NCBI GenBank assembly: GCA_938010435.1
Contig: CALLUS010000017.1
Location: 1-64,000 of the forward strand
Origin: an uncultured Rhizobiaceae group bacterium
GTDB taxonomy: Bacteria; Pseudomonadota; Alphaproteobacteria; Rhizobiales; Rhizobiaceae
DNA length: 64,000 bases
Direction: 5' to 3'
Within the stretch, counting starts at the first letter, position 1. The number at the start of each line of letters is the position of its first letter. Made by a program: the position numbers and the translations under genes. The notes beneath the pieces are model-generated. The model saw only the letters and a program-made list of their open reading frames with translations, was not told the DNA's origin and searched no databases. Positions 1-64,000 of this stretch are shown piece after piece.

Positions 1-198
1 CCTCAGAAAACTAGCAAAACTTATCCCAGCTCAAAGCCAAACCGCGTAGTCAACGTAAAACCCAAGGACGGACTGACTCAAATCAGCATTCAACACGAAC
101 AATCAGACGACTTTTTCAACGGAATAAGCTCCAAGCGGACATCAAGGTGCAATCTGAAACCTCTCCCTATCCAATTCACGCCATCCAATGTCGCCTAA
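1..198 (+). CDS. possible 3' end of an upstream gene (partial, unrecognised)
   Basis: Frame 1 is open from the first base to a TAA at 196-198, giving 65 residues. The other two forward frames close within the first 50 bases, and all reverse frames close early. The peptide is lysine-, serine- and asparagine-rich, and I recognise no family. A random open run of this length is only moderately unlikely, so this may be a genuine C-terminal tail or simply untranslated leader of the sox operon. No start codon is visible because the window begins inside it. Confidence 0.2.
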   Translation, partial: PQKTSKTYPSSKPNRVVNVKPKDGLTQISIQHEQSDDFFNGISSKRTSRCNLKPLPIQFTPSNVA

Positions 199-297
199 TG
201 TCGCAAGCGTTTTTGGGGTTGGCTTTAAGCCATCAAATGAGAGATAAAGGAGAGGCGATTTCACACGCGCAAACCCTTTTGCATTTGAGGCCTACCC
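199..297 (+). promoter_or_regulatory. leader upstream of the sarcosine oxidase operon
   Basis: This short stretch precedes soxB. A GAGG element at 286-289 lies 8 bases before the soxB ATG at 298 and can serve as ribosome-binding site. I searched for a glycine-riboswitch-like arrangement, which would suit a glycine-producing pathway, but saw no convincing paired structure. The promoter is not identifiable with confidence. Confidence 0.3.
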
Positions 298-1551
298 ATG
301 AAAAAGTTCAATGTATTTTCGCTGGCACGGGAAACCATGCGCGGCCACACAGGTTGGGGCCAACAATGGCGCAATCCTGAGCCGAAAAAAGAATATGACA
401 TTATCATTGTGGGCGCAGGCGGCCACGGTTTGGGCACAGCTTATTATCTGGCTAAAGAACACGGTTTGAAAAATATCGCTGTGATTGAAAAAGGCTGGCT
501 CGGCGGCGGCAATACAGGCCGCAACACCACCATTATTCGGTCCAACTATCTCTATGATGAATCAGCAGGCCTGTTCGACCATTCCCTGAAACTTTGGGAA
601 ACCCTGTCGCAAGAACTGGATTACAACGTCATGTTTTCCCAGCGTGGCGTGATGATGTTGGCGCACAATGTGCACGATGTTCAAGTGGCTCAACGCCATG
701 TTCATGCCAACCGTTTGAACGGCGTTGACAATGAATGGCTCACACCCCAACAAGCCAAAGACTATTGCCCGCCGTTGAACATTTCCAAAGACAGTCGCTA
801 CCCTGTGATGGGCGCGGCCCTTCAACGCCGTGGCGGTGTGGCGCGCCATGATGCTGTGGCTTGGGGCTATGCCCGCCAAGCGTCTGATATGGGCGTGGAT
901 ATTATTCAAAATTGCGAAGTCACAGGCATCAACCGCGCACCAACGGGCGAAGTGACAGGTGTTGAAACCACCAAAGGCACAATTGGCGCAAAACAGGTTG
1001 GCGTTGTGGCTTCTGGCCACACGTCCATTTTGATGGAGATGGCGGGCGTGCGCATGCCGTTGGAAAGCTTCCCGCTGCAAGCGCTTGTCTCCGAACCCGT
1101 GAAACCCATTTTCCCGTGTGTCACCATGTCAAACGCAGTGCACGCTTACATTTCACAGTCTGACAAAGGCGAATTGGTGATTGGCGGCGGCACCGATGCT
1201 TACGTGTCTTATTCGCAGACAGGCTCCATGCACATGCTACAGGAAGTGTTGGATTCCATCATTGAACTTTACCCAATATTCAACCGCTTGAAAATGTTGC
1301 GCACATGGGGTGGCGTTGTGGATGTGACCCCAGACCGTTCACCCATCGTGGGCAAAACGCCTGTGAAAGGCCTTTATGTGAACTGCGGTTGGGGCACAGG
1401 TGGCTTTAAAGCCACACCGGGTTCAGCCAACGTCTTTGCCCACACAATTGCAAAAGACGAACCCCACAAAATCAACGCTGGTTTCACATTAGAACGCTTC
1501 CGCACAGGCCGCCTGATCGACGAAGCCGCAGCAGCAGCCGTGGCGCATTGA
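298..1551 (+). CDS. soxB: sarcosine oxidase beta subunit
   Basis: This is the flavoprotein subunit of heterotetrameric sarcosine oxidase, which oxidatively demethylates sarcosine to glycine and passes the one-carbon unit to tetrahydrofolate. The 417-residue length fits the family. An N-terminal FAD-binding motif [12 protein letters not shown] lies at residues 35-46. [13 protein letters not shown] at about residues 178-190 contains the histidine (about H184) that by family knowledge carries covalent FMN. The C-terminus has the expected TPDRSP and [15 protein letters not shown] segments. It heads an operon with cupin, soxD, soxA and soxG. N-methylglutamate or dimethylglycine dehydrogenase homologues look similar, but no gmaS or mgs genes are seen here, so sarcosine oxidase is favoured. 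Confidence 0.93.
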
Positions 1552-1552
1552 T

Positions 1553-1909
1553 ATGGACGCTCAAGTTGTAAATCTTGCCAAGAAACTAGACACATTCTCA
1601 AAGCATTGGTCACCGAAAACTATTGAACAATTCAATGGCCATGACCTTATGGTTGTCAAATGCCAAGGTGAATTCAATTGGCACTCTCACGATGACACGG
1701 ACGATTTCTTTCTAGTGGTCAAAGGCGCATTAAAAATTGAGATGCGCGAGCGAACTGTTGAATTAAAAACTGGAGAACTGTTTGTGGTTCCCAAAGGAAT
1801 TGAACACCGAACTGTCGCTGATGAAGAAGTTCATTTACTTCTCATTGAACCGACCGGCACTCCCAATACTGGCGACGCGGCAACCGCCGCTGCGCGTGAG
1901 GAAATCTAA
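1553..1909 (+). CDS. small cupin-domain protein inside the sox operon
   Basis: This 118-residue single-domain cupin has the metal-binding pattern WHSHDDTDDFF at residues 43-53, where aspartate stands in the usual glutamate position. A second cupin motif, PKGIEHRTV, lies at about residues 83-91. It starts one base after the soxB stop. Its TAA overlaps the soxD ATG as TAATG, so it is translationally embedded in the operon. Cupins of this size bind a metal and act as sensors, isomerases or storage proteins; the specific role here is unknown. A function in sarcosine or one-carbon handling is inferred only from position. Confidence 0.8.
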   Translation: MDAQVVNLAKKLDTFSKHWSPKTIEQFNGHDLMVVKCQGEFNWHSHDDTDDFFLVVKGALKIEMRERTVELKTGELFVVPKGIEHRTVADEEVHLLLIEPTGTPNTGDAATAAAREEI

Positions 1910-2211
1910 TGCTCCTAATCCATTGCCCCTATTGCGAAGATGATCGCCCTGAGTTGGAATTCTCCCATGCGGGTCAGGCGCACATTGTACGCCCTACAGA
2001 TATGGACGGTCTGTCTGATGAAGAGTTTGAAGCCATGTTCTTCATCCGTGACAATCCAAAAGGCATTATTTTAGAACGCTGGCGTCACTCCATGGGGTGC
2101 GGACGTTTCTTAAACGCCGTGCGCCACACCGTCACGGACAAATTTTTGAAAACCTACAAAGCTGGCCAACCTCGCCCAACCGACAAAGACATTGAGGATT
2201 TGCTGAAATGA
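1909..2211 (+). CDS. soxD: sarcosine oxidase delta subunit
   Basis: This small zinc-binding structural subunit of heterotetrameric sarcosine oxidase is 100 residues long, typical for the family. It opens with MLLIHCPYCED, giving Cys6 and Cys9, and carries RHSMGCGRF with His60 and Cys64. These four match the zinc ligands known in the family. The start codon overlaps the preceding cupin stop (TAATG). The end overlaps the soxA start by four bases (ATGA), indicating translational coupling. Confidence 0.93.
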   Translation: MLLIHCPYCEDDRPELEFSHAGQAHIVRPTDMDGLSDEEFEAMFFIRDNPKGIILERWRHSMGCGRFLNAVRHTVTDKFLKTYKAGQPRPTDKDIEDLLK

Positions 2212-5174
2212 CCAAATCTTCTTCTCAACCCTACCGCATAAAAGGTGCTGGAACGCTTTCGCGCGCACGCACTGTGCAATTCACGTTTGACGGCAAATCT
2301 TATGAGGGTTTGGAAGGCGACACCCTCGCCTCCGCATTGCTGGCCAATGGCGTTCACCTCATGGGCCGTTCATTCAAATATCACCGTCCGCGCGGTGTGA
2401 TGTCTGCGGGCGTCGAAGAGCCAAGCGCCTTGATGAACATCACACGCGACAACGCTCGTACGAACCCGAACGTGCGCGCATCCGTTCAAGAATTGTACGA
2501 CGGCATGAAAGCTGAAAGCCAAAACCGCTTTCCATCCTTGAGTTTCGATGTGGGCGCGGTGAACTCGCTTCTCTCCCCTGCATTCGTTGCTGGCTTTTAT
2601 TACAAGACGTTCAAATGGCCCGCCAAAGCGTGGGACAAACTCTACGAACCATTCATCCGCCGTGCTGCGGGTTTGGGTGAATCTCCTACAGAAGAAGATC
2701 CTGACCGCTATTCCAACCGCTTCGCCCATTGCGATGTGTTGATCATCGGCGGTGGTGCTGCCGGTCTCATGGCCGCCAAAACAGCTGCTGCGAAAAAGCA
2801 AAGCGTCATCATTTGCGATGAAAACCCCAAAATGGGTGGCTGGCTGTTGGCAGACAGCGATGTGCGTATTGACGGAAAGTCTGGCGCGCAATGGGCGGCT
2901 GATACAGTTGCCGAACTGCAAGCCATGGACAACGTCCGTGTGCTCACTCGCACCACCGGCTTTGGCTATTTCCAACAAAATATGGTCGCGTTGAACGAAC
3001 GTGTTACGGACCATCTATCGCGCCCTGATCCTGATTTGCCCCGTGAACGCATGTGGCAAGTGCGCGCCAAAAAAGTTGTTATTGCCCAAGGCTCTATCGA
3101 GCGTCACATGGTGTTTTCAGGCAATGACCGTCCGGGCGTTGTGCTGGCTGGTGCCGCACAAATGTGGCTCAACCAACATGGCGTAGCTGTTGGCCATACA
3201 GTTGGCGTGTATGCCGCTTGCGACACTGGCTATGCAGCCGCGTTCGATCTCTATGAAGCTGGCGTCAACGTCGCCGCAATCATCGATCATCGCGCCGAAG
3301 TCAGCGAAGATCTACTGGACCAAGCCAAAACCCACGGCATCGAAGTGCACACCAATGCCAACATCACCAGCACATCCGGTCGTTTGCGCATCAATGGCAT
3401 GACTGTCGAAACATCTAACGGCGAAACCAAAGAGTTCGAGGTCGATGCCTTGCTCATGGCAGGTGGTTGGACACCTTCGCTCCACCTGTCGTCGCAATCT
3501 CGCGCAAAACCTGCTTGGGACGAAGCGACACAACGTTTCTTGCCCGGAGTGAGCCCACAGGACTGTGTCAACATTGGCGGCTGCAACGGGTTGGATGACC
3601 TTGATGCAGTATTTGCAGAAGCCATCAAAGCTGTTGGCGGCAAGAAAACCAAAATCGAAATTACGGATGATGTGTCCACCGCTGGTGGCGCAATCGGCAT
3701 CGTTGGACCGGAAGAGCACAAGGGCAAGGCCTTTGTCGATTTCCAAAATGATGTGACCGCAAAAGACATTAAGCTAGCCGTGCGTGAAGGCATGCACTCG
3801 ATCGAGCATGTGAAACGCTACACCACGAACGGCATGGCGACAGATCAGGGCAAACTGTCCAACATGCACGGCTTGGCCATTGCTGCAAAATTGTTGGGCA
3901 AATCAATCCCGGAAGTTGGTCTCACGACATTCCGCGCGCCTTACACGCCAACAACATTCGGCAGTTTCGTTGGTCACGACCGTGGAAGTTTATTCGATCC
4001 CAACCGCAAAACGCCCATCCACGATTGGGCGGTCGAACAAGGTGCAACGTTCGAACCTGTCAGCCTGTGGCAACGTGCCTGGTATTTCCCAAAGGGTGAT
4101 GAAGACATGCATTCCGCTGTAGACCGCGAGTGCCAAACAGTTCGCAAAGCGGCAGGTGTTTTCGATGCCTCCACGCTGGGTAAAATCGAAGTTGTTGGTC
4201 CTGATGCGGCAGCCTTCATGGACAAAATGTATACCAACGGCTGGTCCAAGCTAAAGGCGGGTCGCGCCAAATACGGCATTATGTGCCGTGAGGATGGCTT
4301 TATTTACGATGACGGCGTGGTCGGCAAATTGTCTGACACACGCTTCCATGTGACCACCACCACGGGCGGTGCCCCCCGCGTGTTGAACCACATGGAAGAT
4401 TATTTGCAGACCGAATTTCCGGACATGCAAGTCTGGCTCACATCGACCACGGAGCAATGGGCCACAATCGCGGTTCAAGGACCGAAAGCGCGTGAGATCA
4501 TCGAACCACTGGTGAGTGGTGCAAATATTTCTGATGAAAAATTCCCACACATGAGCGTTATAGAATGCAAAGTGTGTGGCGTTCCGGCCCGTTTATTCCG
4601 CATTTCATTTACGGGCGAGCTCGGTTTTGAGATCAACGTGCCGGCCGGCTATGGCCGCGCTGTTTGGGAAGCAGTATGGGATCGCGCAGAACCAATGGGC
4701 GCTTGCGCTTATGGCACCGAAGCCATGCACGTGTTGCGCGCTGAAAAAGGCTACATCATTGTGGGTCAAGACACGGACGGCACGGTGACACCACACGATG
4801 CTGACTTGTCTTGGGCCGTTGCCAAATCAAAACCTGACTATGTGGGCAAACGCGGCCTTCAACGTCCCGATCTCGTGGCGGATGGCCGCAGACAGTTGGT
4901 GGGATTAAAAACTAAAGACCCGAACAAAGTTTTAGAAGAAGGGGCGCAGATTGTTCGCGACCCTGAACAAGCCATCCCGATGAAAATGATCGGCTTTGTC
5001 ACATCCTCTTACTGGTCTGGAACGTTGGGACAATCCATCGCCATGGCTGTGGTGGAAGATGGTTTCAACATGATGGGCAAATCGCTTTATGTGCCGATGC
5101 CGGATGAGACAATCGAAGTCGAGGTGACGGGCACTGTTTTCTATGACCCCAAGGGGGAGAAGCTTAATGGCTGA
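2208..5174 (+). CDS. soxA: sarcosine oxidase alpha subunit
   Basis: This is the large subunit (988 residues) of heterotetrameric sarcosine oxidase. The N-terminal domain has a ferredoxin-like segment (about residues 24-65, GRSFKYHRPRG). A dinucleotide-binding GGGAAG motif at residues 181-186 belongs to the central pyridine-nucleotide-disulfide-reductase-like domain that binds NAD. The C-terminal third, from about residue 600, resembles the aminomethyltransferase GcvT and binds tetrahydrofolate, where the methyl-derived carbon becomes 5,10-methylene-THF. It overlaps soxD by four bases and soxG by eight. Length and domain order are normal. Confidence 0.95.
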   Translation: MTKSSSQPYRIKGAGTLSRARTVQFTFDGKSYEGLEGDTLASALLANGVHLMGRSFKYHRPRGVMSAGVEEPSALMNITRDNARTNPNVRASVQELYDGMKAESQNRFPSLSFDVGAVNSLLSPAFVAGFYYKTFKWPAKAWDKLYEPFIRRAAGLGESPTEEDPDRYSNRFAHCDVLIIGGGAAGLMAAKTAAAKKQSVIICDENPKMGGWLLADSDVRIDGKSGAQWAADTVAELQAMDNVRVLTRTTGFGYFQQNMVALNERVTDHLSRPDPDLPRERMWQVRAKKVVIAQGSIERHMVFSGNDRPGVVLAGAAQMWLNQHGVAVGHTVGVYAACDTGYAAAFDLYEAGVNVAAIIDHRAEVSEDLLDQAKTHGIEVHTNANITSTSGRLRINGMTVETSNGETKEFEVDALLMAGGWTPSLHLSSQSRAKPAWDEATQRFLPGVSPQDCVNIGGCNGLDDLDAVFAEAIKAVGGKKTKIEITDDVSTAGGAIGIVGPEEHKGKAFVDFQNDVTAKDIKLAVREGMHSIEHVKRYTTNGMATDQGKLSNMHGLAIAAKLLGKSIPEVGLTTFRAPYTPTTFGSFVGHDRGSLFDPNRKTPIHDWAVEQGATFEPVSLWQRAWYFPKGDEDMHSAVDRECQTVRKAAGVFDASTLGKIEVVGPDAAAFMDKMYTNGWSKLKAGRAKYGIMCREDGFIYDDGVVGKLSDTRFHVTTTTGGAPRVLNHMEDYLQTEFPDMQVWLTSTTEQWATIAVQGPKAREIIEPLVSGANISDEKFPHMSVIECKVCGVPARLFRISFTGELGFEINVPAGYGRAVWEAVWDRAEPMGACAYGTEAMHVLRAEKGYIIVGQDTDGTVTPHDADLSWAVAKSKPDYVGKRGLQRPDLVADGRRQLVGLKTKDPNKVLEEGAQIVRDPEQAIPMKMIGFVTSSYWSGTLGQSIAMAVVEDGFNMMGKSLYVPMPDETIEVEVTGTVFYDPKGEKLNG

Positions 5175-5721
5175 TTCAATAACCGCTGAACGTCGCGAAA
5201 TTGTTGCAGGTTTTAAATTTGCCAACAACGCAGTATCTATCGAAGCAGCACCGGCTGCATCCCGCACAAATCTGCGGGCAACCACAGCAGGCGCAAAATC
5301 CTTCGGCAAATCTATAAGCTTAGAACTGCCGACAATAATGCACGAAACTGCATCCAAGGCAGGTCGACATGCCTTGAAACTCGGCCCCGACGAATGGTTA
5401 TTGATCGATACCAAAAACATCAACGACAGCATGGTTCCGCGTTTGGCGAACAAAAACTTTTCAGCTGTTGATATTTCCCACCGCAATTGCGCGTTCGTTA
5501 TCTCCGGCGCAGGCGCGGCCAACACGCTGAATACCGCCTGCCCCCGCGACTTGTCGCTAGCAGCGTTTCCAGTCGGCACATGCTCACGCACCCTGTTTGG
5601 CAAAGCAGAAGTTGTTTTGTACCGCACGGCAAAAGACACGTTCAGGCTGGAATGCTGGCGCACATTTGCCACCTATGTGCGCGACTATTTGATGGATGGC
5701 GCCAAAGACGCGCATATCTAA
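5167..5721 (+). CDS. soxG: sarcosine oxidase gamma subunit
   Basis: This is the fourth subunit, a truncated GcvT-like fold that packs against the alpha subunit. The start was chosen at 5167 because a strong purine-rich ribosome site (AGGGGGAGAAG) lies immediately upstream. The upstream in-frame ATG at 5143 would extend the protein unusually into soxA. This gives 184 residues. DEWLLID and VDISHRNCAFVISG are typical segments. It overlaps the soxA stop by eight bases. It is the last gene of the operon; the next gene starts 84 bases downstream. Confidence 0.9.
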   Translation: MADSITAERREIVAGFKFANNAVSIEAAPAASRTNLRATTAGAKSFGKSISLELPTIMHETASKAGRHALKLGPDEWLLIDTKNINDSMVPRLANKNFSAVDISHRNCAFVISGAGAANTLNTACPRDLSLAAFPVGTCSRTLFGKAEVVLYRTAKDTFRLECWRTFATYVRDYLMDGAKDAHI

Positions 5722-5805
5722 TCACAAAACATAGACGCAGGCATTGCCATTGGGTATCAAGGGGCATGTCTTAAAGACGCTCCATGTCCGAGTTATACGT
5801 TAGTT

Positions 5806-6960
5806 ATGAATGACGAAACATCCGTAAAACGCCGCGCCGTATTTTTCATCGGTGGTTATGATCCTAAATCCCCAGACGCTTTTTACGAGCGTCTCGACAA
5901 AGAGGCCGGACGTTATGAAGTGTTGCGCGATGCGGAAGTCGATGGCGGGATAACGAAGACACGCAACGCTGTCACCAAACGGCCTTACAAAACTCTCCAT
6001 GGCGCATCATCCGTGGAAACAGATTTTCACTTTGTATCTCTCGACGACATTGTGCTGAAAGACTTCGACCAGACGTTTTTGAAACGCCTGTGGCGCTATC
6101 TCGTCACTTTCTCAGATTACACGGTCAACGGAACTGCATTCGCATTCATCAAACATGCGTGGCGTTTTTCTCTTTATTTTTTCTACCCGTTCTTGATGTT
6201 GCTGATAGGAACTCTGGTGAGTCTATCCTTGGCTATTATGATCTTCAACTCAGGAGTATCCTTGTCTTGGCTTACGGCACCAGTGATCTTCTTAGCCGCG
6301 TTTTCTGCCTTCATTCAAATGGTCGCCAAGAAATATTTTGTTCTCCATTTGATGGATTTGTGGAGTTTTTCACGGGACTTTATCTATCGTTCTCGCTCAG
6401 ACATTGATGACAAGCTGCAGTCCGTAAGCGCAACAATCGCGCATGCAGCCAACAGCAATGAATATGATGAGATTGTTTTGGTCGGCCACAGCACAGGTGG
6501 TGCTCTCATTCTGGATGCAGCTTTTCGTGCAACGCATTCTATAAAACTTGATGCAACACCTGTCACGACTCTCACCGTTGGTTCAACAGCATTGAAAATT
6601 GGGCTTCATCCCAAAGCTGGATGGTTTCGACAACAGATCGAGATTTTGAACGAGGATTCACGTGTGCAGTGGTTTGAATATCAATGCAGAACCGATCTGA
6701 TAAATTTCTTCAACACCCAGCCCAGTCGTTTAATGGGAGTGGCAAAACCTCAAAAACCGGATGTTTACGCCATTCGCATCAAGAATATGATTGATGATAA
6801 AACCTATAAACGCATCAAACGAAATTTCTTTCGCGTGCACTATCAATTTGTCTTTGGAAACACCAAACCTTATCACTACGACTTTCCCGACATTTGCTTT
6901 GGGTCGATTGCATTGACCCATCGCGAAAAACCAAATTCTGCTACATCAAAATTGAATTGA
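5806..6960 (+). CDS. membrane-associated alpha/beta-hydrolase-like protein
   Basis: This 384-residue protein has two strongly hydrophobic segments at about residues 121-148 and 153-173. They interrupt what looks like an alpha/beta-hydrolase fold. The C-terminal half contains IVLVGHSTGGALI at about 223-235, a nucleophile elbow with Ser229 in GHSTGG. An opening strand, AVFFIGGYDPKSPDAF, near the N-terminus resembles the start of such folds. The acid and histidine of the triad cannot be assigned by eye. It is followed eight bases later by a methyltransferase-like gene and probably forms an operon with it. The substrate is unknown; a lipid ester is a guess based on the membrane anchors. Confidence 0.7.
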   Translation: MNDETSVKRRAVFFIGGYDPKSPDAFYERLDKEAGRYEVLRDAEVDGGITKTRNAVTKRPYKTLHGASSVETDFHFVSLDDIVLKDFDQTFLKRLWRYLVTFSDYTVNGTAFAFIKHAWRFSLYFFYPFLMLLIGTLVSLSLAIMIFNSGVSLSWLTAPVIFLAAFSAFIQMVAKKYFVLHLMDLWSFSRDFIYRSRSDIDDKLQSVSATIAHAANSNEYDEIVLVGHSTGGALILDAAFRATHSIKLDATPVTTLTVGSTALKIGLHPKAGWFRQQIEILNEDSRVQWFEYQCRTDLINFFNTQPSRLMGVAKPQKPDVYAIRIKNMIDDKTYKRIKRNFFRVHYQFVFGNTKPYHYDFPDICFGSIALTHREKPNSATSKLN

Positions 6961-6967
6961 GATAGAA

Positions 6968-7552
6968 ATGACGCCAACCATAGCAGCATGTATTTGGGCC
7001 ATAGGGGTGATTGCGTGGCTGGCCATCCGCATTCCACGTCGTCGCAAAGCCAAGCGCACCAAAGTGGTGGCTGACCAGGTTACTCTAACTGAACGAACCA
7101 CACTAGGACTTTGCATTGTGGGGTTGGTGATTGTCCCGATCATTTATCTGACAAGCGATATATTGGATTATGCGAATTACAACTTTTCCCCATGGGTTGC
7201 GCTTCTCGGCACCGTTGCAATGGCGGTATTCGTGGCGTTGTTTTATCTCAGCCACAAGCAGTTGGACAAAAACTGGTCTGTTACTCTTGAAGTGCGTGAA
7301 GATCATAAGCTCGTGGACCATGGGCTTTACGCCCATATCCGCCATCCCATGTACACATCATTTTGGCTTTGGGGCATTGCGCAAGCACTGCTCATTCCCA
7401 ACTGGGTCGCTGGGTTTTCAGGCGTTGTAGCTGTGGCCATATTGTATTTCAGCCGCATCGGAAACGAAGAGGCCATGATGCGGCAAGAGTTTGGTAAGGA
7501 CTATGACGCCTATTGCAAACGTACTAAGCGTCTCGTTCCAAAACTGTTTTAG
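6968..7552 (+). CDS. isoprenylcysteine carboxyl methyltransferase-like membrane protein
   Basis: This 194-residue polytopic membrane protein has about five hydrophobic helices. The C-terminal signature is YAHIRHPMYTSFWLWG, followed by NEEAMMRQEFGKDYDAYCKRT. The RHPxY...E...FG..Y..Y pattern is the S-adenosylmethionine-binding signature of the ICMT/phospholipid methyltransferase superfamily. Bacterial members mostly have unknown substrates, so protein or lipid methylation in the membrane is the likely role. It follows the hydrolase-like gene by seven bases, suggesting co-transcription. Confidence 0.8.
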   Translation: MTPTIAACIWAIGVIAWLAIRIPRRRKAKRTKVVADQVTLTERTTLGLCIVGLVIVPIIYLTSDILDYANYNFSPWVALLGTVAMAVFVALFYLSHKQLDKNWSVTLEVREDHKLVDHGLYAHIRHPMYTSFWLWGIAQALLIPNWVAGFSGVVAVAILYFSRIGNEEAMMRQEFGKDYDAYCKRTKRLVPKLF

Positions 7553-7632
7553 TCTTCGTTCTAAAAAATGTGTATTGCAAGCAACACTCTGCAAGACTAT
7601 TTAATTGCAAATCACTTGGGCGGCTTTTGGGA

Positions 7633-8313
7633 ATGAACAAAACAATGTCTTGTAAATTGATCTGTTGTTTTGCAACTGTCCTGACTGTTTTAGGTGCAAA
7701 CCCCGCCGTTTTGCCGGCTTATGCTGTGCAAAGCACCATTGAACTCGCTGCCAAACGGACTAAACATCAAGGCGATATTTATTTGTTGCGCGGTTTTGCA
7801 GGCGTTTTCTCACGCGGTCTTGACAATATCGGCACGAAGCTCGCAGATCGCGGCGTGACGGCTAAAGTCATTCCTCATTCCGATTGGGTGAGCGCCACAA
7901 ACCAAATCATCTCCAATCAAAAACGCTATGGGCGTAAACCGGTTGTGTTAATCGGTCATTCTTTAGGCGCCAATGCCATTATCCGCATGGCAACTGAACT
8001 TAAGAAGAAACGCATTCGCGTGGACTATATGGCAACTTTCGCAGCCACAAACCCAACACTGGTACCGTCCAACGTGCGCAAAATTACAAATTATTATTTC
8101 AAGACGGATGGTTGGGGAAAACCTATCAAAGTAGCCCGTGGGTTTCGAGGACGTTTGAAAAACATCGATTTTTCCAAAAGCTCAACAGTCGGTCATTTCA
8201 ACATCGACAAACAACCCAGGCTTCAAGCGCAGGTGATCAACAATGTCCTTCGCATCGTAAAACGACGAAAGTCAGCTAATTTCAAGACAATTATAACTAC
8301 TCCGTCGCTTTAG
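7633..8313 (+). CDS. exported alpha/beta-hydrolase (lipase-like)
   Basis: The start at 7633 is preferred because it directly precedes a clear signal peptide, with a basic start, a hydrophobic core at about residues 10-24 and a likely cleavage after AYA. An upstream in-frame start at 7570 would bury that signal. The 226-residue product has VVLIGHSLGANAI at about 104-116, a nucleophile elbow with Ser110. GHFNID near residue 188 offers the catalytic histidine. It is probably a periplasmic esterase or lipase-like enzyme. Its end lies 11 bases from the convergent wzz gene. Confidence 0.7.
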   Translation: MNKTMSCKLICCFATVLTVLGANPAVLPAYAVQSTIELAAKRTKHQGDIYLLRGFAGVFSRGLDNIGTKLADRGVTAKVIPHSDWVSATNQIISNQKRYGRKPVVLIGHSLGANAIIRMATELKKKRIRVDYMATFAATNPTLVPSNVRKITNYYFKTDGWGKPIKVARGFRGRLKNIDFSKSSTVGHFNIDKQPRLQAQVINNVLRIVKRRKSANFKTIITTPSL

Positions 8314-8324
8314 ACGTTGGCCGT

Positions 8325-9563
8325 TTAAAGCTTTGCTGCGAGGTAAGACGGTCTCAATAGAATAAACACAACGCCCGCAAACAAACCTAACAAAATCGCC
8401 AAAAGGAAGAAAAAGCTTCCTGGCAGACCTTTGCTCACACTTGTCGTGTCCACATCATAAATTACTGCTTGAAAATTTTCCGAGTTCAAATTCGAGAGCT
8501 CTATTGCTTTTCTAATCCGTTGAACTCTATTGTCATTTTGCAGAGCTTCTAACCTCAGTATCAGGTTTGGCAAAGTTTTGATATAGAGATTAATTTCAGA
8601 TTGATCCCGCTGTTGAAGCGTTGCAATTTCTTTTTCGATAGCTTTATAACCGCGCAAATAAAACAATTGAGTGTCTCCGTTCAAAATCGTAACCTGATTT
8701 GATTTAGAACCATTTCCGCTTGCTTCAGCAGTGACAACAGGATCTTGTCGGTTTTCTACAACGCCAAGATCCCGTGCAATTTTTGCTTGTTCCTGCAAAA
8801 ATGCGAGACGATTTTGAGTCGTTAATCTGTAAAGCTCCCGTTCCTGTTGGATACGTTGCTGAGTTGTAGTTTTTTGGTTTTCAATACCAAACTCAACAGC
8901 CACAATGAGATTATTAATTGATGCTAATAACTCTGTTTTTACTTTTTCGTTTGTTTTAGACAAAGCCTCTTTGATTGCTAATTTAGACTCTTTCAATCGG
9001 TTGGTTCTAAATTTCACAACATGTTCTGACACGCGTTTAGTCGGCATCTCTAACGTGTGGTTTGACAATAAACTTAATAACCGCTCGTTACTTATCCCAG
9101 TTTGATCACCATTTCCTGCGAAATGTTTTGCAAGCGCGTTTTTCAAAAAGGGTTGTGTCCTGAATTCAAACACAAATGAATTAAGCAATCCCTTTTGGGT
9201 GACAAACTTTTCAACGGTAGTTGTTTCAACCTCATCAGCCACAGCAAGGTTTCCCAGTGACTTTATAACATTCAAAGAGGCAAACTTCGTAATCTGAGTA
9301 GAAGAAACTGGACGTATAACGATAGTACCGGAAGCACTTGGAGCATAGGACCAAGAAGCGATTGCACCTAATACAGCACCCGCAAGAACAAACGCAAAAA
9401 GTAAAAACCTCGATCGCCAGAGGGTCCTGATTTTCAAAAAAAACAGCCTCGCTATTTCAAAAACATGCTTTTCATTTTGCAATGCAGAATCCGAATTGCC
9501 CTGTCTGCTATGTGTTTCAAACTCACTTTGGAGAGACTCGTTGAATCCATCTTTTGGGCTCAT
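8325..9563 (-). CDS. Wzz-like polysaccharide chain-length determinant
   Basis: This inner-membrane co-polymerase-type protein has one membrane helix at about residues 55-75 (counted from the chosen start) and another close to the C-terminus (FFFLLAILLGLFAGVVFILL). A long, largely helical periplasmic region lies between them, which is the Wzz/PCP arrangement. The start at 9563 is chosen because AGGGA lies upstream; the in-frame ATG at 9608 lacks a ribosome site. No BY-kinase domain follows, so this resembles PCP-1 proteins that set O-antigen or capsule length. It diverges from the dehydratase gene at 9766. Confidence 0.8.
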   Translation of the reverse strand: MSPKDGFNESLQSEFETHSRQGNSDSALQNEKHVFEIARLFFLKIRTLWRSRFLLFAFVLAGAVLGAIASWSYAPSASGTIVIRPVSSTQITKFASLNVIKSLGNLAVADEVETTTVEKFVTQKGLLNSFVFEFRTQPFLKNALAKHFAGNGDQTGISNERLLSLLSNHTLEMPTKRVSEHVVKFRTNRLKESKLAIKEALSKTNEKVKTELLASINNLIVAVEFGIENQKTTTQQRIQQERELYRLTTQNRLAFLQEQAKIARDLGVVENRQDPVVTAEASGNGSKSNQVTILNGDTQLFYLRGYKAIEKEIATLQQRDQSEINLYIKTLPNLILRLEALQNDNRVQRIRKAIELSNLNSENFQAVIYDVDTTSVSKGLPGSFFFLLAILLGLFAGVVFILLRPSYLAAKL

Positions 9564-9765
9564 TTTTTGTATATTCCCTTGGTTCAAACGAACTTCGACA
9601 ACCATCAATCAAACTGATTGTAGCAACCTAACATTCAATGCGATTCAGCACATGCAGAAGTTTCGTGAATGTTTCACTTCCATATAATGACGTTGGGTTA
9701 TATGCAATAAGCCTATCACCATCATTGTTGTACGCAGCATACTCCCGAACGGATAAATTAAATAA
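9564..9765. promoter_or_regulatory. divergent intergenic region of the polysaccharide island
   Basis: These 202 bases separate the leftward wzz-like gene from the rightward dehydratase gene and must hold promoters for both. The region is A+T-rich. No convincing -35/-10 pair, operator palindrome or JUMPstart-type element stood out by eye. Confidence 0.35.
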
Positions 9766-11667
9766 ATGCAAATCGACAATAACCAAGATGTTCTCAAGCC
9801 TGAAAAGGGCGGATTTTTCTCTTCTACTAAATTGTTAATCCAAAGGCTCAATCGCAATCAAAAGAGATTTATTCTCATCATTGCAGATGCCATTATGCTT
9901 TCCGCGTCGCTGCTTATCGCAATGATCCTAAGATTGGGTGATTTTGACTTAGCAACCGCGGCCAGACTCGATGGCCTGTATTTACTCCTACCGGTTTTAG
10001 GCGTGATTGTCTTTTGGCTTCTTGGCTTGTATCACTTTATGATCAGATCTTTGAGCTTGCAGGTCACACGGGTGATGGCACTTGGAGTTTTAATTATTGC
10101 GCTTACGCTACCAGCCTACGCATATTTTGACCCGAAGGTTTTTATACCCCGCGCCGTTCCAATTTTATATGCACTTGTGGCCTTCTTAACGGTGGGCTCT
10201 ATTCGCGTTGCTGTGCGAATTTTGTACGACAGTTTTTTAATTTCAAATAAGGCTTCCGCTCGTCTTTTGATTTACGGAGCGGGAGAAATGGGCCGACAAG
10301 CGGCCTCAATGCTCAGCACCAACCCTGAACATAAGGTTTTAGGTTTCCTTGATGATGACCCCTCGTTACAAGGTGTAAAAATAAGAGGTCTGCGGGTCTA
10401 TAATCCTAAAGATATTGCCAAACTCAAAAAACGATTTCAGATTGAGTTTGTTTTATTGGCGATGGCACGCATATCCCCAGCAGAAAAACGAACTGTCGTA
10501 GCCAAATTGGTCCACGAATCCCTCCCTATTAAATCTGTGCCGCCGTTGAGCGAGATACTTGATGGCAAGTCTTTGGGCGCCCTCAAGGAAGTGAGTATCG
10601 AAGATTTACTCGGGCGTGATGCAGTCGCTCCCCTTCCCGGTCTCATTAACGACAATTTGAATGACAAAACCATTTTGGTCACCGGAGCTGCTGGATCTAT
10701 TGGCTCTGAGCTTTGTAAAAAAATACTTGATGCGGGTCCACGACGCTTAATCGCATTCGACCATAGCGAGTTTGGTCTCTATGCATTCGAGCGTGCATTG
10801 ATTGAAGAAAACTCTAAAGATCTCATCAATGAAAAACTCACATTTCGCCTCGGTTCCGTCACTGACCGAACTGCAATTAGGCGCACGCTAGCCGAATTCG
10901 ATGTAGACTTTGTCTATCATGCAGCAGCTTACAAACATGTTCCTTTGGTGGAAGAAAACCCGGTTGAGGCCGTGAAAAACAATATTTTTGGCACTAAGAC
11001 TGTGTGTGAAGAGGCTGTCAGGGCAAAGGTAAAACGTTTTGTGCTCGTTTCGACAGACAAAGCTGTACGACCCACCAGTGTCATGGGAGCTTCAAAACGT
11101 GTTGCAGAACTTGTAGTTCAAAACCTTCATACAAAATCCAAAGGAAGCATAATATCCATGGTGCGTTTTGGAAATGTACTTGGTTCTTCCGGTTCCGTCA
11201 TTCCACTGTTTAAAGATCAAATTGCGCAAGGTGGACCTGTTACAGTCACCCATCCTGAAGTCACGCGCTATTTTATGACGATTTCAGAAGCAGCCCAACT
11301 GGTCCTGCAAGCAGGTTTCTTAGCAGAAGGCGGAGAAGTCTTTCTGCTCGATATGGGTGAGCCGGTAAAATTGAGCGATCTTGCATCATTGATGATCGAA
11401 CTTTCAGGACAGACTGTCTTGGAAGAAGGTAGAACCGGCGATGGTATCGCCATTAAAATCATAGGCCTTCGTCCAGGTGAAAAACTCTATGAAGAATTGT
11501 TGGTGGACGACAATGCGGTTGGAACTCCCCACCCAAAAATCATGAAAGCCGTTGAAAAGAAACTCAGCTCCAAGCAATTAGCAGAGCTTATGAGTGAATT
11601 AGAAGCGTGCGTTGGGACTTTGGACAATAAATTGGCAGCGCAGATTTTGCGAAAAGAAATGCGGTGA
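9766..11667 (+). CDS. FlaA1/CapD-type nucleotide-sugar 4,6-dehydratase
   Basis: This 633-residue protein has four N-terminal membrane helices (about residues 36-56, 70-90, 104-122 and 131-150). A first Rossmann-like domain follows (YGAGEMGR at 170-177), then a catalytic SDR domain beginning with VTGAAGSIGSE at 305-315. STDKAVRPTSVMGASKR contains the Ser-Met-x5-Lys variant of the SDR active site that marks the WbpM/FlaA1/CapD group. Such enzymes dehydrate UDP-GlcNAc or related sugars to 4-keto-6-deoxy intermediates. Those intermediates would feed the aminotransferases in this island. Its end overlaps the O-antigen ligase gene by four bases. Confidence 0.9.
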   Translation: MQIDNNQDVLKPEKGGFFSSTKLLIQRLNRNQKRFILIIADAIMLSASLLIAMILRLGDFDLATAARLDGLYLLLPVLGVIVFWLLGLYHFMIRSLSLQVTRVMALGVLIIALTLPAYAYFDPKVFIPRAVPILYALVAFLTVGSIRVAVRILYDSFLISNKASARLLIYGAGEMGRQAASMLSTNPEHKVLGFLDDDPSLQGVKIRGLRVYNPKDIAKLKKRFQIEFVLLAMARISPAEKRTVVAKLVHESLPIKSVPPLSEILDGKSLGALKEVSIEDLLGRDAVAPLPGLINDNLNDKTILVTGAAGSIGSELCKKILDAGPRRLIAFDHSEFGLYAFERALIEENSKDLINEKLTFRLGSVTDRTAIRRTLAEFDVDFVYHAAAYKHVPLVEENPVEAVKNNIFGTKTVCEEAVRAKVKRFVLVSTDKAVRPTSVMGASKRVAELVVQNLHTKSKGSIISMVRFGNVLGSSGSVIPLFKDQIAQGGPVTVTHPEVTRYFMTISEAAQLVLQAGFLAEGGEVFLLDMGEPVKLSDLASLMIELSGQTVLEEGRTGDGIAIKIIGLRPGEKLYEELLVDDNAVGTPHPKIMKAVEKKLSSKQLAELMSELEACVGTLDNKLAAQILRKEMR

Positions 11668-12911
11668 CCCAGTCTTCCAACACATTGAAGACATCACTTA
11701 TATATAGATATATGAAAACACCAATTCACTCAGTTGTTGCAATCGCATTACTTTTTGTCTTGTTTCCCATTTTGCAAGTTTACATCACGAGATCTGCGCC
11801 ATATTTTTTGGTCGCAGCAGGCTTTATCACTCTCATTCCCGAACTGATAATCTGGAAAAAAACTAATGAAGCAGACTGGCAAACCGCTATAAAGTGTTCA
11901 CCCGTGCTTTGTTCTTTCTGGTTGTTTTGGACGTGGATGGTGATTTCCATAACATGGAGCGCCTTACCTGAAAAAGCGGCATTTTCCAGTTTAACAATTG
12001 CCGGTTTTGCTCTTTGCGTATGGTTGCTATCCAGAGCTATTGCACGAGTAGATAGATCCTTATTGTTTTGGATTGTCACAATCACAGTAATTATGACATC
12101 TTTATTTTTGATTTCAGAAATCACGCACACCACATTGCAGCATTGGGAAAAAGGCAGCCAAACAACACCCGATTTGAATCGAAATGTCTTGTTTCTAATC
12201 GGGCTTGTTTGGCCATTGGTCCTTCTTGCCAAACGACAAAAGAAACAAACCGTTGCAATTCTTATCGTTTTCACGACGGTGTCGGTAGCTGTCTATTTAA
12301 GTCACAGCAGTTCAGCCCGATTAGCTCTTTTCCTATCAATTACGCTATTTATTATTCTCAACCAATTTTCAAAAGTGGGAAGCTATGTGTTTGTTCTTAT
12401 GGCCGCTTCACTTCTTTTCACACCAATCGCCGTAAAGGTGATGTCGCCTTTCATCCCGTCAATTCAAAAGGCCAACGCTTGGACTGCAGCATCGCGGGTA
12501 CATATATGGAATGGGCACATGGATCTGCTCAAAAACAAGCCGATATTAGGCTATGGAGCGTTTGGCGACCGGCATGCAGGTATGGAAAATAAAATTCCAT
12601 ATACAGGTATAACAAAAGGTCTCATCCCCGTCACCAAACACACCACTCATGCACACAGTGCAACAGTACAGATTTGGTTTAATTTTGGTTTGGTTGGTGC
12701 GCTTCTTGGAACTCTATTTTTATCCCTTGCTGGTTGGCGGGCAAACGCATTCGGCAAGCAACAGACCCAAGCTGTAGTTCTGACAACAACCGTTCTATTT
12801 TTATCGACGGTAGCTGGTGCTTCCCTGTTTCAAGGTTGGATGCTGGCGAGTATCGCAATTATCGTCAGCTTCCTTTTAGCGTCCCTAGAATTGACTACAC
12901 AGCCCGCCTAA
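11664..12911 (+). CDS. O-antigen ligase/Wzy_C-domain membrane protein
   Basis: This 415-residue protein has about ten to twelve hydrophobic helices. The periplasmic-loop signature includes SRVHIWNGHMDLLKNKPILGYG and HAHSATVQIWFNFGLVGALL, typical of the O-antigen ligase superfamily that transfers or polymerises undecaprenyl-linked glycans. A short SSARLAL segment precedes the loop. It overlaps the dehydratase upstream by four bases and runs 17 bases into the convergent FkbM-like gene. A second polymerase-like protein is encoded at about 29-30.6 kb, so this one may be the ligase (WaaL-like) and the other the polymerase; the division is inferred. Confidence 0.82.
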   Translation: MTQSSNTLKTSLIYRYMKTPIHSVVAIALLFVLFPILQVYITRSAPYFLVAAGFITLIPELIIWKKTNEADWQTAIKCSPVLCSFWLFWTWMVISITWSALPEKAAFSSLTIAGFALCVWLLSRAIARVDRSLLFWIVTITVIMTSLFLISEITHTTLQHWEKGSQTTPDLNRNVLFLIGLVWPLVLLAKRQKKQTVAILIVFTTVSVAVYLSHSSSARLALFLSITLFIILNQFSKVGSYVFVLMAASLLFTPIAVKVMSPFIPSIQKANAWTAASRVHIWNGHMDLLKNKPILGYGAFGDRHAGMENKIPYTGITKGLIPVTKHTTHAHSATVQIWFNFGLVGALLGTLFLSLAGWRANAFGKQQTQAVVLTTTVLFLSTVAGASLFQGWMLASIAIIVSFLLASLELTTQPA

Positions 12912-13641
12912 AAGTAAACCCGCGATCATCGTCAGCTTGAAATTCGTACCCGATTTCGGCCATTTCTTCTCGATATCCACTATCGTCAATGGCAAGAGAA
13001 ATGAAGTCAGGTCCATTTTTCAACAGATCCTTCATGCCAAGCAAAATATTTTGCTCAGCGCCATTTGTAGTGATACTGATAAGACGTGGTGTGGGTAAAC
13101 TATATTCCTTCATGATACTGTCTACGGTTGTGACAGGCACTTTGATTTCAGTATATCCGCGACGTTCCATTTGTTCAGGTGTAGCACCATTTAGATCGCT
13201 CATCACAGCCGATGCTGGATGCTCACGACTTTGATAGAAACTTAGAACCGTCTCCTCATGCCAACCGCCTTTTGGAACAACAATAACACGATCTTCAATT
13301 CCGCATCGTTTTGCAAAAGCTTCGAGTTCCTGACAGTTGATTGGGTCCGGTTCCATAACAACCAATTTTCCGGTCCCCGAAACAAGGTGTGCAAAATACC
13401 CAGCACGCGATCTTCCAACGAATAATAAATCTGAAGGTGCACCGATCTGAAATACAACATCATCTGTTCGAACGGCTTTATAAGGATATCGGTTCGCTCG
13501 AGATTTTAGCCCTATCTGGTATTTCCAGGTTTCTGGAAGCTTTTTGAGCACCCATGCAGCAGGCTTCGTAGCTAACCTCCAAATCCGCTCCGGGATCATG
13601 AGTTTAACTCTCAGTAATAAATCTCTGTCGTTCTGGCTCAT
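12895..13641 (-). CDS. FkbM-like methyltransferase with altered motif
   Basis: The 248-residue product follows the FkbM layout: VVMEPDP at 94-100, an N-linked segment after it, GGWHEETVLSFY at 125-136, VPVTTVDSIM at 168-177 and then SITTNGAEQNILLG at 189-202. The last corresponds to the family motif usually written DVEGAE. Here the acidic residues are replaced by Thr and Asn, and the glycine-rich loop reads QIGAPSD. Either substrate specificity or activity may differ. It is the 3' end of the leftward block and overlaps the convergent ligase gene by 17 bases. A role in O-methylating a glycan is inferred from context. Confidence 0.7.
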   Translation of the reverse strand: MSQNDRDLLLRVKLMIPERIWRLATKPAAWVLKKLPETWKYQIGLKSRANRYPYKAVRTDDVVFQIGAPSDLLFVGRSRAGYFAHLVSGTGKLVVMEPDPINCQELEAFAKRCGIEDRVIVVPKGGWHEETVLSFYQSREHPASAVMSDLNGATPEQMERRGYTEIKVPVTTVDSIMKEYSLPTPRLISITTNGAEQNILLGMKDLLKNGPDFISLAIDDSGYREEMAEIGYEFQADDDRGFTFRRAV

Positions 13642-13663
13642 ATCAGTTCCTTAAATTTCATCA

Positions 13664-14302
13664 TTATTCATGATCGTATTTACCAAGTAGCTTGCCCATA
13701 ACTCGGACCAACACAAAAATTCCAGTTGCAGCAATCAGTTTCATATCGGAAATTAAATTTGCACGCTTGGCATACTCGAGATCAATTTGCAGCTTCGCTT
13801 CTAAGATATTCTCCACATAGCTGTCTTCGCTGTTGCCTGCATCGATAAATGCAGCAAAATTTTTCATATAATGAAGTGTTCCAGGGCTTGTTAAGCCGGG
13901 AGTATAATCCAATGTTAGTAACATTTCTTCGTCATAAAACCGCTCAACAATACTGGGGTCTTCAGGCCGCGGGCCAACAAACGAAATATCGCCTTTCAAA
14001 ACATTGAAGAGTTGCGGAAGTTCGTCAATTTTTGTTGCTCTCAAAAATGCACCAAACCCGAAAATGCGATTGTCTCCGGGCGCTGTTATTACGGGTCCTG
14101 ATCCATCATTTACACGCATGCTGCGAAACTTGTACATCTCGAACGTGTTGCCGCCTTTCGCCACTCTGCGAGCAAAGTATAATGAAGGGCCAGGTGATGT
14201 AATTTTAATTCCAACATAAGCCAGCACAAATAACGGTAATGATACAAGTATCAATCCCAGAGCGCAGCATATGTCAAAAACTCGTTTTAGAACGGATTGC
14301 AT
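13664..14302 (-). CDS. initiating sugar phosphotransferase (undecaprenyl-phosphate)
   Basis: This 212-residue monotopic phosphoglycosyl transferase has one N-terminal hydrophobic hairpin (about residues 9-30). The catalytic core carries YKFRSMR at about 57-63 and DELPQLFNVLKGDISFVGPRPE at about 97-118, the hallmark of the RfbP/WcaJ/PglC family. It should transfer a sugar phosphate to undecaprenyl phosphate and begin repeat-unit assembly. It is the short form lacking the extra membrane domain of WcaJ. It lies between the FkbM-like gene and a DegT aminotransferase in one leftward block. Confidence 0.9.
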   Translation of the reverse strand: MQSVLKRVFDICCALGLILVSLPLFVLAYVGIKITSPGPSLYFARRVAKGGNTFEMYKFRSMRVNDGSGPVITAPGDNRIFGFGAFLRATKIDELPQLFNVLKGDISFVGPRPEDPSIVERFYDEEMLLTLDYTPGLTSPGTLHYMKNFAAFIDAGNSEDSYVENILEAKLQIDLEYAKRANLISDMKLIAATGIFVLVRVMGKLLGKYDHE

Positions 14303-14336
14303 ACTTCAACCAACACCACTCAGCTCTGCCAACAAA

Positions 14337-15500
14337 TCAAACGCTGAGAATTTGCGTTAGAGACCCGATTACATAATCAATTTCTTGGTCTGGCATTTCA
14401 ACGTACAATGGAAGGGTAATCGCATTATTTCCAGAGCGATCGGCGCTGGGAAAGTTCGCAGCTGAGAGACCGTACTTATTTTTCCAATACGTGAAATTGT
14501 GAAGCGGCGTGTAGTGAACAGAACACATGATGTTTTTCTGCGCGAGTTCTTCAAAAACTTGATCCCGCGATTTATCAGCGTCTTCGCGCAACCGCACGAT
14601 ATAGATGTGCCAAGAATGTTGATCCCCGGATTCTGCATCAACAGGCAGGTCTAACGGTAATCCTTTTAAGCCTTCAGAATATCTTTTGGCTACGCGTTTG
14701 CGTTCCTCCAGGAAATATTCAGCTTTCTTGAGTTGGTGAATGCCCAGAGCGCCAGCGATATCTGTCATATTGTATTTGTAGCCCGGCGCTATGACATCAT
14801 ATTTCCATTTCCCGGTTTTGAAGCGATCAAAAGCATCACGATTGAACCCGTGTAGACGCATCGCCCTTGCGCGTTTGGCGACCATCGGATCACGTGTCAC
14901 CAACATCCCACCTTCACCGGTGGTGATAGTTTTGTTTGCATAAAAGCTGAAAACAGTCGCGTCTGTGTCTAATTGACCAACTTGTACTCCATCATGAAAA
15001 GTTGGAATGGCATGCGCCGCATCTTCAACAATTTTCAGTCCGTATTTTTTAGCAAGCGCAATTATCTCTTTCATATTGCATGGCAGACCTGCGAAATGAA
15101 CTGGCATAATTGCTTTGGTTTTATTTGTAATTGCAGCTTCTATAGCAGCAGCTGTAACATTCATTGTGGTATAATCTACATCCACCAAAACAGGGTGACC
15201 GCCTAAATAGCGCACAACCTCGGCAGTCGCAGTAAAGGTATAATCTGGTACGATGACTTCATCATCATGTTCGATTCCGATTGCTTCTAAAGCAAGATGT
15301 AGACCTGCCGTCGCAGAATTAACGGCAACAGCTTCAACGCCGCCTCCCAAATACTCAATGAAATTCTTTTCAAATTGAGCAACTTTTGGGCCAGTCGTTA
15401 ACCATCCATTTTCGAGACTGTGAACCACTTCAGCAATCTCATCTGGTCCAATATGCGGTCGGAAAAACGGGACTTTCATTTCAGTCTCATCATTAGACAT
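14337..15500 (-). CDS. DegT/DnrJ/EryC1 family sugar aminotransferase (first of three)
   Basis: This PLP-dependent aminotransferase (387 residues) acts on nucleotide keto-sugars. The PLP lysine is K190 in FSFYANKTITTGEGG; VEDAAHA at about 158-164 supplies the cofactor-contacting aspartate. The alternative ATG at 15479 would begin MKVPFFRP, matching the MKVP start of the sister protein at 17910, so the true start may be 21 bases shorter. It overlaps the sulfotransferase gene upstream by eight bases. It probably makes an amino sugar from the dehydratase product. Confidence 0.9.
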   Translation of the reverse strand: MSNDETEMKVPFFRPHIGPDEIAEVVHSLENGWLTTGPKVAQFEKNFIEYLGGGVEAVAVNSATAGLHLALEAIGIEHDDEVIVPDYTFTATAEVVRYLGGHPVLVDVDYTTMNVTAAAIEAAITNKTKAIMPVHFAGLPCNMKEIIALAKKYGLKIVEDAAHAIPTFHDGVQVGQLDTDATVFSFYANKTITTGEGGMLVTRDPMVAKRARAMRLHGFNRDAFDRFKTGKWKYDVIAPGYKYNMTDIAGALGIHQLKKAEYFLEERKRVAKRYSEGLKGLPLDLPVDAESGDQHSWHIYIVRLREDADKSRDQVFEELAQKNIMCSVHYTPLHNFTYWKNKYGLSAANFPSADRSGNNAITLPLYVEMPDQEIDYVIGSLTQILSV

Positions 15501-16362
15501 AATTGTATCTTTTCAAGGTCTTGCCAGAAATTTCCCCAACGACGTTCAATGTGTCTTCATCCATTTCAGACTGCCACTTTTGTGCGTTATCAGGAATAAC
15601 TCTTTCAGTATATAGATTTTCCAAATTTTTAAGGTCGACCAGTCCGATAAAATCGGCAATTCGCTTCAACTCGCCAACGCCATTCATCAAAGATTCGTAT
15701 TGAACTGTAATCACTTGTTCGCGTGGCACATCTGCAAAACCTTGGTCAGCAAGATCAACCGTTTTGCTCCATTGCTTTGCCACAACTTCGATCAGAGGTC
15801 GAAGTTCAATATCTTGTTGAATTCCGTTATATCTTGGGCCCCATATAGCGCCACCGCCTCGCCCTTTGAACTTTCCAACAAGATAGTTTTTTGCAAACCA
15901 AAAAACATATCCAAATCTCTGTAACGGCAATCCTCGAAGCTTTTTCATCAGATCAGTTTTTTGCGGCGGCGTATTCCACATGCGCAGAGAGCTTTCAACG
16001 ACAGCACGACCGTCACGCACCAGATGTATAAAACGCGCATTTGGAAACACTTTCGATATGAACGCTATACGCAAACCATTGCTTACGCTTTTTTCAACCA
16101 TACACATCTCTTCGGAAGTGATATTGGCAAGTTTATAAAGCGTTTTGATGATCTCATCTCTATTCTTAGATGTAAGCGATTCTGGAGCTAACTCATCATG
16201 TTCAACGTTCTCATTTCCAATACGCCAGATATAATTGACGTCGTAAGGCACACAAGAAAACCTTGGGTCCGAGGCAAGCAAGTCACGAAGAAACTTCGTG
16301 CCAGATCGCGCTGCACCAACAATAATAATTGGCGAAGAATTTCGTAAGCTTTCGATATTCAT
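15493..16362 (-). CDS. sulfotransferase (first of three)
   Basis: This 289-residue soluble protein shows the PAPS-binding loop IIVGAARSGTKFLRDLL at about residues 13-29 and the 3'-phosphate site FIHLVRDGRAVVESSL at about 114-129. Together they define the sulfotransferase fold. In this island it most likely sulfates a sugar of the polysaccharide, although lipid sulfation is possible. Its ATG overlaps the stop of the glycosyltransferase upstream (ATGA), so the two are translationally coupled. Confidence 0.85.
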   Translation of the reverse strand: MNIESLRNSSPIIIVGAARSGTKFLRDLLASDPRFSCVPYDVNYIWRIGNENVEHDELAPESLTSKNRDEIIKTLYKLANITSEEMCMVEKSVSNGLRIAFISKVFPNARFIHLVRDGRAVVESSLRMWNTPPQKTDLMKKLRGLPLQRFGYVFWFAKNYLVGKFKGRGGGAIWGPRYNGIQQDIELRPLIEVVAKQWSKTVDLADQGFADVPREQVITVQYESLMNGVGELKRIADFIGLVDLKNLENLYTERVIPDNAQKWQSEMDEDTLNVVGEISGKTLKRYNYV

Positions 16363-17525
16363 TTTAAACCTTCAAGCAACTTGAGCCACTTCTTAATGAC
16401 ACCCCTCAGACTCCAAATATCATCAGGTGCAGTTTGCAAACTTCCCGCATATTTTAGCTTATGAACATAATCGTTCAGGCTTTGCGCTATGGATTGTTCG
16501 TCCAAACTGCCATCGACCGAAATTCCCACCTCATTGGCTTTGATCGTTTGAGCCAACTCACTGTCATCTTCAACCAATGCGAAGACATGCAATCCGGCAG
16601 CAAAATACGAATGTGTTTTTGTAGGATGTGCATACTTTGAAAGATTCGGTTGCAAAGACACGATACCTACATCGCACTTTTGGATGAACTGAAACGCTTT
16701 TGATGCTGACAAGTGACCATGAAAATAAACATTGTCACAATCCGAAGCCATTTTTTCCAAGTTCGCCTTAGCTTTCCCGTCGCCCAAGAAATGCAACTCG
16801 ATTTCTTCGTCTTCAATAAGACGAAACACATCAACAATTTTATCCAAATATTGAAAGCCGCCAATGTTACCTGCAAACACGAATTTTATCGGTCTGGAAA
16901 CTTTTTTATTCGTGACCGGTCTTTCAGCATCCACGCCAATTGCAAAATTATTGATTATGTTTGGTTGAACACCTGTTCGGTCATAAATAGTCTGCACCAT
17001 ATCGGATGACAACACGACAACCTCATCGAATGTCCGCAAAGAAAAATTATCAATTTTCGATAGTGTTTTGGTGACCAATCCATACTTGATCAAACCAGAA
17101 GAAATTGCGATTTCAGGATAGATGTCCTGCATCTGATAAATGGATTTTGTTCTGCGAATTTTCGCAGCCAGAACAACCAAAAAACTTTGAACGACTGGAG
17201 GGGTCGTGCCCGACCAATACACATCCTGCTTTTTTCCAAATACCAAAAAAAAGAAGGCGATGATTGAAAACAACACCATATTCATAGGTTTGAATATACG
17301 AAACTTGTGCTCTGGCAGCAAAGAAATACGTCGAACTGAACATCCAAACTCTACACTGTGCTGATCGACCTTCTTTTCGGACGCATCGGCACCATAGGAT
17401 GGATAGCCAGAAATAATTGAAATCTCATACCCAGCTTCGACAAGCGCTGGCAAAAGCTCTTTCAACAGCAAAGCGTACGGCGCAGTGTCCGGCCAAAAAT
17501 AACGATAAATAATTGTAATTTTCAT
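16359..17525 (-). CDS. GT4-type glycosyltransferase (WbuB-like)
   Basis: This 388-residue glycosyltransferase has the GT-B layout. It begins MKITIIYRYFWPDTAPYA, has a central hydrophobic segment near residues 84-100 (MVLFSIIAFFFLVFG) that may dock it to the membrane, and a C-terminal donor domain with KFVFAGNIGGFQYLD and a KTHSYFAAGLHVFA segment. The N-terminus resembles the WbuB amino-sugar transferase group. It is the first gene of the leftward block glycosyltransferase-sulfotransferase-aminotransferase-phosphotransferase-FkbM. Confidence 0.85.
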   Translation of the reverse strand: MKITIIYRYFWPDTAPYALLLKELLPALVEAGYEISIISGYPSYGADASEKKVDQHSVEFGCSVRRISLLPEHKFRIFKPMNMVLFSIIAFFFLVFGKKQDVYWSGTTPPVVQSFLVVLAAKIRRTKSIYQMQDIYPEIAISSGLIKYGLVTKTLSKIDNFSLRTFDEVVVLSSDMVQTIYDRTGVQPNIINNFAIGVDAERPVTNKKVSRPIKFVFAGNIGGFQYLDKIVDVFRLIEDEEIELHFLGDGKAKANLEKMASDCDNVYFHGHLSASKAFQFIQKCDVGIVSLQPNLSKYAHPTKTHSYFAAGLHVFALVEDDSELAQTIKANEVGISVDGSLDEQSIAQSLNDYVHKLKYAGSLQTAPDDIWSLRGVIKKWLKLLEGLK

Positions 17526-17909
17526 AAAACGTTACACAGCTATCGTTGAGAGTTGATTTGAAGGTTTTCCGTTTTCCAGATTGAATCCATGACTTGGTGG
17601 CAAACGCCAGAAATTTGGCATGTTGCCTATCTGCTTGAACATAATTTGAGCTTTCAAGTGGCCATAATTCACGAACATCGGGACCTCGTCAGTAATTATA
17701 TGAATACTGAGAGTTTAGAACCCCTAAGCAAGAATGAGATATGAAAATATGTTTGCGTCTAGTTGAAGGATGATTTACCCAACGTAAACAAATTGAGCAA
17801 CCTTCATTTTGACCTCTCAAAACCGCAAATGTCGCGATAGGAAAAGATGGTCAAAGAAACTTTGATACCCTATGAGATTCTTTAACACTAACCTGAGCGA
17901 CCACCCAAG
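17526..17909. promoter_or_regulatory. 384-bp divergent intergenic region
   Basis: This gap separates two divergent parts of the polysaccharide island and must contain promoters in both directions. It is A+T-rich. I saw no gene, terminator hairpin, JUMPstart sequence or long palindrome. TTGAAG at 17763-17768 and other weak -35-like hexamers occur without convincing partners. It is simply the likely control point for the island. Confidence 0.35.
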
Positions 17910-18989
17910 ATGAAAGTGCCACAGTTCAGATCCTATGTAGATGAAAGCGACTACAAAAACATCGCACAGGTGTTTGAACGCAACTACATCGCAGAAGGTC
18001 CATTATCCGTAGAATTCCGAGACAAGCTTGTTGAATTAACGGGAGCAAATCACGGAGTCTTAGCCTCAAACGGAACCCTCGCCCTTTATATGGCACTGCG
18101 TGCACTGGAGATCGGTGCTGGCGATGAAGTGATCGTGCAGAATGTTTCGTTTATCGCTTCCGCTAATGCCGTGGAAATGACTGGTGCCAAACCTGTTTTT
18201 GTCGATATTCCTCAATTTGATGATTTGACAGTCGATTTGGACAAAATCAAATTGAACAAGAACACCAAAGCGATCATGTTGGCTCACCTGTTCGGCACGG
18301 TTTGCAGCAACGTGGAAGCTGTCAGAGATTTCTGCAAACAAAATAATCTTTTTCTGATCGAAGATGCGGCACAAGCATTGGCAATCACAAACGGCACCAC
18401 CCATGCAGGTTGTTTTGGCGATGCCGGAACGTTTTCTTTCTACGCTGACAAGACAATAACAACAGCAGAAGGTGGCCTTGTGGTCACTAACAATGAAAGC
18501 GTACACGAACGTATGGTTTACCTGCGCAATCAAGGCCGTAAATCCAGCGGAACTTTTGTTCACCCTGAAATAGGCTACAATTTTCGCATGACGGACATTC
18601 AGTCGGCGCTTGGTCTTTCACAATTGACCAAATTGAATGACATCATTTCAAAGAAACAAAGAATTGCGGAACTCTATCATCAGCATTTAGGAGCTAATGT
18701 TCGGTTTCTAAAAATCCGCGACGATTTCAACTATATCCCCTTTCGCGTCATTGCATTCGTAAATGACGCAGAAAAAACAATGAAACACATGAACGAAGCC
18801 GGAATCGAGCCGCGCTCAATGTTCTATCCGTTTCACAAACAACCAAGCTATGCACACTACAACCTTTCTCCATCAGAATTTCCAAACTCTGAAGAGTGCT
18901 TTCATCGTGGTATTTGCCTACCCACATGGGTTGGTATTAGCGAGGAACAAATAGCTTATACGTCAGAGAAGCTGCTCGAAGCGCTTTAG
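17910..18989 (+). CDS. DegT/DnrJ/EryC1 family sugar aminotransferase (second of three)
   Basis: This 359-residue PLP enzyme has the lysine at K181 in TFSFYADKTITTAEGG and the aspartate in LIEDAAQA at about 149-156. The N-terminus MKVPQFRSYVDESDY parallels the internal start of the first aminotransferase. Members transaminate 3- or 4-keto nucleotide sugars. It stands first in a rightward group with a WecB-like epimerase and a third aminotransferase, suggesting a dedicated amino-sugar route. Substrate position cannot be read from the sequence. Confidence 0.9.
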   Translation: MKVPQFRSYVDESDYKNIAQVFERNYIAEGPLSVEFRDKLVELTGANHGVLASNGTLALYMALRALEIGAGDEVIVQNVSFIASANAVEMTGAKPVFVDIPQFDDLTVDLDKIKLNKNTKAIMLAHLFGTVCSNVEAVRDFCKQNNLFLIEDAAQALAITNGTTHAGCFGDAGTFSFYADKTITTAEGGLVVTNNESVHERMVYLRNQGRKSSGTFVHPEIGYNFRMTDIQSALGLSQLTKLNDIISKKQRIAELYHQHLGANVRFLKIRDDFNYIPFRVIAFVNDAEKTMKHMNEAGIEPRSMFYPFHKQPSYAHYNLSPSEFPNSEECFHRGICLPTWVGISEEQIAYTSEKLLEAL

Positions 18990-19013
18990 CTCTGAAACAA
19001 AGGAAATACCTCT

Positions 19014-20141
19014 ATGAAAGTCATGACTATTGTTGGGACACGTCCTGAAATCATAAAGCTAAGCCGGGTTATTGCGGATATTTCACAGTACGTCGATCAT
19101 AAACTCGTCCATACAGGTCAAAATTATGACTACGAACTCAATGAGGTGTTTTTTGAAGATTTGCAGGTACCCAAGCCAGATCATTTCTTGAATGCTGCTG
19201 GCGATTCCGTAGCTGAAACAATCGGGCAAGTCATCGCACAGGCCGACAAAGTTCTCGAAGAAGAACAACCTGACGCAGTCATGTTATATGGCGATACCAA
19301 TAGCTGTTTGGCGGTCATTCCAGCCAAGCGTCGCAAAATTCCGATATTTCATTTTGAAGCGGGCAATCGCTGTTTTGATCAGCGGGTTCCCGAAGAATTA
19401 AACCGTAAGATTGTTGACCATCTATCAGATATCAACATGCCTCTGACAGAGCACGCACGCCGATATTTGATTGCGGAGGGTGTAAAGCCAGAGACAATCA
19501 TTAAAACTGGTTCGCCGATGAAGGAAATACTTGAGTACAACATGGAGTCTATCAAAGCTTCCGATGTTCTTGAACGACTCGGTCTCGAAAGCGGAAAATT
19601 CTTTATCGTTTCTGCGCATCGTGAAGAAAACATCGACAGCGAGAAAAACTTCAACGACCTACTCGACAGCCTGAATGCGATTGCAAAAAAATACGACATG
19701 CCTGTCATCGTATCAACGCACCCAAGAACCCGGAAGAAACTTGAGCAGCTCAATCGTGATGATTTAGACCCACGCGTTCAATTCCAGAAACCAATGGGCT
19801 TCTTTGATTACAACAAGCTGCAAATGGAAGCGCATTGTGTGATCTCAGATTCAGGCACAATCACCGAAGAAAGCTCCATCCTCAATGTTCCTGCCATTAC
19901 CATACGCCAAGCCCATGAACGGCCTGAAGGCATGGACGAAGGTATCCTTATTATGAGTGGTTTGGAAACAGAAGGCGTCTTACGGGCAATTGATGTTGTC
20001 GTTACCCAAGCAAAATCTTCTGAGCGTCCATTTAAATTGGTTGGCGACTACGATGTTGATAATTTTTCCAAGAAAGTGACAAAAATTGTGCTCAGTTACA
20101 CTGATTACATCAATCGTACTGTTTGGAAGAAAGCCGAATAA
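19014..20141 (+). CDS. UDP-GlcNAc 2-epimerase family protein (WecB/FnlC-like)
   Basis: This 375-residue enzyme begins with VMTIVGTRPEIIKLSRVI, continues with HTGQNYDYELNEVFF and YGDTNS, and has SDSGTITEESSILN in the C-terminal domain. These are the nucleotide-sugar-binding signatures of the non-hydrolysing 2-epimerases. It would interconvert a UDP-GlcNAc-type sugar with its 2-epimer (ManNAc or, in FnlC-like members, a FucNAc precursor). It starts 24 bases after the aminotransferase and precedes another aminotransferase. No UDP-ManNAc dehydrogenase is present, so an uronic acid product is not supported here. Confidence 0.9.
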   Translation: MKVMTIVGTRPEIIKLSRVIADISQYVDHKLVHTGQNYDYELNEVFFEDLQVPKPDHFLNAAGDSVAETIGQVIAQADKVLEEEQPDAVMLYGDTNSCLAVIPAKRRKIPIFHFEAGNRCFDQRVPEELNRKIVDHLSDINMPLTEHARRYLIAEGVKPETIIKTGSPMKEILEYNMESIKASDVLERLGLESGKFFIVSAHREENIDSEKNFNDLLDSLNAIAKKYDMPVIVSTHPRTRKKLEQLNRDDLDPRVQFQKPMGFFDYNKLQMEAHCVISDSGTITEESSILNVPAITIRQAHERPEGMDEGILIMSGLETEGVLRAIDVVVTQAKSSERPFKLVGDYDVDNFSKKVTKIVLSYTDYINRTVWKKAE

Positions 20142-20204
20142 CGGATACAAATAGCCGACAAGACAGCCCGATTGAAAAGCCCGAAACTTGTATTGAGACC
20201 CATT

Positions 20205-21332
20205 ATGGAACGCATTTTCCTTTCTGCACCGGATATATCAGGACGCGAGCGGCAACTGGTTGAAGAGGCTTTTGATTCAAATTACGTAGCACCAGCTGGC
20301 CCCATGATCAGCAAATTTGAAAACGACATAAAGGCTTATACTGGATTTGAAAACGCTATCGCCCTGACAACTGGAACTGCAGCTCTCCATCTTTGTATGA
20401 TTGTATCTGGCATCGGAAAAGGTGATGGGGTGTGGACGTCATCAGCAACCTTTATGGGCGGGGTGGCCCCGGCGGTCTATATGGGCGCAATACCATCGTT
20501 CGTGGATTCAGATATCAGCAGTTGGACAATGGACACCAATGTCTTGGCCGAGGCTCTGGAAACAGCCAACAAGAAAAACAATCTACCGAAAGCAATTGTA
20601 TCGACCGATCTCTACGGACAATCTTGTGATCTCGACGCGATCGATGCCTTATGCCAGCAATATGATGTGATGTTTTTTAGCGACAGCGCAGAAGCTTTAG
20701 GAGCCATATACAAAGGACGCCACGCAGGCAAAGGATCCAAAGCAGCAGTCCTGTCTTTCAATGGAAACAAAATCATCTCCACATCTGGTGGAGGCATGCT
20801 GCTGACCGATGATAAAGAGTTTGCTGACAGAGCAAGCTATTTTTCCACGCAAGCGCGTCAACCGTTTCTGCACTACGAACATACTGAGCTTGGTTACAAC
20901 TATCGTATGAGCAACATATCCGCTGCCATCGGTGTCGGACAATTGGAGATGATTGAGGATAAGGTAGAACGCCGCCGCAGCATCTTCAATCGGTACAAAA
21001 GTGAACTGGGTCAATTTGAAGGTGTTGATTTCATGCCCGAACCCGAAGGTCAACGATCCACCAACTGGTTAAGTTGCATGACAGTGGATCCTAATAAGAC
21101 CAAAGGCAGCAGCGGTGACATCATAGAATTGTGCAATCAAGAGCAGATTGAGGTGCGCCCAATGTGGAAACCAATGCATCTACAACCTGTTTTCGATAAC
21201 ACCGAGTTCTTTGGATCAGGCTTGTGCAAAACCCTCTTTGAAACGGGGCTTTGCTTGCCATCAGGCAGCGGAATGGCTGACGATCAACAAACACGAGTTA
21301 TCGAAACGATTTTACGCGTTTTAAAAGCCTAA
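20205..21332 (+). CDS. PglE-like sugar aminotransferase (third of three)
   Basis: Start 20205 (ATG) is chosen because the family normally begins close to the conserved IFLSAPDISGRE segment; an in-frame TTG at 20172 would add 11 residues. The 375-residue product has NYVAPAGP at about 26-33, a TGTAALHL cofactor segment and the PLP lysine K189 in SFNGNKIISTSGGG. The pattern resembles PglE-type enzymes that aminate C4 of UDP-4-keto-6-deoxy-GlcNAc, the product of FlaA1/PglF-type dehydratases such as that encoded at 9766. The matching N-acetyltransferase (PglD) is not visible next to it. Confidence 0.88.
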   Translation: MERIFLSAPDISGRERQLVEEAFDSNYVAPAGPMISKFENDIKAYTGFENAIALTTGTAALHLCMIVSGIGKGDGVWTSSATFMGGVAPAVYMGAIPSFVDSDISSWTMDTNVLAEALETANKKNNLPKAIVSTDLYGQSCDLDAIDALCQQYDVMFFSDSAEALGAIYKGRHAGKGSKAAVLSFNGNKIISTSGGGMLLTDDKEFADRASYFSTQARQPFLHYEHTELGYNYRMSNISAAIGVGQLEMIEDKVERRRSIFNRYKSELGQFEGVDFMPEPEGQRSTNWLSCMTVDPNKTKGSSGDIIELCNQEQIEVRPMWKPMHLQPVFDNTEFFGSGLCKTLFETGLCLPSGSGMADDQQTRVIETILRVLKA

Positions 21333-21335
21333 CCT

Positions 21336-22454
21336 ATGCCACATATCGTTATAAACGCATGCAATTTACGTCCTGGCGGCGGGGTACAAGTTACCTCTGC
21401 CTTGTTATCTAGATTTAGTGACAAAAATACATTTACAGTTTTGTGGACTGATCCTAGTGCAAAGTCACTTTTTGAAAGAATTATTGGACCTCGTCCCAAT
21501 ATAACCTATTTAAAACCGACTGCATCTGATTCAACCATCCACGTGTTCCTATGGTTGATTATGAAATTGCCTGCCCTATTGAATGAGTTAAAAGCCGATT
21601 TGATTCTTTCAATTAATCACTTTTTCCCGTCGGGTGTCGTTCCTCAAGTGGTCTACCATTTAAACGTTTTGAGGTTTGATCGACCCAAAACATCCATATT
21701 CAAAGCATCCGAAATTGCAGACCTCATTAGAGACAATCGTGCTGCGACTGCATTACGCAAAGCTGATGCCAATATATTTGAATCCAATTATCTCAAAGAG
21801 ATTGCTGAAAAAAAATCGGCCATTCGCAATGGACAGGTTATCTACATAGGCATTGATGAGACTTTGACAGAGTCTCATCAAATAGCGTCCGATAGCGACA
21901 GCTCATCCATCATCGTACTTACTTCACCGCATCCGCACAAAGATAATTCTCGTCTCATTTATATGTTGAAAGAGCTAATTCAGCGAGTACCAGAGAGGCC
22001 GTGGAAGTTAAAAATAGCCAGTGGCAGAACACCAGACTCGTTTTCAGAATTTACCGATTTGGCCAAATCGGAAGGTATTTGGGACCGTATCGAATGGCTT
22101 GGGTTTAAGACACATGACGAATTGGAAGCCATCGCCCACGATAGCCTTTGTCTGGTATCCACCAGCCAAGTTGAATCATTTTGCATGGTTGCCTTGGAAG
22201 CAATGGCATGGGGTTGCCCGGCAATTGTAGGCAACACCACTTCTATGCCTGAAAGCGTTGGAGATGCAGCATTGATAGCGCAAGCTGGCAATGCCCAGTC
22301 ATTTTCGGATCAGATTATGTTGTTGTGTAACACACCAAATCTACGAGAACAGCTTATCAACAAAGGATACAAACATATTAAATATATGTCTTGGAGATCA
22401 GCTGCCAATCAATTCGAGAATGTGTTTGAGCAAGTTATAACGGTTAAAAAATAA
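21336..22454 (+). CDS. glycosyltransferase (GT4-like)
   Basis: This 372-residue protein has an N-terminal ACNLRPGGGVQV acceptor-domain loop. The C-terminal GT-B donor domain includes VLTSPHPHKDNSR, WLGFKTHDELEAI and SQVESFCMVALEAMAWGCPAI. The E-x7-E-like element in the last segment binds the sugar nucleotide. It starts three bases after the aminotransferase stop. It ends 11 bases inside the convergent protease gene. Confidence 0.85.
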   Translation: MPHIVINACNLRPGGGVQVTSALLSRFSDKNTFTVLWTDPSAKSLFERIIGPRPNITYLKPTASDSTIHVFLWLIMKLPALLNELKADLILSINHFFPSGVVPQVVYHLNVLRFDRPKTSIFKASEIADLIRDNRAATALRKADANIFESNYLKEIAEKKSAIRNGQVIYIGIDETLTESHQIASDSDSSSIIVLTSPHPHKDNSRLIYMLKELIQRVPERPWKLKIASGRTPDSFSEFTDLAKSEGIWDRIEWLGFKTHDELEAIAHDSLCLVSTSQVESFCMVALEAMAWGCPAIVGNTTSMPESVGDAALIAQAGNAQSFSDQIMLLCNTPNLREQLINKGYKHIKYMSWRSAANQFENVFEQVITVKK

Positions 22455-24375
22455 AGTCGTTAGCATCGATCAATGTTGTAACACCGTTCAACGTAATCGT
22501 ATCACTTCCACCATTTGCTGAAATGATCGTATCTCCACCGGACACCGAGATTGTAAGGTCTGAATAGTTCAAACCTGAACCGCGCATATCCATTTTTTCA
22601 CGATTATTGGTGAAGTCAGTAATGACATCATTTCCAAAGTTGGAGATATCGAAATAAAACCGATCAAATCCTCCAGACCCACTTAGAGTATCATCACCCG
22701 CACCACCATAAAGCAAGTCAGCACCACCACCCCCAATGAGCGTATCATTGCCTCCACGTCCATACAAATCGTCAATGCCATTATATCCTTCAAGAAGGTT
22801 TGCGTTAGCATCTCCAAAAATATCGTCATTATAGAGCGAGCCGGACACGTTTTCTATGTCAACAAGTATGTCTCCACTACCATGCCCTGATCCAGTGGCA
22901 GTACCTGCCACTAAGTCAACGATGACACGTGCATCAGAATTGGAATAAGATGCTGTGTCTGTGCCCAAGCCACCATCAATCAAATCGGCACCACGGGATC
23001 CAAACAATACGTCATCCCCGATTCCACCATAAATTGAATCATGATTGCTCGAGGCATTAAGAACATCATCCCCTTCACCACCAATCAAAACATTCTTAAC
23101 AGTGTTCCCAGTAATTTTATCCGCAAAAGCAGAGCCTTGCAAAGTCTCGACCCCAATCAACACATCACCTTGAGCATCACCGCCAGTGTTCACCGCACCA
23201 TTATTTGTGCCGAATTGAACGGCCGCATTTGAACCTGAATAATCAACAGAATCTCCAAGACCGGACCCGCCGTTCATGTGATCTGCACCATTACCACCAA
23301 GAAACGTGTCATCACCAAGGTTTCCGAACATTATATCGTTTCCTGCTCCTCCATCAATAATATCATCGCCGGCATTTCCCCAAATTGTATTGGCAACGTT
23401 ATTGCCAATAATGGTATCCATACCTGAGCCACCAATGGCGTTTTCAATAATGACACCAGTCTCACCGCCAGAGTTTCCAAGAGCATTGGTGAAATCACCA
23501 GCAATTGTGAAACCGCCGTAAATACCATCCGCACCACTGACAAATCCACCACCACCAGTTTCGTTTTGAAGCGTAGCTGAACGCAAGTCGATGGTTGCAT
23601 TGAGAGCCCCACGATACGAAATAGTGTCCGTTCCACCCGTATCCCAAATTGTCTCGAAGTAAGCTCCTCGGGAATTCGAAGTTGGTAGATAATACACGTT
23701 GTTTCCCGAATTCTGGGTCGTGTTTGCGCCGTACAAATATTGTATCGCAGCAATATCAAATGCCATTGGCCCTGCCATGTAGCCGTAGTTGAGAACCTGA
23801 CCATTAATTAGTGGGCGCGAAATTTCACCCGATACATAAGACATGATAGAATAGACGTCTTGATTAAGATCATTTGACCCGGTGTCGGAAGAGTTTGAAA
23901 CCCCCGGAAACACGTGAGGGTCACCACCATCTGAATGAGTGTGATCAAGCCCAAGGGCATGGCCTAATTCGTGAACAAGAGTTGCATAACCAAAACCACC
24001 AACGTTCAAGCCGCCCGTCGCATTGTCATCCCAACCAAACCCATTGGTGTTGTACTCACCCGCAAGACCAATTGAATGTTCCAAAAGGCTCGGATTATTA
24101 TAATCTATTATCAATTGATGGACACCAAGATCACCTTGGGCGCTATTAAAATAGAGCGCCTCTGTTAGGTCTGCATTTGTGGAAGTCGTTTCTGTAAATG
24201 TGAGGTTTGCAACTGCTGACCAAGAATCCAATGCATCTTCAAAGGCATTTTTTTCGTTCCCACTCCAAGCTCCACCTGATCCAGAGTTATCAAAACGATA
24301 CGTCAATGAATTAGTATCAAATTTAGACCCCACTAAAAGTGCGTTCACGTAAGAGTTGCTTGTCCAGTTTGCCAA
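22444..24375 (-). CDS. serralysin-like secreted RTX metalloprotease
   Basis: This 643-residue M10B-type metalloprotease has the zinc motif HELGHALGLDH at residues 135-145, a Met-turn SIMSY at 176-180 and the serralysin GPMAFDIAAIQYLYGAN segment at 202-218. Numerous glycine/aspartate nonapeptide RTX repeats lie from about 300 to 590. There is no signal peptide, as expected for type I secretion through a C-terminal signal, but no T1SS genes are in the window. The start is a TTG at 24375, supported by GAGGG seven bases upstream. It sits in opposite orientation inside the polysaccharide island. Confidence 0.9.
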   Translation of the reverse strand: MANWTSNSYVNALLVGSKFDTNSLTYRFDNSGSGGAWSGNEKNAFEDALDSWSAVANLTFTETTSTNADLTEALYFNSAQGDLGVHQLIIDYNNPSLLEHSIGLAGEYNTNGFGWDDNATGGLNVGGFGYATLVHELGHALGLDHTHSDGGDPHVFPGVSNSSDTGSNDLNQDVYSIMSYVSGEISRPLINGQVLNYGYMAGPMAFDIAAIQYLYGANTTQNSGNNVYYLPTSNSRGAYFETIWDTGGTDTISYRGALNATIDLRSATLQNETGGGGFVSGADGIYGGFTIAGDFTNALGNSGGETGVIIENAIGGSGMDTIIGNNVANTIWGNAGDDIIDGGAGNDIMFGNLGDDTFLGGNGADHMNGGSGLGDSVDYSGSNAAVQFGTNNGAVNTGGDAQGDVLIGVETLQGSAFADKITGNTVKNVLIGGEGDDVLNASSNHDSIYGGIGDDVLFGSRGADLIDGGLGTDTASYSNSDARVIVDLVAGTATGSGHGSGDILVDIENVSGSLYNDDIFGDANANLLEGYNGIDDLYGRGGNDTLIGGGGADLLYGGAGDDTLSGSGGFDRFYFDISNFGNDVITDFTNNREKMDMRGSGLNYSDLTISVSGGDTIISANGGSDTITLNGVTTLIDANDFIF

Positions 24376-24539
24376 GATTTTGCCCTCAATTTTTAATTAA
24401 CTACAGTCTCACTAGGTGAAAATTGCTAATGCATCTTTATCGATTCAACGCCTACAGTTGCTGCGGTTAACAAGACGTAAAAAAATTTAGATCGATTGCG
24501 GTCAACGCCAACACACTTTAACAATAAACGTTCAAATCA

Positions 24540-25484
24540 ATGCAGCTCATAGTCAGGTTTCAAAAATTGAACTCTAATTTTATAGCCAGATTGAGACGGA
24601 GCGCACAGAAAGCTAGAACACCCCAAAAATTTTTAAAAATGATTGTCGAAGAACTGTTCGTCCGAACCTATACCAACCCTATGCTGCGCAGATTTATCTG
24701 CATGTTTGTGAAAACCCGTGAACCTCAGCAATGGGTTTTTTTGGTGGGATGTTACAACTCCGGAACGACATTGCTGCAGCACATTTTGAGTTCACACAAG
24801 AATATAGCAGGAATGCCTAGAGAAGGTGTTCGTTTCACCTCTCACCTTGAAAATTTGGAGCACAATGGGCACCACATGGTTTGGGCACAAGATTGGCGTG
24901 AACACGCGACCCCTTCTCCCGACCAAAGCGCCTATGCAGCTAAAGAAATAATGAAAGATTGGAGCATATTCTGGAAGAAGGGTGCGGATATTTTTCTCGA
25001 TAAGTCAGTTGCAAACACCGCCCGAATTGAATGGCTCGCCCAACATTTTCCAAACGCCAAATTTATTGGATTGCACCGCAACGGATATTGCATTTCAGAA
25101 GGGCTGCACAGACGCTCAAAACCTCCTCAATGGTTGGTGGACAAGACAGGTGACAGTCATTATCCGTTGGCCACGACTGGCGAACAGTGGGTGATAGCCA
25201 ATCAGGCAATGATGGGTGGTTTATCCAAAGTAGATCATTCTTTAATAGTGAGTTTTGAGAACTTGATTAAAGATCCAATATCAGAACTTGAAAATGTGTT
25301 CAGCTTTATCGGTTTGAAAAATACCGCGATGTCTTTTGACGGTGAAACTTTGACGGTAAACGAAAAAACCTTTTCGATCCGCAGTCCAAATGCTGCCAGT
25401 CTTAAAAGACTTGGTGATGATGGTGCAAAGGTCTTGAAACCGATCATTAGCTCCATGATGCAGGAACTTGGTTATGATGATTAA
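24540..25484 (+). CDS. sulfotransferase (second of three)
   Basis: This 314-residue protein has the PAPS loop VFLVGCYNSGTTLLQHIL at about residues 67-84 and the second site KFIGLHRNGYCISEGL at about 174-189. A basic N-terminal stretch precedes the domain. It overlaps the deacetylase gene downstream by 11 bases, so the two are probably co-translated. The acceptor is unknown; a glycan is favoured by context. Confidence 0.82.
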   Translation: MQLIVRFQKLNSNFIARLRRSAQKARTPQKFLKMIVEELFVRTYTNPMLRRFICMFVKTREPQQWVFLVGCYNSGTTLLQHILSSHKNIAGMPREGVRFTSHLENLEHNGHHMVWAQDWREHATPSPDQSAYAAKEIMKDWSIFWKKGADIFLDKSVANTARIEWLAQHFPNAKFIGLHRNGYCISEGLHRRSKPPQWLVDKTGDSHYPLATTGEQWVIANQAMMGGLSKVDHSLIVSFENLIKDPISELENVFSFIGLKNTAMSFDGETLTVNEKTFSIRSPNAASLKRLGDDGAKVLKPIISSMMQELGYDD

Positions 25485-26343
25485 TTCAAAGGTTATATTG
25501 AGTTTTGATTTTGAAATCGGTTGGGGTGACGTGACCAATGAACGATGGAAAAAACGCGAAAGAAATGGCGTTTATAAGAAGTTGCGTAAGGTCCTGCCAG
25601 AAATACTCAGCACCATGGACGAATATGAATTTCCGGCGACTTGGGCAACTGTTGGAGCAATGTTCGATCATCCGAAAAACCGGGATTTTAGCCATTTGCC
25701 AACTAAGGCCAAAGACTTGGTCAATTCAGTTTTAAAAGCAGCAAAGCCTGATAGTTTCGATGGTCGTGACCTATTCGAAAGTGTAATCGGCTCAAAAACC
25801 AGTCACCTGATTGCCAGCCATTCCTATTCACATGTTCCGTTCACGTATGAAGGCGTGAACAATCGTGTCATTTTTGAAGACATGACTCGGTTCAATTCAG
25901 TTGCGAAAGACTTCAACATCTTTGCAAACCGCTTTGTATTTCCTGAGAACCGTGAAGCACATTACGAAGCTCTTGCCCAAACAGGTTACACAAAGGCACG
26001 CGTGGCAGCAGACAATACATTTCGCAATAGATATCTGTATCGCGCTTCGACAATGCTGCTGGCACCTCCGTCTGGTCGCGAAGAAGACGGTCCAAATGGC
26101 ATCACTCGACAATTCGGGTCAATGTTGTTCAACGATGCAGGAAAATCGCATCGGGTCCCATTGCTCAACCGACGCGTTTCTTTAGGGTTGAAGCAACTGG
26201 ACCGCAGAGGCGGTACGCTACATATCTGGGCACATCCATTTAATTTTGCAGAATCTAACGCGCTTAAAGCATCATTTATCGACACTATTAAAACAATTGC
26301 GCAAAAGCGTGATCAAGGTTCGCTGACGGTCGAATTGATGTAA
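25474..26343 (+). CDS. NodB-like polysaccharide deacetylase
   Basis: The start at 25474 is supported by AGGAA seven bases upstream; an in-frame TTG at 25468 and ATG at 25477 are alternatives. The 289-residue product carries motif 1 (SFDFEIGWGD at 10-19, with Asp12) and motif 2 (ASHSYSH at 114-120, His116 and His120), the metal site of carbohydrate esterase family 4. WAHPFNFAE near the C-terminus may supply the later catalytic histidine. No signal peptide is seen, so it probably deacetylates an intracellular lipid-linked or nucleotide sugar. Confidence 0.83.
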   Translation: MMINSKVILSFDFEIGWGDVTNERWKKRERNGVYKKLRKVLPEILSTMDEYEFPATWATVGAMFDHPKNRDFSHLPTKAKDLVNSVLKAAKPDSFDGRDLFESVIGSKTSHLIASHSYSHVPFTYEGVNNRVIFEDMTRFNSVAKDFNIFANRFVFPENREAHYEALAQTGYTKARVAADNTFRNRYLYRASTMLLAPPSGREEDGPNGITRQFGSMLFNDAGKSHRVPLLNRRVSLGLKQLDRRGGTLHIWAHPFNFAESNALKASFIDTIKTIAQKRDQGSLTVELM

Positions 26344-26374
26344 GAACTTACGATGAAAAAATTGGATTTGCCCC

Positions 26375-27187
26375 ATGACCCCACATCAAGCCATTCAAAA
26401 AGTGAAAGATAGTTTTCCTTTTAAGAATTACATCACTGGTGACCTTGAATCGTACATAACCGTGGCCGATGTGGTGAGCAAACACACCAGGCCTGGCGAT
26501 AAGTTGTTCGACCTTGGATCTGGCCCATGTGACAAAACGGCAGTGGCACAGGTGCTTGGGTGCGAATGCACCGCAGTTGATGATTTAAAAGATGATTGGC
26601 ATTTACGAGGTGATAACATCCCAAAAATTGAAAAATTTGCGAAAGAAATGGGAATTCATTTTTCACGTGAATTCAGTCCTCCCATTGCCAACGAACTGGA
26701 CATGGTCATGTTGAATGATGTGATGGAGCACATCCATGATTCTCCGCGCGAGTTAATGAATGCTCTCGTCAATGGTTTGAAACCGGGAGGCTTAGTTTTC
26801 ATCTCAGTTCCAAACTTGGCAAACATTCGAAAGCGAATTGATCTTTTGCGCGGGCGCACGAACTTACCAAGATACGATCTTTATTACTGGTATAAAGGTC
26901 CATGGCGCGGTCCACAGCGTGAATATGTTCGCGGTGACCTCAACAGCCTGTGCAAAAATCTAGGGCTTGAAGTCGTTGAACTCTACACAGTTCACCACAT
27001 GCTCCAAAATCTTTCGCCGAAACTTCGCCCAATTTATAAACTGGTCACCAATCTATTTCCGGATTGGCGTGATACATGGGTGTTAATCGCTCGAAAGCCT
27101 GAGAGTTGGGCTGCAAGAATGGAACTCAGCGATAAAGAATTTGCCAAGGTTTACGGTACAGTAAACAAAGAGAGCCTTTATGAGTGA
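26375..27187 (+). CDS. class I SAM-dependent methyltransferase
   Basis: This 270-residue protein has motif I KLFDLGSGPCDKTAVA at about residues 43-58, VDDL for ribose contact, a MVMLNDVMEHIHD segment at about 109-121 and LKPGGLVFISVPN at about 134-146. This is the Methyltransf_11/23 layout. It lies between the deacetylase and the third sulfotransferase in one rightward run. Methylation of a sugar or of a lipid-linked end group is inferred from location only. Confidence 0.83.
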   Translation: MTPHQAIQKVKDSFPFKNYITGDLESYITVADVVSKHTRPGDKLFDLGSGPCDKTAVAQVLGCECTAVDDLKDDWHLRGDNIPKIEKFAKEMGIHFSREFSPPIANELDMVMLNDVMEHIHDSPRELMNALVNGLKPGGLVFISVPNLANIRKRIDLLRGRTNLPRYDLYYWYKGPWRGPQREYVRGDLNSLCKNLGLEVVELYTVHHMLQNLSPKLRPIYKLVTNLFPDWRDTWVLIARKPESWAARMELSDKEFAKVYGTVNKESLYE

Positions 27188-27217
27188 CATTGTAACGGGT
27201 CAAGAGCTAACAACACC

Positions 27218-28015
27218 ATGATCATTCACCAACGCGACGCAAAATGGTGGTTCAAAATAAATGGAGCTGCCCGCCGGGCCATCACAAAAGGGGTAATCAA
27301 TTCCATCGCAAAGCCCGTTGTGCTGACGGAATATCCCAAGTCTGGTGGAACGTGGTTGAGTCAAATGCTATCAGTGGCCTTGGATATCCCTTATCCAAGA
27401 AACCGATTACCGTACTTTTCAAGTCAAATTATTCACGGCTGCTACCTTGATGTGAACAAGAACATTGACACCATAGTGGTATGGCGTGATGGACGCGACA
27501 CAATGGTCTCGTTTTACTATCATCTCATGTTTGAAAAACCGATCACCAGCGGTCGCTTCAGTAGACAGATGAAACAAGAATTAGGCGTAACTGATCCTCA
27601 TAATATTGAGGAAAAAATGCCGGCTTTTATAAATTGGGCATTTCAAGGAGGGTATCCGGGTTATTCTTGGACCGACTTTGTAAACACTTGGAAAGGCCGT
27701 AGTGGTGTTATCGAAACGAGCTATGAAGCCGTGACCGCAAATCCATTGCATGAACTCAAACGAGTTCTAACACATTTTGGACACACTGACTTCCCCGAAG
27801 GGCAATTGGAGAAAATCGTCGATGATTTTTCATTTGAGAAACAAGCCCAACGACAACGCGGGCAAGAAGACGTCAACAGCTTTATTCGAAAAGGGATTGT
27901 TGGAGACTGGAAAAACGTTTTCAATAAAGAGGCCTGCGAAATTTTTGATCACTACGCAGGCAAAGAATTGATAGAGCTTGGTTACGAAACCAACAGTGAC
28001 TGGGTGAACCGTTAA
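27218..28015 (+). CDS. sulfotransferase (third of three)
   Basis: This 265-residue protein has the PAPS loop VLTEYPKSGGTWLSQML at about residues 35-51 and VVWRDGRDTMVSFYYH at about 87-102. The PKSGTxW pattern, here PKSGGTW with one extra glycine, is typical of Sulfotransfer_1 enzymes. A late RQRGQEDVNSFIRKGIVGDWKNVF segment matches the RKGxxGDWKNxF element that contacts PAPS in this family. That makes this the most classical of the three sulfotransferases. Confidence 0.9.
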   Translation: MIIHQRDAKWWFKINGAARRAITKGVINSIAKPVVLTEYPKSGGTWLSQMLSVALDIPYPRNRLPYFSSQIIHGCYLDVNKNIDTIVVWRDGRDTMVSFYYHLMFEKPITSGRFSRQMKQELGVTDPHNIEEKMPAFINWAFQGGYPGYSWTDFVNTWKGRSGVIETSYEAVTANPLHELKRVLTHFGHTDFPEGQLEKIVDDFSFEKQAQRQRGQEDVNSFIRKGIVGDWKNVFNKEACEIFDHYAGKELIELGYETNSDWVNR

Positions 28016-28038
28016 AACCATTCTAGCCTACACTATCA

Positions 28039-28920
28039 TTAACTCAATTTGGGATATGGCGTCTCATCCGCCGCCAGTTCAGCCATCATGTCAGGCCAAC
28101 TTGGCAGATCAATCTTCATTTTGGAACGTAACAATGATCCATTGAGTGTCGGCTGAATTTCAAAACTCTCGTCAGGTAAAATTTCAACATCTAAGTGAAA
28201 TGCGTCTTTCGCAAAGTTGAGAAGATCAAATTTAGAAACAGGCTCTTCCGTCGCCAATTGATGAAGTCCTGAGATTTCAGGGTGATGTTCAATAATATCG
28301 CCAATGATCCGCGCCATCTCAATCGTTGAAATACCAGAATACCATGCTTTGGTGAATCCCTTGATTGTTTTACCGTCCTGCGCCAAAAACCAATCGAGCA
28401 GTTCGGAATGCACAGCGAGCTCTCGACCAATAAACGATGACCGAATGGTCAATGTGTGATCGTAGCGAATTTCACCAAGTGCTTTAGTTTTTCCATACGC
28501 ATCTTCACCAGTGGTATGACTTTGCTCGTCATAATTGCCCAGCGCACCATCAAAAACACAATCCGTGCTGAATTGAATAACCCGACTGTCATTTTCTAAA
28601 GCCCACTTAGCCAATAGATGTGGAAAGAGCGAGTTCACTGAAATTGCATGCAAAGGAACGTTCACCTCCCGGCGCCGCTTAGTGATGCCCGCGCAATTCA
28701 ACACAACATCAGGTTGAAAGGAATTGAGAAGATTTTCGACTGAATTCCAATCCGCTGCTTCAATATTCTTAAAACAGTTGTCATTGAAAAATATATCGAA
28801 ATCGCTGAACTTACTTCCATCTCCATGGAATGTACCACGCACATCATCGAAACGAGACGCAAGGATCTGATAAAGTTTGTGACCTATTAATCCAGAGACA
28901 CCCAGAATTAAAATTTTCAT
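28039..28920 (-). CDS. RmlD-like nucleotide-sugar reductase (SDR)
   Basis: This 293-residue extended SDR begins KILILGVSGLIGHKLYQIL and has VLNCAGITKRR, QFSTDCVFDG and the Tyr-x3-Lys pair in YGKTKALGE. This arrangement matches dTDP-4-dehydrorhamnose reductase and related 4-keto-sugar reductases. No rmlABC genes are present in the window, so the substrate need not be a dTDP sugar; it could reduce a UDP-keto intermediate. It is encoded on the minus strand between two rightward groups. Confidence 0.85.
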   Translation of the reverse strand: MKILILGVSGLIGHKLYQILASRFDDVRGTFHGDGSKFSDFDIFFNDNCFKNIEAADWNSVENLLNSFQPDVVLNCAGITKRRREVNVPLHAISVNSLFPHLLAKWALENDSRVIQFSTDCVFDGALGNYDEQSHTTGEDAYGKTKALGEIRYDHTLTIRSSFIGRELAVHSELLDWFLAQDGKTIKGFTKAWYSGISTIEMARIIGDIIEHHPEISGLHQLATEEPVSKFDLLNFAKDAFHLDVEILPDESFEIQPTLNGSLLRSKMKIDLPSWPDMMAELAADETPYPKLS

Positions 28921-29138
28921 TTGAGACCCATTCGATTGTTAGATGAAGCGCTGCACGTCTAAACTCCAACTGATAGTTAATCACAAATCAAAACTCTAGC
29001 CCAATAACTCATATTCTAACTGAAGCTCTTTGAACTGTTGATTGCTGATCATGGGCATTGGTTAGATTGCAACACTCGTCGTTTATTCATATAGTGAGCT
29101 CACACCAATTTTTAGATGAAATTAGTTCGGCCAACTTG
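28921..29138. promoter_or_regulatory. divergent region between reductase and polymerase genes
   Basis: This A+T-rich gap should hold promoters for the leftward reductase and the rightward polymerase/flippase pair. No clear hexamer pair or operator was found. If the polymerase starts at the in-frame TTG at 29058, the gap shrinks to 137 bases. Confidence 0.3.
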
Positions 29139-30581
29139 ATGCTACGATTGATTTTCATAGGTCAGCTCTTCATCACAATTTGTATCTGTTTGGCGGCGAT
29201 GGTCACCTCAGGAGCAGATTTAGCGATTATAGCCTCAGCATCTATACCCTCCACAATAGTCGCTCTGTTTTTGGTTGGGAGGCGCGATCTAGATGTCTTC
29301 TCACCTCTTGTGCTTGTCTTTTTTATGGCTACCGTTGGATCCCTCCTTAAATCCATAAATCTTGTATATTTTGACAGTGGATTGGTCGGCAGCGAGTTTA
29401 GCTTGAATGGCTTACCTGTTGATGCGCTGCACAGCGGAGCACTTATATTGTCACTGGCAATGCTGGCATTAGTGATCGGTTACACTTTGATGGAATCCAT
29501 CAGCTCTCCAACACGGCAATTTAAGTTCAAACAGAGGATACGATTTAGCGACAAGAAAATTTATATGACAATTGTTGTAATCATTGGCATCTCATTGTTC
29601 TTCTCAGTAGAGTTTATGAGGCAAACCGGATTTGCAGAAGCCTACGAAAGCGGCGTAATTTCGGCCAAAAGAACACACGAAGCGTCTGTTGGAGTTGCGC
29701 CTCGTGGAGCCGCATTAGGGTGGTTGCGTTTACCCGCACAGACATTACCACAGGTCATGATGTTCATATTTCTTGCAAACATTTTGAAATCAAAAAATCC
29801 AACCACCTTTAATTATATTGTCCTAGCAGTGCTCATTTTATGCTCGTCTATCGTTCCTATTATTCAGAGTGCTCGACTGGAATTGATCTACTCGTTTTTA
29901 ATTGGCCTTGTGATTTTTCACTACTCACGAAAACGCATTTCAATACCTAAAATTGCGACCATGGCAACTGTGCTCCTGATCGCAGTCGCACTACTTGGTC
30001 AGATCAGAAATCAAAATTTCAATGATGGACCTGGTGATGGGTTGAGTTTCCAAAGCGTTGTAGACAGAACCCTCGCCCGAGCATACTTCATGGGCATAGG
30101 TAAAACCGCAGTGATCGCTGACAAGGTTCCTTCAGAAATTGATTATCTCAAAGGAGAATCACTTACCTATTTTTTACTAGCGCCCATTCCCAGAACGATG
30201 TGGCCTGAAAAGCCAGTTGTTAGAATTGGTTTGTTTATCGGCCAAGAGATTTTTGACAAGAACAATGAGACGGGTGTCCCACCAGGGTTTCCAGCAGAGT
30301 TGTATTTAAATTTTGGACATATTGGTGTGGTATTGGGTATGTTCATTGTGGGTGCAGCTTATGCAGGCCTATATGTCGCAACTATCCAAAGACGAAACAG
30401 TCCGATGTCGATTGTCATCTATTCAGTCGGAACAATTCTCTTTTCCTTCACCCTACTCACAGGTGACCTAACGGTCTTTATGTCTCAGATATTTCGATAT
30501 GGTTTGATGCTCTTGATCATAATCTGGCTGGTGCGCGATCGTGCGCCTAAAGCTATAGGTCAGGACTACAAGCTTGCCTAA
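29139..30581 (+). CDS. Wzy-like oligosaccharide repeat-unit polymerase
   Basis: This polytopic membrane protein (480 residues from the ATG at 29139; a TTG at 29058 would add 27) has about ten to twelve helices. A conserved loop includes APIPRTMWPEKPV and GVPPGFPAELYLNFGHIGVV, typical of Wzy polymerases that join undecaprenyl-linked repeat units in the periplasm. The 29139 start places the first helix at the very N-terminus but lacks a strong ribosome site, so the start is uncertain. It overlaps the flippase gene by eight bases, and together they give the core Wzx/Wzy pair. Confidence 0.82.
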   Translation: MLRLIFIGQLFITICICLAAMVTSGADLAIIASASIPSTIVALFLVGRRDLDVFSPLVLVFFMATVGSLLKSINLVYFDSGLVGSEFSLNGLPVDALHSGALILSLAMLALVIGYTLMESISSPTRQFKFKQRIRFSDKKIYMTIVVIIGISLFFSVEFMRQTGFAEAYESGVISAKRTHEASVGVAPRGAALGWLRLPAQTLPQVMMFIFLANILKSKNPTTFNYIVLAVLILCSSIVPIIQSARLELIYSFLIGLVIFHYSRKRISIPKIATMATVLLIAVALLGQIRNQNFNDGPGDGLSFQSVVDRTLARAYFMGIGKTAVIADKVPSEIDYLKGESLTYFLLAPIPRTMWPEKPVVRIGLFIGQEIFDKNNETGVPPGFPAELYLNFGHIGVVLGMFIVGAAYAGLYVATIQRRNSPMSIVIYSVGTILFSFTLLTGDLTVFMSQIFRYGLMLLIIIWLVRDRAPKAIGQDYKLA

Positions 30582-32094
30582 ACTCCAATCCGAACAAGTA
30601 CGCATTCTGAGCAATTACGCTCGCATGCTGATTACACTCGCACTTGGCCTGTTGTTTGTGCGCATGATGGTCGCTGTCGACAATCAGCTCTATGTGGTCG
30701 TGGCACTTCTTGGAACCTCAATAGGCGTAGCCGGAATTTTCAAAGAAGCAATGCGTGGCAGTATGGTGCCAGAACTTGGCCTCGCCCTTCACAGCGGATC
30801 TGTTGAAAACTTCAACAGTGTTTTTGTAAACTCATTTGTCATTGCAGCCGGAGCTGCTCTATTCGCTATAAGTGTACTAGCGGCGTTCTACTATTTTCTA
30901 ACCAGCTTCCAGATTTCACCGGACCTTTTATACGCTGCCAAAGTGTTTCTGCTCACGCGTGTGATCGTGACCGTGGTTGCCATCATGGCGGCTCCTAGTA
31001 CGAACTTATTACCGATAAACGGTAAAATGGCGTCGATGAATATTTGGATGGTTTTGGAACGTGGTGGTGAAGTCGCTGCCGCTGCCATAGCTATTTATCT
31101 GTCCAGTTCGGAAAGCTCTTCTGCTGTACTCATCACTTTCTCATGGATGTCTGCTGCAGCCATGACGTCGGTGACACTTGGTTGGGCCGTACATGGGTTG
31201 ACGACCGTAAATGGCATCAGGTTTTTGCCAAACCGAATCTCGCTTTCCATATTGGCTCGCATCGCAAAAACAATTGGTTGGAACAGTTTTGTGTCAATTT
31301 CATTCAATCTCTATTTCAGGTTCGATATGTTTATTATCAACATTCTGTTCGGCAGTGCAGCCACTTTCGTTTTCGCGATTGCCACCCAGATGCTAAATTA
31401 TTCACGCCAACTGACTACAGGAATTGTACAAGGTTTGGATTCTGTATTCGCAAAATTGCACTCAGAATCCGAAAAGGGTGGTTCAGATCATTTAATGCTA
31501 ATGCGTCAAAGTGGAACGATGCAAGCCCTTACCACACTTTCCGGGTGCGGGTTTTTGATGATCTATTCTCCTCAAATTTTCCAATTATGGGTCGGCGATA
31601 AAATCGATGGAGATACGCTTCTCACCAGCAATATCGTCCTCACATGCCGTATAATGTTGATTGGTGTCGTTGCAAGAAACCTAAGCGAAGGGTGGATGCG
31701 CTATCTGTCAGGCACAGGTGAAGTGCGCCGCTATGCTCCAATATTAATGGTGGGCGCAGTTCTCAATCCATGCATCATTTTCGCGCTTTACTATACATTT
31801 GATTCGGAGCAAGCATATTGGTCTGTTCCGGTAACTTTCTCAGCCCTATTTGTGATCGTGCATTTGATTGCACTTCCCAAACTCACAGCTTCCATCATGA
31901 AAACACGGATGATCGATTTACTGTCCCCTTCAATTTCACCGTTGCTGCATTTGTTAGTTGCTGCAGGCATCTGCATAACAATCCAACACTTCTCCAACCT
32001 CAACCAATTGTTCTCATTGATTGTGGGCGTTGCCGTATTCGCGGTTGTTTTCCTGAGACCGCTTTACTGCACAATGTTTGCAACGTCAGCTTAG
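30574..32094 (+). CDS. Wzx-like polysaccharide flippase
   Basis: This 506-residue membrane protein has about twelve to fourteen hydrophobic helices and the MOP/MATE-superfamily look of lipid-linked oligosaccharide flippases. The start is a TTG at 30574 supported by AGGA eight bases upstream; the next ATG is at 30625. It would move undecaprenyl-linked repeat units across the inner membrane. It overlaps the polymerase gene by eight bases and ends four bases into the convergent ligI gene. Confidence 0.8.
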   Translation: MPKLQSEQVRILSNYARMLITLALGLLFVRMMVAVDNQLYVVVALLGTSIGVAGIFKEAMRGSMVPELGLALHSGSVENFNSVFVNSFVIAAGAALFAISVLAAFYYFLTSFQISPDLLYAAKVFLLTRVIVTVVAIMAAPSTNLLPINGKMASMNIWMVLERGGEVAAAAIAIYLSSSESSSAVLITFSWMSAAAMTSVTLGWAVHGLTTVNGIRFLPNRISLSILARIAKTIGWNSFVSISFNLYFRFDMFIINILFGSAATFVFAIATQMLNYSRQLTTGIVQGLDSVFAKLHSESEKGGSDHLMLMRQSGTMQALTTLSGCGFLMIYSPQIFQLWVGDKIDGDTLLTSNIVLTCRIMLIGVVARNLSEGWMRYLSGTGEVRRYAPILMVGAVLNPCIIFALYYTFDSEQAYWSVPVTFSALFVIVHLIALPKLTASIMKTRMIDLLSPSISPLLHLLVAAGICITIQHFSNLNQLFSLIVGVAVFAVVFLRPLYCTMFATSA

Positions 32095-32978
32095 CTCCAA
32101 TAAAGCTTCATTGGATTATCGACCAAAAGCTTAGTTTGAAGCTCTGTCGTTACAGCTATACGAGGAATAACATCCACCAGAACACCTTCATCAGGCACAT
32201 GGGATTTCATGTTGGGATGTGGCCAGTCGGTGCCCCATAGAACACGATCGGAAAAACGTTCTACCAGTGTTTTCCCAAAGGCGGTAACGTCGTCATAGGG
32301 AGGCCCGGAGATTGTAAGGCGCTCAGGACAAGAGACCTTTGTCCAGATATTTTCGCTTTCGTCCATCAGTGCAATGAAACGTTGAAAGTCTTCGTGATCC
32401 ACGCCTTTGGTCACATCAGGACGACCCATGTGATCGACCACGACAATACCCGGAAGGGTTTTCAAAAACGGTGTGAGATCTTCCAAATCTGGCGCTTCGA
32501 AATAGACAACTATATGCCAGCCCAACCTTTGAATACGCTCGGCAATTCCTAAAAACACATCTTTCGGCGTTGCATCCACCAAACGTTTCACAAAATTGAA
32601 CCGCACGGCGCGCACGCCAGCGTCATCCATTTCTTTAAGTTCCTCATCAGTCACATCAGGTGACACAACTGCTACTCCACGGGCCAGATCACCGGCTGTG
32701 CGTAAAGCATCCACAAGCGCATCATTGTTCTTGCCATGACATGAAGCTTGAACAATGACGTTGCGCTCAAATCCTAAATAATCGCGCAATGCAAAAAGCT
32801 GATCTTTCGACGCATCGCACGGCGTGTATTTTCTTTCGGGCGCATAGGGGAAGGCATCCCCCGGCCCAAACACATGGCAGTGCGCATCTACTGCACCCAT
32901 CGGCGGAACAAAATCAGGTTTTTTCGGATTTGGGTGAAACGGAAGATAATCATCATCCATGACAAATTTTTCACTCAT
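32091..32978 (-). CDS. ligI: 2-pyrone-4,6-dicarboxylate lactonase
   Basis: This amidohydrolase-superfamily enzyme (295 residues) hydrolyses 2-pyrone-4,6-dicarboxylate to oxalomesaconate in the protocatechuate 4,5-cleavage pathway. AVDAHCHVFGPGDAFPY at about 28-44 gives the HxH metal-site signature, with VVDHMGRPD near 183-191 and the late LWGTDWPHPN segment carrying the catalytic Asp. It is the last gene of the gntR-pobA-galB-ligK-galD-ligI run and overlaps galD by four bases (ATGA). Confidence 0.93.
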   Translation of the reverse strand: MSEKFVMDDDYLPFHPNPKKPDFVPPMGAVDAHCHVFGPGDAFPYAPERKYTPCDASKDQLFALRDYLGFERNVIVQASCHGKNNDALVDALRTAGDLARGVAVVSPDVTDEELKEMDDAGVRAVRFNFVKRLVDATPKDVFLGIAERIQRLGWHIVVYFEAPDLEDLTPFLKTLPGIVVVDHMGRPDVTKGVDHEDFQRFIALMDESENIWTKVSCPERLTISGPPYDDVTAFGKTLVERFSDRVLWGTDWPHPNMKSHVPDEGVLVDVIPRIAVTTELQTKLLVDNPMKLYWS

Positions 32979-34036
32979 GCAAACACCTCTCCATCCATCA
33001 ATTTGTTGGCCGTGCGCAGTATAGCTGCACGACTCACAGCTCCGTTTTCCATGGTCGCAACAATGGTCGTTTCACCAATAGGATGTTCAATCGGCATCGT
33101 CTTCACGTCGCCTTCGGGAATAGTAGCAAGAGTATAAGCGGCACTGCCTTCGATCAAACATGCAGTAGCCACACTCACTGCACCCAAAACACCGATGCTT
33201 GCATGGCATCGGTGGGGGATGAATGTACGTGTAGAAATCGTCCCACCGTTTACTGCAGTGCTAATCATAGTCATTTTAGGTACAGTCTTGTTGGTCACGT
33301 TACCTAAATTCATCAAGGGACCGCATGCAAGACGCAGCGTTTCCAAACGATCACGCAGAGGTTGATTGTTCTCCAATTCTTCGCGCGTTTCTTGGCCCGT
33401 AATTCCCGCATCACTAGCGGCCATCACAACGCAGGGCATACCATTGTCGATCATGGTCACCGCAATCCCGTTGATCATATCGAGTACATTTCCCGTAGGC
33501 AACAAGGCACCACATGTGGATCCTGCTGTATCTTGGAATTCCAATGGAATGGGTGCAGAGGTTCCCGGCACGCCGTCAATGGTTGCGTTGCCAGTGTAAT
33601 TCACACGACCATCGAGCGTTTCAACATTCGCCATAGCAATTTGACCCGTATTCTCCATATATATTGAGACAGGCGTCTGACCCGGTTGGGCCGCGACAAG
33701 ACCCCGTTCAATTGCAAATGGTCCAACGCCTGCCAGAATATTCCCGCAGTTTTGCGCGTCCGTTACCAGCGCTTTGTCCACTCCCACCTGTAAGAACAAA
33801 TAATCAACATCCACCCCATCGCGTGTAGATTTAGAAACCACTGCAACTTTAGATGTGAGAGGATCAGCCCCTCCCATGCCGTCAATCTGGCGATCATCAG
33901 GCGAACCCATAACACTGAGTAAGAATGCGTCACGCGCTTCAACATCCGCAGGCAAATCTTCGCGAAGGAAATATCCACCTTTTGAAGTTCCCCCACGCAT
34001 CCACATGCAGCGTGCTGATTGGGGTATGCTAAACAT
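32975..34036 (-). CDS. galD: 4-oxalomesaconate tautomerase
   Basis: This PrpF-family isomerase (353 residues) converts the keto and enol forms of 4-oxalomesaconate before hydration. It opens with [16 protein letters not shown] and has [28 protein letters not shown] and [14 protein letters not shown], all standard for PrpF/GalD. The two cysteines in the latter segments are likely the catalytic pair. It is coupled to its neighbours by a four-base overlap with ligI and an eight-base overlap with ligK. Confidence 0.92.
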
Positions 34037-34703
34037 ATTTCAATCCAGATTCTTTCAAGCGATCGCGCATTTTGTACATATCGAGACCCAAAACACCCGA
34101 TGCCAAAATCTTCCGTTTCTCTTCTTCATTGGCAAGACGCGCACGGGTTTTTTCCAATATGTCTGCAGCCTCTTCTTTGCGCACAACGCACACACCATCA
34201 TCATCTGCCAGCACAATATCACCGGGATTAATTGCTGCGCCTGCGCAAACAACCGGCACATTCACAGAGCCCAATGTTTCTTTCACCGTGCCCTGCGAAC
34301 CGATGCATTTAGACCAAACGGGGACGCCCATGGCCTCCAAATCCTTTGTGTCACGTACGCCCGCATCGATAATCAATCCAAGCCCTCCGCGCGCCTGCAA
34401 AGATGTCGCCAAAAGGTCACCGAAATAGCCAGCATCTGAGGGCGACGTGACGGCCAAGACCAAAACATCGCCAGGCTGAACTTGTTCAATCGCCACATGC
34501 AGCATCCAGTTGTCGCAAGGTGGTGAGAGGATAGTCACTGCTGGTCCTGCAATCGTCGCACCCTTGTAAATCGGGCGCATGTAAGATGCCAAAAGGCCCT
34601 TGCGCCCTTGTGCTTCATGAACAGTTGCAACACCAGCTTCGCCCAACTCTTTTGCAATCGCGGTATCAGCGCGTTCAATATCTTGTACGACAATATTGTC
34701 CAT
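34029..34703 (-). CDS. ligK: 4-carboxy-4-hydroxy-2-oxoadipate aldolase
   Basis: This RraA-like class II aldolase (224 residues), also called GalC or ProA, splits 4-carboxy-4-hydroxy-2-oxoadipate into pyruvate and oxaloacetate, the last step of the pathway. [15 protein letters not shown] at about 115-129 holds the Arg-Asp pair for metal and substrate. [14 protein letters not shown] at about 176-189 closes the active site. It starts 11 bases after galB in the same leftward operon. Confidence 0.92.
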
Positions 34704-34714
34704 CGTTCAGTCTC

Positions 34715-35449
34715 CTAAAGCTCGTCAACGCAACGCGGGTAAATAGCTTGAAACCCTTCCGCATATTCAGCCGCACGCCCACCTGCTTGACCACCGGAAT
34801 TCCGGCGAAAATGGTTAGCGCGGTTCTCAGCTACGTTGGTGTAATATTTCCAAAGGTGATGTTGACCTTCCATACATTCGATGGCTGCACGCTTCTTGTC
34901 CCACACTTCCGTGATGTCCAAGAACACATTCGGCACCCAACCCATTTGTTCGGTTTGATGGGGTTCGAACAAATAAAGTTGCGGCGCACCCAAAACTTTT
35001 TCACCCGGATTATGTCCCCAGGCTTGGGCAATCATACGCACCTCCATAGCAACCTCAGTCGTGTACATGTGGTCCGTATTGTATTGATCATATTTCGAAT
35101 GGCTCATCATGAAATTTGGCTGCACAGTTCGCACGATGTCCACCAATTTGAACTTCGCATCCGTATCTAGATTGAGTGGATAATCTCCAAGATCGAGAAA
35201 TTGAATGTCATGCACATCAAGCGCTTTTGCCGCATTTTCAGCTTCGCGGCGGCGTTCGATTTTCACTTTCTCAAGTGTCATGCCTTCCTGTTTCCAGAGT
35301 TTGGCGCTTTCGCCCCGTTCCCCGAATGACAAACAAGCAACGGTGACATCGTAACCAAGCTTTTGATGAAGTGCGATGGCGCCTCCGCACCGCCAAACAA
35401 AATCCGCCGCATGGGCACTGATGATTAAAGCTGTTTTTTTGTCGCTCAT
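34715..35449 (-). CDS. galB: 4-oxalomesaconate hydratase (GalB type)
   Basis: This 244-residue member of the PIG-L/LmbE metal-hydrolase fold opens with ALIISAHAADFVWRCGGAIA, where AHAAD replaces the AHPDD motif of deacetylases; this variant marks the GalB hydratases. SHSKYDQYNTDHMYTTEVA near 115-133 supplies the further metal ligands. It hydrates 4-oxalomesaconate to 4-carboxy-4-hydroxy-2-oxoadipate. It is unrelated to the amidohydrolase LigJ that does this job in Sphingobium. It lies between ligK and pobA. Confidence 0.9.
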   Translation of the reverse strand: MSDKKTALIISAHAADFVWRCGGAIALHQKLGYDVTVACLSFGERGESAKLWKQEGMTLEKVKIERRREAENAAKALDVHDIQFLDLGDYPLNLDTDAKFKLVDIVRTVQPNFMMSHSKYDQYNTDHMYTTEVAMEVRMIAQAWGHNPGEKVLGAPQLYLFEPHQTEQMGWVPNVFLDITEVWDKKRAAIECMEGQHHLWKYYTNVAENRANHFRRNSGGQAGGRAAEYAEGFQAIYPRCVDEL

Positions 35450-35471
35450 ATTTTTCTCCTACCGGCACCCG

Positions 35472-36653
35472 TTAAAATGGCAAACCAACATAATTTTCTG
35501 CAATGGATTTCGTGGCCGCTTCACTTGATTTGACGTAACTGAACTCTGCTTCTTGCATACGCTTTTCGAATGCGGAATGTTCAGGAAATTGATGCAGCAT
35601 AGTAGACAAATACCAGCTGAAACGCTCAACTTTCCAAACACGGTTCAGCGCTTCCTTGCTATAGTCTTCCAAGGCAGCATCTGCGCCTTTGAGTTTCCAC
35701 CTTTCGATAGCACGGGCCAGACGTCGCACATCTGCCACAGCAAGGTTCAAACCTTTAGCCCCTGTTGGTGGCACTATGTGTGCGCTATCGCCTGCCAAGA
35801 ACAGCCGCCCATACCGCATAGGTTCGGCCACATAAGATCGCAATGGCGCGATGCTCATTTCAAGTGGATCACCCGTTTGCACTTTTGGTCCCAACTCCGG
35901 CCCTAACCGGGTAATCAATGCGCTCCAGAACTGATCAATGGTCCAGTCATCCACAATGTCACCATTATCACATTGAACGTAATAGCGAGAACGTGTGTTC
36001 GATCGCATACTGGCCAAAGCGAACCCTTCTTGGTGATTGGCATAAATCAACTCGTGATGCAGCGGTGGCTTGTCCACCAAAACCCCAAGCCACCCGAACG
36101 GATAGACACGTTCAAATTCACGTAGCTTTTCTTGGGGGATTGCTTGTCGTGAAATCCCGCGAAACCCATCACAACCAGCAATAATTTTGGCATTCAGCGT
36201 CACAGGTTTACCGTCCACATTGGTGAAAGACACTTTGGGATTGTTCCCATCCACATCGAGCAATTGCGCGTCGGGCGTTGACCAAAAGATCGACTGTTCT
36301 TCGGCTTCTCGTTGCTCGATCAGATCTTTGGTCATTTCCGTTTGGCCATACACCATGACTTGTTTTCCGGTGTAGTGGGATACATCCACACGGTGACGTT
36401 CGCCATTGAAGAACAAATCAAAGCCGTCATGGGGCAAGCCTTCGGCAAAGCAGCGTTCTGATACGCCAGCGTCTTTGAGTGTTTCAACTGTGCCCCATTC
36501 AAGAACCCCTGCCCGAATGCGTCCCAACACATGGTTTTTTGACGACCGTTCAATAATGACAGAGTCAATCCCGGCATTGGCCAGCAATTGCGACAACAAC
36601 AACCCACTTGGTCCGGCCCCGATGATTGCCACTGTTGTATTCAACTCAACCAC
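35472..36653 (-). CDS. pobA: 4-hydroxybenzoate 3-monooxygenase
   Basis: This FAD-dependent NAD(P)H aromatic hydroxylase (393 residues, the standard length) makes protocatechuate from 4-hydroxybenzoate. IIGAGPSGLLLSQLL at about 10-24 binds FAD. GCDGFRGISR carries the DG motif, and LAGDSAHIVPPTGAKGLNLA near 284-303 is the second flavin fingerprint. It begins six bases after gntR, so regulator and hydroxylase share a transcript. It supplies the substrate for the divergent ligAB genes. Confidence 0.95.
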   Translation of the reverse strand: MVELNTTVAIIGAGPSGLLLSQLLANAGIDSVIIERSSKNHVLGRIRAGVLEWGTVETLKDAGVSERCFAEGLPHDGFDLFFNGERHRVDVSHYTGKQVMVYGQTEMTKDLIEQREAEEQSIFWSTPDAQLLDVDGNNPKVSFTNVDGKPVTLNAKIIAGCDGFRGISRQAIPQEKLREFERVYPFGWLGVLVDKPPLHHELIYANHQEGFALASMRSNTRSRYYVQCDNGDIVDDWTIDQFWSALITRLGPELGPKVQTGDPLEMSIAPLRSYVAEPMRYGRLFLAGDSAHIVPPTGAKGLNLAVADVRRLARAIERWKLKGADAALEDYSKEALNRVWKVERFSWYLSTMLHQFPEHSAFEKRMQEAEFSYVKSSEAATKSIAENYVGLPF

Positions 36654-36659
36654 GGGTGC

Positions 36660-37379
36660 TCACCCTTCAACCAAGGCGAGTTGAGGCACTTTTTGCGCAT
36701 CTCTCTTTTTATCTGCATAGGCAATTTCAACGTTTCGACGGGCAAGACGAGCATGTTCACGTGCCAGATATTCAGCGCGGCTCCCTTCCCCGCTTTCAAT
36801 AGCTTCCAGAATATCGCGATGCTGTTGCTGCCCCACAACCAGTGATGCAAGGAACCGATCTGTGCGTTCAATTTGCGTGGGGAAAGCGCTTGGGGCCGCA
36901 AACGGAAATCGATTGGCCCGCTCAACCTCCTCTTCCACAATAGAGCTGCCGCACAACTGCGCCAATTGCTTGTGAAACTTGGTGTTTAAAATGTCGTAAC
37001 TGCTGGCCTCACCACTTTGAAGAACAGTATCTAAATCGATCAACGTTTCCTTGATTTCATCAAGTATCGCCGGGTCTCTCAATCTTTCAGCAGCCATCCG
37101 TGCAGCTGTTCCTTCAAGAACACCCCGCAATTCAATTGCGTCGAACACATCTGCTAAAGAAAAAGTGCGCACCGTGTAACCGCCACGCCCACGCACCAAC
37201 AAGCCTTCCTGTTCTAATTGCAGCAAAGCTTCACGCAGTGGTGTTCTGGAAATACCAAGATTGTCTGACAACCGCACTTCGCGCAAACGGTCTCCACCAC
37301 TCAACTTACCATTCATGATACGTCCACGCAGTTCGTCCAGCGCTCTAAAAGTTTGCGTGTTGGTTTGAATTTTGCTCAT
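36660..37379 (-). CDS. GntR-family (FCD-type) regulator of the hydroxybenzoate pathway
   Basis: This 239-residue regulator has an N-terminal winged helix (LREVRLSDNLGISRTPLREALLQLEQEGLL at about 32-61) and a C-terminal all-helical FCD effector domain. It diverges from ligA and leads the pobA operon. The two matched operator-like sequences in the intergenic region probably bind it. The effector is likely a pathway acid such as protocatechuate or 4-hydroxybenzoate, which is inference. Repression relieved by the effector is usual for this family. Confidence 0.88.
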   Translation of the reverse strand: MSKIQTNTQTFRALDELRGRIMNGKLSGGDRLREVRLSDNLGISRTPLREALLQLEQEGLLVRGRGGYTVRTFSLADVFDAIELRGVLEGTAARMAAERLRDPAILDEIKETLIDLDTVLQSGEASSYDILNTKFHKQLAQLCGSSIVEEEVERANRFPFAAPSAFPTQIERTDRFLASLVVGQQQHRDILEAIESGEGSRAEYLAREHARLARRNVEIAYADKKRDAQKVPQLALVEG

Positions 37380-37395
37380 AATGTATACAAAACAG
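37380..37395. promoter_or_regulatory. candidate GntR operator 1 (autoregulatory side)
   Basis: AATGTATACAAAACAG contains the perfect palindrome TGTATACA, a core frequent in FCD-type GntR operators. It directly abuts the gntR start codon, so binding would cover the gntR-pobA leader. A near-identical copy lies 51 bases away at 37431-37447, about five helical turns, on the same strand. Confidence 0.6.
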
Positions 37396-37430
37396 CATTA
37401 TTTACGAGTTTCAACAAAAAAATTTAGGCT

Positions 37431-37447
37431 AATGTGTACAAAACCAG
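37431..37447. promoter_or_regulatory. candidate GntR operator 2 (ligA side)
   Basis: AATGTGTACAAAACCAG repeats operator 1 with one substitution in the core (TGTGTACA) and one inserted C. It lies 49 bases before the ligA ATG, close to where the ligA promoter should be. The shared consensus, read on the other strand, is TTTTGTAYACATT. Confidence 0.6.
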
Positions 37448-37496
37448 ATTTTCAATCGATAATAAAACTGCAACAAGTGATCAACAGTGAGGCTTA

Positions 37497-38731
<1,235 letters not shown>

Positions 38732-38740
38732 GACTCAATC

Positions 38741-39694
38741 ATGAAAATTTGTGTAGCGGGCGCTGCTGGTGCCTTCGGTATGAAACACCTCGACGCCCTA
38801 TCAAAAATTGACGGCGTTGAAGTCACTTCGGTTGTGGGACGCACCGCAGAATCCATAAACGCCTTTGCAAGGGAACGCGGCATCGGCCACGCCACAACCG
38901 ATCTCGCCGAAAGTCTTATGCGTGATGATGTGGATGCGGTGATCTTGTCAACGCCCACTCAAATGCACGCCAAACAAAGCATTCAATGCATGAAAGCCGG
39001 CAAGCATGTTCTGGTCGAAATCCCAATGGCAGATACCTTAGCAGATTCTCAAGAAATAGTTCGGATGCAAAAGGAAACTGGCCTCGTTGCAATGGCTGGA
39101 CATGTGCGTCGGTTTAATCCATCTCATCAATGGGTGAACAACAAAATCAAAGGTGGAGATTTGAACATCCAGCAAATGGATGTGCAGACCTATTTCTTCC
39201 GCCGATCCAATATGAACGCCATGGGCAATCCCCGCAGTTGGACAGATCATCTTCTGTGGCATCACGCCTGCCACACAGTTGATCTTTTTCAATATCAAAC
39301 AGGCGAAGTCGCTTCTGAAGTATTTGGTATGCAAGGGCCAACTCATCCCGAATTGGGCATCGCCATGGACATGACTATTGGGTTGAAGACGCCAAGTGGC
39401 AAACTTTGCACCCTGTCGCTTTCATTCAACAATGATGGGCCACTAGGCACATTTTTCCGCTACATCTGCGACAATGGCACCTATGTAGCCAGTTACGACG
39501 ATCTATATGACGGGCGTGAACAACCCATTGATCTGTCTGGTGTCGCCGTCTCTAACAACGGCATTGAATTGATCGACCGTGAATTCATTTCAGCAATTCA
39601 GGAAGGCCGTGAACCCAACTCGTCAGTGGCCCAATGCCTGCCAGCAATGGAAACCCTGCACCGTATCGAACAGGTGATGAACGGGAACACATAG
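38741..39694 (+). CDS. ligC: 4-carboxy-2-hydroxymuconate-6-semialdehyde dehydrogenase
   Basis: This Gfo/Idh/MocA-family NADP-dependent dehydrogenase (317 residues) oxidises the hemiacetal form of the ring-cleavage product to 2-pyrone-4,6-dicarboxylate, the substrate of LigI. The N-terminal ICVAGAAGAFGMKHLDAL binds the dinucleotide. VLVEIPMADTLADS and the DHLLWHHACHTVDLF segment near 166-180 match LigC-type enzymes. It completes the rightward ligABC operon. Confidence 0.93.
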   Translation: MKICVAGAAGAFGMKHLDALSKIDGVEVTSVVGRTAESINAFARERGIGHATTDLAESLMRDDVDAVILSTPTQMHAKQSIQCMKAGKHVLVEIPMADTLADSQEIVRMQKETGLVAMAGHVRRFNPSHQWVNNKIKGGDLNIQQMDVQTYFFRRSNMNAMGNPRSWTDHLLWHHACHTVDLFQYQTGEVASEVFGMQGPTHPELGIAMDMTIGLKTPSGKLCTLSLSFNNDGPLGTFFRYICDNGTYVASYDDLYDGREQPIDLSGVAVSNNGIELIDREFISAIQEGREPNSSVAQCLPAMETLHRIEQVMNGNT

Positions 39695-39836
39695 TCGGGA
39701 AATAAGAACGGATTTAGGGTGCCAAACGATTCGCGCTATCAAACCCAGCCGTACAAAGAATTGGCTATACTTAGATATGGTAAATGAGGCATCTTTTACT
39801 TGACCTTAGTTTCACGACTCGAAGACAGCATGCATT

Positions 39837-40439
39837 ATGAACAAAATTTTCCTTATCTTTCCCGACCCGATCATAGAATTGATCGCGCGAACGTCCGGCT
39901 ATTTTGCCCGACTATTGCGCCCGGGCGTCGATGAAGCTGTCGAGAAAAAAATTCGTGGAATTTTCCTATCCCCCCGTTTTGGCAGCAACCGCTCAACCAT
40001 AGGTCGACACGTTCTATTCCACGGCGTAAACAACATTACTATTGGTAGATCAAACTCGATCAATTCAGGGTCCCAGTTCATTGCGGGGTCCCGTGGGCGC
40101 ATCATAATTGGTGATTTCAGCCATGTGTCTCGCAATTCGGTATTGGCAGGCACCGGCGGAATCACCATTGGAGATCATTGCAAAATTTCCAGTGGCGTAA
40201 TGATTTACACAACTACCTACGACCGCGCCGATGGTGGTTTATTACGCGATGCTCCAGCAAAACGGGAACCAATCACTATTGGCAACGATGTTCACATTGG
40301 CGCCAATGCTTCAATATTGGGCGGTGTAACTATCGGGAACAATGCAACGGTAGCAGCAGGCGCCGTAGTCGCTAAAGACGTCGCTGAAAATGCAATCGTC
40401 GGCGGTGTTCCAGCGAAGCAGATCGGTTCAAATCAATAG
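39837..40439 (+). CDS. hexapeptide-repeat O-acetyltransferase
   Basis: This 200-residue left-handed-beta-helix acyltransferase (WbbJ/LacA-like) has successive hexapeptide turns such as [13 protein letters not shown] and [19 protein letters not shown], ending with [10 protein letters not shown]. The catalytic histidine is probably in DVHIGAN. It stands alone between ligC and the cbb3 operon and converges with ccoS. It could acetylate a glycan made by the polysaccharide island, but it lies about 8 kb from it. Confidence 0.85.
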
Positions 40440-40471
40440 CATCTGTGAGTTGATCACAAATTTGGGCATCT

Positions 40472-40624
40472 TCATTCTGATGGCTTGTCTTCATCAATCA
40501 AAATTCGGTTCGCCGCACCTTCTACATCTTCGTACTGTTTTGAACGAAGCGACCAGAAAAAACTGAACAGGGCCGCGCAACCCAACAGAATCGAGATCGG
40601 AATCAGAAAAATCCAGTTGCTCAT
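40472..40624 (-). CDS. ccoS: cbb3 oxidase maturation protein CcoS
   Basis: This 50-residue single-pass membrane protein was found by translating the minus strand downstream of ccoI. It begins MSNWIFLIPISILLG, has the CcoS-typical FSFFWSLRSKQYEDVEGAANRIL, and ends with a charged tail. A GAGGAG ribosome site precedes the ATG. CcoS is needed for insertion of haem and copper cofactors into cbb3 oxidase. It lies 19 bases after ccoI, the usual order. Confidence 0.88.
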   Translation of the reverse strand: MSNWIFLIPISILLGCAALFSFFWSLRSKQYEDVEGAANRILIDEDKPSE

Positions 40625-40643
40625 CGTTGGTCGCTCCTCACAT

Positions 40644-42818
40644 TTAAGGCTGTTTGCGCCACATCAGGCGAGCTGAATTCAACACAACCAGTATGGACGA
40701 AGTAGACATGGCTATTGCGGCAATCAGCGGTGTTGCAAAGCCTAAAATGGCAATGGGCAAGGCTAAGAAATTGTACAAGATCGCCATTTTGAAGTTTTGA
40801 CGAATGTACATATTTGCCTTTCGGGAAATTTCCATTGTCTCCATCACTGGCAATTTTTCCGCATCCAGCATTAAAAAGTCAGCAGCTGAGCGGCCCGCAT
40901 CTGCACCGCTTGCTGGCGCCATGGAAGCATGGGCTACGGAAAGCGCTGGCACATCGTTCAAACCATCCCCGATCATCAACAAGCGATGGTCCTGCTCTTG
41001 AAAATCTTCAACAATGCGAAGTTTTTCATCAGGGCTACATTCTGCTTTGAAGTTCGTAATGCCAATTAGGTTTGCAGTTTTTTGAACCGAACTTTTAATA
41101 TCACCGGAGAGAAGTTGAACATTCAATCCAGTATCAATAAGGCGTTTCACTTGTTCCGCAGCGCCGGGTAAAGGTAAATCTTCAAAATCAAATTGGGCCT
41201 GAAGCTCACCATTTTTGGTTAGAATTACGGACGAAGATGTGTCGTCAATCTTTGCGTCGCTAGTGTCGGCAAACAACCATTTTGTCGAACCCAAATGATA
41301 AGTGTCGCCCAGATATTGAGCTTCAAGGCCTTTGCCCGGATACTCCGTAACGTCAACAATTGGAATCTCGATGGCATCATCTGGATTTGATTCATATTTA
41401 AATATAGCCCGTGAAAACGGGTGTGTTGAGTGCGCCGCAATTGCGCGTGCAATTAAAAATACGTCCGGGGAAGTATCGTTACCGTTCACAAGCGATGGCA
41501 CACCGAAGGTTAGCGTACCTGTCTTATCAAAAATCACAGTGTCAATTTCATTCATCCGCTCCAACGCAGCACCGTCATGTGTCAAAATTCCTGATTTGAA
41601 TAGACGACGCATCGCGATCACCTGAACCATAGGAACGGCAAGAGCCAAGGCGCATGGACACGTGATAATAAGGACCGCGATGGCAGCTGATATCGACTGA
41701 TGAAAATCGCCTGAATAGAAAATCCATCCGATGAATGTCAGAAGTGCTGTCAGATGAACAACAGGCGAATAGTATAGAACCATACGGTCCGCCAACGGCA
41801 GGTAAGAACTGCGACTGGATGATGCGCGTTCCATGGATTTTATCGTTTTAGACAGAAATGAATCTTCTTGCGTCGCTCTAACCCGCACGAGCAATCGTCG
41901 TTCCAAATTGAGCATTCCGGACAAAACCAGATTGCCTGTTTGGACTCCAGCTGGAATGCTCTCGCCATTCACCATGGATGTATCAACACTGGATATTCCG
42001 GCTTCTACCTGTCCATCCAGTGATATGCGTTCGCCATTCAACACCTCAATAGTGTCACCCACCGCAACATCACAAAGCGAACGGTAAACAGATTTCTTGC
42101 CTTCAATAACATTCACACCCACCGGCAATAATTTTGCCATAGCCGAAGCAGTGTCTGAGGCTTTATTACGCACCCATTGATCCAACGTTCTTCCTATTAA
42201 CAGGAAGAAAAGCAGCATGACGGAGGCATCAAAATAAACAGCATGATGTCCGGTCACAGTGTCATAAAGGCTCAAAGCGAACGCAAGACAAACACCAACA
42301 GAGATAGGCACGTCCATATTGGTCTTACGGTGTTTAAGTGCCATCCAAGCCGATTGGAAAAACACGCGGCCGGAATAAAGCAGTGTCGGAAAAGCAATGA
42401 CTGCGGAGATCCAATGGAACAACAACCGCATATCTGCTTCTGCACCGGACCACACCGCAACAGACATCATCATAATGTTGCTGCTGGCAAAACCTGCCAC
42501 AGCCGTCGCTTTCAAGAGTTTTGAATTGCCCTCTGATTTGATATTGTCATCATCGCGGCTCAAATGCGCCTGATGGCCTGAGGCCTCAATGGTTTCAATC
42601 AGGCCGGGCGGTGTATCACCAGACCATTCCACATCAACCCATTTGCGAGAAAGATTGACTCTGCTCTTTGAAACACTTTCCAAACCTGTCAGCGCATTTT
42701 CAACGGTACGCATACACCCGGCACAATGAAGTGATGGCACAGCAACGCGGGTGCGCCATGTTTTATCTGTCAGCCTCTCGCTGCAAAGCAGAAGTTCATT
42801 GCCAGCTGCAGTTGCCAA
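40644..42818 (-). CDS. ccoI: copper-transporting P1B ATPase of cbb3 assembly
   Basis: This 724-residue P-type ATPase (FixI/CcoI/CtpA2 type) exports copper for the binuclear centre of cbb3 oxidase. The N-terminal metal-binding domain has HCAGCMRTVE (Cys32 and Cys35). ITCPCALALAVP is the transmembrane CPC copper motif, DKTGTLTFG the phosphorylation site, HSTHPFSRAI the HP motif and GDGLNDVPAL the hinge. It follows the DUF2189 gene by three bases in the leftward operon. Confidence 0.94.
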   Translation of the reverse strand: MATAAGNELLLCSERLTDKTWRTRVAVPSLHCAGCMRTVENALTGLESVSKSRVNLSRKWVDVEWSGDTPPGLIETIEASGHQAHLSRDDDNIKSEGNSKLLKATAVAGFASSNIMMMSVAVWSGAEADMRLLFHWISAVIAFPTLLYSGRVFFQSAWMALKHRKTNMDVPISVGVCLAFALSLYDTVTGHHAVYFDASVMLLFFLLIGRTLDQWVRNKASDTASAMAKLLPVGVNVIEGKKSVYRSLCDVAVGDTIEVLNGERISLDGQVEAGISSVDTSMVNGESIPAGVQTGNLVLSGMLNLERRLLVRVRATQEDSFLSKTIKSMERASSSRSSYLPLADRMVLYYSPVVHLTALLTFIGWIFYSGDFHQSISAAIAVLIITCPCALALAVPMVQVIAMRRLFKSGILTHDGAALERMNEIDTVIFDKTGTLTFGVPSLVNGNDTSPDVFLIARAIAAHSTHPFSRAIFKYESNPDDAIEIPIVDVTEYPGKGLEAQYLGDTYHLGSTKWLFADTSDAKIDDTSSSVILTKNGELQAQFDFEDLPLPGAAEQVKRLIDTGLNVQLLSGDIKSSVQKTANLIGITNFKAECSPDEKLRIVEDFQEQDHRLLMIGDGLNDVPALSVAHASMAPASGADAGRSAADFLMLDAEKLPVMETMEISRKANMYIRQNFKMAILYNFLALPIAILGFATPLIAAIAMSTSSILVVLNSARLMWRKQP

Positions 42819-42821
42819 TGT

Positions 42822-43634
42822 TCACGCACCGGCATCGAATTGCACACCCGGCTCCTTCATAGCCAAATAGGCGTGCCACGAAGCATGTCCCAAAACTGGA
42901 AAAACAATGGTCAGTGCCAAAAACCCTGTCAAACAGGATAGCACGAAACAAGAAAGCACAATGAAACCCCAAACGATCATCACGCCCTTATTGTGCCAAG
43001 CAAGAGCGATGCTGTTGCCCATTGCAGAAAATGCATCAATATTTTTGTCCAACAGCATTGGGATTGAAAATGCGCTTATGGAAAAAGAGAATGCAGCAAA
43101 CAAACCGCCAACCAAACTGCCTACAATTAACAATGCCCAACCCGAGCCAGTGAAAAATAAAGTGTTTGTCACTGCTTCCAGCCCATTAAACGGAAGCAGC
43201 CCAAAAAACAGCGCATACAATAATACGGCAGCGCGCACCCAAAGCATGACCAACAAAAACAGGATTACCCCGATGAACAATATTTGACCGCCTGCATGGT
43301 CCAATCTCGGGCGCGTGTTCGAAAAATTGAAGGAGTCGCCAGTCGTAATCTTGTGACTGATCTCATACAAACCCACAGCAAAAGCAGGTCCTATGACCAT
43401 AAAACCCGATATGGCTGGCAGTAGAAAGTGTTCAATTTGAAAATTGTAAAGAGCGCCAATCAAAAGCACTGATACAACAAATATAGCGATGCCGTAAAAC
43501 AGGCTCAACAAGCCTCCTTTTTTGAAATCGCCCCAGCCCTTGGACAACCATTGCAAAGGGGCAGTAACCTCAAGATTGCGATTCCAGTTTCGCTGTTTTG
43601 GAAGTGCCGGAACGATTTCAGGAAGCGTGTCCAT
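42822..43634 (-). CDS. DUF2189 membrane protein in the cbb3 operon
   Basis: This 270-residue protein has about six to seven hydrophobic helices. WLSKGWGDFKKGGLLSLFYGI near the start and the GPAFAVGLYEISHK segment are typical of DUF2189 proteins, which often sit beside ccoNOQP in alphaproteobacteria. The function is not established. It occupies the place where fixG/fixH would normally be found. Confidence 0.82.
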   Translation of the reverse strand: MDTLPEIVPALPKQRNWNRNLEVTAPLQWLSKGWGDFKKGGLLSLFYGIAIFVVSVLLIGALYNFQIEHFLLPAISGFMVIGPAFAVGLYEISHKITTGDSFNFSNTRPRLDHAGGQILFIGVILFLLVMLWVRAAVLLYALFFGLLPFNGLEAVTNTLFFTGSGWALLIVGSLVGGLFAAFSFSISAFSIPMLLDKNIDAFSAMGNSIALAWHNKGVMIVWGFIVLSCFVLSCLTGFLALTIVFPVLGHASWHAYLAMKEPGVQFDAGA

Positions 43635-43687
43635 GTTCTAAACCTCGCATTTTCTCAATATTAGAGTTTGCTCATTGTTCATATTCT

Positions 43688-43873
43688 TCAACATGATGAT
43701 TTTGCCGCGCGATAGCTGTTATTGACATCACCACTGGTTTTACTATGTGCCACACAATCCGGTTGTGAGCTGAAGGCAACAAAAACCAGATGTGCATTTG
43801 CCGTAAAAAGAACGGCAAGGCCCGCAGAGACCAGCGATAAGATTTTCCAGTTATTACGCCCAAACTCGATCAT
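43688..43873 (-). CDS. 61-residue single-pass membrane protein in the cbb3 operon
   Basis: Start 43873 is preferred because its ATG overlaps the ccoP stop codon (ATGA). An upstream in-frame start would run far into ccoP. The product begins MIEFGRNNWKILSLVSAG, has one membrane helix (about residues 10-32) and a hydrophilic tail with two cysteines. I do not recognise a named family. Its position after ccoP suggests a role in oxidase assembly or stability, possibly replacing FixH, but it lacks the longer FixH periplasmic domain. Confidence 0.65.
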   Translation of the reverse strand: MIEFGRNNWKILSLVSAGLAVLFTANAHLVFVAFSSQPDCVAHSKTSGDVNNSYRAAKSSC

Positions 43874-44763
43874 TTGGATTTGCCCTTGTTTGCGGATTCT
43901 AAATCCATGACATAGAGCGTCAATATTTTTCGTTCTGTCTCGCTCAAACGGCCTTCCCAAGAAGGCATGTGTCCTTTGCGGCCATTCCATATAGTTTGAA
44001 ACAACGAGCTTGTGTCCCCACCATAGATCCAAACATTATCGATCAAATTCGGGGCGCCAATATCAGTATCACCTTTAGCATCTTCGCCGTGGCAGGACGC
44101 GCAATTTTCTTCAAAAACCAGACTTCCATTTTCTGCGTTTCCGTAATCCATTTTCCCGTCGATGGGCGTTTCGCCGCTCTTAAGCACATAAGCGATAACA
44201 TCTTTTATAGCTTGACGTTCCAACATACCTTCACGCCCAAAGGCCAACATTTCAGCCGTCCTTGTGTCAGGGTGTTGATCGTTGATCCCGACTTTCAGTG
44301 TTTCCATGATGACATCTTCATCGCGCTCCCAAAGCCAAGCACTGTCAGTCAGGTTTGGAAAACCAATTTCACCCTTCCCCTGAACACCGTGACAAGCCGC
44401 ACAATTGTCTTGGAAGAGAAGATGCGCGTCAGAGCGAACTTGAGACAGCAATTCTGGCTTCTCAATCAGCCCATCATAAGTGATAGCTTGAATTTGCTGA
44501 TCGATATCAGACCGTTTACCGGCAACCTGCTGTATCTCCTGAACTAACTGCGCACGTTCATCAGTTTTTAAAATACCGGGAGTGAAGGTATTCCAAATCG
44601 GCCATGTGGGCCAAATAACCCACATAATGACCGATATGATGACACTGCCGATCAAACAGGCCCAAACAATTCTCGGCACACGCGTGTTCAGTTCTTTTAT
44701 CCCATTCCACTCGTGCCCCGTCGTCATGTGGCCGGAGTGATTATCGCGTTCCCCTACTGACAT
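43870..44763 (-). CDS. ccoP: cbb3 oxidase subunit III (dihaem cytochrome c)
   Basis: This 297-residue membrane-anchored cytochrome has one main helix at about residues 31-53. Two CxxCH haem-c sites follow, CAACH at 121-125 and CASCH at 221-225. Downstream methionine ligands are in EMLAFGREGML and GHMPSWEGRL. It delivers electrons from the bc1/cytochrome c pool to CcoO and CcoN. It overlaps ccoQ by ten bases and the small membrane protein gene by four. Confidence 0.95.
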   Translation of the reverse strand: MSVGERDNHSGHMTTGHEWNGIKELNTRVPRIVWACLIGSVIISVIMWVIWPTWPIWNTFTPGILKTDERAQLVQEIQQVAGKRSDIDQQIQAITYDGLIEKPELLSQVRSDAHLLFQDNCAACHGVQGKGEIGFPNLTDSAWLWERDEDVIMETLKVGINDQHPDTRTAEMLAFGREGMLERQAIKDVIAYVLKSGETPIDGKMDYGNAENGSLVFEENCASCHGEDAKGDTDIGAPNLIDNVWIYGGDTSSLFQTIWNGRKGHMPSWEGRLSETERKILTLYVMDLESANKGKSK

Positions 44764-44924
44764 GGCTTGTCCTCGCTTTCGATAATGCTGTTTGCTGCAG
44801 CATCAAACCGATCACGATTGTTGGGCCAAAAGGCATAGAGTAAGACAACAACCGACATTCCCATAAGGTAAAACAACCCGTAGGATTTAGAAAACGCAAC
44901 GAGAGTATTGTGATCAAAGTCCAT
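44754..44924 (-). CDS. ccoQ: cbb3 oxidase subunit IV
   Basis: This 56-residue protein begins MDFDHNTLVAFSKSYGLFYL, a typical FixQ/CcoQ start with one membrane helix and a charged C-terminal end. It lies between ccoO and ccoP. A longer open frame extends upstream into ccoO, but the CcoQ start is clear from homology and position, one base after ccoO ends. CcoQ stabilises the oxidase complex. Confidence 0.88.
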   Translation of the reverse strand: MDFDHNTLVAFSKSYGLFYLMGMSVVVLLYAFWPNNRDRFDAAANSIIESEDKPCQ

Positions 44925-44925
44925 A

Positions 44926-45663
44926 TTACTCTCCTTTCTTCTCAGAATTGTTGTCCGCATAAGGTACTTGGGTGAGTTGACCAATAATTTGAAGATAAGC
45001 CACCAACGCATCCATTTGTGTAACTGTTTTCGGGTCACCATCAAAGGCGCGAACATTTGTCGCTTCACCATATCTTTCAAGCACACCATCTTGACCGGCA
45101 CTTTCCGGCGTGGCCTGAGCGTAGGCATCTGCAGTAGCGTTCTCGACCTGCTCATCTGTGTAAGGAACGCCAACACGTTGCTGTGCCTTCAGGTGCAAAG
45201 AAAGGTCTTTCATCTCCAACGGGGTTTTCGCCAACCAACCGTATTTTGGCATGATTGATGTTGGCACAACATCCCGTGGGTTGATCAAATGAGCAACATG
45301 CCAAGCGTCAGAATATTTCGCACCAACCCGCGCGAGATCAGGGCCCGTTCGCTTTGAACCCCAAAGATGAGGGTGATCATATTTGGATTCAACAGCAAGT
45401 GAATAAGGGCCATAGCGCTCAACTTCATTGCGCAAGGTCCGCACCATTTGGGAGTGGCAAGCATAACAGCCTTCGGAAATGTAGATATTACGCCCCATCA
45501 ACTCCAAGGGAGTGTAAGTGCGCATATCTTGCGTTTCTTCAACTGTCTCATCAATTGTGAACAATGGCGCAATTTCTACCAATCCGCCAATGCCGGAGAC
45601 CACGATAATACCCAGCGCCAAAGCGACAGAATTGCGTTCAAGCTTATAGTGAGTTTTGAACAT
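44926..45663 (-). CDS. ccoO: cbb3 oxidase subunit II (monohaem cytochrome c)
   Basis: The start ATG at 45663 has GGAG eight bases upstream and follows the ccoN stop directly; a GTG at 45672 is the alternative. The 245-residue product has an N-terminal membrane anchor (about 12-34) and the haem site GCYACH at 65-70. KRTGPDLARVGAKYSDAWHVAHL and PTSIMPKYGWL follow, the latter carrying the Met ligand. It passes electrons from CcoP to CcoN. Confidence 0.94.
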   Translation of the reverse strand: MFKTHYKLERNSVALALGIIVVSGIGGLVEIAPLFTIDETVEETQDMRTYTPLELMGRNIYISEGCYACHSQMVRTLRNEVERYGPYSLAVESKYDHPHLWGSKRTGPDLARVGAKYSDAWHVAHLINPRDVVPTSIMPKYGWLAKTPLEMKDLSLHLKAQQRVGVPYTDEQVENATADAYAQATPESAGQDGVLERYGEATNVRAFDGDPKTVTQMDALVAYLQIIGQLTQVPYADNNSEKKGE

Positions 45664-45668
45664 ATCGA

Positions 45669-47306
45669 TCACTCCGCCGGTTGAAGAGTTGCAACAGATT
45701 GATCGACAGACTCAGTGTCTGTTTCAGTTGCCATACGAGTGGTCATCCAAACATTGTAAAGACACAGAATGGTTCCCGTTAAAAACAACAACCCGCCGAT
45801 ACCCCGTGCCACATAATAAGGTCGCATAGCATCTACAGATTCCATAAAGGAATAAGCCAATGTGCCTCCATCATTGTATGTGCGCCACATCAAGCCCTGA
45901 ATGATACCTGCATTCCAAAGCGCGAAGACGTAGACAACTGTGCCTGCAAGTGCGAGCCAGAAGTGCACCTCAATCAAGCGTGCCGAATACATGCTTTTCC
46001 GTTTCCACAACCAAGGCACCAAGGCATAGAATGATCCAAATACAATCATTGCCACCCATCCTAAAGCTCCTGAATGTACGTGGCCCACTGTCCAATCCGT
46101 ATAGTGTGACAGGGAATTCACTGGCCTGATTGCCATAAAAGATCCTTCGAATGTGGACAATCCGTAAAAAATTGCAGCAACCATCATAAAGCGCAGAACC
46201 GCATCGTCGCGGACACGATGCCAAGCGCCGTTCAAAGTCATAAGAGCATTCCCTGCGGAGGCCCATGACGGCACCAGCAACATCACTGAAAAGCTCATAC
46301 CCAAGTTTTGAACCCAATGGGGAAGCGCGGTGTAGTGAAGATGGTGAGAGCCTGCCCACATATAGAAAAATGTAATGCCCCAAAAACTGATGATCGACAT
46401 CCGATAGGAATAGATAGGTCGTTGAGCACGCTTGGGCAGATAGTAATACATCATGCCAAGGAATCCGGCGGTCAGAAAAAACGCAACTGCATTGTGACCA
46501 TACCACCACTGGGTCATGGCATCTTGAACACCCGAAAACAAAGAGTAGCTTTTTGCTGATCCCCAAGACAAAGGAACAGCAAGATTGTTCACGATATGGA
46601 GAACAGCAACCACCAAAATGAAAGCCATATAATACCAGTTAGACACATAAATATGCGGTTCTTTACGTCGGGCCAATGTCCAGATGTAAAGACCGAAATA
46701 AGACACCCAAACAATCACCAACCAGATATCCGCGTACCATTCCGGTTCAGCATATTCGCGTGACTGGGTGATCCCCATAAAGTAACCGGTGACACCAAGC
46801 AGGCAGAAAAGATTGTAACCCCAAAGCACAAACCATGGCAGCACCTGACTGGGCAAACGCGCCCGTGAGGTACGTTGAACCACATGAAATGATGTTGCGA
46901 TCAGTGCATTACCGCCGAAACCAAATATGACGCCTGTGGTATGTGAAGGACGCAACCGACCAAAGCTCGACCACCCTTCTGAGAAAGTCATATCCGGGAA
47001 TGCCATAAGCCAAGCAATCCAATCGCCGATGAACATACCAAATATACCCCAGATCAGTGCCAGAAAAATACCGACTTTGCTGGGGTCATCATAATAAGAT
47101 TGAGAACGATCTTCACTTGGTTCAGGTTTATACAGATTGCGGGCACCCACAATGATGGCCAGACCGCCAGCAGCCACAAACAGCAAAGCATGAATGCCAA
47201 GAATGTCGTTTCTACCCAAAATAGCCAGAGTGAAACCACCAATCAATATGGCGAGCCCTATCGCAATAATATTTTGACGTTCGCTACTGGTAAGTTGTGC
47301 CATCAT
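45669..47306 (-). CDS. ccoN: cbb3 oxidase catalytic subunit I
   Basis: This 545-residue haem-copper oxidase subunit has about fourteen helices. It contains QWWYGHNAVAFFLTAGFLG, SHHLHYTALPHW and DWTVGHVHSGALGW, whose histidines bind haem b, haem b3 and CuB. The tyrosine in WYGHNAVAFF and nearby residues match C-family oxidases rather than A- or B-family. It reduces oxygen with high affinity at the inner membrane. It is preceded at 36 bases by two small genes in the same direction and followed by ccoOQP. Confidence 0.96.
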   Translation of the reverse strand: MMAQLTSSERQNIIAIGLAILIGGFTLAILGRNDILGIHALLFVAAGGLAIIVGARNLYKPEPSEDRSQSYYDDPSKVGIFLALIWGIFGMFIGDWIAWLMAFPDMTFSEGWSSFGRLRPSHTTGVIFGFGGNALIATSFHVVQRTSRARLPSQVLPWFVLWGYNLFCLLGVTGYFMGITQSREYAEPEWYADIWLVIVWVSYFGLYIWTLARRKEPHIYVSNWYYMAFILVVAVLHIVNNLAVPLSWGSAKSYSLFSGVQDAMTQWWYGHNAVAFFLTAGFLGMMYYYLPKRAQRPIYSYRMSIISFWGITFFYMWAGSHHLHYTALPHWVQNLGMSFSVMLLVPSWASAGNALMTLNGAWHRVRDDAVLRFMMVAAIFYGLSTFEGSFMAIRPVNSLSHYTDWTVGHVHSGALGWVAMIVFGSFYALVPWLWKRKSMYSARLIEVHFWLALAGTVVYVFALWNAGIIQGLMWRTYNDGGTLAYSFMESVDAMRPYYVARGIGGLLFLTGTILCLYNVWMTTRMATETDTESVDQSVATLQPAE

Positions 47307-47342
47307 TTGAATACAGCTCCTTATTTTTGCCAGGCCTTAAAG

Positions 47343-47777
47343 TTAGGCAATTGTAACATCTCGATTGAGCGAGTTTAATTCAATCAAACTTATTGCAATG
47401 AGACTAACCAGTTTCAAAAATTCCAGAATGACAAACACCACGTGGAGTGAACTACTGCCCACTTCTACATTAGCAATTTGCAACAGCGTTCGCTCATTCA
47501 ACATTGGCATAATGACCAATTGCTGGATTGAAAAGATTGCGACAGGAACCAAATACCATAAAGCGCTGCCGTGTCTCACAACCAAAGCGTATATGATCAG
47601 CCCAATCAGTAAAACCCACTCAGTATAACCCAACCACAAGAATTGAGCGTGGCTGACTTGAAGCAGTACGGATGTCGAAAGGTCTGTTCCAGCAAATTTG
47701 GCAGGTGCCGCAACTAGGTTACCACCCAAGGACACCCCTGCCCAAATAAGCGCAACTGCTGGAATCAAATATGTCAT
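47343..47777 (-). CDS. four-helix membrane protein, unrecognised
   Basis: This 144-residue protein has four clear hydrophobic helices, no cysteines and few charged residues; a possible sequence motif is HAQFLWLGYTEWVLL. I do not recognise a named family. Its ATG overlaps the stop of the DUF1971 gene upstream (ATGA) and it lies 36 bases before ccoN, so it is very probably in the cbb3 operon. A role in respiration, nitric-oxide handling or assembly is only inferred from position. Confidence 0.65.
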   Translation of the reverse strand: MTYLIPAVALIWAGVSLGGNLVAAPAKFAGTDLSTSVLLQVSHAQFLWLGYTEWVLLIGLIIYALVVRHGSALWYLVPVAIFSIQQLVIMPMLNERTLLQIANVEVGSSSLHVVFVILEFLKLVSLIAISLIELNSLNRDVTIA

Positions 47778-48148
47778 GAGCTTTTGTCCCCATCCAATGG
47801 CTCATCAACAGCATGGGTTGGAATGACAACATTTCCTTGGTGTGTGTCTTTTCGTTCAAGGTCAGAAGACCTGTAAAATTCAACGAAAAACTCTGCCTCT
47901 GCAGATGGCTCAATGAAGTGAACTGCTTGCGGTTCGATGACCTGAAAACCATCCGCTTCAACACGCCGACGCTCTGCCGTCTCGATATCTTGATAGGTTA
48001 CGCTGCCAGAGCATACAACCAATCGCCCCCAAACACCTTCTTTGGTCGAATGGTTTTTTAGAAAACCCTTAGGTACAGTTGTGAGGTTGAACCGTTTGGT
48101 CTCACGGTACTTTGTCACATCTTCAGGTAGTTGTGTATTTTTCAACAT
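47774..48148 (-). CDS. DUF1971/YeaR-like cupin-fold protein
   Basis: The start at 48148 is supported by AGGGCGG just upstream and by the usual family start near LPEDV. The 124-residue product has LPEDVTKYRETKRFN and VPKGFLKNHSTKEGVWGRL, then a FIEPSAEAEFFVEFY close, typical of DUF1971 (TehB-C/YeaR-like) proteins. Relatives such as E. coli YeaR respond to nitrate and nitric oxide. It heads the transcript that leads into ccoNOQP, which suggests regulation by oxygen or NO. Confidence 0.8.
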   Translation of the reverse strand: MLKNTQLPEDVTKYRETKRFNLTTVPKGFLKNHSTKEGVWGRLVVCSGSVTYQDIETAERRRVEADGFQVIEPQAVHFIEPSAEAEFFVEFYRSSDLERKDTHQGNVVIPTHAVDEPLDGDKSS

Positions 48149-48345
48149 GACCCGCCCTAGAGACATACGGCAAAATCCGCATGATTTTAATAATTCATTC
48201 AAAATATATCTTATTATATTTCATCAAACTTGCAATATTTTTTTGAGCACGGCTGCTATGCGCTCGATGCAAATGGACAATATCACAAGATTTTGAGAAA
48301 CCGCCGATAGAGCGCCCCATATAGCATCATTTAAGTTTATATGAT
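48149..48345. promoter_or_regulatory. likely promoter region of the DUF1971-cco operon
   Basis: The 197-base gap is strikingly A+T-rich near 48180-48245, as expected for a regulated promoter reading left. TTGAT, on the minus strand at about 48221-48225, is an FNR/FixK half-site whose partner half does not match. An imperfect dyad around 48189-48212 resembles NsrR/Rrf2 sites on one arm only. Neither is strong enough to name. Confidence 0.35.
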
Positions 48346-49374
48346 TTATGAACGAACTGTTTGTCCGGGGTACAACTCAACTGGAAGCGATATACATTTT
48401 TCGGTCGCTACATTTAAAATTCGCGCAACTAAGAGAGCGGCTGCTTTGCTCCCCATCAACGTTCGGGGCGTAATCGATGTCGTAATGGATTTGGCTAAAA
48501 CTTTGTTGATGTTAAGGCCATTGAAACCAACAATTCCCATTTCATTTGGCACTCCTATTCCACGTCTTTCACACTCTAAAAGTCCACCGACTGCCATGTG
48601 ATCGTTCAAAAAATAGACCAAATCGGGAACCGCTATAGCCGTTTCGAAAACTCGTACCACCCCCTGTTTTCCCGCTTCAAATGACACCGCTTCCTCAAGC
48701 CGAACATTTGCGGCAAGCTTGAATCCTGCGTTTTCAAAGGCATCGCGAAAACCGTCCAAACGTTTGTCCGCACGTTGGTCACGTTGATATTCCACCCCCA
48801 CATACGCTGGATTTTGATACCCCAAATCAAGTAGATACTCAGCCATCATCTTGCCAATCAAATAGTGGTCAACGCCAACGCAAAGGTCGATCGGGTCATC
48901 CGAATAATCCCAAATCTCCAAAGTCGGAATGCCACTATTGATGAGTTTTCGACGAGCGGTCTTGCTGTGATCAACGCCGCTCAATACGATCCCGGCGGGA
49001 CGCCAACTGATCATACGATCTATCCAACGCTCTTCTCTTTTGAGTTGATATTCAGTGGTATCAAATACAGTTTGAAATCCTGCATTGTTAAAAACCGGGC
49101 GCATTCCATCGAAAATCTCGCCAAATACCGCATCTTCAAGTGTTGGAACTGATATCCCGATGAGTGTAGAATTGGCAGCAGCCAAAGACCCGGCCACACT
49201 GCTCGGTTCATAGCCGATTTGTTTAGCGACTTTCAAAATTTCTGTTCGTTTTTCGACTGAAAGTCCTTCAACGCCCCGCATCGCACGGGACACAGACATG
49301 ATACTCACACCCGCTTCGCGCGCTACATCTTCTATTTTGGCACGTCCGCCTGATTGCTTTTGATGTGACATCAC
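48346..49374 (-). CDS. LacI-family repressor of the sugar-acid operon
   Basis: This 342-residue regulator has an N-terminal helix-turn-helix (KIEDVAREAGVSIMSVSRAM at about 12-31) with hinge helix. A periplasmic-binding-protein-like effector domain follows, with SLAAANSTLIGISVPTLED and DLVYFLNDHMAVGGLLE. It diverges from the ABC transporter operon, and a perfect operator-like palindrome lies between them. The inducer is probably a sugar acid handled by the operon, such as gluconate or idonate; this is inference. Confidence 0.92.
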   Translation of the reverse strand: MMSHQKQSGGRAKIEDVAREAGVSIMSVSRAMRGVEGLSVEKRTEILKVAKQIGYEPSSVAGSLAAANSTLIGISVPTLEDAVFGEIFDGMRPVFNNAGFQTVFDTTEYQLKREERWIDRMISWRPAGIVLSGVDHSKTARRKLINSGIPTLEIWDYSDDPIDLCVGVDHYLIGKMMAEYLLDLGYQNPAYVGVEYQRDQRADKRLDGFRDAFENAGFKLAANVRLEEAVSFEAGKQGVVRVFETAIAVPDLVYFLNDHMAVGGLLECERRGIGVPNEMGIVGFNGLNINKVLAKSITTSITPRTLMGSKAAALLVARILNVATEKCISLPVELYPGQTVRS

Positions 49375-49416
49375 AGTTCCCTGAAATCAAAACACTTAAC
49401 AACCCTATCACAATTT

Positions 49417-49445
49417 TTGATCTACGTTAGCGCTAACGTTATTTT
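49417..49445 (+). promoter_or_regulatory. promoter of the ABC/sugar-acid operon
   Basis: TTGATC at 49417-49422 and TATTTT at 49440-49445 form a -35/-10 pair with a 17-base spacer. The spacer is almost exactly the LacI-type palindrome at 49424-49439. The geometry predicts repression by direct occlusion of polymerase. Confidence 0.55.
49424..49439. promoter_or_regulatory. LacI-family operator
   Basis: ACGTTAGCGCTAACGT is a perfect 16-base palindrome with the central CG that LacI-family hinge helices insert into. It is located between the divergent lacI-like gene and the ABC transporter operon, 49 bases upstream of the repressor start codon. It probably controls both directions. Confidence 0.8.
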
Positions 49446-49523
49446 AGAAAATTGCTATTGAACGGTTAGACATGTTGCTTTCTCATAAGCGTGCAGAAGG
49501 CAAAGTTTGATTGGGAGGTCCGG

Positions 49524-50606
49524 TTGCCAACTATACGTTTCGAGCAAGTGGAAAAAAGTTTTGGTGCGGTTCGCGTTCTGCCTCCGTTGGATCTCACATT
49601 AGATGATGGCGAGTTTACGGTGCTTGTAGGACCATCAGGGTGTGGCAAATCGACAACCCTTAGGATTTTAGCCGGCCTTGAAGAATTAAGCGGTGGTGAA
49701 ATTTACTTTGACGAGAAACCGATCAGCAATCTGGCCTCAAAAGAACGCGACCTTGCGATGGTGTTTCAAGATTACGCACTTTACCCGCACATGAATATTG
49801 CAAAAAATATGTCGTTCGCACTGCGTTTGAAAAAGACGCCCGCTGCGGAGATCGAGACCAAAGTTAAACGCGTCGCCGATATGTTGAACATCGGCCATTT
49901 ACTTGACAGAAAGCCGGCTGAACTTTCAGGAGGCCAAAGGCAACGGGTGGCAATGGGGCGTGCACTGGTGCGCGATGCATCCACATTCCTGTTTGATGAA
50001 CCTCTATCCAACCTTGATGCCAAACTGCGCGGAAAAATGCGCACTGAACTGGCAGAGATGCGCGATACACTCGACAAGAACATGGTCTATGTCACACACG
50101 ACCAAATTGAAGCAATGACTTTAGGCGACCGGATTGTCGTCATGTCGGAAGGTGTTATCCAACAACAAGGCACACCAGAACAATTGTTCAAGGAACCAGC
50201 AAACAAATTTGTTGCCGGCTTTATCGGCAGCCCGACAATGAATTTTCTGGATGCCGAATTAGTGTCTGAAAAGAGCAAGCTCTGGGCACGTGGTGATGGA
50301 TTTAATCTGCCATTGTCAAAGGAAATGACTGCAACTTTGAAGGGTTATTCAAAGAAAGAAGTCACACTCGGCGTGCGCCCATCATCGTTTAGCACTGATA
50401 CTAAAGCCGGTGCTCCTATCGAATTACGGCTCGTTGTTTCTGAATATCTTGGAGCACAATCAACGCTCGTCACCAAATGTGGTGAAGCCGAAGTTTTAGT
50501 TGAGCACGAGAGTTCAAGCCCTGTGCGTACCGGCGGCACACTCAAATTTGGAGTTCGCACAGAAGAGTTAATGGTGTTCGACAAAGAAACTGAACGACGA
50601 CTTTAA
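49524..50606 (+). CDS. sugar ABC transporter ATP-binding protein (UgpC/MalK type)
   Basis: The start TTG at 49524 is preferred because GGGAGG lies five bases upstream and homologues begin close to MPTIRFEQVEKSFG; a GTG at 49491 is the alternative. The 360-residue product has Walker A GPSGCGKST, the ABC signature LSGGQRQRVAMGRA, Walker B FLFDEPLSNLDA and the H-loop YVTHDQIEAMTLG. A C-terminal TOBE-like domain follows. It is the first gene of the operon, whereas the substrate-binding gene is usually first. Confidence 0.92.
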   Translation: MPTIRFEQVEKSFGAVRVLPPLDLTLDDGEFTVLVGPSGCGKSTTLRILAGLEELSGGEIYFDEKPISNLASKERDLAMVFQDYALYPHMNIAKNMSFALRLKKTPAAEIETKVKRVADMLNIGHLLDRKPAELSGGQRQRVAMGRALVRDASTFLFDEPLSNLDAKLRGKMRTELAEMRDTLDKNMVYVTHDQIEAMTLGDRIVVMSEGVIQQQGTPEQLFKEPANKFVAGFIGSPTMNFLDAELVSEKSKLWARGDGFNLPLSKEMTATLKGYSKKEVTLGVRPSSFSTDTKAGAPIELRLVVSEYLGAQSTLVTKCGEAEVLVEHESSSPVRTGGTLKFGVRTEELMVFDKETERRL

Positions 50607-50629
50607 AATACAGCAAGGGAGGAACCACT

Positions 50630-51979
50630 ATGCTGAAATCACTAAACGCAACATTCGTTGCTACAACTATGCTTGTCGCCACCGCGACAACAACAATTGC
50701 CTGGGCTGACGGCCATTCGAAAGGACCGTACGACGACTACAAAGGTCAAACAGTCACGGCCATTTTTCCGGCCCATCCCCATTATAATGCGGTGATGAAA
50801 GTGCTGCCTGAGTTCACAAAAGAGACCGGCATCAAAGTTGAAGTCGATCAACTGCAATATTTGAAGCTACGTGAGAAATCCACCTTGGAGCTTACAAAAC
50901 GCCAGGGCGATTACGACCTAATGTCTTATGTGGTGTTTTCTAAAGCGGATTATGTTTTTGCAGATCAGCTTGAAAACCTCGCTCGTTTCTTCATGAACCC
51001 GAAATTGGCAGATCCTAAATATGATGCCGATGACTTGATCGATGGTTATGTGCAAAATATCGGTGTGGCCGGTGGTAAAAAAGGTTATCTGCCTGGACCT
51101 ACCGGATCTTTGTTTGGAATTCCTTTCGGATCAGAAACATCTGTGCTGGCTTATCGCAAAGATATTTTCGAAAAGCACGGGATTGAAGTTCCAAAAACGT
51201 ATGACGCATTGTTGAAAGTGGCTTGCCAAATTCCAGAAGTCGAAAAAGGTATGGGTGGCATGGCCTCTCGCGCAGCTTCAGGTCACCAAGCCAGCCACGC
51301 ATTCTTGCTACACCTTGCTCCCCTCGGTGGTCGCGTGTTTGACGATGAGTGGAACCCGATCATCAACAACGAAGCAGGCGTCAAAGCGGCAAATGCTTTG
51401 AAGACCATTGTTGATTGCGGTCCTGAAGGCGCAACAACTTTTGGCCCGGCCGAAGCTGCGGCTTCGTTCAGTCAAGGCACTTCAGCCATGTTCATGGACT
51501 CCATTGCCTTTGCCGCGGGATTTGAAGATCCATCCAAGAGTAAAGTCGCTGGTAAAGTTGGCTATGCATTACATCCGGAAGGTGTTCGTCGTGGATCGCA
51601 AACAGGCGGTTTTGGTGTTGGTATTCCGCGCAATGCTAAAAATAAAGAAGCTGCATTTTTGTTGATGCAATGGCTCACTTCCAAAAAGGGTGACCTGATG
51701 GTTGCTATGCAAGGTGGGAATCCATCACGCTTCTCAACCTATGAAAATGCTGATCTGAATGCCAAATACCCCTATTCAGCAACATTTGGTGAGGCATTGA
51801 AATATGCGGATCCGGATTGGCGTCCAATTATTCCAACATGGGGTAAAATCAACGCAGATATTGGTACATCGATGTCAAAAGTTTTGACCGAAGGCCTTGA
51901 CCCAAAAGAAGCTCTGGATGGCGTGGCTGAACGCGCCAAAAAGATTATGGACGAAGCCGGATACTACACCTGGAAATAG
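50630..51979 (+). CDS. sugar ABC transporter substrate-binding protein
   Basis: This 449-residue periplasmic family-1 binding protein has a signal peptide over about residues 1-27 (hydrophobic core TMLVATATTTIAWA). It has no lipobox cysteine, so it is soluble. RKDIFEKHGIEVPKTYDALLKVA and GGFGVGIPRNAKNKEAAFLLMQWLTS are typical of this class. It lies 24 bases after the ATPase gene. Two hairpins follow its stop codon and may increase its mRNA relative to the permeases. Confidence 0.9.
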   Translation: MLKSLNATFVATTMLVATATTTIAWADGHSKGPYDDYKGQTVTAIFPAHPHYNAVMKVLPEFTKETGIKVEVDQLQYLKLREKSTLELTKRQGDYDLMSYVVFSKADYVFADQLENLARFFMNPKLADPKYDADDLIDGYVQNIGVAGGKKGYLPGPTGSLFGIPFGSETSVLAYRKDIFEKHGIEVPKTYDALLKVACQIPEVEKGMGGMASRAASGHQASHAFLLHLAPLGGRVFDDEWNPIINNEAGVKAANALKTIVDCGPEGATTFGPAEAAASFSQGTSAMFMDSIAFAAGFEDPSKSKVAGKVGYALHPEGVRRGSQTGGFGVGIPRNAKNKEAAFLLMQWLTSKKGDLMVAMQGGNPSRFSTYENADLNAKYPYSATFGEALKYADPDWRPIIPTWGKINADIGTSMSKVLTEGLDPKEALDGVAERAKKIMDEAGYYTWK

Positions 51980-51988
51980 TCTGCCTAA

Positions 51989-52020
51989 GGTGCTTCTCTG
52001 ATCAATATTAGAGAAGCACC
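51989..52020 (+). terminator. intercistronic hairpin 1 (partial terminator or mRNA-stabiliser)
   Basis: GGTGCTTCTCT at 51989-51999 pairs perfectly with AGAGAAGCACC at 52010-52020, an 11-base stem with a 10-base loop. No U-tract follows directly, so it is more likely a 3'-end stabiliser or attenuator than a full terminator. Confidence 0.7.
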
Positions 52021-52023
52021 CAC

Positions 52024-52056
52024 CTGCGGTGCTGTACAATTTATTGGGCACCGCAG
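52024..52056 (+). terminator. intercistronic hairpin 2
   Basis: CTGCGGTGC at 52024-52032 pairs perfectly with GCACCGCAG at 52048-52056 around a 15-base loop, only three bases after hairpin 1. The tandem pair fills the 114-base gap between the binding-protein gene and the first permease. Confidence 0.65.
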
Positions 52057-52093
52057 CCTTTATCTCTTCATGTCCAGTTCAGGAACGCATTGA

Positions 52094-53011
52094 ATGACGA
52101 CCGCTTCAAAACTTAACCGATTGACGCCTTATTTTTTCTTGGCGCCTGCTGTGTTGTTGCTGATTGTCGCATTGCTGTATCCGATCGGATATATGATTTA
52201 CGCAAGTTTTCTGGACTGGCGACCTTCGCAATATATCAGCGAAGCAGAGTTCGTAGGCTTTAGAAATTACATCAACCTTTGGAACGATGAAGCGTTCCGT
52301 GAGAGTTTTGGCGTCACACTCAAATTTGCAGCGGTGGTCGTTACATTGGAAATGGCGCTTGGCGTAGGGTTGGCTCTTCTGTTGGATAGAAACCTTCGTG
52401 GCATGGCGGCCCTGCGAACAATTTTCATATTGCCCATGATGATCGCCCCAATCGTGGTCGGCCTTATGTGGCGCTACATGTATCATCCGACCGTTGGAAT
52501 TTTTAACCGAACCCTAAAAAATTGGGGTCTGGAACCCATACCATGGCTGTCTGATGGCACCTGGTCATTTATAGCCGTTGTGATTGCCGATGTTTGGCAG
52601 TGGACACCTTTCATATTCATTCTATCACTCGCAGCACTTCAATCATTGCCTCAATCAGCACTTGAAGCAGCAGAGTTGGACGGAGCATCCGGTTGGCAAA
52701 AAATTTGGCATATAAAACTACCGTTGATGATGCCTGTTCTGATTGTAGCACTTCTGCTTCGACTGATTGACGCGTTCAAAGTACTGGAAGTTGTTTTGGT
52801 TATGACAAATGGGGGACCGGGGCTTTCGACCGAGATTTTGAGTCTGCGTATTTTCCGTACAGCACAAGAATTTCAAGAACTTGGTGTGGCGGCCGCTATG
52901 TCTAACTATCTTTTAATTCTACTGATGCTGCTGACAACAATCATGTTTGTTTACAACAAAGCAGTTGAAAATCGTGCAGCACGTCTGCGTGCAGCAGCGC
53001 AGGAGACGTAA
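52094..53011 (+). CDS. sugar ABC transporter permease (MalF type)
   Basis: This 305-residue inner-membrane permease has six hydrophobic helices. The EAA loop, EAAELDGASGWQKIWHIKLPLM at about residues 195-216, contacts the ATPase. LTPYFFLAPAVLLLIVALLYPIGYMIYASF at the start is typical of MalF/UgpA-like partners. Its stop is four bases before the second permease start. Confidence 0.92.
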   Translation: MTTASKLNRLTPYFFLAPAVLLLIVALLYPIGYMIYASFLDWRPSQYISEAEFVGFRNYINLWNDEAFRESFGVTLKFAAVVVTLEMALGVGLALLLDRNLRGMAALRTIFILPMMIAPIVVGLMWRYMYHPTVGIFNRTLKNWGLEPIPWLSDGTWSFIAVVIADVWQWTPFIFILSLAALQSLPQSALEAAELDGASGWQKIWHIKLPLMMPVLIVALLLRLIDAFKVLEVVLVMTNGGPGLSTEILSLRIFRTAQEFQELGVAAAMSNYLLILLMLLTTIMFVYNKAVENRAARLRAAAQET

Positions 53012-53015
53012 GGGT

Positions 53016-53891
53016 ATGTCTGTACAAACCAACAAGAGCTCCAGTCCTGCGTTTTATGCTTTGATGATCTGTTTGATCATTATGGCCATGGGTCCAATCA
53101 TGTTGATGTTGGCCACATCTTTCAAAACCAATGTTGACGTGAATGACGTGAATGTAGGTTCTTTCTTCTTCACACCAACGTTGCGCAACTATGAGGCTGT
53201 GCTTTGCAATGTGCTTTGGTATTCACCATCCAGTGTTGATTACTGTGACCCAACGTTTGGTCGCGCTCTTGGCAATTCAATTTTCATCGCGCTCGTTTCA
53301 ACGGCCATCACATTGATTATTGGTTGCATGGCAGCTTATGCCCTCGTGCGTTTCAGATTTATGGGTCGCGGCCCGATCTCAATGACAACCCTTTTGATGC
53401 GTATGGTTCCACCCGCAGTGCTGCTCGTACCGGTGTTTGGGATTTGGACGTTTCAATATGGTTTGGATGGCACTTATACGGGGATCATTCTTGTCTACGT
53501 GGCTATGAATCTGCCTTTCGTGATTTGGATTTTGCAAAGCTTCATCGTGCAGGTTCCTATTCAACTGGAAGAAGCGGCAAAGATGGATGGGGCAAATCCG
53601 TTCCAAGTATTCTTTATGGTAGTTCTTCCAATCATAAAGCCCGGCCTTGCGGCTGCAGCGATTTTCACTTTCAGAATTGCATGGAATGAATTTTTGCTCG
53701 GCAACGCATTGTCAGGCCGGGGCACAAGAACGGTTCCTGTCACAATCGTGAATTCAATTACGGAATACGACATCGATTGGGGAGTGATTATGGCTACTGG
53801 TATGCTGCTTGCCATTCCCCCGGTCATCTTCACTTTCGTCGCTTCAAAGCAGATTATCACAGGCATGACAGCGGGGGCTGTAAAGGGCTGA
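53016..53891 (+). CDS. sugar ABC transporter permease (MalG type)
   Basis: The ATG at 53016 begins MSVQTNKSS; an upstream in-frame start at 52947 would overlap the other permease. The 291-residue product has six helices and the EAA loop EEAAKMDGANPFQVFFMVVLPIIKPG at about 196-221. An inserted periplasmic stretch with CNVLWYSPSSVDYC near 68-81 contains two cysteines. The stop overlaps the next start (TGATG). Confidence 0.92.
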   Translation: MSVQTNKSSSPAFYALMICLIIMAMGPIMLMLATSFKTNVDVNDVNVGSFFFTPTLRNYEAVLCNVLWYSPSSVDYCDPTFGRALGNSIFIALVSTAITLIIGCMAAYALVRFRFMGRGPISMTTLLMRMVPPAVLLVPVFGIWTFQYGLDGTYTGIILVYVAMNLPFVIWILQSFIVQVPIQLEEAAKMDGANPFQVFFMVVLPIIKPGLAAAAIFTFRIAWNEFLLGNALSGRGTRTVPVTIVNSITEYDIDWGVIMATGMLLAIPPVIFTFVASKQIITGMTAGAVKG

Positions 53892-54598
53892 TGATGGACT
53901 GGTTGTTTGCGGCAATAGATACCTCTCGTGCGCATCTGGTATCAGATACTGTTGCTTGGCATGGCAGGATAATGGTTGCTGCATGGGGCATTCTGTTTCC
54001 AAGTGGTATTCTCATCGCTCGATTTATGAAGACGACTCCGAAACAAAACTGGCCGGAAAAACTCGACAGTCAAGTTTGGTGGCATTCGCATTGGATCATT
54101 CAGTCTTGCGGTGCCGCCTTAGTTGCGTTTGCGGTTTGGTTGATTTGGAACAATTCTGGAGCATCTACCGCCGCATGGATTCATCGGACAATGGGTTGGA
54201 TTGTTGTCAGTTTTTGTATCGTGCAATTTTTGGCTGGTTGGTTGCGCGGCAGCAAGGGTGGCCCAACCGAAATTGCACGTAACGGCAGCCTCCACGGAGA
54301 TCATTACGACATGACGCCACGCAGACTGGCGTTTGAGTATATTCACAAATTCTTGGGTTATTTCGCATTGCTGTTTGCGTGGACCACAACCTTCTTAGGA
54401 ATGTGGGTCGCCAATGGACCGATATGGATGTTCATCATACTGACCGTTTGGTTTTCAACGCTCATTACCATTTTTGCCATACTTCAAAAACATGGAATGG
54501 CACTCGATACTTATCAAGCAATTTGGGGGCCTGACCCAGAGCTTCCCGGAAACCAACGAAAACCCATTGGGTTGGGTGTTCAACGAAAAGCACCATGA
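53891..54598 (+). CDS. cytochrome b561-like membrane protein in the sugar operon
   Basis: The start at 53891 overlaps the permease stop as TGATG; an adjacent ATG follows at 53894. The 235-residue protein has about five helices with repeated histidines in AWHGRIMVAAWG, WWHSHWIIQSCG, WIHRTMGWIVV and YIHKFLGYFALL, the pattern of haem-binding cytochrome b561 and DOMON-associated proteins. It could accept electrons from a periplasmic sugar-acid dehydrogenase or reductase, but no such partner is obvious in the operon. Confidence 0.78.
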   Translation: MMDWLFAAIDTSRAHLVSDTVAWHGRIMVAAWGILFPSGILIARFMKTTPKQNWPEKLDSQVWWHSHWIIQSCGAALVAFAVWLIWNNSGASTAAWIHRTMGWIVVSFCIVQFLAGWLRGSKGGPTEIARNGSLHGDHYDMTPRRLAFEYIHKFLGYFALLFAWTTTFLGMWVANGPIWMFIILTVWFSTLITIFAILQKHGMALDTYQAIWGPDPELPGNQRKPIGLGVQRKAP

Positions 54599-54641
54599 TA
54601 AATATTGAACACCCCAGAATTTCACCGATTGGAACGATGCA

Positions 54642-55583
54642 ATGAAACGCCACATTTTGACTTTTGAAACTTATGACGATTGGGACACAGGCCCGTTGGA
54701 GGCGACATATGTGGTTCACAATCTGCCCCATGGTGGAGAGGTCAGCGACTTGAGCAGTGAGGCGATTGCCAATATTGAAGCATTCGCTTTCAAGGGGCAC
54801 AACAAGTTGGGCGCCGAAACGATGAATGCATTTCCAAAACTTGGAATGATTGCAAACTACGGTGTTGGTTACGATACAATTGATGTTGCTTATGCCTCTT
54901 CAAAAGGGATCAGAGTGACCAATACCCCTGATGTTTTAACCGACGATGTTGCAGATCTTGCAGTTGGTATGGTGATCGCGCAATCGCGTGGAATGGTTGG
55001 GGCCTCAGAATGGATAAAATCCGGTAATTGGGCAAAGAACGGCGCATACCAACTCGGGAACAAAGTCACTGGAAAAAGCGTCGGCATAGTGGGGCTTGGT
55101 CGCATTGGTCGTGCAGTTGGGGAACGCCTTCAACCATTCGGTGGAGAAATTCACTATTATTCCCGATCGGCGAAAGGAACCAACGGATGGACGCATCACG
55201 AAGATATTGTGGAAATGGCCAAAGCTGTCGACATTCTCATAGTAACTTTGTCTGGCGGACCAGACACAATTGGCATGGTGGGCGTCGATGCCCTTAAAGC
55301 ACTTGGGCCCGAGGGGCTTTTGGTCAACGCATCTCGCGGTACGACTGTTGATGAAGAAGCACTTTTAGAAGCATTAGAAACCAGCACAATTCGTGCAGCC
55401 GCTTTGGATGTGTTTGAAAATGAGCCCAATATAAATCCGCGTTTTTTGACGTTGAACAATATCTTGCTTCAACCCCACCAATCATCAGGAACAACAGAAA
55501 CCCGAAAAGTTATGGGGCAATTGCAACGTGATAATCTAGCTGCATATTTTGCGGGCAAAGAGCTACTGACGCCGGTCAATTGA
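54642..55583 (+). CDS. D-isomer 2-hydroxyacid dehydrogenase (2-ketogluconate/hydroxypyruvate reductase-like)
   Basis: This 313-residue NAD(P)-dependent enzyme has the Rossmann motif GIVGLGRIGRAVG around residues 148-160. The catalytic triad is Arg232 (NASRGTTVDE), Glu261 (FENEPN) and His279 (PHQSSGT). The sequence resembles GhrB/TkrA-type reductases, so reduction of 2-ketogluconate or another 2-keto sugar acid to the hydroxyacid is plausible given neighbouring gluconate genes. It begins 43 bases after the cytochrome gene. Confidence 0.88.
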   Translation: MKRHILTFETYDDWDTGPLEATYVVHNLPHGGEVSDLSSEAIANIEAFAFKGHNKLGAETMNAFPKLGMIANYGVGYDTIDVAYASSKGIRVTNTPDVLTDDVADLAVGMVIAQSRGMVGASEWIKSGNWAKNGAYQLGNKVTGKSVGIVGLGRIGRAVGERLQPFGGEIHYYSRSAKGTNGWTHHEDIVEMAKAVDILIVTLSGGPDTIGMVGVDALKALGPEGLLVNASRGTTVDEEALLEALETSTIRAAALDVFENEPNINPRFLTLNNILLQPHQSSGTTETRKVMGQLQRDNLAAYFAGKELLTPVN

Positions 55584-55668
55584 AAACCAATAAAAATCTA
55601 CAAACTAATTCCGGCGGCATTTTGCTCTGCAATACTGTCATCTCTCTAAACTATGAAGGACAACCGTC

Positions 55669-56409
55669 ATGACAATGATCACGCTGGTAACAGGAGGTGG
55701 GTCAGGCATTGGACGCGCGTGCGCCACGACTTTAGCTAAAAATGGACACCACGTGATCGTGACAGGTCGGCGTATGAACGCGCTTGAGGAAACCGTCAGT
55801 TTAATCGGGGCAAATGCATCTGCCATTGCGTCTGATTTAACAGATCCCGCTCAAGTCGATTCTCTCTATGAGCAAATAGAGGAAGAACATGGGCGACTTG
55901 ATGTCATGTTCAACAATGCGGGCACCAATGTTCCAGCTCAGCCGATTGGCGATATTCTGGTTGAAGATTTTACCAAGATCATCGACATAAATGTAACGGG
56001 TGCGTTCATCGCAGCGCGCGGAGCTTTCAACTTAATGCGCAAACAGAACCCGCAAGGCGGCCGGATTATCAACAACGGTTCGATCTCGGCAACGATGCCC
56101 CGACCCGGATCAACTCCATATACTTGTGCCAAACATGCAATCACCGGGATGACACGAACGATCGCACTCGATGGACGCGCCTACAATATTGCGTGCGGAC
56201 AAATCGACATAGGCAATGCTGCATCTGACATGACATCTTCCATGGGAGACGGAGTTCCGCAAGCCGACCTTTCGATAAAGCCGGAGCCGGTTATGGATGT
56301 ACAAAACGTGGCAGATTCTGTATTGCACATGGCTAATTTGCCACTCGATGCCAACGTCCTATTCATGACAGTTATGGCCACAGCTATGCCGTTTGTTGGC
56401 AGAGGTTGA
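55669..56409 (+). CDS. short-chain dehydrogenase/reductase (SDR), substrate unknown
   Basis: This classical SDR of 246 residues has TGGGSGIGRACA near the N-terminus, NNAGTN around residues 83-88, and the active-site Ser and YTCAK Tyr-Lys pair near 144-160. It is the first of two SDR genes in the operon. By position it would oxidise or reduce a sugar acid such as an idonate or gulonate intermediate, but specificity cannot be read directly. Confidence 0.88.
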   Translation: MTMITLVTGGGSGIGRACATTLAKNGHHVIVTGRRMNALEETVSLIGANASAIASDLTDPAQVDSLYEQIEEEHGRLDVMFNNAGTNVPAQPIGDILVEDFTKIIDINVTGAFIAARGAFNLMRKQNPQGGRIINNGSISATMPRPGSTPYTCAKHAITGMTRTIALDGRAYNIACGQIDIGNAASDMTSSMGDGVPQADLSIKPEPVMDVQNVADSVLHMANLPLDANVLFMTVMATAMPFVGRG

Positions 56410-56506
56410 GCAACACCAACAATGAGTACCCCATTTCCGGTTACAACAGTCAGCGCAGTTATTGCGAAAGACTAAATTACCAATCAAATTCGCGAGACAT
56501 GATATT

Positions 56507-57274
56507 ATGACCCATCCCCTATTTGACCTCACAAACAAAACCGCACTGATCACAGGCTCTTCGCAAGGAATTGGCTTTGCTTTGGCCAAAGGGCTTGCTG
56601 AAGCAGGTGCAACGATTGTCCTAAACGGACGTGATGTGAGTAAACTTGCTGAAGCAACCTCCAGATTGAAAACAGATGGAATAGACGTGCATCAACTTCC
56701 TTTTGATGTGGTCGACCACGCGGCTGTGCAAACGGCAGTCGATAGTTTCGAGAAATCGAACGGCCCAATAGACATTTTGGTAAACAATGCTGGCATGCAA
56801 TTTCGCACCGCTTTGGAAGATTTCCCTGAAGATATGTTCTCTAAACTGCTTGCAACCAATGTGTCATCTGTCTTCAACGTTGGCCAAGCAGTTGCATGCC
56901 ACATGATTGGGCGAAAACGTGGCAAGATCATCAATATCGCTTCTGTTCAAACATCGCTTGCCCGCCCGGGCATCGCCCCATATACGGCAACAAAAGGTGC
57001 TGTGGGCAACCTGACCAAAGGCATGGCTACAGATTGGGCACAGCACGGCTTGCAGTGCAACGCACTCGCTCCTGGATATTTCGACACTCCATTAAATGCC
57101 GCATTGGTCGCTGACCCGGACTTCACTGCATGGCTTGAAAAGCGCACACCGGCCGGACGTTGGGGTAAAGTTGAAGAACTTGTTGGGGCATGTATTTTTC
57201 TGAGTTCCGCCGCCTCCGAATTTGTAAACGGTCAAACGATCTATGTGGATGGTGGCATAACCGCCAGCCTTTAG
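56507..57274 (+). CDS. gluconate 5-dehydrogenase-like SDR
   Basis: The ATG at 56507 is chosen; an in-frame TTG at 56462 would add 15 residues outside the conserved start. The 255-residue product begins HPLFDLTNKTALITGSSQGIG, the classical IdnO/Gno opening. It has NNAGMQFR and Tyr-Lys in PYTATKGAVG and ends with YVDGGITASL. Such enzymes reduce 5-ketogluconate to D-gluconate. With gluconokinase ten bases downstream and an idonate-type dehydrogenase next, the assignment fits. Confidence 0.87.
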   Translation: MTHPLFDLTNKTALITGSSQGIGFALAKGLAEAGATIVLNGRDVSKLAEATSRLKTDGIDVHQLPFDVVDHAAVQTAVDSFEKSNGPIDILVNNAGMQFRTALEDFPEDMFSKLLATNVSSVFNVGQAVACHMIGRKRGKIINIASVQTSLARPGIAPYTATKGAVGNLTKGMATDWAQHGLQCNALAPGYFDTPLNAALVADPDFTAWLEKRTPAGRWGKVEELVGACIFLSSAASEFVNGQTIYVDGGITASL

Positions 57275-57284
57275 GAGAGCAGGC

Positions 57285-57842
57285 ATGTCACAAGAATTGT
57301 CCAGATTATTCATCGTTATGGGCGTATCTGGATGCGGAAAATCCAGCATCGGCAAAGCATTGGCTTCACGGTTTTCCGGAACCTATTTGGAAGGAGACGA
57401 TCTCCATCCTGCAGCCAATATTGAACTAATGAGTGCAGGCACTCCCCTTACGGACAAAGATCGATGGCCTTGGTTGGAGAACGTTGCAAAGGCAATGGCA
57501 GTGAAAAAAGGAGTGGTGTTTACAGGCTGTTCAGCTCTTAAAAAATCTTACCGTTCATTCTTGATCGAAAAAGCGGGCGAACAAATTTTTTTCATTCATC
57601 TTGCTGGAACAAAGCAGCTGATAGCAGATCGAATGTCCAAGAGATCAGGGCACTTCATGCCTGTTAAACTGCTCGACAGCCAGTTCGCAACACTTGAACC
57701 ACCGGGACCTTCTGAAACTGCGCTCACAACCGATATATCGGAAACACCGGATAAAATTTTACAACACATTGTGCTGTCGCTCGAACAGGATAATTCAGTG
57801 ACAACTGAATCAAATCCGAAGAAGCTCCAAACCCAAATTTAG
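57285..57842 (+). CDS. gntK: gluconokinase
   Basis: This 185-residue ATP-dependent kinase phosphorylates D-gluconate to 6-phosphogluconate. The P-loop MGVSGCGKSSIGKALA spans about residues 12-27, followed by EGDDLHPAANIELMSAGTPL and DRWPWLENV, all highly conserved in GntK. SALKKSYR forms the later substrate segment. The short extra C-terminal tail is hydrophilic. It lies eight bases before the idonate-type dehydrogenase. Confidence 0.95.
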   Translation: MSQELSRLFIVMGVSGCGKSSIGKALASRFSGTYLEGDDLHPAANIELMSAGTPLTDKDRWPWLENVAKAMAVKKGVVFTGCSALKKSYRSFLIEKAGEQIFFIHLAGTKQLIADRMSKRSGHFMPVKLLDSQFATLEPPGPSETALTTDISETPDKILQHIVLSLEQDNSVTTESNPKKLQTQI

Positions 57843-57850
57843 GACAATAC

Positions 57851-58882
57851 ATGCGTGCCATCGTCATCCACAGCGCAAAAGATTTGCGTATAGAAGAAAC
57901 AGAAGTTTCTGAACCAAGAGAAGGAGAAGTGCTCGTACGCATCACCACCGGCGGTATTTGCGGCTCGGATTTGCACTATTACAATCACGGTGGCTTTGGA
58001 TCGATCCGATTAAAGCAACCCATGATTCTTGGACATGAAGTTTCTGGTCGGATTGAAGCTCTTGGTCAAAATGTAGTTGGATTAGATGAAGGAGACCTTG
58101 TTGCAGTTTCACCGTCGAGGCCTTGCAATCAATGTAATTATTGCCTCAAAGGGCAACAGAACCATTGCGAAAACATGCAGTTTTATGGTTCGGCAATGCC
58201 ATTCCCTCACATCCAAGGTGCTTTTCGCGAACTGATCATTGCGAAGGCAAGTCAGTGCGTCAAAGCGAATGGCCTCACCAGTGGCGAAGCAGCAATGGCT
58301 GAGCCGCTTTCTGTTTGTTTGCATGCCACCCGCCGGGCAGGCGAGATGCTGGGAAAACGGGTCTTAATCACTGGGTCAGGTCCAATTGGCACTCTATCCA
58401 TTCTTGCGGCAAGAGCTGCTGGTGCGGCTGAAATTGTCGTAACAGATTTGACAGATTCAGCCCTCAATTTCGCCAACAAAGTGGGTGCAAACATAGTCAT
58501 CAACACAGCAAAACATGCTGATGCATTAAAACCGTATCAAGCAGGTAAAGGGTATTTTGATGTTCTTTTCGAATGCTCTGGTGCGGCCCCGGCACTTGCC
58601 GCAGGAATTGCATCAATGCGTCCACAGGCTGTTGTCATGCAACTTGGTTTGGGCGGAGACATGAACGTGCCAATGCAGGCATTGACGGCCAAGGAACTTG
58701 AACTGCGTGGTTCTTTCCGGTTCCACGAAGAATTTTTCATGGCTGTTCAACTCATGCAAAGTGGTGTGATTGATACAAAACCATTGATCTCTCATACGGT
58801 GCCATTGGACGATGCCGTTAAAGGGTTTGAGATAGCAAACGATCGAAGCCAAGCTATGAAAACCCAAATAAATTTCGCGTAA
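57851..58882 (+). CDS. idnD: L-idonate 5-dehydrogenase-like zinc alcohol dehydrogenase
   Basis: This 343-residue medium-chain dehydrogenase has the catalytic zinc site Cys37 (ICGSDLHYYNHGG) and His62-Glu63 (LGHEVSG). Structural zinc cysteines lie at 92, 95, 98 and 106, and a nucleotide-binding segment follows (VLITGSGPIGTLSILAARAAGA). GSDLHYYNHGGFG is characteristic of IdnD, which oxidises L-idonate to 5-ketogluconate. Together with the SDR and gluconokinase it completes an idonate-to-6-phosphogluconate route. Confidence 0.9.
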   Translation: MRAIVIHSAKDLRIEETEVSEPREGEVLVRITTGGICGSDLHYYNHGGFGSIRLKQPMILGHEVSGRIEALGQNVVGLDEGDLVAVSPSRPCNQCNYCLKGQQNHCENMQFYGSAMPFPHIQGAFRELIIAKASQCVKANGLTSGEAAMAEPLSVCLHATRRAGEMLGKRVLITGSGPIGTLSILAARAAGAAEIVVTDLTDSALNFANKVGANIVINTAKHADALKPYQAGKGYFDVLFECSGAAPALAAGIASMRPQAVVMQLGLGGDMNVPMQALTAKELELRGSFRFHEEFFMAVQLMQSGVIDTKPLISHTVPLDDAVKGFEIANDRSQAMKTQINFA

Positions 58883-58909
58883 GTCAGCGGATCGCAAGAG
58901 GAATAACCA

Positions 58910-59809
58910 ATGTCATTTTTTGAAGCACATGATCCTGAATTTTCAACCTATGTTCTTGGCAACGCTCCGGTAAAACAATTGGCGACAGGGTTCGATTGGG
59001 TCGAAGGCCCGGTTTGGTTCGGCGATGCCAATTGTTTGCTTTTTTCAGATATTCCAAACAACCGCATTATGCGATGGACGCCCGATGAAGGTATCTCGAT
59101 CTATCGCGAACCATCAAATTATTCAAATGGCCACACACGTGATCTCCAAGGACGTCTTATCAGCTGCGAACACGGCACCCGCCGTGTGACGCGTACTGAG
59201 CACGACGGTTCCATCACAGTGATAGCCGACAGTTATGAGGGCAAAAAATTAAATTCACCCAATGATGTTGTGGTGAAGTCAGATGGGTCGATTTGGTTCT
59301 CTGACCCCCACTACGGTATCATGACCAATTATGAAGGCTATAAAGCTTCACAAGAACTGCCCTGCAATGTGTATCGGGTCAGTCCAGACGATCTTTCCAT
59401 AACCGTAGTAGTGACAGACATGGACTGTCCAAACGGACTGGCATTTTCACCTGACGAAAGCCTGCTTTATGTCGCTGACACAGCCGCAATGTTCAAAGAA
59501 GATGCGGAACGCCATATTCGTAAGTACAAAGTGGACAATGACATCACAAAAGATGGTCAAATTTTTCACACAATATCACCAGGTGCTTCGGACGGGTTTC
59601 GGCTTGATACAGATGGAAACATTTGGTCCTCAGCAGCTGATGGAGTGCATTGCATCAACCCGATGGGAAAATTGTTAGGTAAAATCCTAGTGCCGGAACT
59701 CGTATCAAATGTCTGTTTTGGCGGCAGAGCAAAGCACCAGCTTTTCATCACCGCAACCACGAGCATCTACACCATAACGCTGAACCGGCAAGGCGCTCAA
59801 TATCCGTAA
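58910..59809 (+). CDS. SMP-30/gluconolactonase-family lactonase
   Basis: This 299-residue six-bladed beta-propeller has the metal-binding residues typical of SMP-30: Glu32 in FDWVEGPVWF, Asn in LNSPNDVVV and Asp in the CPNGLAFSPDESLLYVAD segment. SDIPNNRIMRW is another family hallmark. It would open a sugar lactone such as gluconolactone or an idono/gulonolactone to the acid used by the operon. It is the last gene of the rightward operon. Confidence 0.9.
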   Translation: MSFFEAHDPEFSTYVLGNAPVKQLATGFDWVEGPVWFGDANCLLFSDIPNNRIMRWTPDEGISIYREPSNYSNGHTRDLQGRLISCEHGTRRVTRTEHDGSITVIADSYEGKKLNSPNDVVVKSDGSIWFSDPHYGIMTNYEGYKASQELPCNVYRVSPDDLSITVVVTDMDCPNGLAFSPDESLLYVADTAAMFKEDAERHIRKYKVDNDITKDGQIFHTISPGASDGFRLDTDGNIWSSAADGVHCINPMGKLLGKILVPELVSNVCFGGRAKHQLFITATTSIYTITLNRQGAQYP

Positions 59810-59923
59810 TAGCCGATAGATCAATATTGTCCATTCGCCCGAACCGCGGCCATGGTGTTAGAATTTGATGCAATGCTTTGTGTCATATTATACGACTGTG
59901 CTGTGGGCTTCAGGCTGAATATT

Positions 59924-60181
59924 TTACTGACTCGATAGGCGATCAAAAGCCTTTTGAAGGTAGGTCAACGACAGGAATACGAGGATAGCCCAGATAATGA
60001 GCTCGTAAGGTCCCAAGCCAGTTCCGCGCAACCAACGGGCGAGTAGGCCACCATTTGGACGAAGTTCTTGGATGCCTAAAAGGCCACTACGCGGCCAGAG
60101 GTCGAAAATCCAAAAACGGGAAATGTATAGAAGAATGAGACAGACCAATGCGGTTATAGCCAATCCAAAAAAGCGTTTCAT
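59924..60181 (-). CDS. 85-residue membrane protein of the Rieske/GltS-like cluster
   Basis: This small protein has two hydrophobic helices (about residues 5-24 and 60-76) around a proline/glycine-rich loop containing LWPRSGLLGIQELRPNGGLL. I recognise no family. Its ATG overlaps the stop of the 253-residue gene upstream by four bases, and it is the last of five translationally coupled genes. It is probably a small structural or haem-supporting subunit, which is inference. Confidence 0.7.
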   Translation of the reverse strand: MKRFFGLAITALVCLILLYISRFWIFDLWPRSGLLGIQELRPNGGLLARWLRGTGLGPYELIIWAILVFLSLTYLQKAFDRLSSQ

Positions 60182-60939
60182 TTTGCCAACCCAATCGATG
60201 TCTCATCGATTTTTAGAACCAACATATCGCCTCGACGTTCCAGCTCACCTTCAAGCTCAATAAACTGCCCCACTTTGTCATAGAGCGATTGAAGCATGGG
60301 ACCACCATCTGCGCTTGCAACAAGTAGAAATTCGCTTCCCTCAACTGGCTTGCTCGACACAAACACTGGTGGAATGCCGCCAATAAGACAGAGGTTTGCA
60401 CAGGCTTTGTGAGCAAGTCCACGACCGGGTTGCATGGCCCCTGCAAGGCACTTCCCGTCACAAATTTCTCCAGCCAAGCGCCATTTTCCCAAAGGTTCAC
60501 TGGTCGGAATTGAAGCTTCTCCTTCAGCCGCTTTTAACCCCGCTTTGCCACCACGCAGTTGCAGCATATCCAATGTGCCACGCTCTAAAATAACGCCCGA
60601 TGCTGTGGCCAGTTTTCCGTGGAGCGGTGTTGCGCGGTCCATCACGCCTGCTTTACCGCCGCCGGTTAACATAAGCGTATGGCCAACGGCTATCCGGTCA
60701 TTTCCCTTTGTGACACGCAACAGGGGATAAGGTTTCAACTCCACAACGCCAGTTACAGTTTGGCGGCCATAATCGAAACGAAATCCTGCCTTTCCAGCAT
60801 CATCTTGCGTTGCACCAATTACGAGGGAGGCCGCGAGAAAACCACCAACAAACATCAACGACGCCATCAATAAAAACGACCGCAAGCCTTTTGGAACTTT
60901 GAGATAGCCAACGAAGAAGGGTTCAGTTTTCTGCGTCAT
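60178..60939 (-). CDS. membrane-anchored protein with a four-cysteine domain
   Basis: This 253-residue protein has one N-terminal membrane helix (about residues 20-42) and a domain predicted to lie outside the membrane. That domain contains GEICDGKCLAGAMQPGRG and HKACANLCLIGGIPP, with cysteines 160, 164, 180 and 184 and His177. The paired CxxxC arrangement suggests a metal, disulfide or haem site. I do not recognise a named family. The start overlaps the previous stop by one base (TAATG). Confidence 0.72.
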   Translation of the reverse strand: MTQKTEPFFVGYLKVPKGLRSFLLMASLMFVGGFLAASLVIGATQDDAGKAGFRFDYGRQTVTGVVELKPYPLLRVTKGNDRIAVGHTLMLTGGGKAGVMDRATPLHGKLATASGVILERGTLDMLQLRGGKAGLKAAEGEASIPTSEPLGKWRLAGEICDGKCLAGAMQPGRGLAHKACANLCLIGGIPPVFVSSKPVEGSEFLLVASADGGPMLQSLYDKVGQFIELEGELERRGDMLVLKIDETSIGLAK

Positions 60940-62000
60940 TATGAACCACCCTTTGGTTTCGAAAGAACAAGAGGCTCTACAAACGTGCCCGGTTGGTTTG
61001 CTTCCGGATCGACCAATACACGGTCATTTTCGACTGCAAGATTGTATGTGGGAACAGTCTCCGTAAATGGTGCAGGAGAGCGCCCGTTGGTTACGTCATA
61101 TTGAAATCCATGCCACGGACAGGTCACTAGGCAGTTGAGAATTTTGCCTTCACCCAGAGGTCCATTCTGGTGGGCGCAGGCATTGGAGATTGCGGAAAGC
61201 TTTCCATCTTGAAGAAAGACAGCAACCCTATCGCCTTTCGGCAATTTGGCAATTTTCGCATAGCCTTCATTCATCTCACTGGTGGCGCACACTTCAATCC
61301 ACCCATCGGTGGATTTTTCATGCTCGCCCGCCTTTTTTCTTTCCGAAATTGCCGCAAGAAGATGAAGGCCAACCACAGCACACGCCACCACAACAAACAG
61401 GATTGGGAAGGCTTGATTTTGTTGGTCTTGAAGGATGCCAAAACTCACATGGGCAACCACTGAAATATAGGCCGCATAGATGAGGTAGTGCAGTGCCTTC
61501 CAAATTGGAGGTGTCAGAAACTTCATCCAGAAATCGTGACTGGTGGTTGCCAAAATCAACAAGCAAAGCAGCGCAAAAATGCCGAATGCTTCAAAAGGAA
61601 AACCAAGTAATTGGGTGTAGCTGGTGTTTGCAAATAACAGAGCTTCGTATTTCCCTGCTTTTGAAAACGCGAAATACCAGTCAAGGATGTAGCCTGCGTG
61701 GGCCAACGCAACAAATGCTGTCATCACCCCGAAATGGCGCCTGTTATAGAGCAAGGGTAAAAATCGATTGTCCAACCGCGCGAGTGGGCCAATGGTCAAA
61801 ATAACCGACAACATCAAAAACGCGCAGGAACCAAAAGCACGCGCATTGTGAACCTGCGCGTTTATTGGGCTTTCATGGTTCAAAATATGCGGTGTGATTT
61901 CTATGAAAACCCATAGATAGCACACAACCGCAAACAACATGATGCCGTCGTACCACCATTTATTCTTGTTCCACTGAACAGGGATATATTTGACACTCAT
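60939..62000 (-). CDS. ferric-reductase-like membrane domain fused to a Rieske domain
   Basis: This 353-residue protein begins with about six membrane helices whose histidines (including H101 in ALAHAGYILDWYF, H171 and H184) resemble the haem-binding ferric-reductase/YedZ domain. From about residue 233 a Rieske domain carries CAHQNGPLG (Cys275 and His277) and CPWHGFQYD (Cys294 and His297), a complete 2Fe-2S ligand set. The fusion would pass electrons between membrane haem and an iron-sulfur domain. It overlaps the adjacent genes by one and four bases. Confidence 0.85.
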   Translation of the reverse strand: MSVKYIPVQWNKNKWWYDGIMLFAVVCYLWVFIEITPHILNHESPINAQVHNARAFGSCAFLMLSVILTIGPLARLDNRFLPLLYNRRHFGVMTAFVALAHAGYILDWYFAFSKAGKYEALLFANTSYTQLLGFPFEAFGIFALLCLLILATTSHDFWMKFLTPPIWKALHYLIYAAYISVVAHVSFGILQDQQNQAFPILFVVVACAVVGLHLLAAISERKKAGEHEKSTDGWIEVCATSEMNEGYAKIAKLPKGDRVAVFLQDGKLSAISNACAHQNGPLGEGKILNCLVTCPWHGFQYDVTNGRSPAPFTETVPTYNLAVENDRVLVDPEANQPGTFVEPLVLSKPKGGS

Positions 62001-62374
62001 GCGAAGCCCACTTCTAACATAGAGAGTTTCTTGGGTTCAAAATCAATGGGGGGCGATTGCCGGATCATTTGGCCAATAACTATCGTTGCTACAACTACAG
62101 CCGCCAATAAAAATGCAGTGATGCGGTGTGCATTGCGAATTGGCATGTGACGTTTGAACCAATTATCCCTGCCCGTTTCCAACACATACCAACGCCATAA
62201 AACGAGTGGCCATATCATAATGACGCCAGGAACAAGCAATGGGCGAAAGATGTATGCGCCACGGGCATCTTCATCAATTCTGTCGATACCAATTACTAGA
62301 AATACAAGAGCGACGATAACACCAGTTATCGCCCACCCTTTGCAGACAAGGAGGATCGCTTCAGCTTCGTTCAC
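61997..62374 (-). CDS. 125-residue membrane protein of the Rieske/GltS-like cluster
   Basis: This protein has three hydrophobic helices and a short charged loop, VLETGRDNWFKRHMPIRNAHRI, containing two histidines. The start is a GTG at 62374 overlapping the previous stop (GTGA), with GGAGG six bases upstream inside the end of the preceding gene. No named family is recognised. It is likely a partner of the ferric-reductase-like protein. Confidence 0.72.
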   Translation of the reverse strand: MNEAEAILLVCKGWAITGVIVALVFLVIGIDRIDEDARGAYIFRPLLVPGVIMIWPLVLWRWYVLETGRDNWFKRHMPIRNAHRITAFLLAAVVVATIVIGQMIRQSPPIDFEPKKLSMLEVGFA

Positions 62375-63981
62375 TGCATGCCTCCAAAGTGTACGCCTGA
62401 AATTTCAGTCATTTCTTTCTTCCAGGTCGTGAGGTCATCGTGGTTGAATTTGGACAGATGGTCATGGCCGCACGCCCGCGCCATCACCTGCATGAGTTCC
62501 ACACTTGCTTCAAAGAAATTGGTGAGTTGCCGTGCAGATTTTTCGACAACCAAACGGCTCACCAAATGAGGTTTTTGCGACGCTATGCCAACCGGGCAGT
62601 TATTCGTATGACACGCCCGCATGGCAATACAACCGATGGCCTGCATAGCGGAATTGGAGAGAGCAATTGCATCAGCCCCCAAAGCGAGAGCTTTGATAAA
62701 ATCAGCGGGTTTGCGCAACCCGCCCGTGATCACCAAGGTTACGTCAGACCGGCCAGATTTATCTAAGTGACGGCGTGCACGTGCAAGTGCTGGAATGGTA
62801 GGTACAGAAATATTGTCTCTAAATATGATGGGTGCAGCCCCTGTGCCACCACCGCGCCCGTCAAGGATTATATAGTCAACACCCACTTCTAAGGCTGCAT
62901 CAATATCTTTTTCTACATGTTGTGCCGAGAGCTTATAACCGATGGGAATTCCACCCGTTCGGTCGCGAACTTCGTCAGCAAATTCTTTAACTTGCGAAGG
63001 ATCAGTCCACTCGGGAAAACGCGAAGGAGAGATCGCATCTTGTCCCGGTTTCAGGTTCCGCACTTCGGCAATTTTATCTTTTACTTTTTTACCAGGCAAA
63101 TGCCCTCCAGTACCGGTTTTAGCACCTTGCCCTCCCTTAAAGTGGAATGCCTGAACTTTGTTCAACTTGTCCCAATCAAAGCCGAAACGAGCTGAAGCAA
63201 GTTCATAGAAATACCGGCTGTTGGCTTCCTGTTCTTGCGGCAACATTCCACCTTCGCCAGAACAGATACCGGTACCTGCTAATTCAGCGCCACGTGCCAA
63301 AGCAATTTTGGCTGGTTCGGAAAGCGCACCGAAAGACATGTCGGAAACAAATAGTGGAATATCGAGTTTCAATGGTTTTTGAGCATTTGGTCCGATAACA
63401 ACCTCGGTCCCAACTGCATCTTCATCAAGCAAAGGCGCCTTATGCAATTGCGCGGTTAAAAGCTGAATATCGTCCCATTTCGGAAGTTGATATCCAGGAA
63501 CACCCATGGCATCCACTTTGCCATGATGACCCGTTTTGGAAAGACCGTCGCGGGCATATTGTTGAATAAGTCCATTGAGCGGTTCTTCTTCCGTACCATG
63601 AGAGGTGTCAGCGTAAAGACCAAGATAGTTGTCACGTTTATAGGGTTGAGGGTTTGCCTTCCCCCAAGCGTTGATCTCATCAGCATCCACGCAAATGTCA
63701 TTTCCTTCTACCCACGACTTGAACATTGGAAGAGCTTCATTGTTGGCGTATTCTGAAACGCCACTGTCCAAACGGTAATCCCAATAGTGAACACCGCACA
63801 TCAGATTGTCACCACTCACAAACCCGTCTGACATCAATGCCCCACGATGAAGGCATCTTCCGTAGAATACTGAGATTTCTTCATCAAACCGCACCACCAC
63901 TAAATCAACTTCTCCAACGAGCGCATAAGCAGGTTTTCTGTCGGGCAATTCGCTGAATTTCGCGACGGTCGTTTTTTCCAT
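62371..63981 (-). CDS. Rieske-fused glutamate-synthase-like FMN protein
   Basis: This 536-residue protein has an N-terminal Rieske domain (about residues 1-105) with Cys43/His45 (GRCLHRG) and Cys62/His65 (CGVHYWDYR). From about residue 190 it is a glutamate-synthase alpha2-like barrel. MSFGALSEPAKIALARGAE, GGQGAKTGTGGHLPGKKV and ITGGLRKPADFIKALALGADAI mark the FMN domain, and Cys451, Cys457 and Cys462 (CIAMRACHTNNCPVGIASQ) give a 3Fe-4S site. The N-terminal glutaminase is absent, so it cannot use glutamine by itself. It leads the leftward cluster. Confidence 0.88.
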   Translation of the reverse strand: MEKTTVAKFSELPDRKPAYALVGEVDLVVVRFDEEISVFYGRCLHRGALMSDGFVSGDNLMCGVHYWDYRLDSGVSEYANNEALPMFKSWVEGNDICVDADEINAWGKANPQPYKRDNYLGLYADTSHGTEEEPLNGLIQQYARDGLSKTGHHGKVDAMGVPGYQLPKWDDIQLLTAQLHKAPLLDEDAVGTEVVIGPNAQKPLKLDIPLFVSDMSFGALSEPAKIALARGAELAGTGICSGEGGMLPQEQEANSRYFYELASARFGFDWDKLNKVQAFHFKGGQGAKTGTGGHLPGKKVKDKIAEVRNLKPGQDAISPSRFPEWTDPSQVKEFADEVRDRTGGIPIGYKLSAQHVEKDIDAALEVGVDYIILDGRGGGTGAAPIIFRDNISVPTIPALARARRHLDKSGRSDVTLVITGGLRKPADFIKALALGADAIALSNSAMQAIGCIAMRACHTNNCPVGIASQKPHLVSRLVVEKSARQLTNFFEASVELMQVMARACGHDHLSKFNHDDLTTWKKEMTEISGVHFGGMQ

Positions 63982-64000
63982 GTCAAACCATTCCTATTGA

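Follow-up and report, generated by a model that had tools for sequence, protein, structure and literature searches.

Type 5 CISD proteins are defined by their architecture, a tandem CDGSH arrangement together with the FMN domain of glutamate synthase (accessible part of Lin et al. 2011, PMC3174974, which assigns them no function), and MsrQ passes electrons outward to MsrP (available extract of PMC5676040). Here we describe an operon with likenesses to both, encoded in a stretch of 64,000 nucleotides, hereafter the window, from an uncultured Rhizobiaceae group bacterium (GCA_938010435.1, contig CALLUS010000017.1, positions 1 to 64,000, forward strand). Its five genes, P1–P5, run leftward on the minus strand from 63981 to 59924, with overlaps of 4, 4, 1 and 4 bases. 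P1 stop and P2 start share GTGA (62371–62374, minus strand), P2/P3 and P4/P5 are each joined by an ATGA overlap, and P3/P4 by TAATG, with one shared base. The arrangement is not a product of chance, since the same gene order was found again in other genomes. The initial annotation had reported five leftward genes overlapping by one to four bases, and its coordinates and overlaps are exact. It had also recognised no characterised system with this set; in keeping with this, searches of the open-licence literature for the P1–P5 set, its fusions and the pairing of Rieske and MsrQ-like domains gave, among the titles listed, none that describes the set.

P1 (62371–63981, minus strand; 536 aa) consists of an N-terminal Rieske [2Fe-2S] domain (Pfam Rieske, 8.5e-12; residues 5–79) followed by an FMN/3Fe-4S glutamate-synthase core (Glu_synthase, 1e-91; synthase region 189–505), and has no predicted membrane span. 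The core and its cysteines are shared with ferredoxin-dependent and NADPH glutamate synthases (GltS, GltB), the 3Fe-4S cysteines C451, C457 and C462 being invariant in 13/13 alignment rows. P1 departs from these enzymes in its fused Rieske domain, in the absence of any glutaminase family in the Pfam scan, and in its ligand loop, which reads KTGTGGH in all 13 rows compared with KPGEGGQ in the glutamate synthases aligned, such that T291 and H294 (13/13) replace E and Q. The KPGEGGQ loop has a role in 2-oxoglutarate binding. Since the loop is changed, the glutaminase is missing and a separate full-length GltB is encoded elsewhere in the window's genome, we rejected a simple glutamate synthase as the identity of P1, although its relatives are annotated as 'glutamate synthase-related'. 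The earlier reading of P1 as a GltS-like flavoprotein with its own Rieske domain and no glutaminase is borne out by the Pfam matches.

Rieske [2Fe-2S] clusters are His-ligated, and an N-terminal His-ligated [2Fe-2S] domain is common to P1 and the type 5 CISD proteins, although the domain is CDGSH in the latter and Rieske in P1. Both have the same C-terminal subfamily of FMN catalytic domain and the same ligand-loop signature, and the Vibrio and Photobacterium type 5 CISD rows are 57% and 56% identical to P1, respectively. The window's P1 has the Rieske pattern CxH..CxxH and no tandem CDGSH motifs (Pfam and motif typing); some relatives instead carry two CDGSH motifs, which Pfam confirmed in both CDGSH-type relatives scanned. 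Seven of the 119 loci typed (duplicates included) could not be assigned to either type. In a tree of the family, from which three of 43 rows were left out because they lack the motif (the CDGSH row from G022 was one of the three), the grouping of all Rieske rows was supported at only 34/0, and the bootstrap is not settled.

P3 (60939–62000, minus strand; 353 aa) combines a ferric-reductase/MsrQ-like haem membrane domain (Pfam Ferric_reduct, 6.4e-12) with a C-terminal Rieske domain (3e-15), which upholds its description as a ferric-reductase-like membrane protein ending in a second Rieske domain. The Rieske ligands C275, H277, C294 and H297 are invariant in 16/16 rows, as are six further, non-Rieske histidines; a Ferric_reduct membrane domain with conserved histidines is the feature by which the MsrQ/NOX ferric-reductase family is recognised. 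The match to the MsrQ model (NCBIfam) is 41 bits, below the curated cut-off of 130. Six membrane spans were assigned by eye, and a window-based script gives seven segments, two of which overlap. MsrPQ and bacterial NOX (available extract of PMC5676040) likewise pair a haem membrane domain of the ferric-reductase type with a putative partner in the periplasm, encoded next to it, but use FNR or a separate Fre where P3 has its Rieske domain, and the neighbour of MsrQ is the molybdoprotein MsrP, whereas that of P3 is the cysteine-rich OB-fold protein P4. Pfam detected no FNR (FAD/NADPH) domain in any of the five proteins, P3 having Rieske at that position, and no MsrP-type molybdoprotein gene lies alongside P3: the genome's single Oxidored_molyb match is on contig C28, not C17.

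P4 (60178–60939, minus strand; 253 aa) is predicted to be a periplasmic, membrane-anchored OB-fold protein, with one N-terminal span (by hydropathy) followed by two OB-like beta domains. Its cysteines 160, 164, 180 and 184 are invariant in 23/23 rows, in line with the four-cysteine membrane-anchored protein first noted here, and H177 is likewise invariant. No Pfam or NCBIfam family matched P4 above noise (a sub-threshold Pfam match has an E-value of 0.29), a sequence search gave no significant PDB relative, and structure comparison returned generic OB-fold matches only, among the matches listed. On the basis of loop charges, the P3 Rieske domain is predicted to be cytoplasmic and the bulk of P4 to lie outside. 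P2 (61997–62374, minus strand; 125 aa) and P5 (59924–60181, minus strand; 85 aa) match no Pfam family and have three and two spans predicted by hydropathy, respectively, as expected for the two small membrane proteins reported initially.

Beyond this architecture and its conserved ligands, the coupling of P3 to P4 and the association of the genes are directly observed. The operon comprises two separable modules, P1 and P2–P3–P4(–P5), which stand together more often than by chance but are usually apart. P1 loci were the best 80 of 193 confirmed, near relatives included (eight titled Tateyamaria), and neighbour counts use those with enough flank, either 62 (at least 6.5 kb downstream) or 73. P3 and P4 are present downstream in 21 of the 62 loci and all of P2–P5 in 12; three weak MsrQ matches, one confirmed as Ferric_reduct without Rieske, were not counted as P3. 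No P3 lies within 6.5 kb in 41/62, implying that P1 there needs another, or a distant, partner. P3 adjoins P4 in all 15 class-wide P4 loci (one of which, L206, is apparently the same locus as L028 of the P1 set), and P1, scored only when adjacent, is beside the pair in three and not in the other 12; P3 is also next to P4 in all five genomes of the order that have P3 without a close P1 (L168–L172). Conservation of the complete gene set in other genomes, put forward as a check on the initial annotation, thus fails, and a fixed five-gene unit was rejected, the modules being apart in most of the 62 P1 loci and of the 15 class-wide P4 loci. Three stretches of haloarchaeal DNA, each roughly 20 kb long, hold a Rieske-type P1 but no P3. 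In two genomes of one genus (G052 and G123), P2–P5 follow gltB–gltD on the same strand, a placement compatible with electron delivery into an enzyme as well as out of one.

The commonest neighbours of P1 are a Rieske-fused, pyruvate-oxidase-like ThDP enzyme (Rieske-ThDP) and a CPA1 antiporter, companions that fell outside the earlier reading. The Rieske-ThDP gene is downstream of P1 in 35/62 loci, one a broken copy; this tally and that of P4 (22) both include broken copies at L023, where a P4 fragment stands without P3. The ThDP part resembles PoxB/pyruvate dehydrogenase (cytochrome), its closest solved structure by sequence being 3eya (2.6e-65), but the enzyme differs in its added N-terminal Rieske domain (Pfam). 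Rieske-ThDP was not found in the window's genome. In 27/73 loci the antiporter gene lies immediately upstream of P1 in the same orientation, and in the window's genome it adjoins P1 divergently. Locus L029, of the cultured relative Labrenzia sp. THAF82, combines CPA1, P1, Rieske-ThDP, P2, P3 and P4. Haloarchaeal plasmids carry Rieske-ThDP and antiporter genes near P1 relatives. Across 199 genomes, P1 co-occurs with Rieske-ThDP in 13 (2.6 expected) and with P3 in 8 (2.1 expected), and Rieske-ThDP with P3 in 7 (1.0 expected), where the expectations ignore kinship and the presence lists were compiled by hand, the 32 P1-positive genomes including fragments (G002, G009 and G114). The co-occurring modules of G072 and G029 are on different contigs. 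Neither Rieske-ThDP nor full-length P3 was found in the CDGSH-type genomes G022, G049, G051 and G078; a difference in partners between Rieske and CDGSH types was set aside, four genomes being too small a sample. An ECF sigma factor with a zf-HC2 anti-sigma factor occurs in 5/69 P1 loci (domains scanned for one pair), and at L185 P2–P5 are followed by TetR, sigma-70, DUF1109, chlorite-dismutase-family and NrsF genes. DUF3179 was rejected as an extra partner, as its profile matched only the three proteins used to build it.

Our preferred reading, held tentatively and with more doubt than belief, is that soluble Rieske flavoenzymes deliver electrons to the Rieske domain and haems of P3 and thence to P4 in the periplasm, with a role linked to stress. 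P2–P5 would form a transmembrane electron conduit of the bacterial NOX/MsrQ build, with the P3 Rieske domain replacing a flavin reductase as the cytoplasmic entry point for electrons, which would pass from it through b haems to the cysteine-rich OB-fold of P4. P1 would be a cytoplasmic flavoenzyme oxidising its substrate at FMN, with transfer via 3Fe-4S to its own Rieske domain and on to P3; in many relatives, the Rieske-ThDP enzyme may feed electrons likewise, with the CPA1 cation/proton antiporter alongside. The likely role would be to keep envelope targets reduced, or to get rid of electrons, when the cell meets oxidative or electrophile stress, as the ECF/anti-sigma pairs and the L185 context hint. 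The direction of electron flow, the P1–P3 contact, the partners, the substrate, the haem number and the stress role are what we infer. The Ferric_reduct match, the six invariant P3 histidines, the P3–P4 adjacency, the frequent Rieske-ThDP gene downstream of P1, the co-occurrence above expectation, the altered P1 loop and the separate GltB speak for this path; the frequent occurrence of P1 without P3 and of P3–P4 without adjacent P1, the absence of Rieske-ThDP from the window's genome, the placement of P2–P5 after gltB–gltD, the split over contigs in G072 and G029 and the scarcity of ECF/anti-sigma neighbours speak against it. The single membrane electron chain of the initial annotation therefore stands in part: the tight operon and domain calls agree with it, a fixed five-gene chain does not hold, and a single path is something that we infer. 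A broader version, which we consider doubtful, is a mobile redox system with Rieske as the common plug, in which Rieske-FMN/3Fe-4S and Rieske-pyruvate-oxidase enzymes feed P3, as a NOX-like conduit of a new class with Rieske input, and then P4, coupled to cation/proton antiport. Such a system would be horizontally mobile and previously undescribed, in alphaproteobacteria, with P4 as a new periplasmic cysteine/metal acceptor and with both soluble enzymes and the antiporter common to haloarchaea.

Electrons might also run in reverse, from quinol or the periplasm through P3 and its Rieske domain to the 3Fe-4S/FMN sites of P1, which would then be a reductive synthase or reductase with Rieske as a built-in ferredoxin. 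Ferredoxin-dependent glutamate synthase follows this order, Fe-S to FMN to substrate, and P2–P5 follow gltB–gltD in G052 and G123 as if serving a glutamate-synthase-type enzyme; GltBD, however, is already served by its own NADPH subunit. The altered ligand loop of P1 and the outward passage of MsrQ electrons to MsrP (extract of PMC5676040) also weigh against reverse flow, which we regard as rather unlikely. Unlikely, too, is that P1 and P2–P5 are independent systems of one stress regulon, with no direct transfer between them and with Rieske domains recruited in parallel: the overlaps run through all five genes, co-occurrence exceeds expectation and three different enzymes are fused to one domain type, even though each module lacks the other nearby in most loci, the haloarchaeal stretches hold P1 without P3, and stress-type neighbours recur.

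That P1 is a glutamate synthase working on free ammonia or with an auxiliary glutaminase, its Rieske domain acting as electron donor, seems very improbable from its sequence; the Glu_synthase match, the retained FMN/3Fe-4S core with its cysteines and the annotation of relatives would fit, but the missing glutaminase domain, the E/Q to T/H exchange in every row and the complete GltB elsewhere in the genome do not. Kef systems have a flavoprotein subunit, and the redox proteins might similarly sense and gate the CPA1 antiporter, a proposal that its position upstream of P1 (divergent in the window's genome) and the PF00999 antiporters near relatives on two plasmids, one haloarchaeal and the other mycobacterial, would favour. 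We judge this the least probable reading, as the antiporter is not at that position in 46/73 loci, that of the window's genome has no RCK/KTN gating domain, and P2–P5 would be superfluous.

If the preferred path from soluble Rieske flavoenzymes through P3 to P4 is correct, a widespread glutamate-synthase-fold family, the CDGSH type 5 proteins included, would gain a function, Rieske ferredoxin domains would prove able to drive bacterial NOX-type conduits, and P4 would be a new transmembrane redox partner. Since modules are exchanged in nature, CDGSH standing in for Rieske and P1 occurring both with P2–P5 and without them, natural comparisons have already been run and are ready-made for biochemists. 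A promoter/terminator scan of the operon gave fewer sites than in shuffles and was uninformative. A link to the sugar-acid genes converging on P5 was dropped, as that set was refound in one of 124 loci (L182); one more of these loci has a single SDR match.

The genes P1–P5 lie on the minus strand from position 63981 to 59924 of a 98,963-base contig in a 3.57 Mb draft genome (the window is the first 64,000 bases of this contig), with successive overlaps GTGA, ATGA, TAATG and ATGA. P1 (536 aa) has Pfam Rieske and Glu_synthase domains and P3 (353 aa) Ferric_reduct and Rieske domains; these domains, the coordinates and the overlaps confirm the five leftward overlapping genes of the initial annotation. 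Neither Pfam nor NCBIfam gave a family match above noise for P2, P4 or P5. No description of the five-gene set was found in the literature searched, in agreement with the earlier view that no characterised system has this set. The set is built from variants of two known kinds, a NOX/MsrQ conduit and a type 5 CISD-like flavoprotein; P4 is an undescribed partner, predicted to be periplasmic.

A scan of the genome collection confirmed 193 relatives of P1; the locus counts use the best 80, the closest of which are alphaproteobacterial. Where at least 6.5 kb of downstream sequence was available (62 P1 loci), a gene for Rieske-ThDP, a Rieske-fused pyruvate-oxidase-like enzyme, is present in 35 (one broken copy, in L023, included), P3 and P4 in 21, and all of P2–P5 in 12; 16 loci hold both ThDP and P3, and 22 hold neither. 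P4 occurs in 16/385 genomes of the class and in 8/349 across the phylum, one of the latter being a weak partial match. With P4 as anchor and the window's own locus left aside, P3 adjoins P4 in 15/15 class loci, and a P2-like gene (some with low scores) is found in 13, P1 alongside in three and Rieske-ThDP in two. On these P1- and P4-anchored counts, P3–P4 is a near-obligate pair, usually joined by P2; P1 and Rieske-ThDP each form a module of their own. The same counts speak against conservation of all five genes together. The earlier interpretation is partly supported: two mobile modules are brought together in this operon, and other genes that often accompany them lay beyond the sight of the initial annotation.

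Across 199 genomes of the order, co-occurrence (uncorrected for kinship) was 13 versus 2.6 expected for P1–ThDP, 8 versus 2.1 for P1–P3 and 7 versus 1.0 for ThDP–P3; the window's genome has the P2–P5 block, and Rieske-ThDP was not found there. A CPA1 cation/proton antiporter directly precedes P1 in 27/73 loci with at least 1.7 kb upstream, and an ECF sigma factor with a zf-HC2 anti-sigma factor is present in 5/69 with at least 3 kb upstream (domains of one pair checked by Pfam). Just beyond the window, a PF00999 antiporter (Pfam; contig positions 64165–65361) is divergent from P1. At L023 (8001–11163) an intact P1 is followed by fragments of P2, P4 and P5 and a broken Rieske-ThDP frame, apparently a decaying copy.

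Sequence searches located Rieske-type P1 (58–62% identical) and Rieske-ThDP (57–58%) on the same three haloarchaeal plasmids: separated by a PF00999 antiporter in Halorarius, by 1.4 kb in Salinirubellus and by some 17 kb in Halorubrum. A Haloferax plasmid carries Rieske-ThDP, with no P1 found in the 18 kb stretch around it, and a Mycobacteroides plasmid carries Rieske-ThDP near a PF00999 antiporter.

Hydropathy gave no membrane span for P1. Its 3Fe-4S cysteines (C451, C457 and C462) are invariant in 13/13 aligned rows, all of which read KTGTGGH at the loop where glutamate synthases have KPGEGGQ; in a wider set this loop is not matched in GlxD-type, Monoglobus and GltB rows and in one CDGSH-type row (L180). 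A complete GltB is encoded elsewhere in the window's genome. Two CDGSH motifs replace the P1 Rieske domain in Vibrio, Photobacterium and four genomes of the order (G022, G049, G051 and G078), a swap that needs a single change on the tree (G022 dropped). Rieske and CDGSH domains are both [2Fe-2S] domains with histidine ligation, an argument that the N-terminal part of P1 serves as an electron plug that can be exchanged. The CDGSH version of P1 corresponds to what Lin et al. 2011 (PMC3174974) call 'type 5 CISD', with an N-terminal tandem CDGSH where P1 has its Rieske domain.

Six spans were identified in P3 by eye, and seven segments, two overlapping, by a simple window script. Its Rieske ligands and six non-Rieske histidines are invariant in 16/16 rows, and loop charges predict that its Rieske domain is cytoplasmic. 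P4 has a single N-terminal span (hydropathy) and a predicted structure of two OB-like beta domains (mean pLDDT 81.7). In the second domain, the four invariant cysteines fall after the first strand and before a helix; a separate model of this domain resolves the loop between them poorly. Structure searches with whole P4 and with the second domain alone returned generic OB-fold matches only. A distant secreted-looking protein in genome G827 shares the P4 motif (35% over 75 residues), retaining the histidine and all but one of the four cysteines; this one sequence hints at a metal site in P4 rather than two disulfides, and P4's second domain may be part of a larger family that has no name yet. 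The secreted-looking 194 aa protein with this motif (L235, 7496–8077; sequence match) adjoins an ORF that looks SCO-like by eye.

According to PMC5676040, MsrQ conducts electrons outward to periplasmic MsrP via its ferric-reductase domain and may receive them from Fre; in NOX, an FNR domain is fused to the protein. In P3, a Rieske domain takes the input position of the NOX FNR, and P4 stands in the place of MsrP; the one MsrP-type domain in the window's genome is on another contig. The simplest reading is that soluble Rieske flavoenzymes (P1 and, in other genomes, Rieske-ThDP, with PoxB as the nearest match to its ThDP part) would be the electron source, with electrons entering P3 via its Rieske domain, passing to the haems and reaching P4 as the last stop. 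The rival is inward flow, electrons running the opposite way through P3, and its strongest point is the order gltB-gltD-P2-P3-P4-P5, on one strand in two genomes of one genus (L170, 6147–14930, in G052; L169 in G123, gltB only in part; gene families tested in L170). In both examined genomes of that genus, the conduit module follows genes for a genuine NADPH glutamate synthase. Only neighbouring genes suggest a stress role: the ECF/anti-sigma pairs, the NrsF and chlorite-dismutase-family genes beside P2–P5 at L185, and genes for redox or metal stress that the haloarchaeal plasmids carry.

A SPASM/radical-SAM-like protein, perhaps another client of the conduit, is encoded directly upstream of P2-P3-P4 at L215 (5975–7345; Pfam SPASM, 3.5e-7) and L216 (5445–6817; domain scan on L215 only). 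One alphaproteobacterium has a DUF3179 protein separating P1 from P2 (L173, 6375–7808; Pfam); others lie beside P1 in Halorubrum (L118, 10726–11700) and beside Rieske-ThDP in Haloferax (L187, 10059–10997), the last two so named in their records; a profile built from all three found no other copy among the loci examined. A 219–232 aa membrane protein adjoins P1 or Rieske-ThDP at L062, L067, L178 and L182; two members scanned had no Pfam match, and by eye it resembles part of a K+ transporter, fitting an ion-transport theme. In the related genomes of L064, L080 and L082, Oxidored_molyb (MsrP-like) and Ferric_reduct (MsrQ-like) genes lie about 1–3 kb downstream of P1, one protein of each kind being confirmed by Pfam.

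Within the window, ABC transporter and sugar-acid catabolism genes (49491–59809) converge on P5 from downstream; the SMP-30/gluconolactonase and zinc alcohol dehydrogenase are Pfam matches and the remainder were called by eye. This sugar-acid set recurs near P1 at L182 only (1/124 loci). A COX1-family oxidase subunit (45669–47306; Pfam) and adjoining cytochrome-c-like genes (43870–47306 in all) resemble, by eye, a cbb3-type oxidase set.
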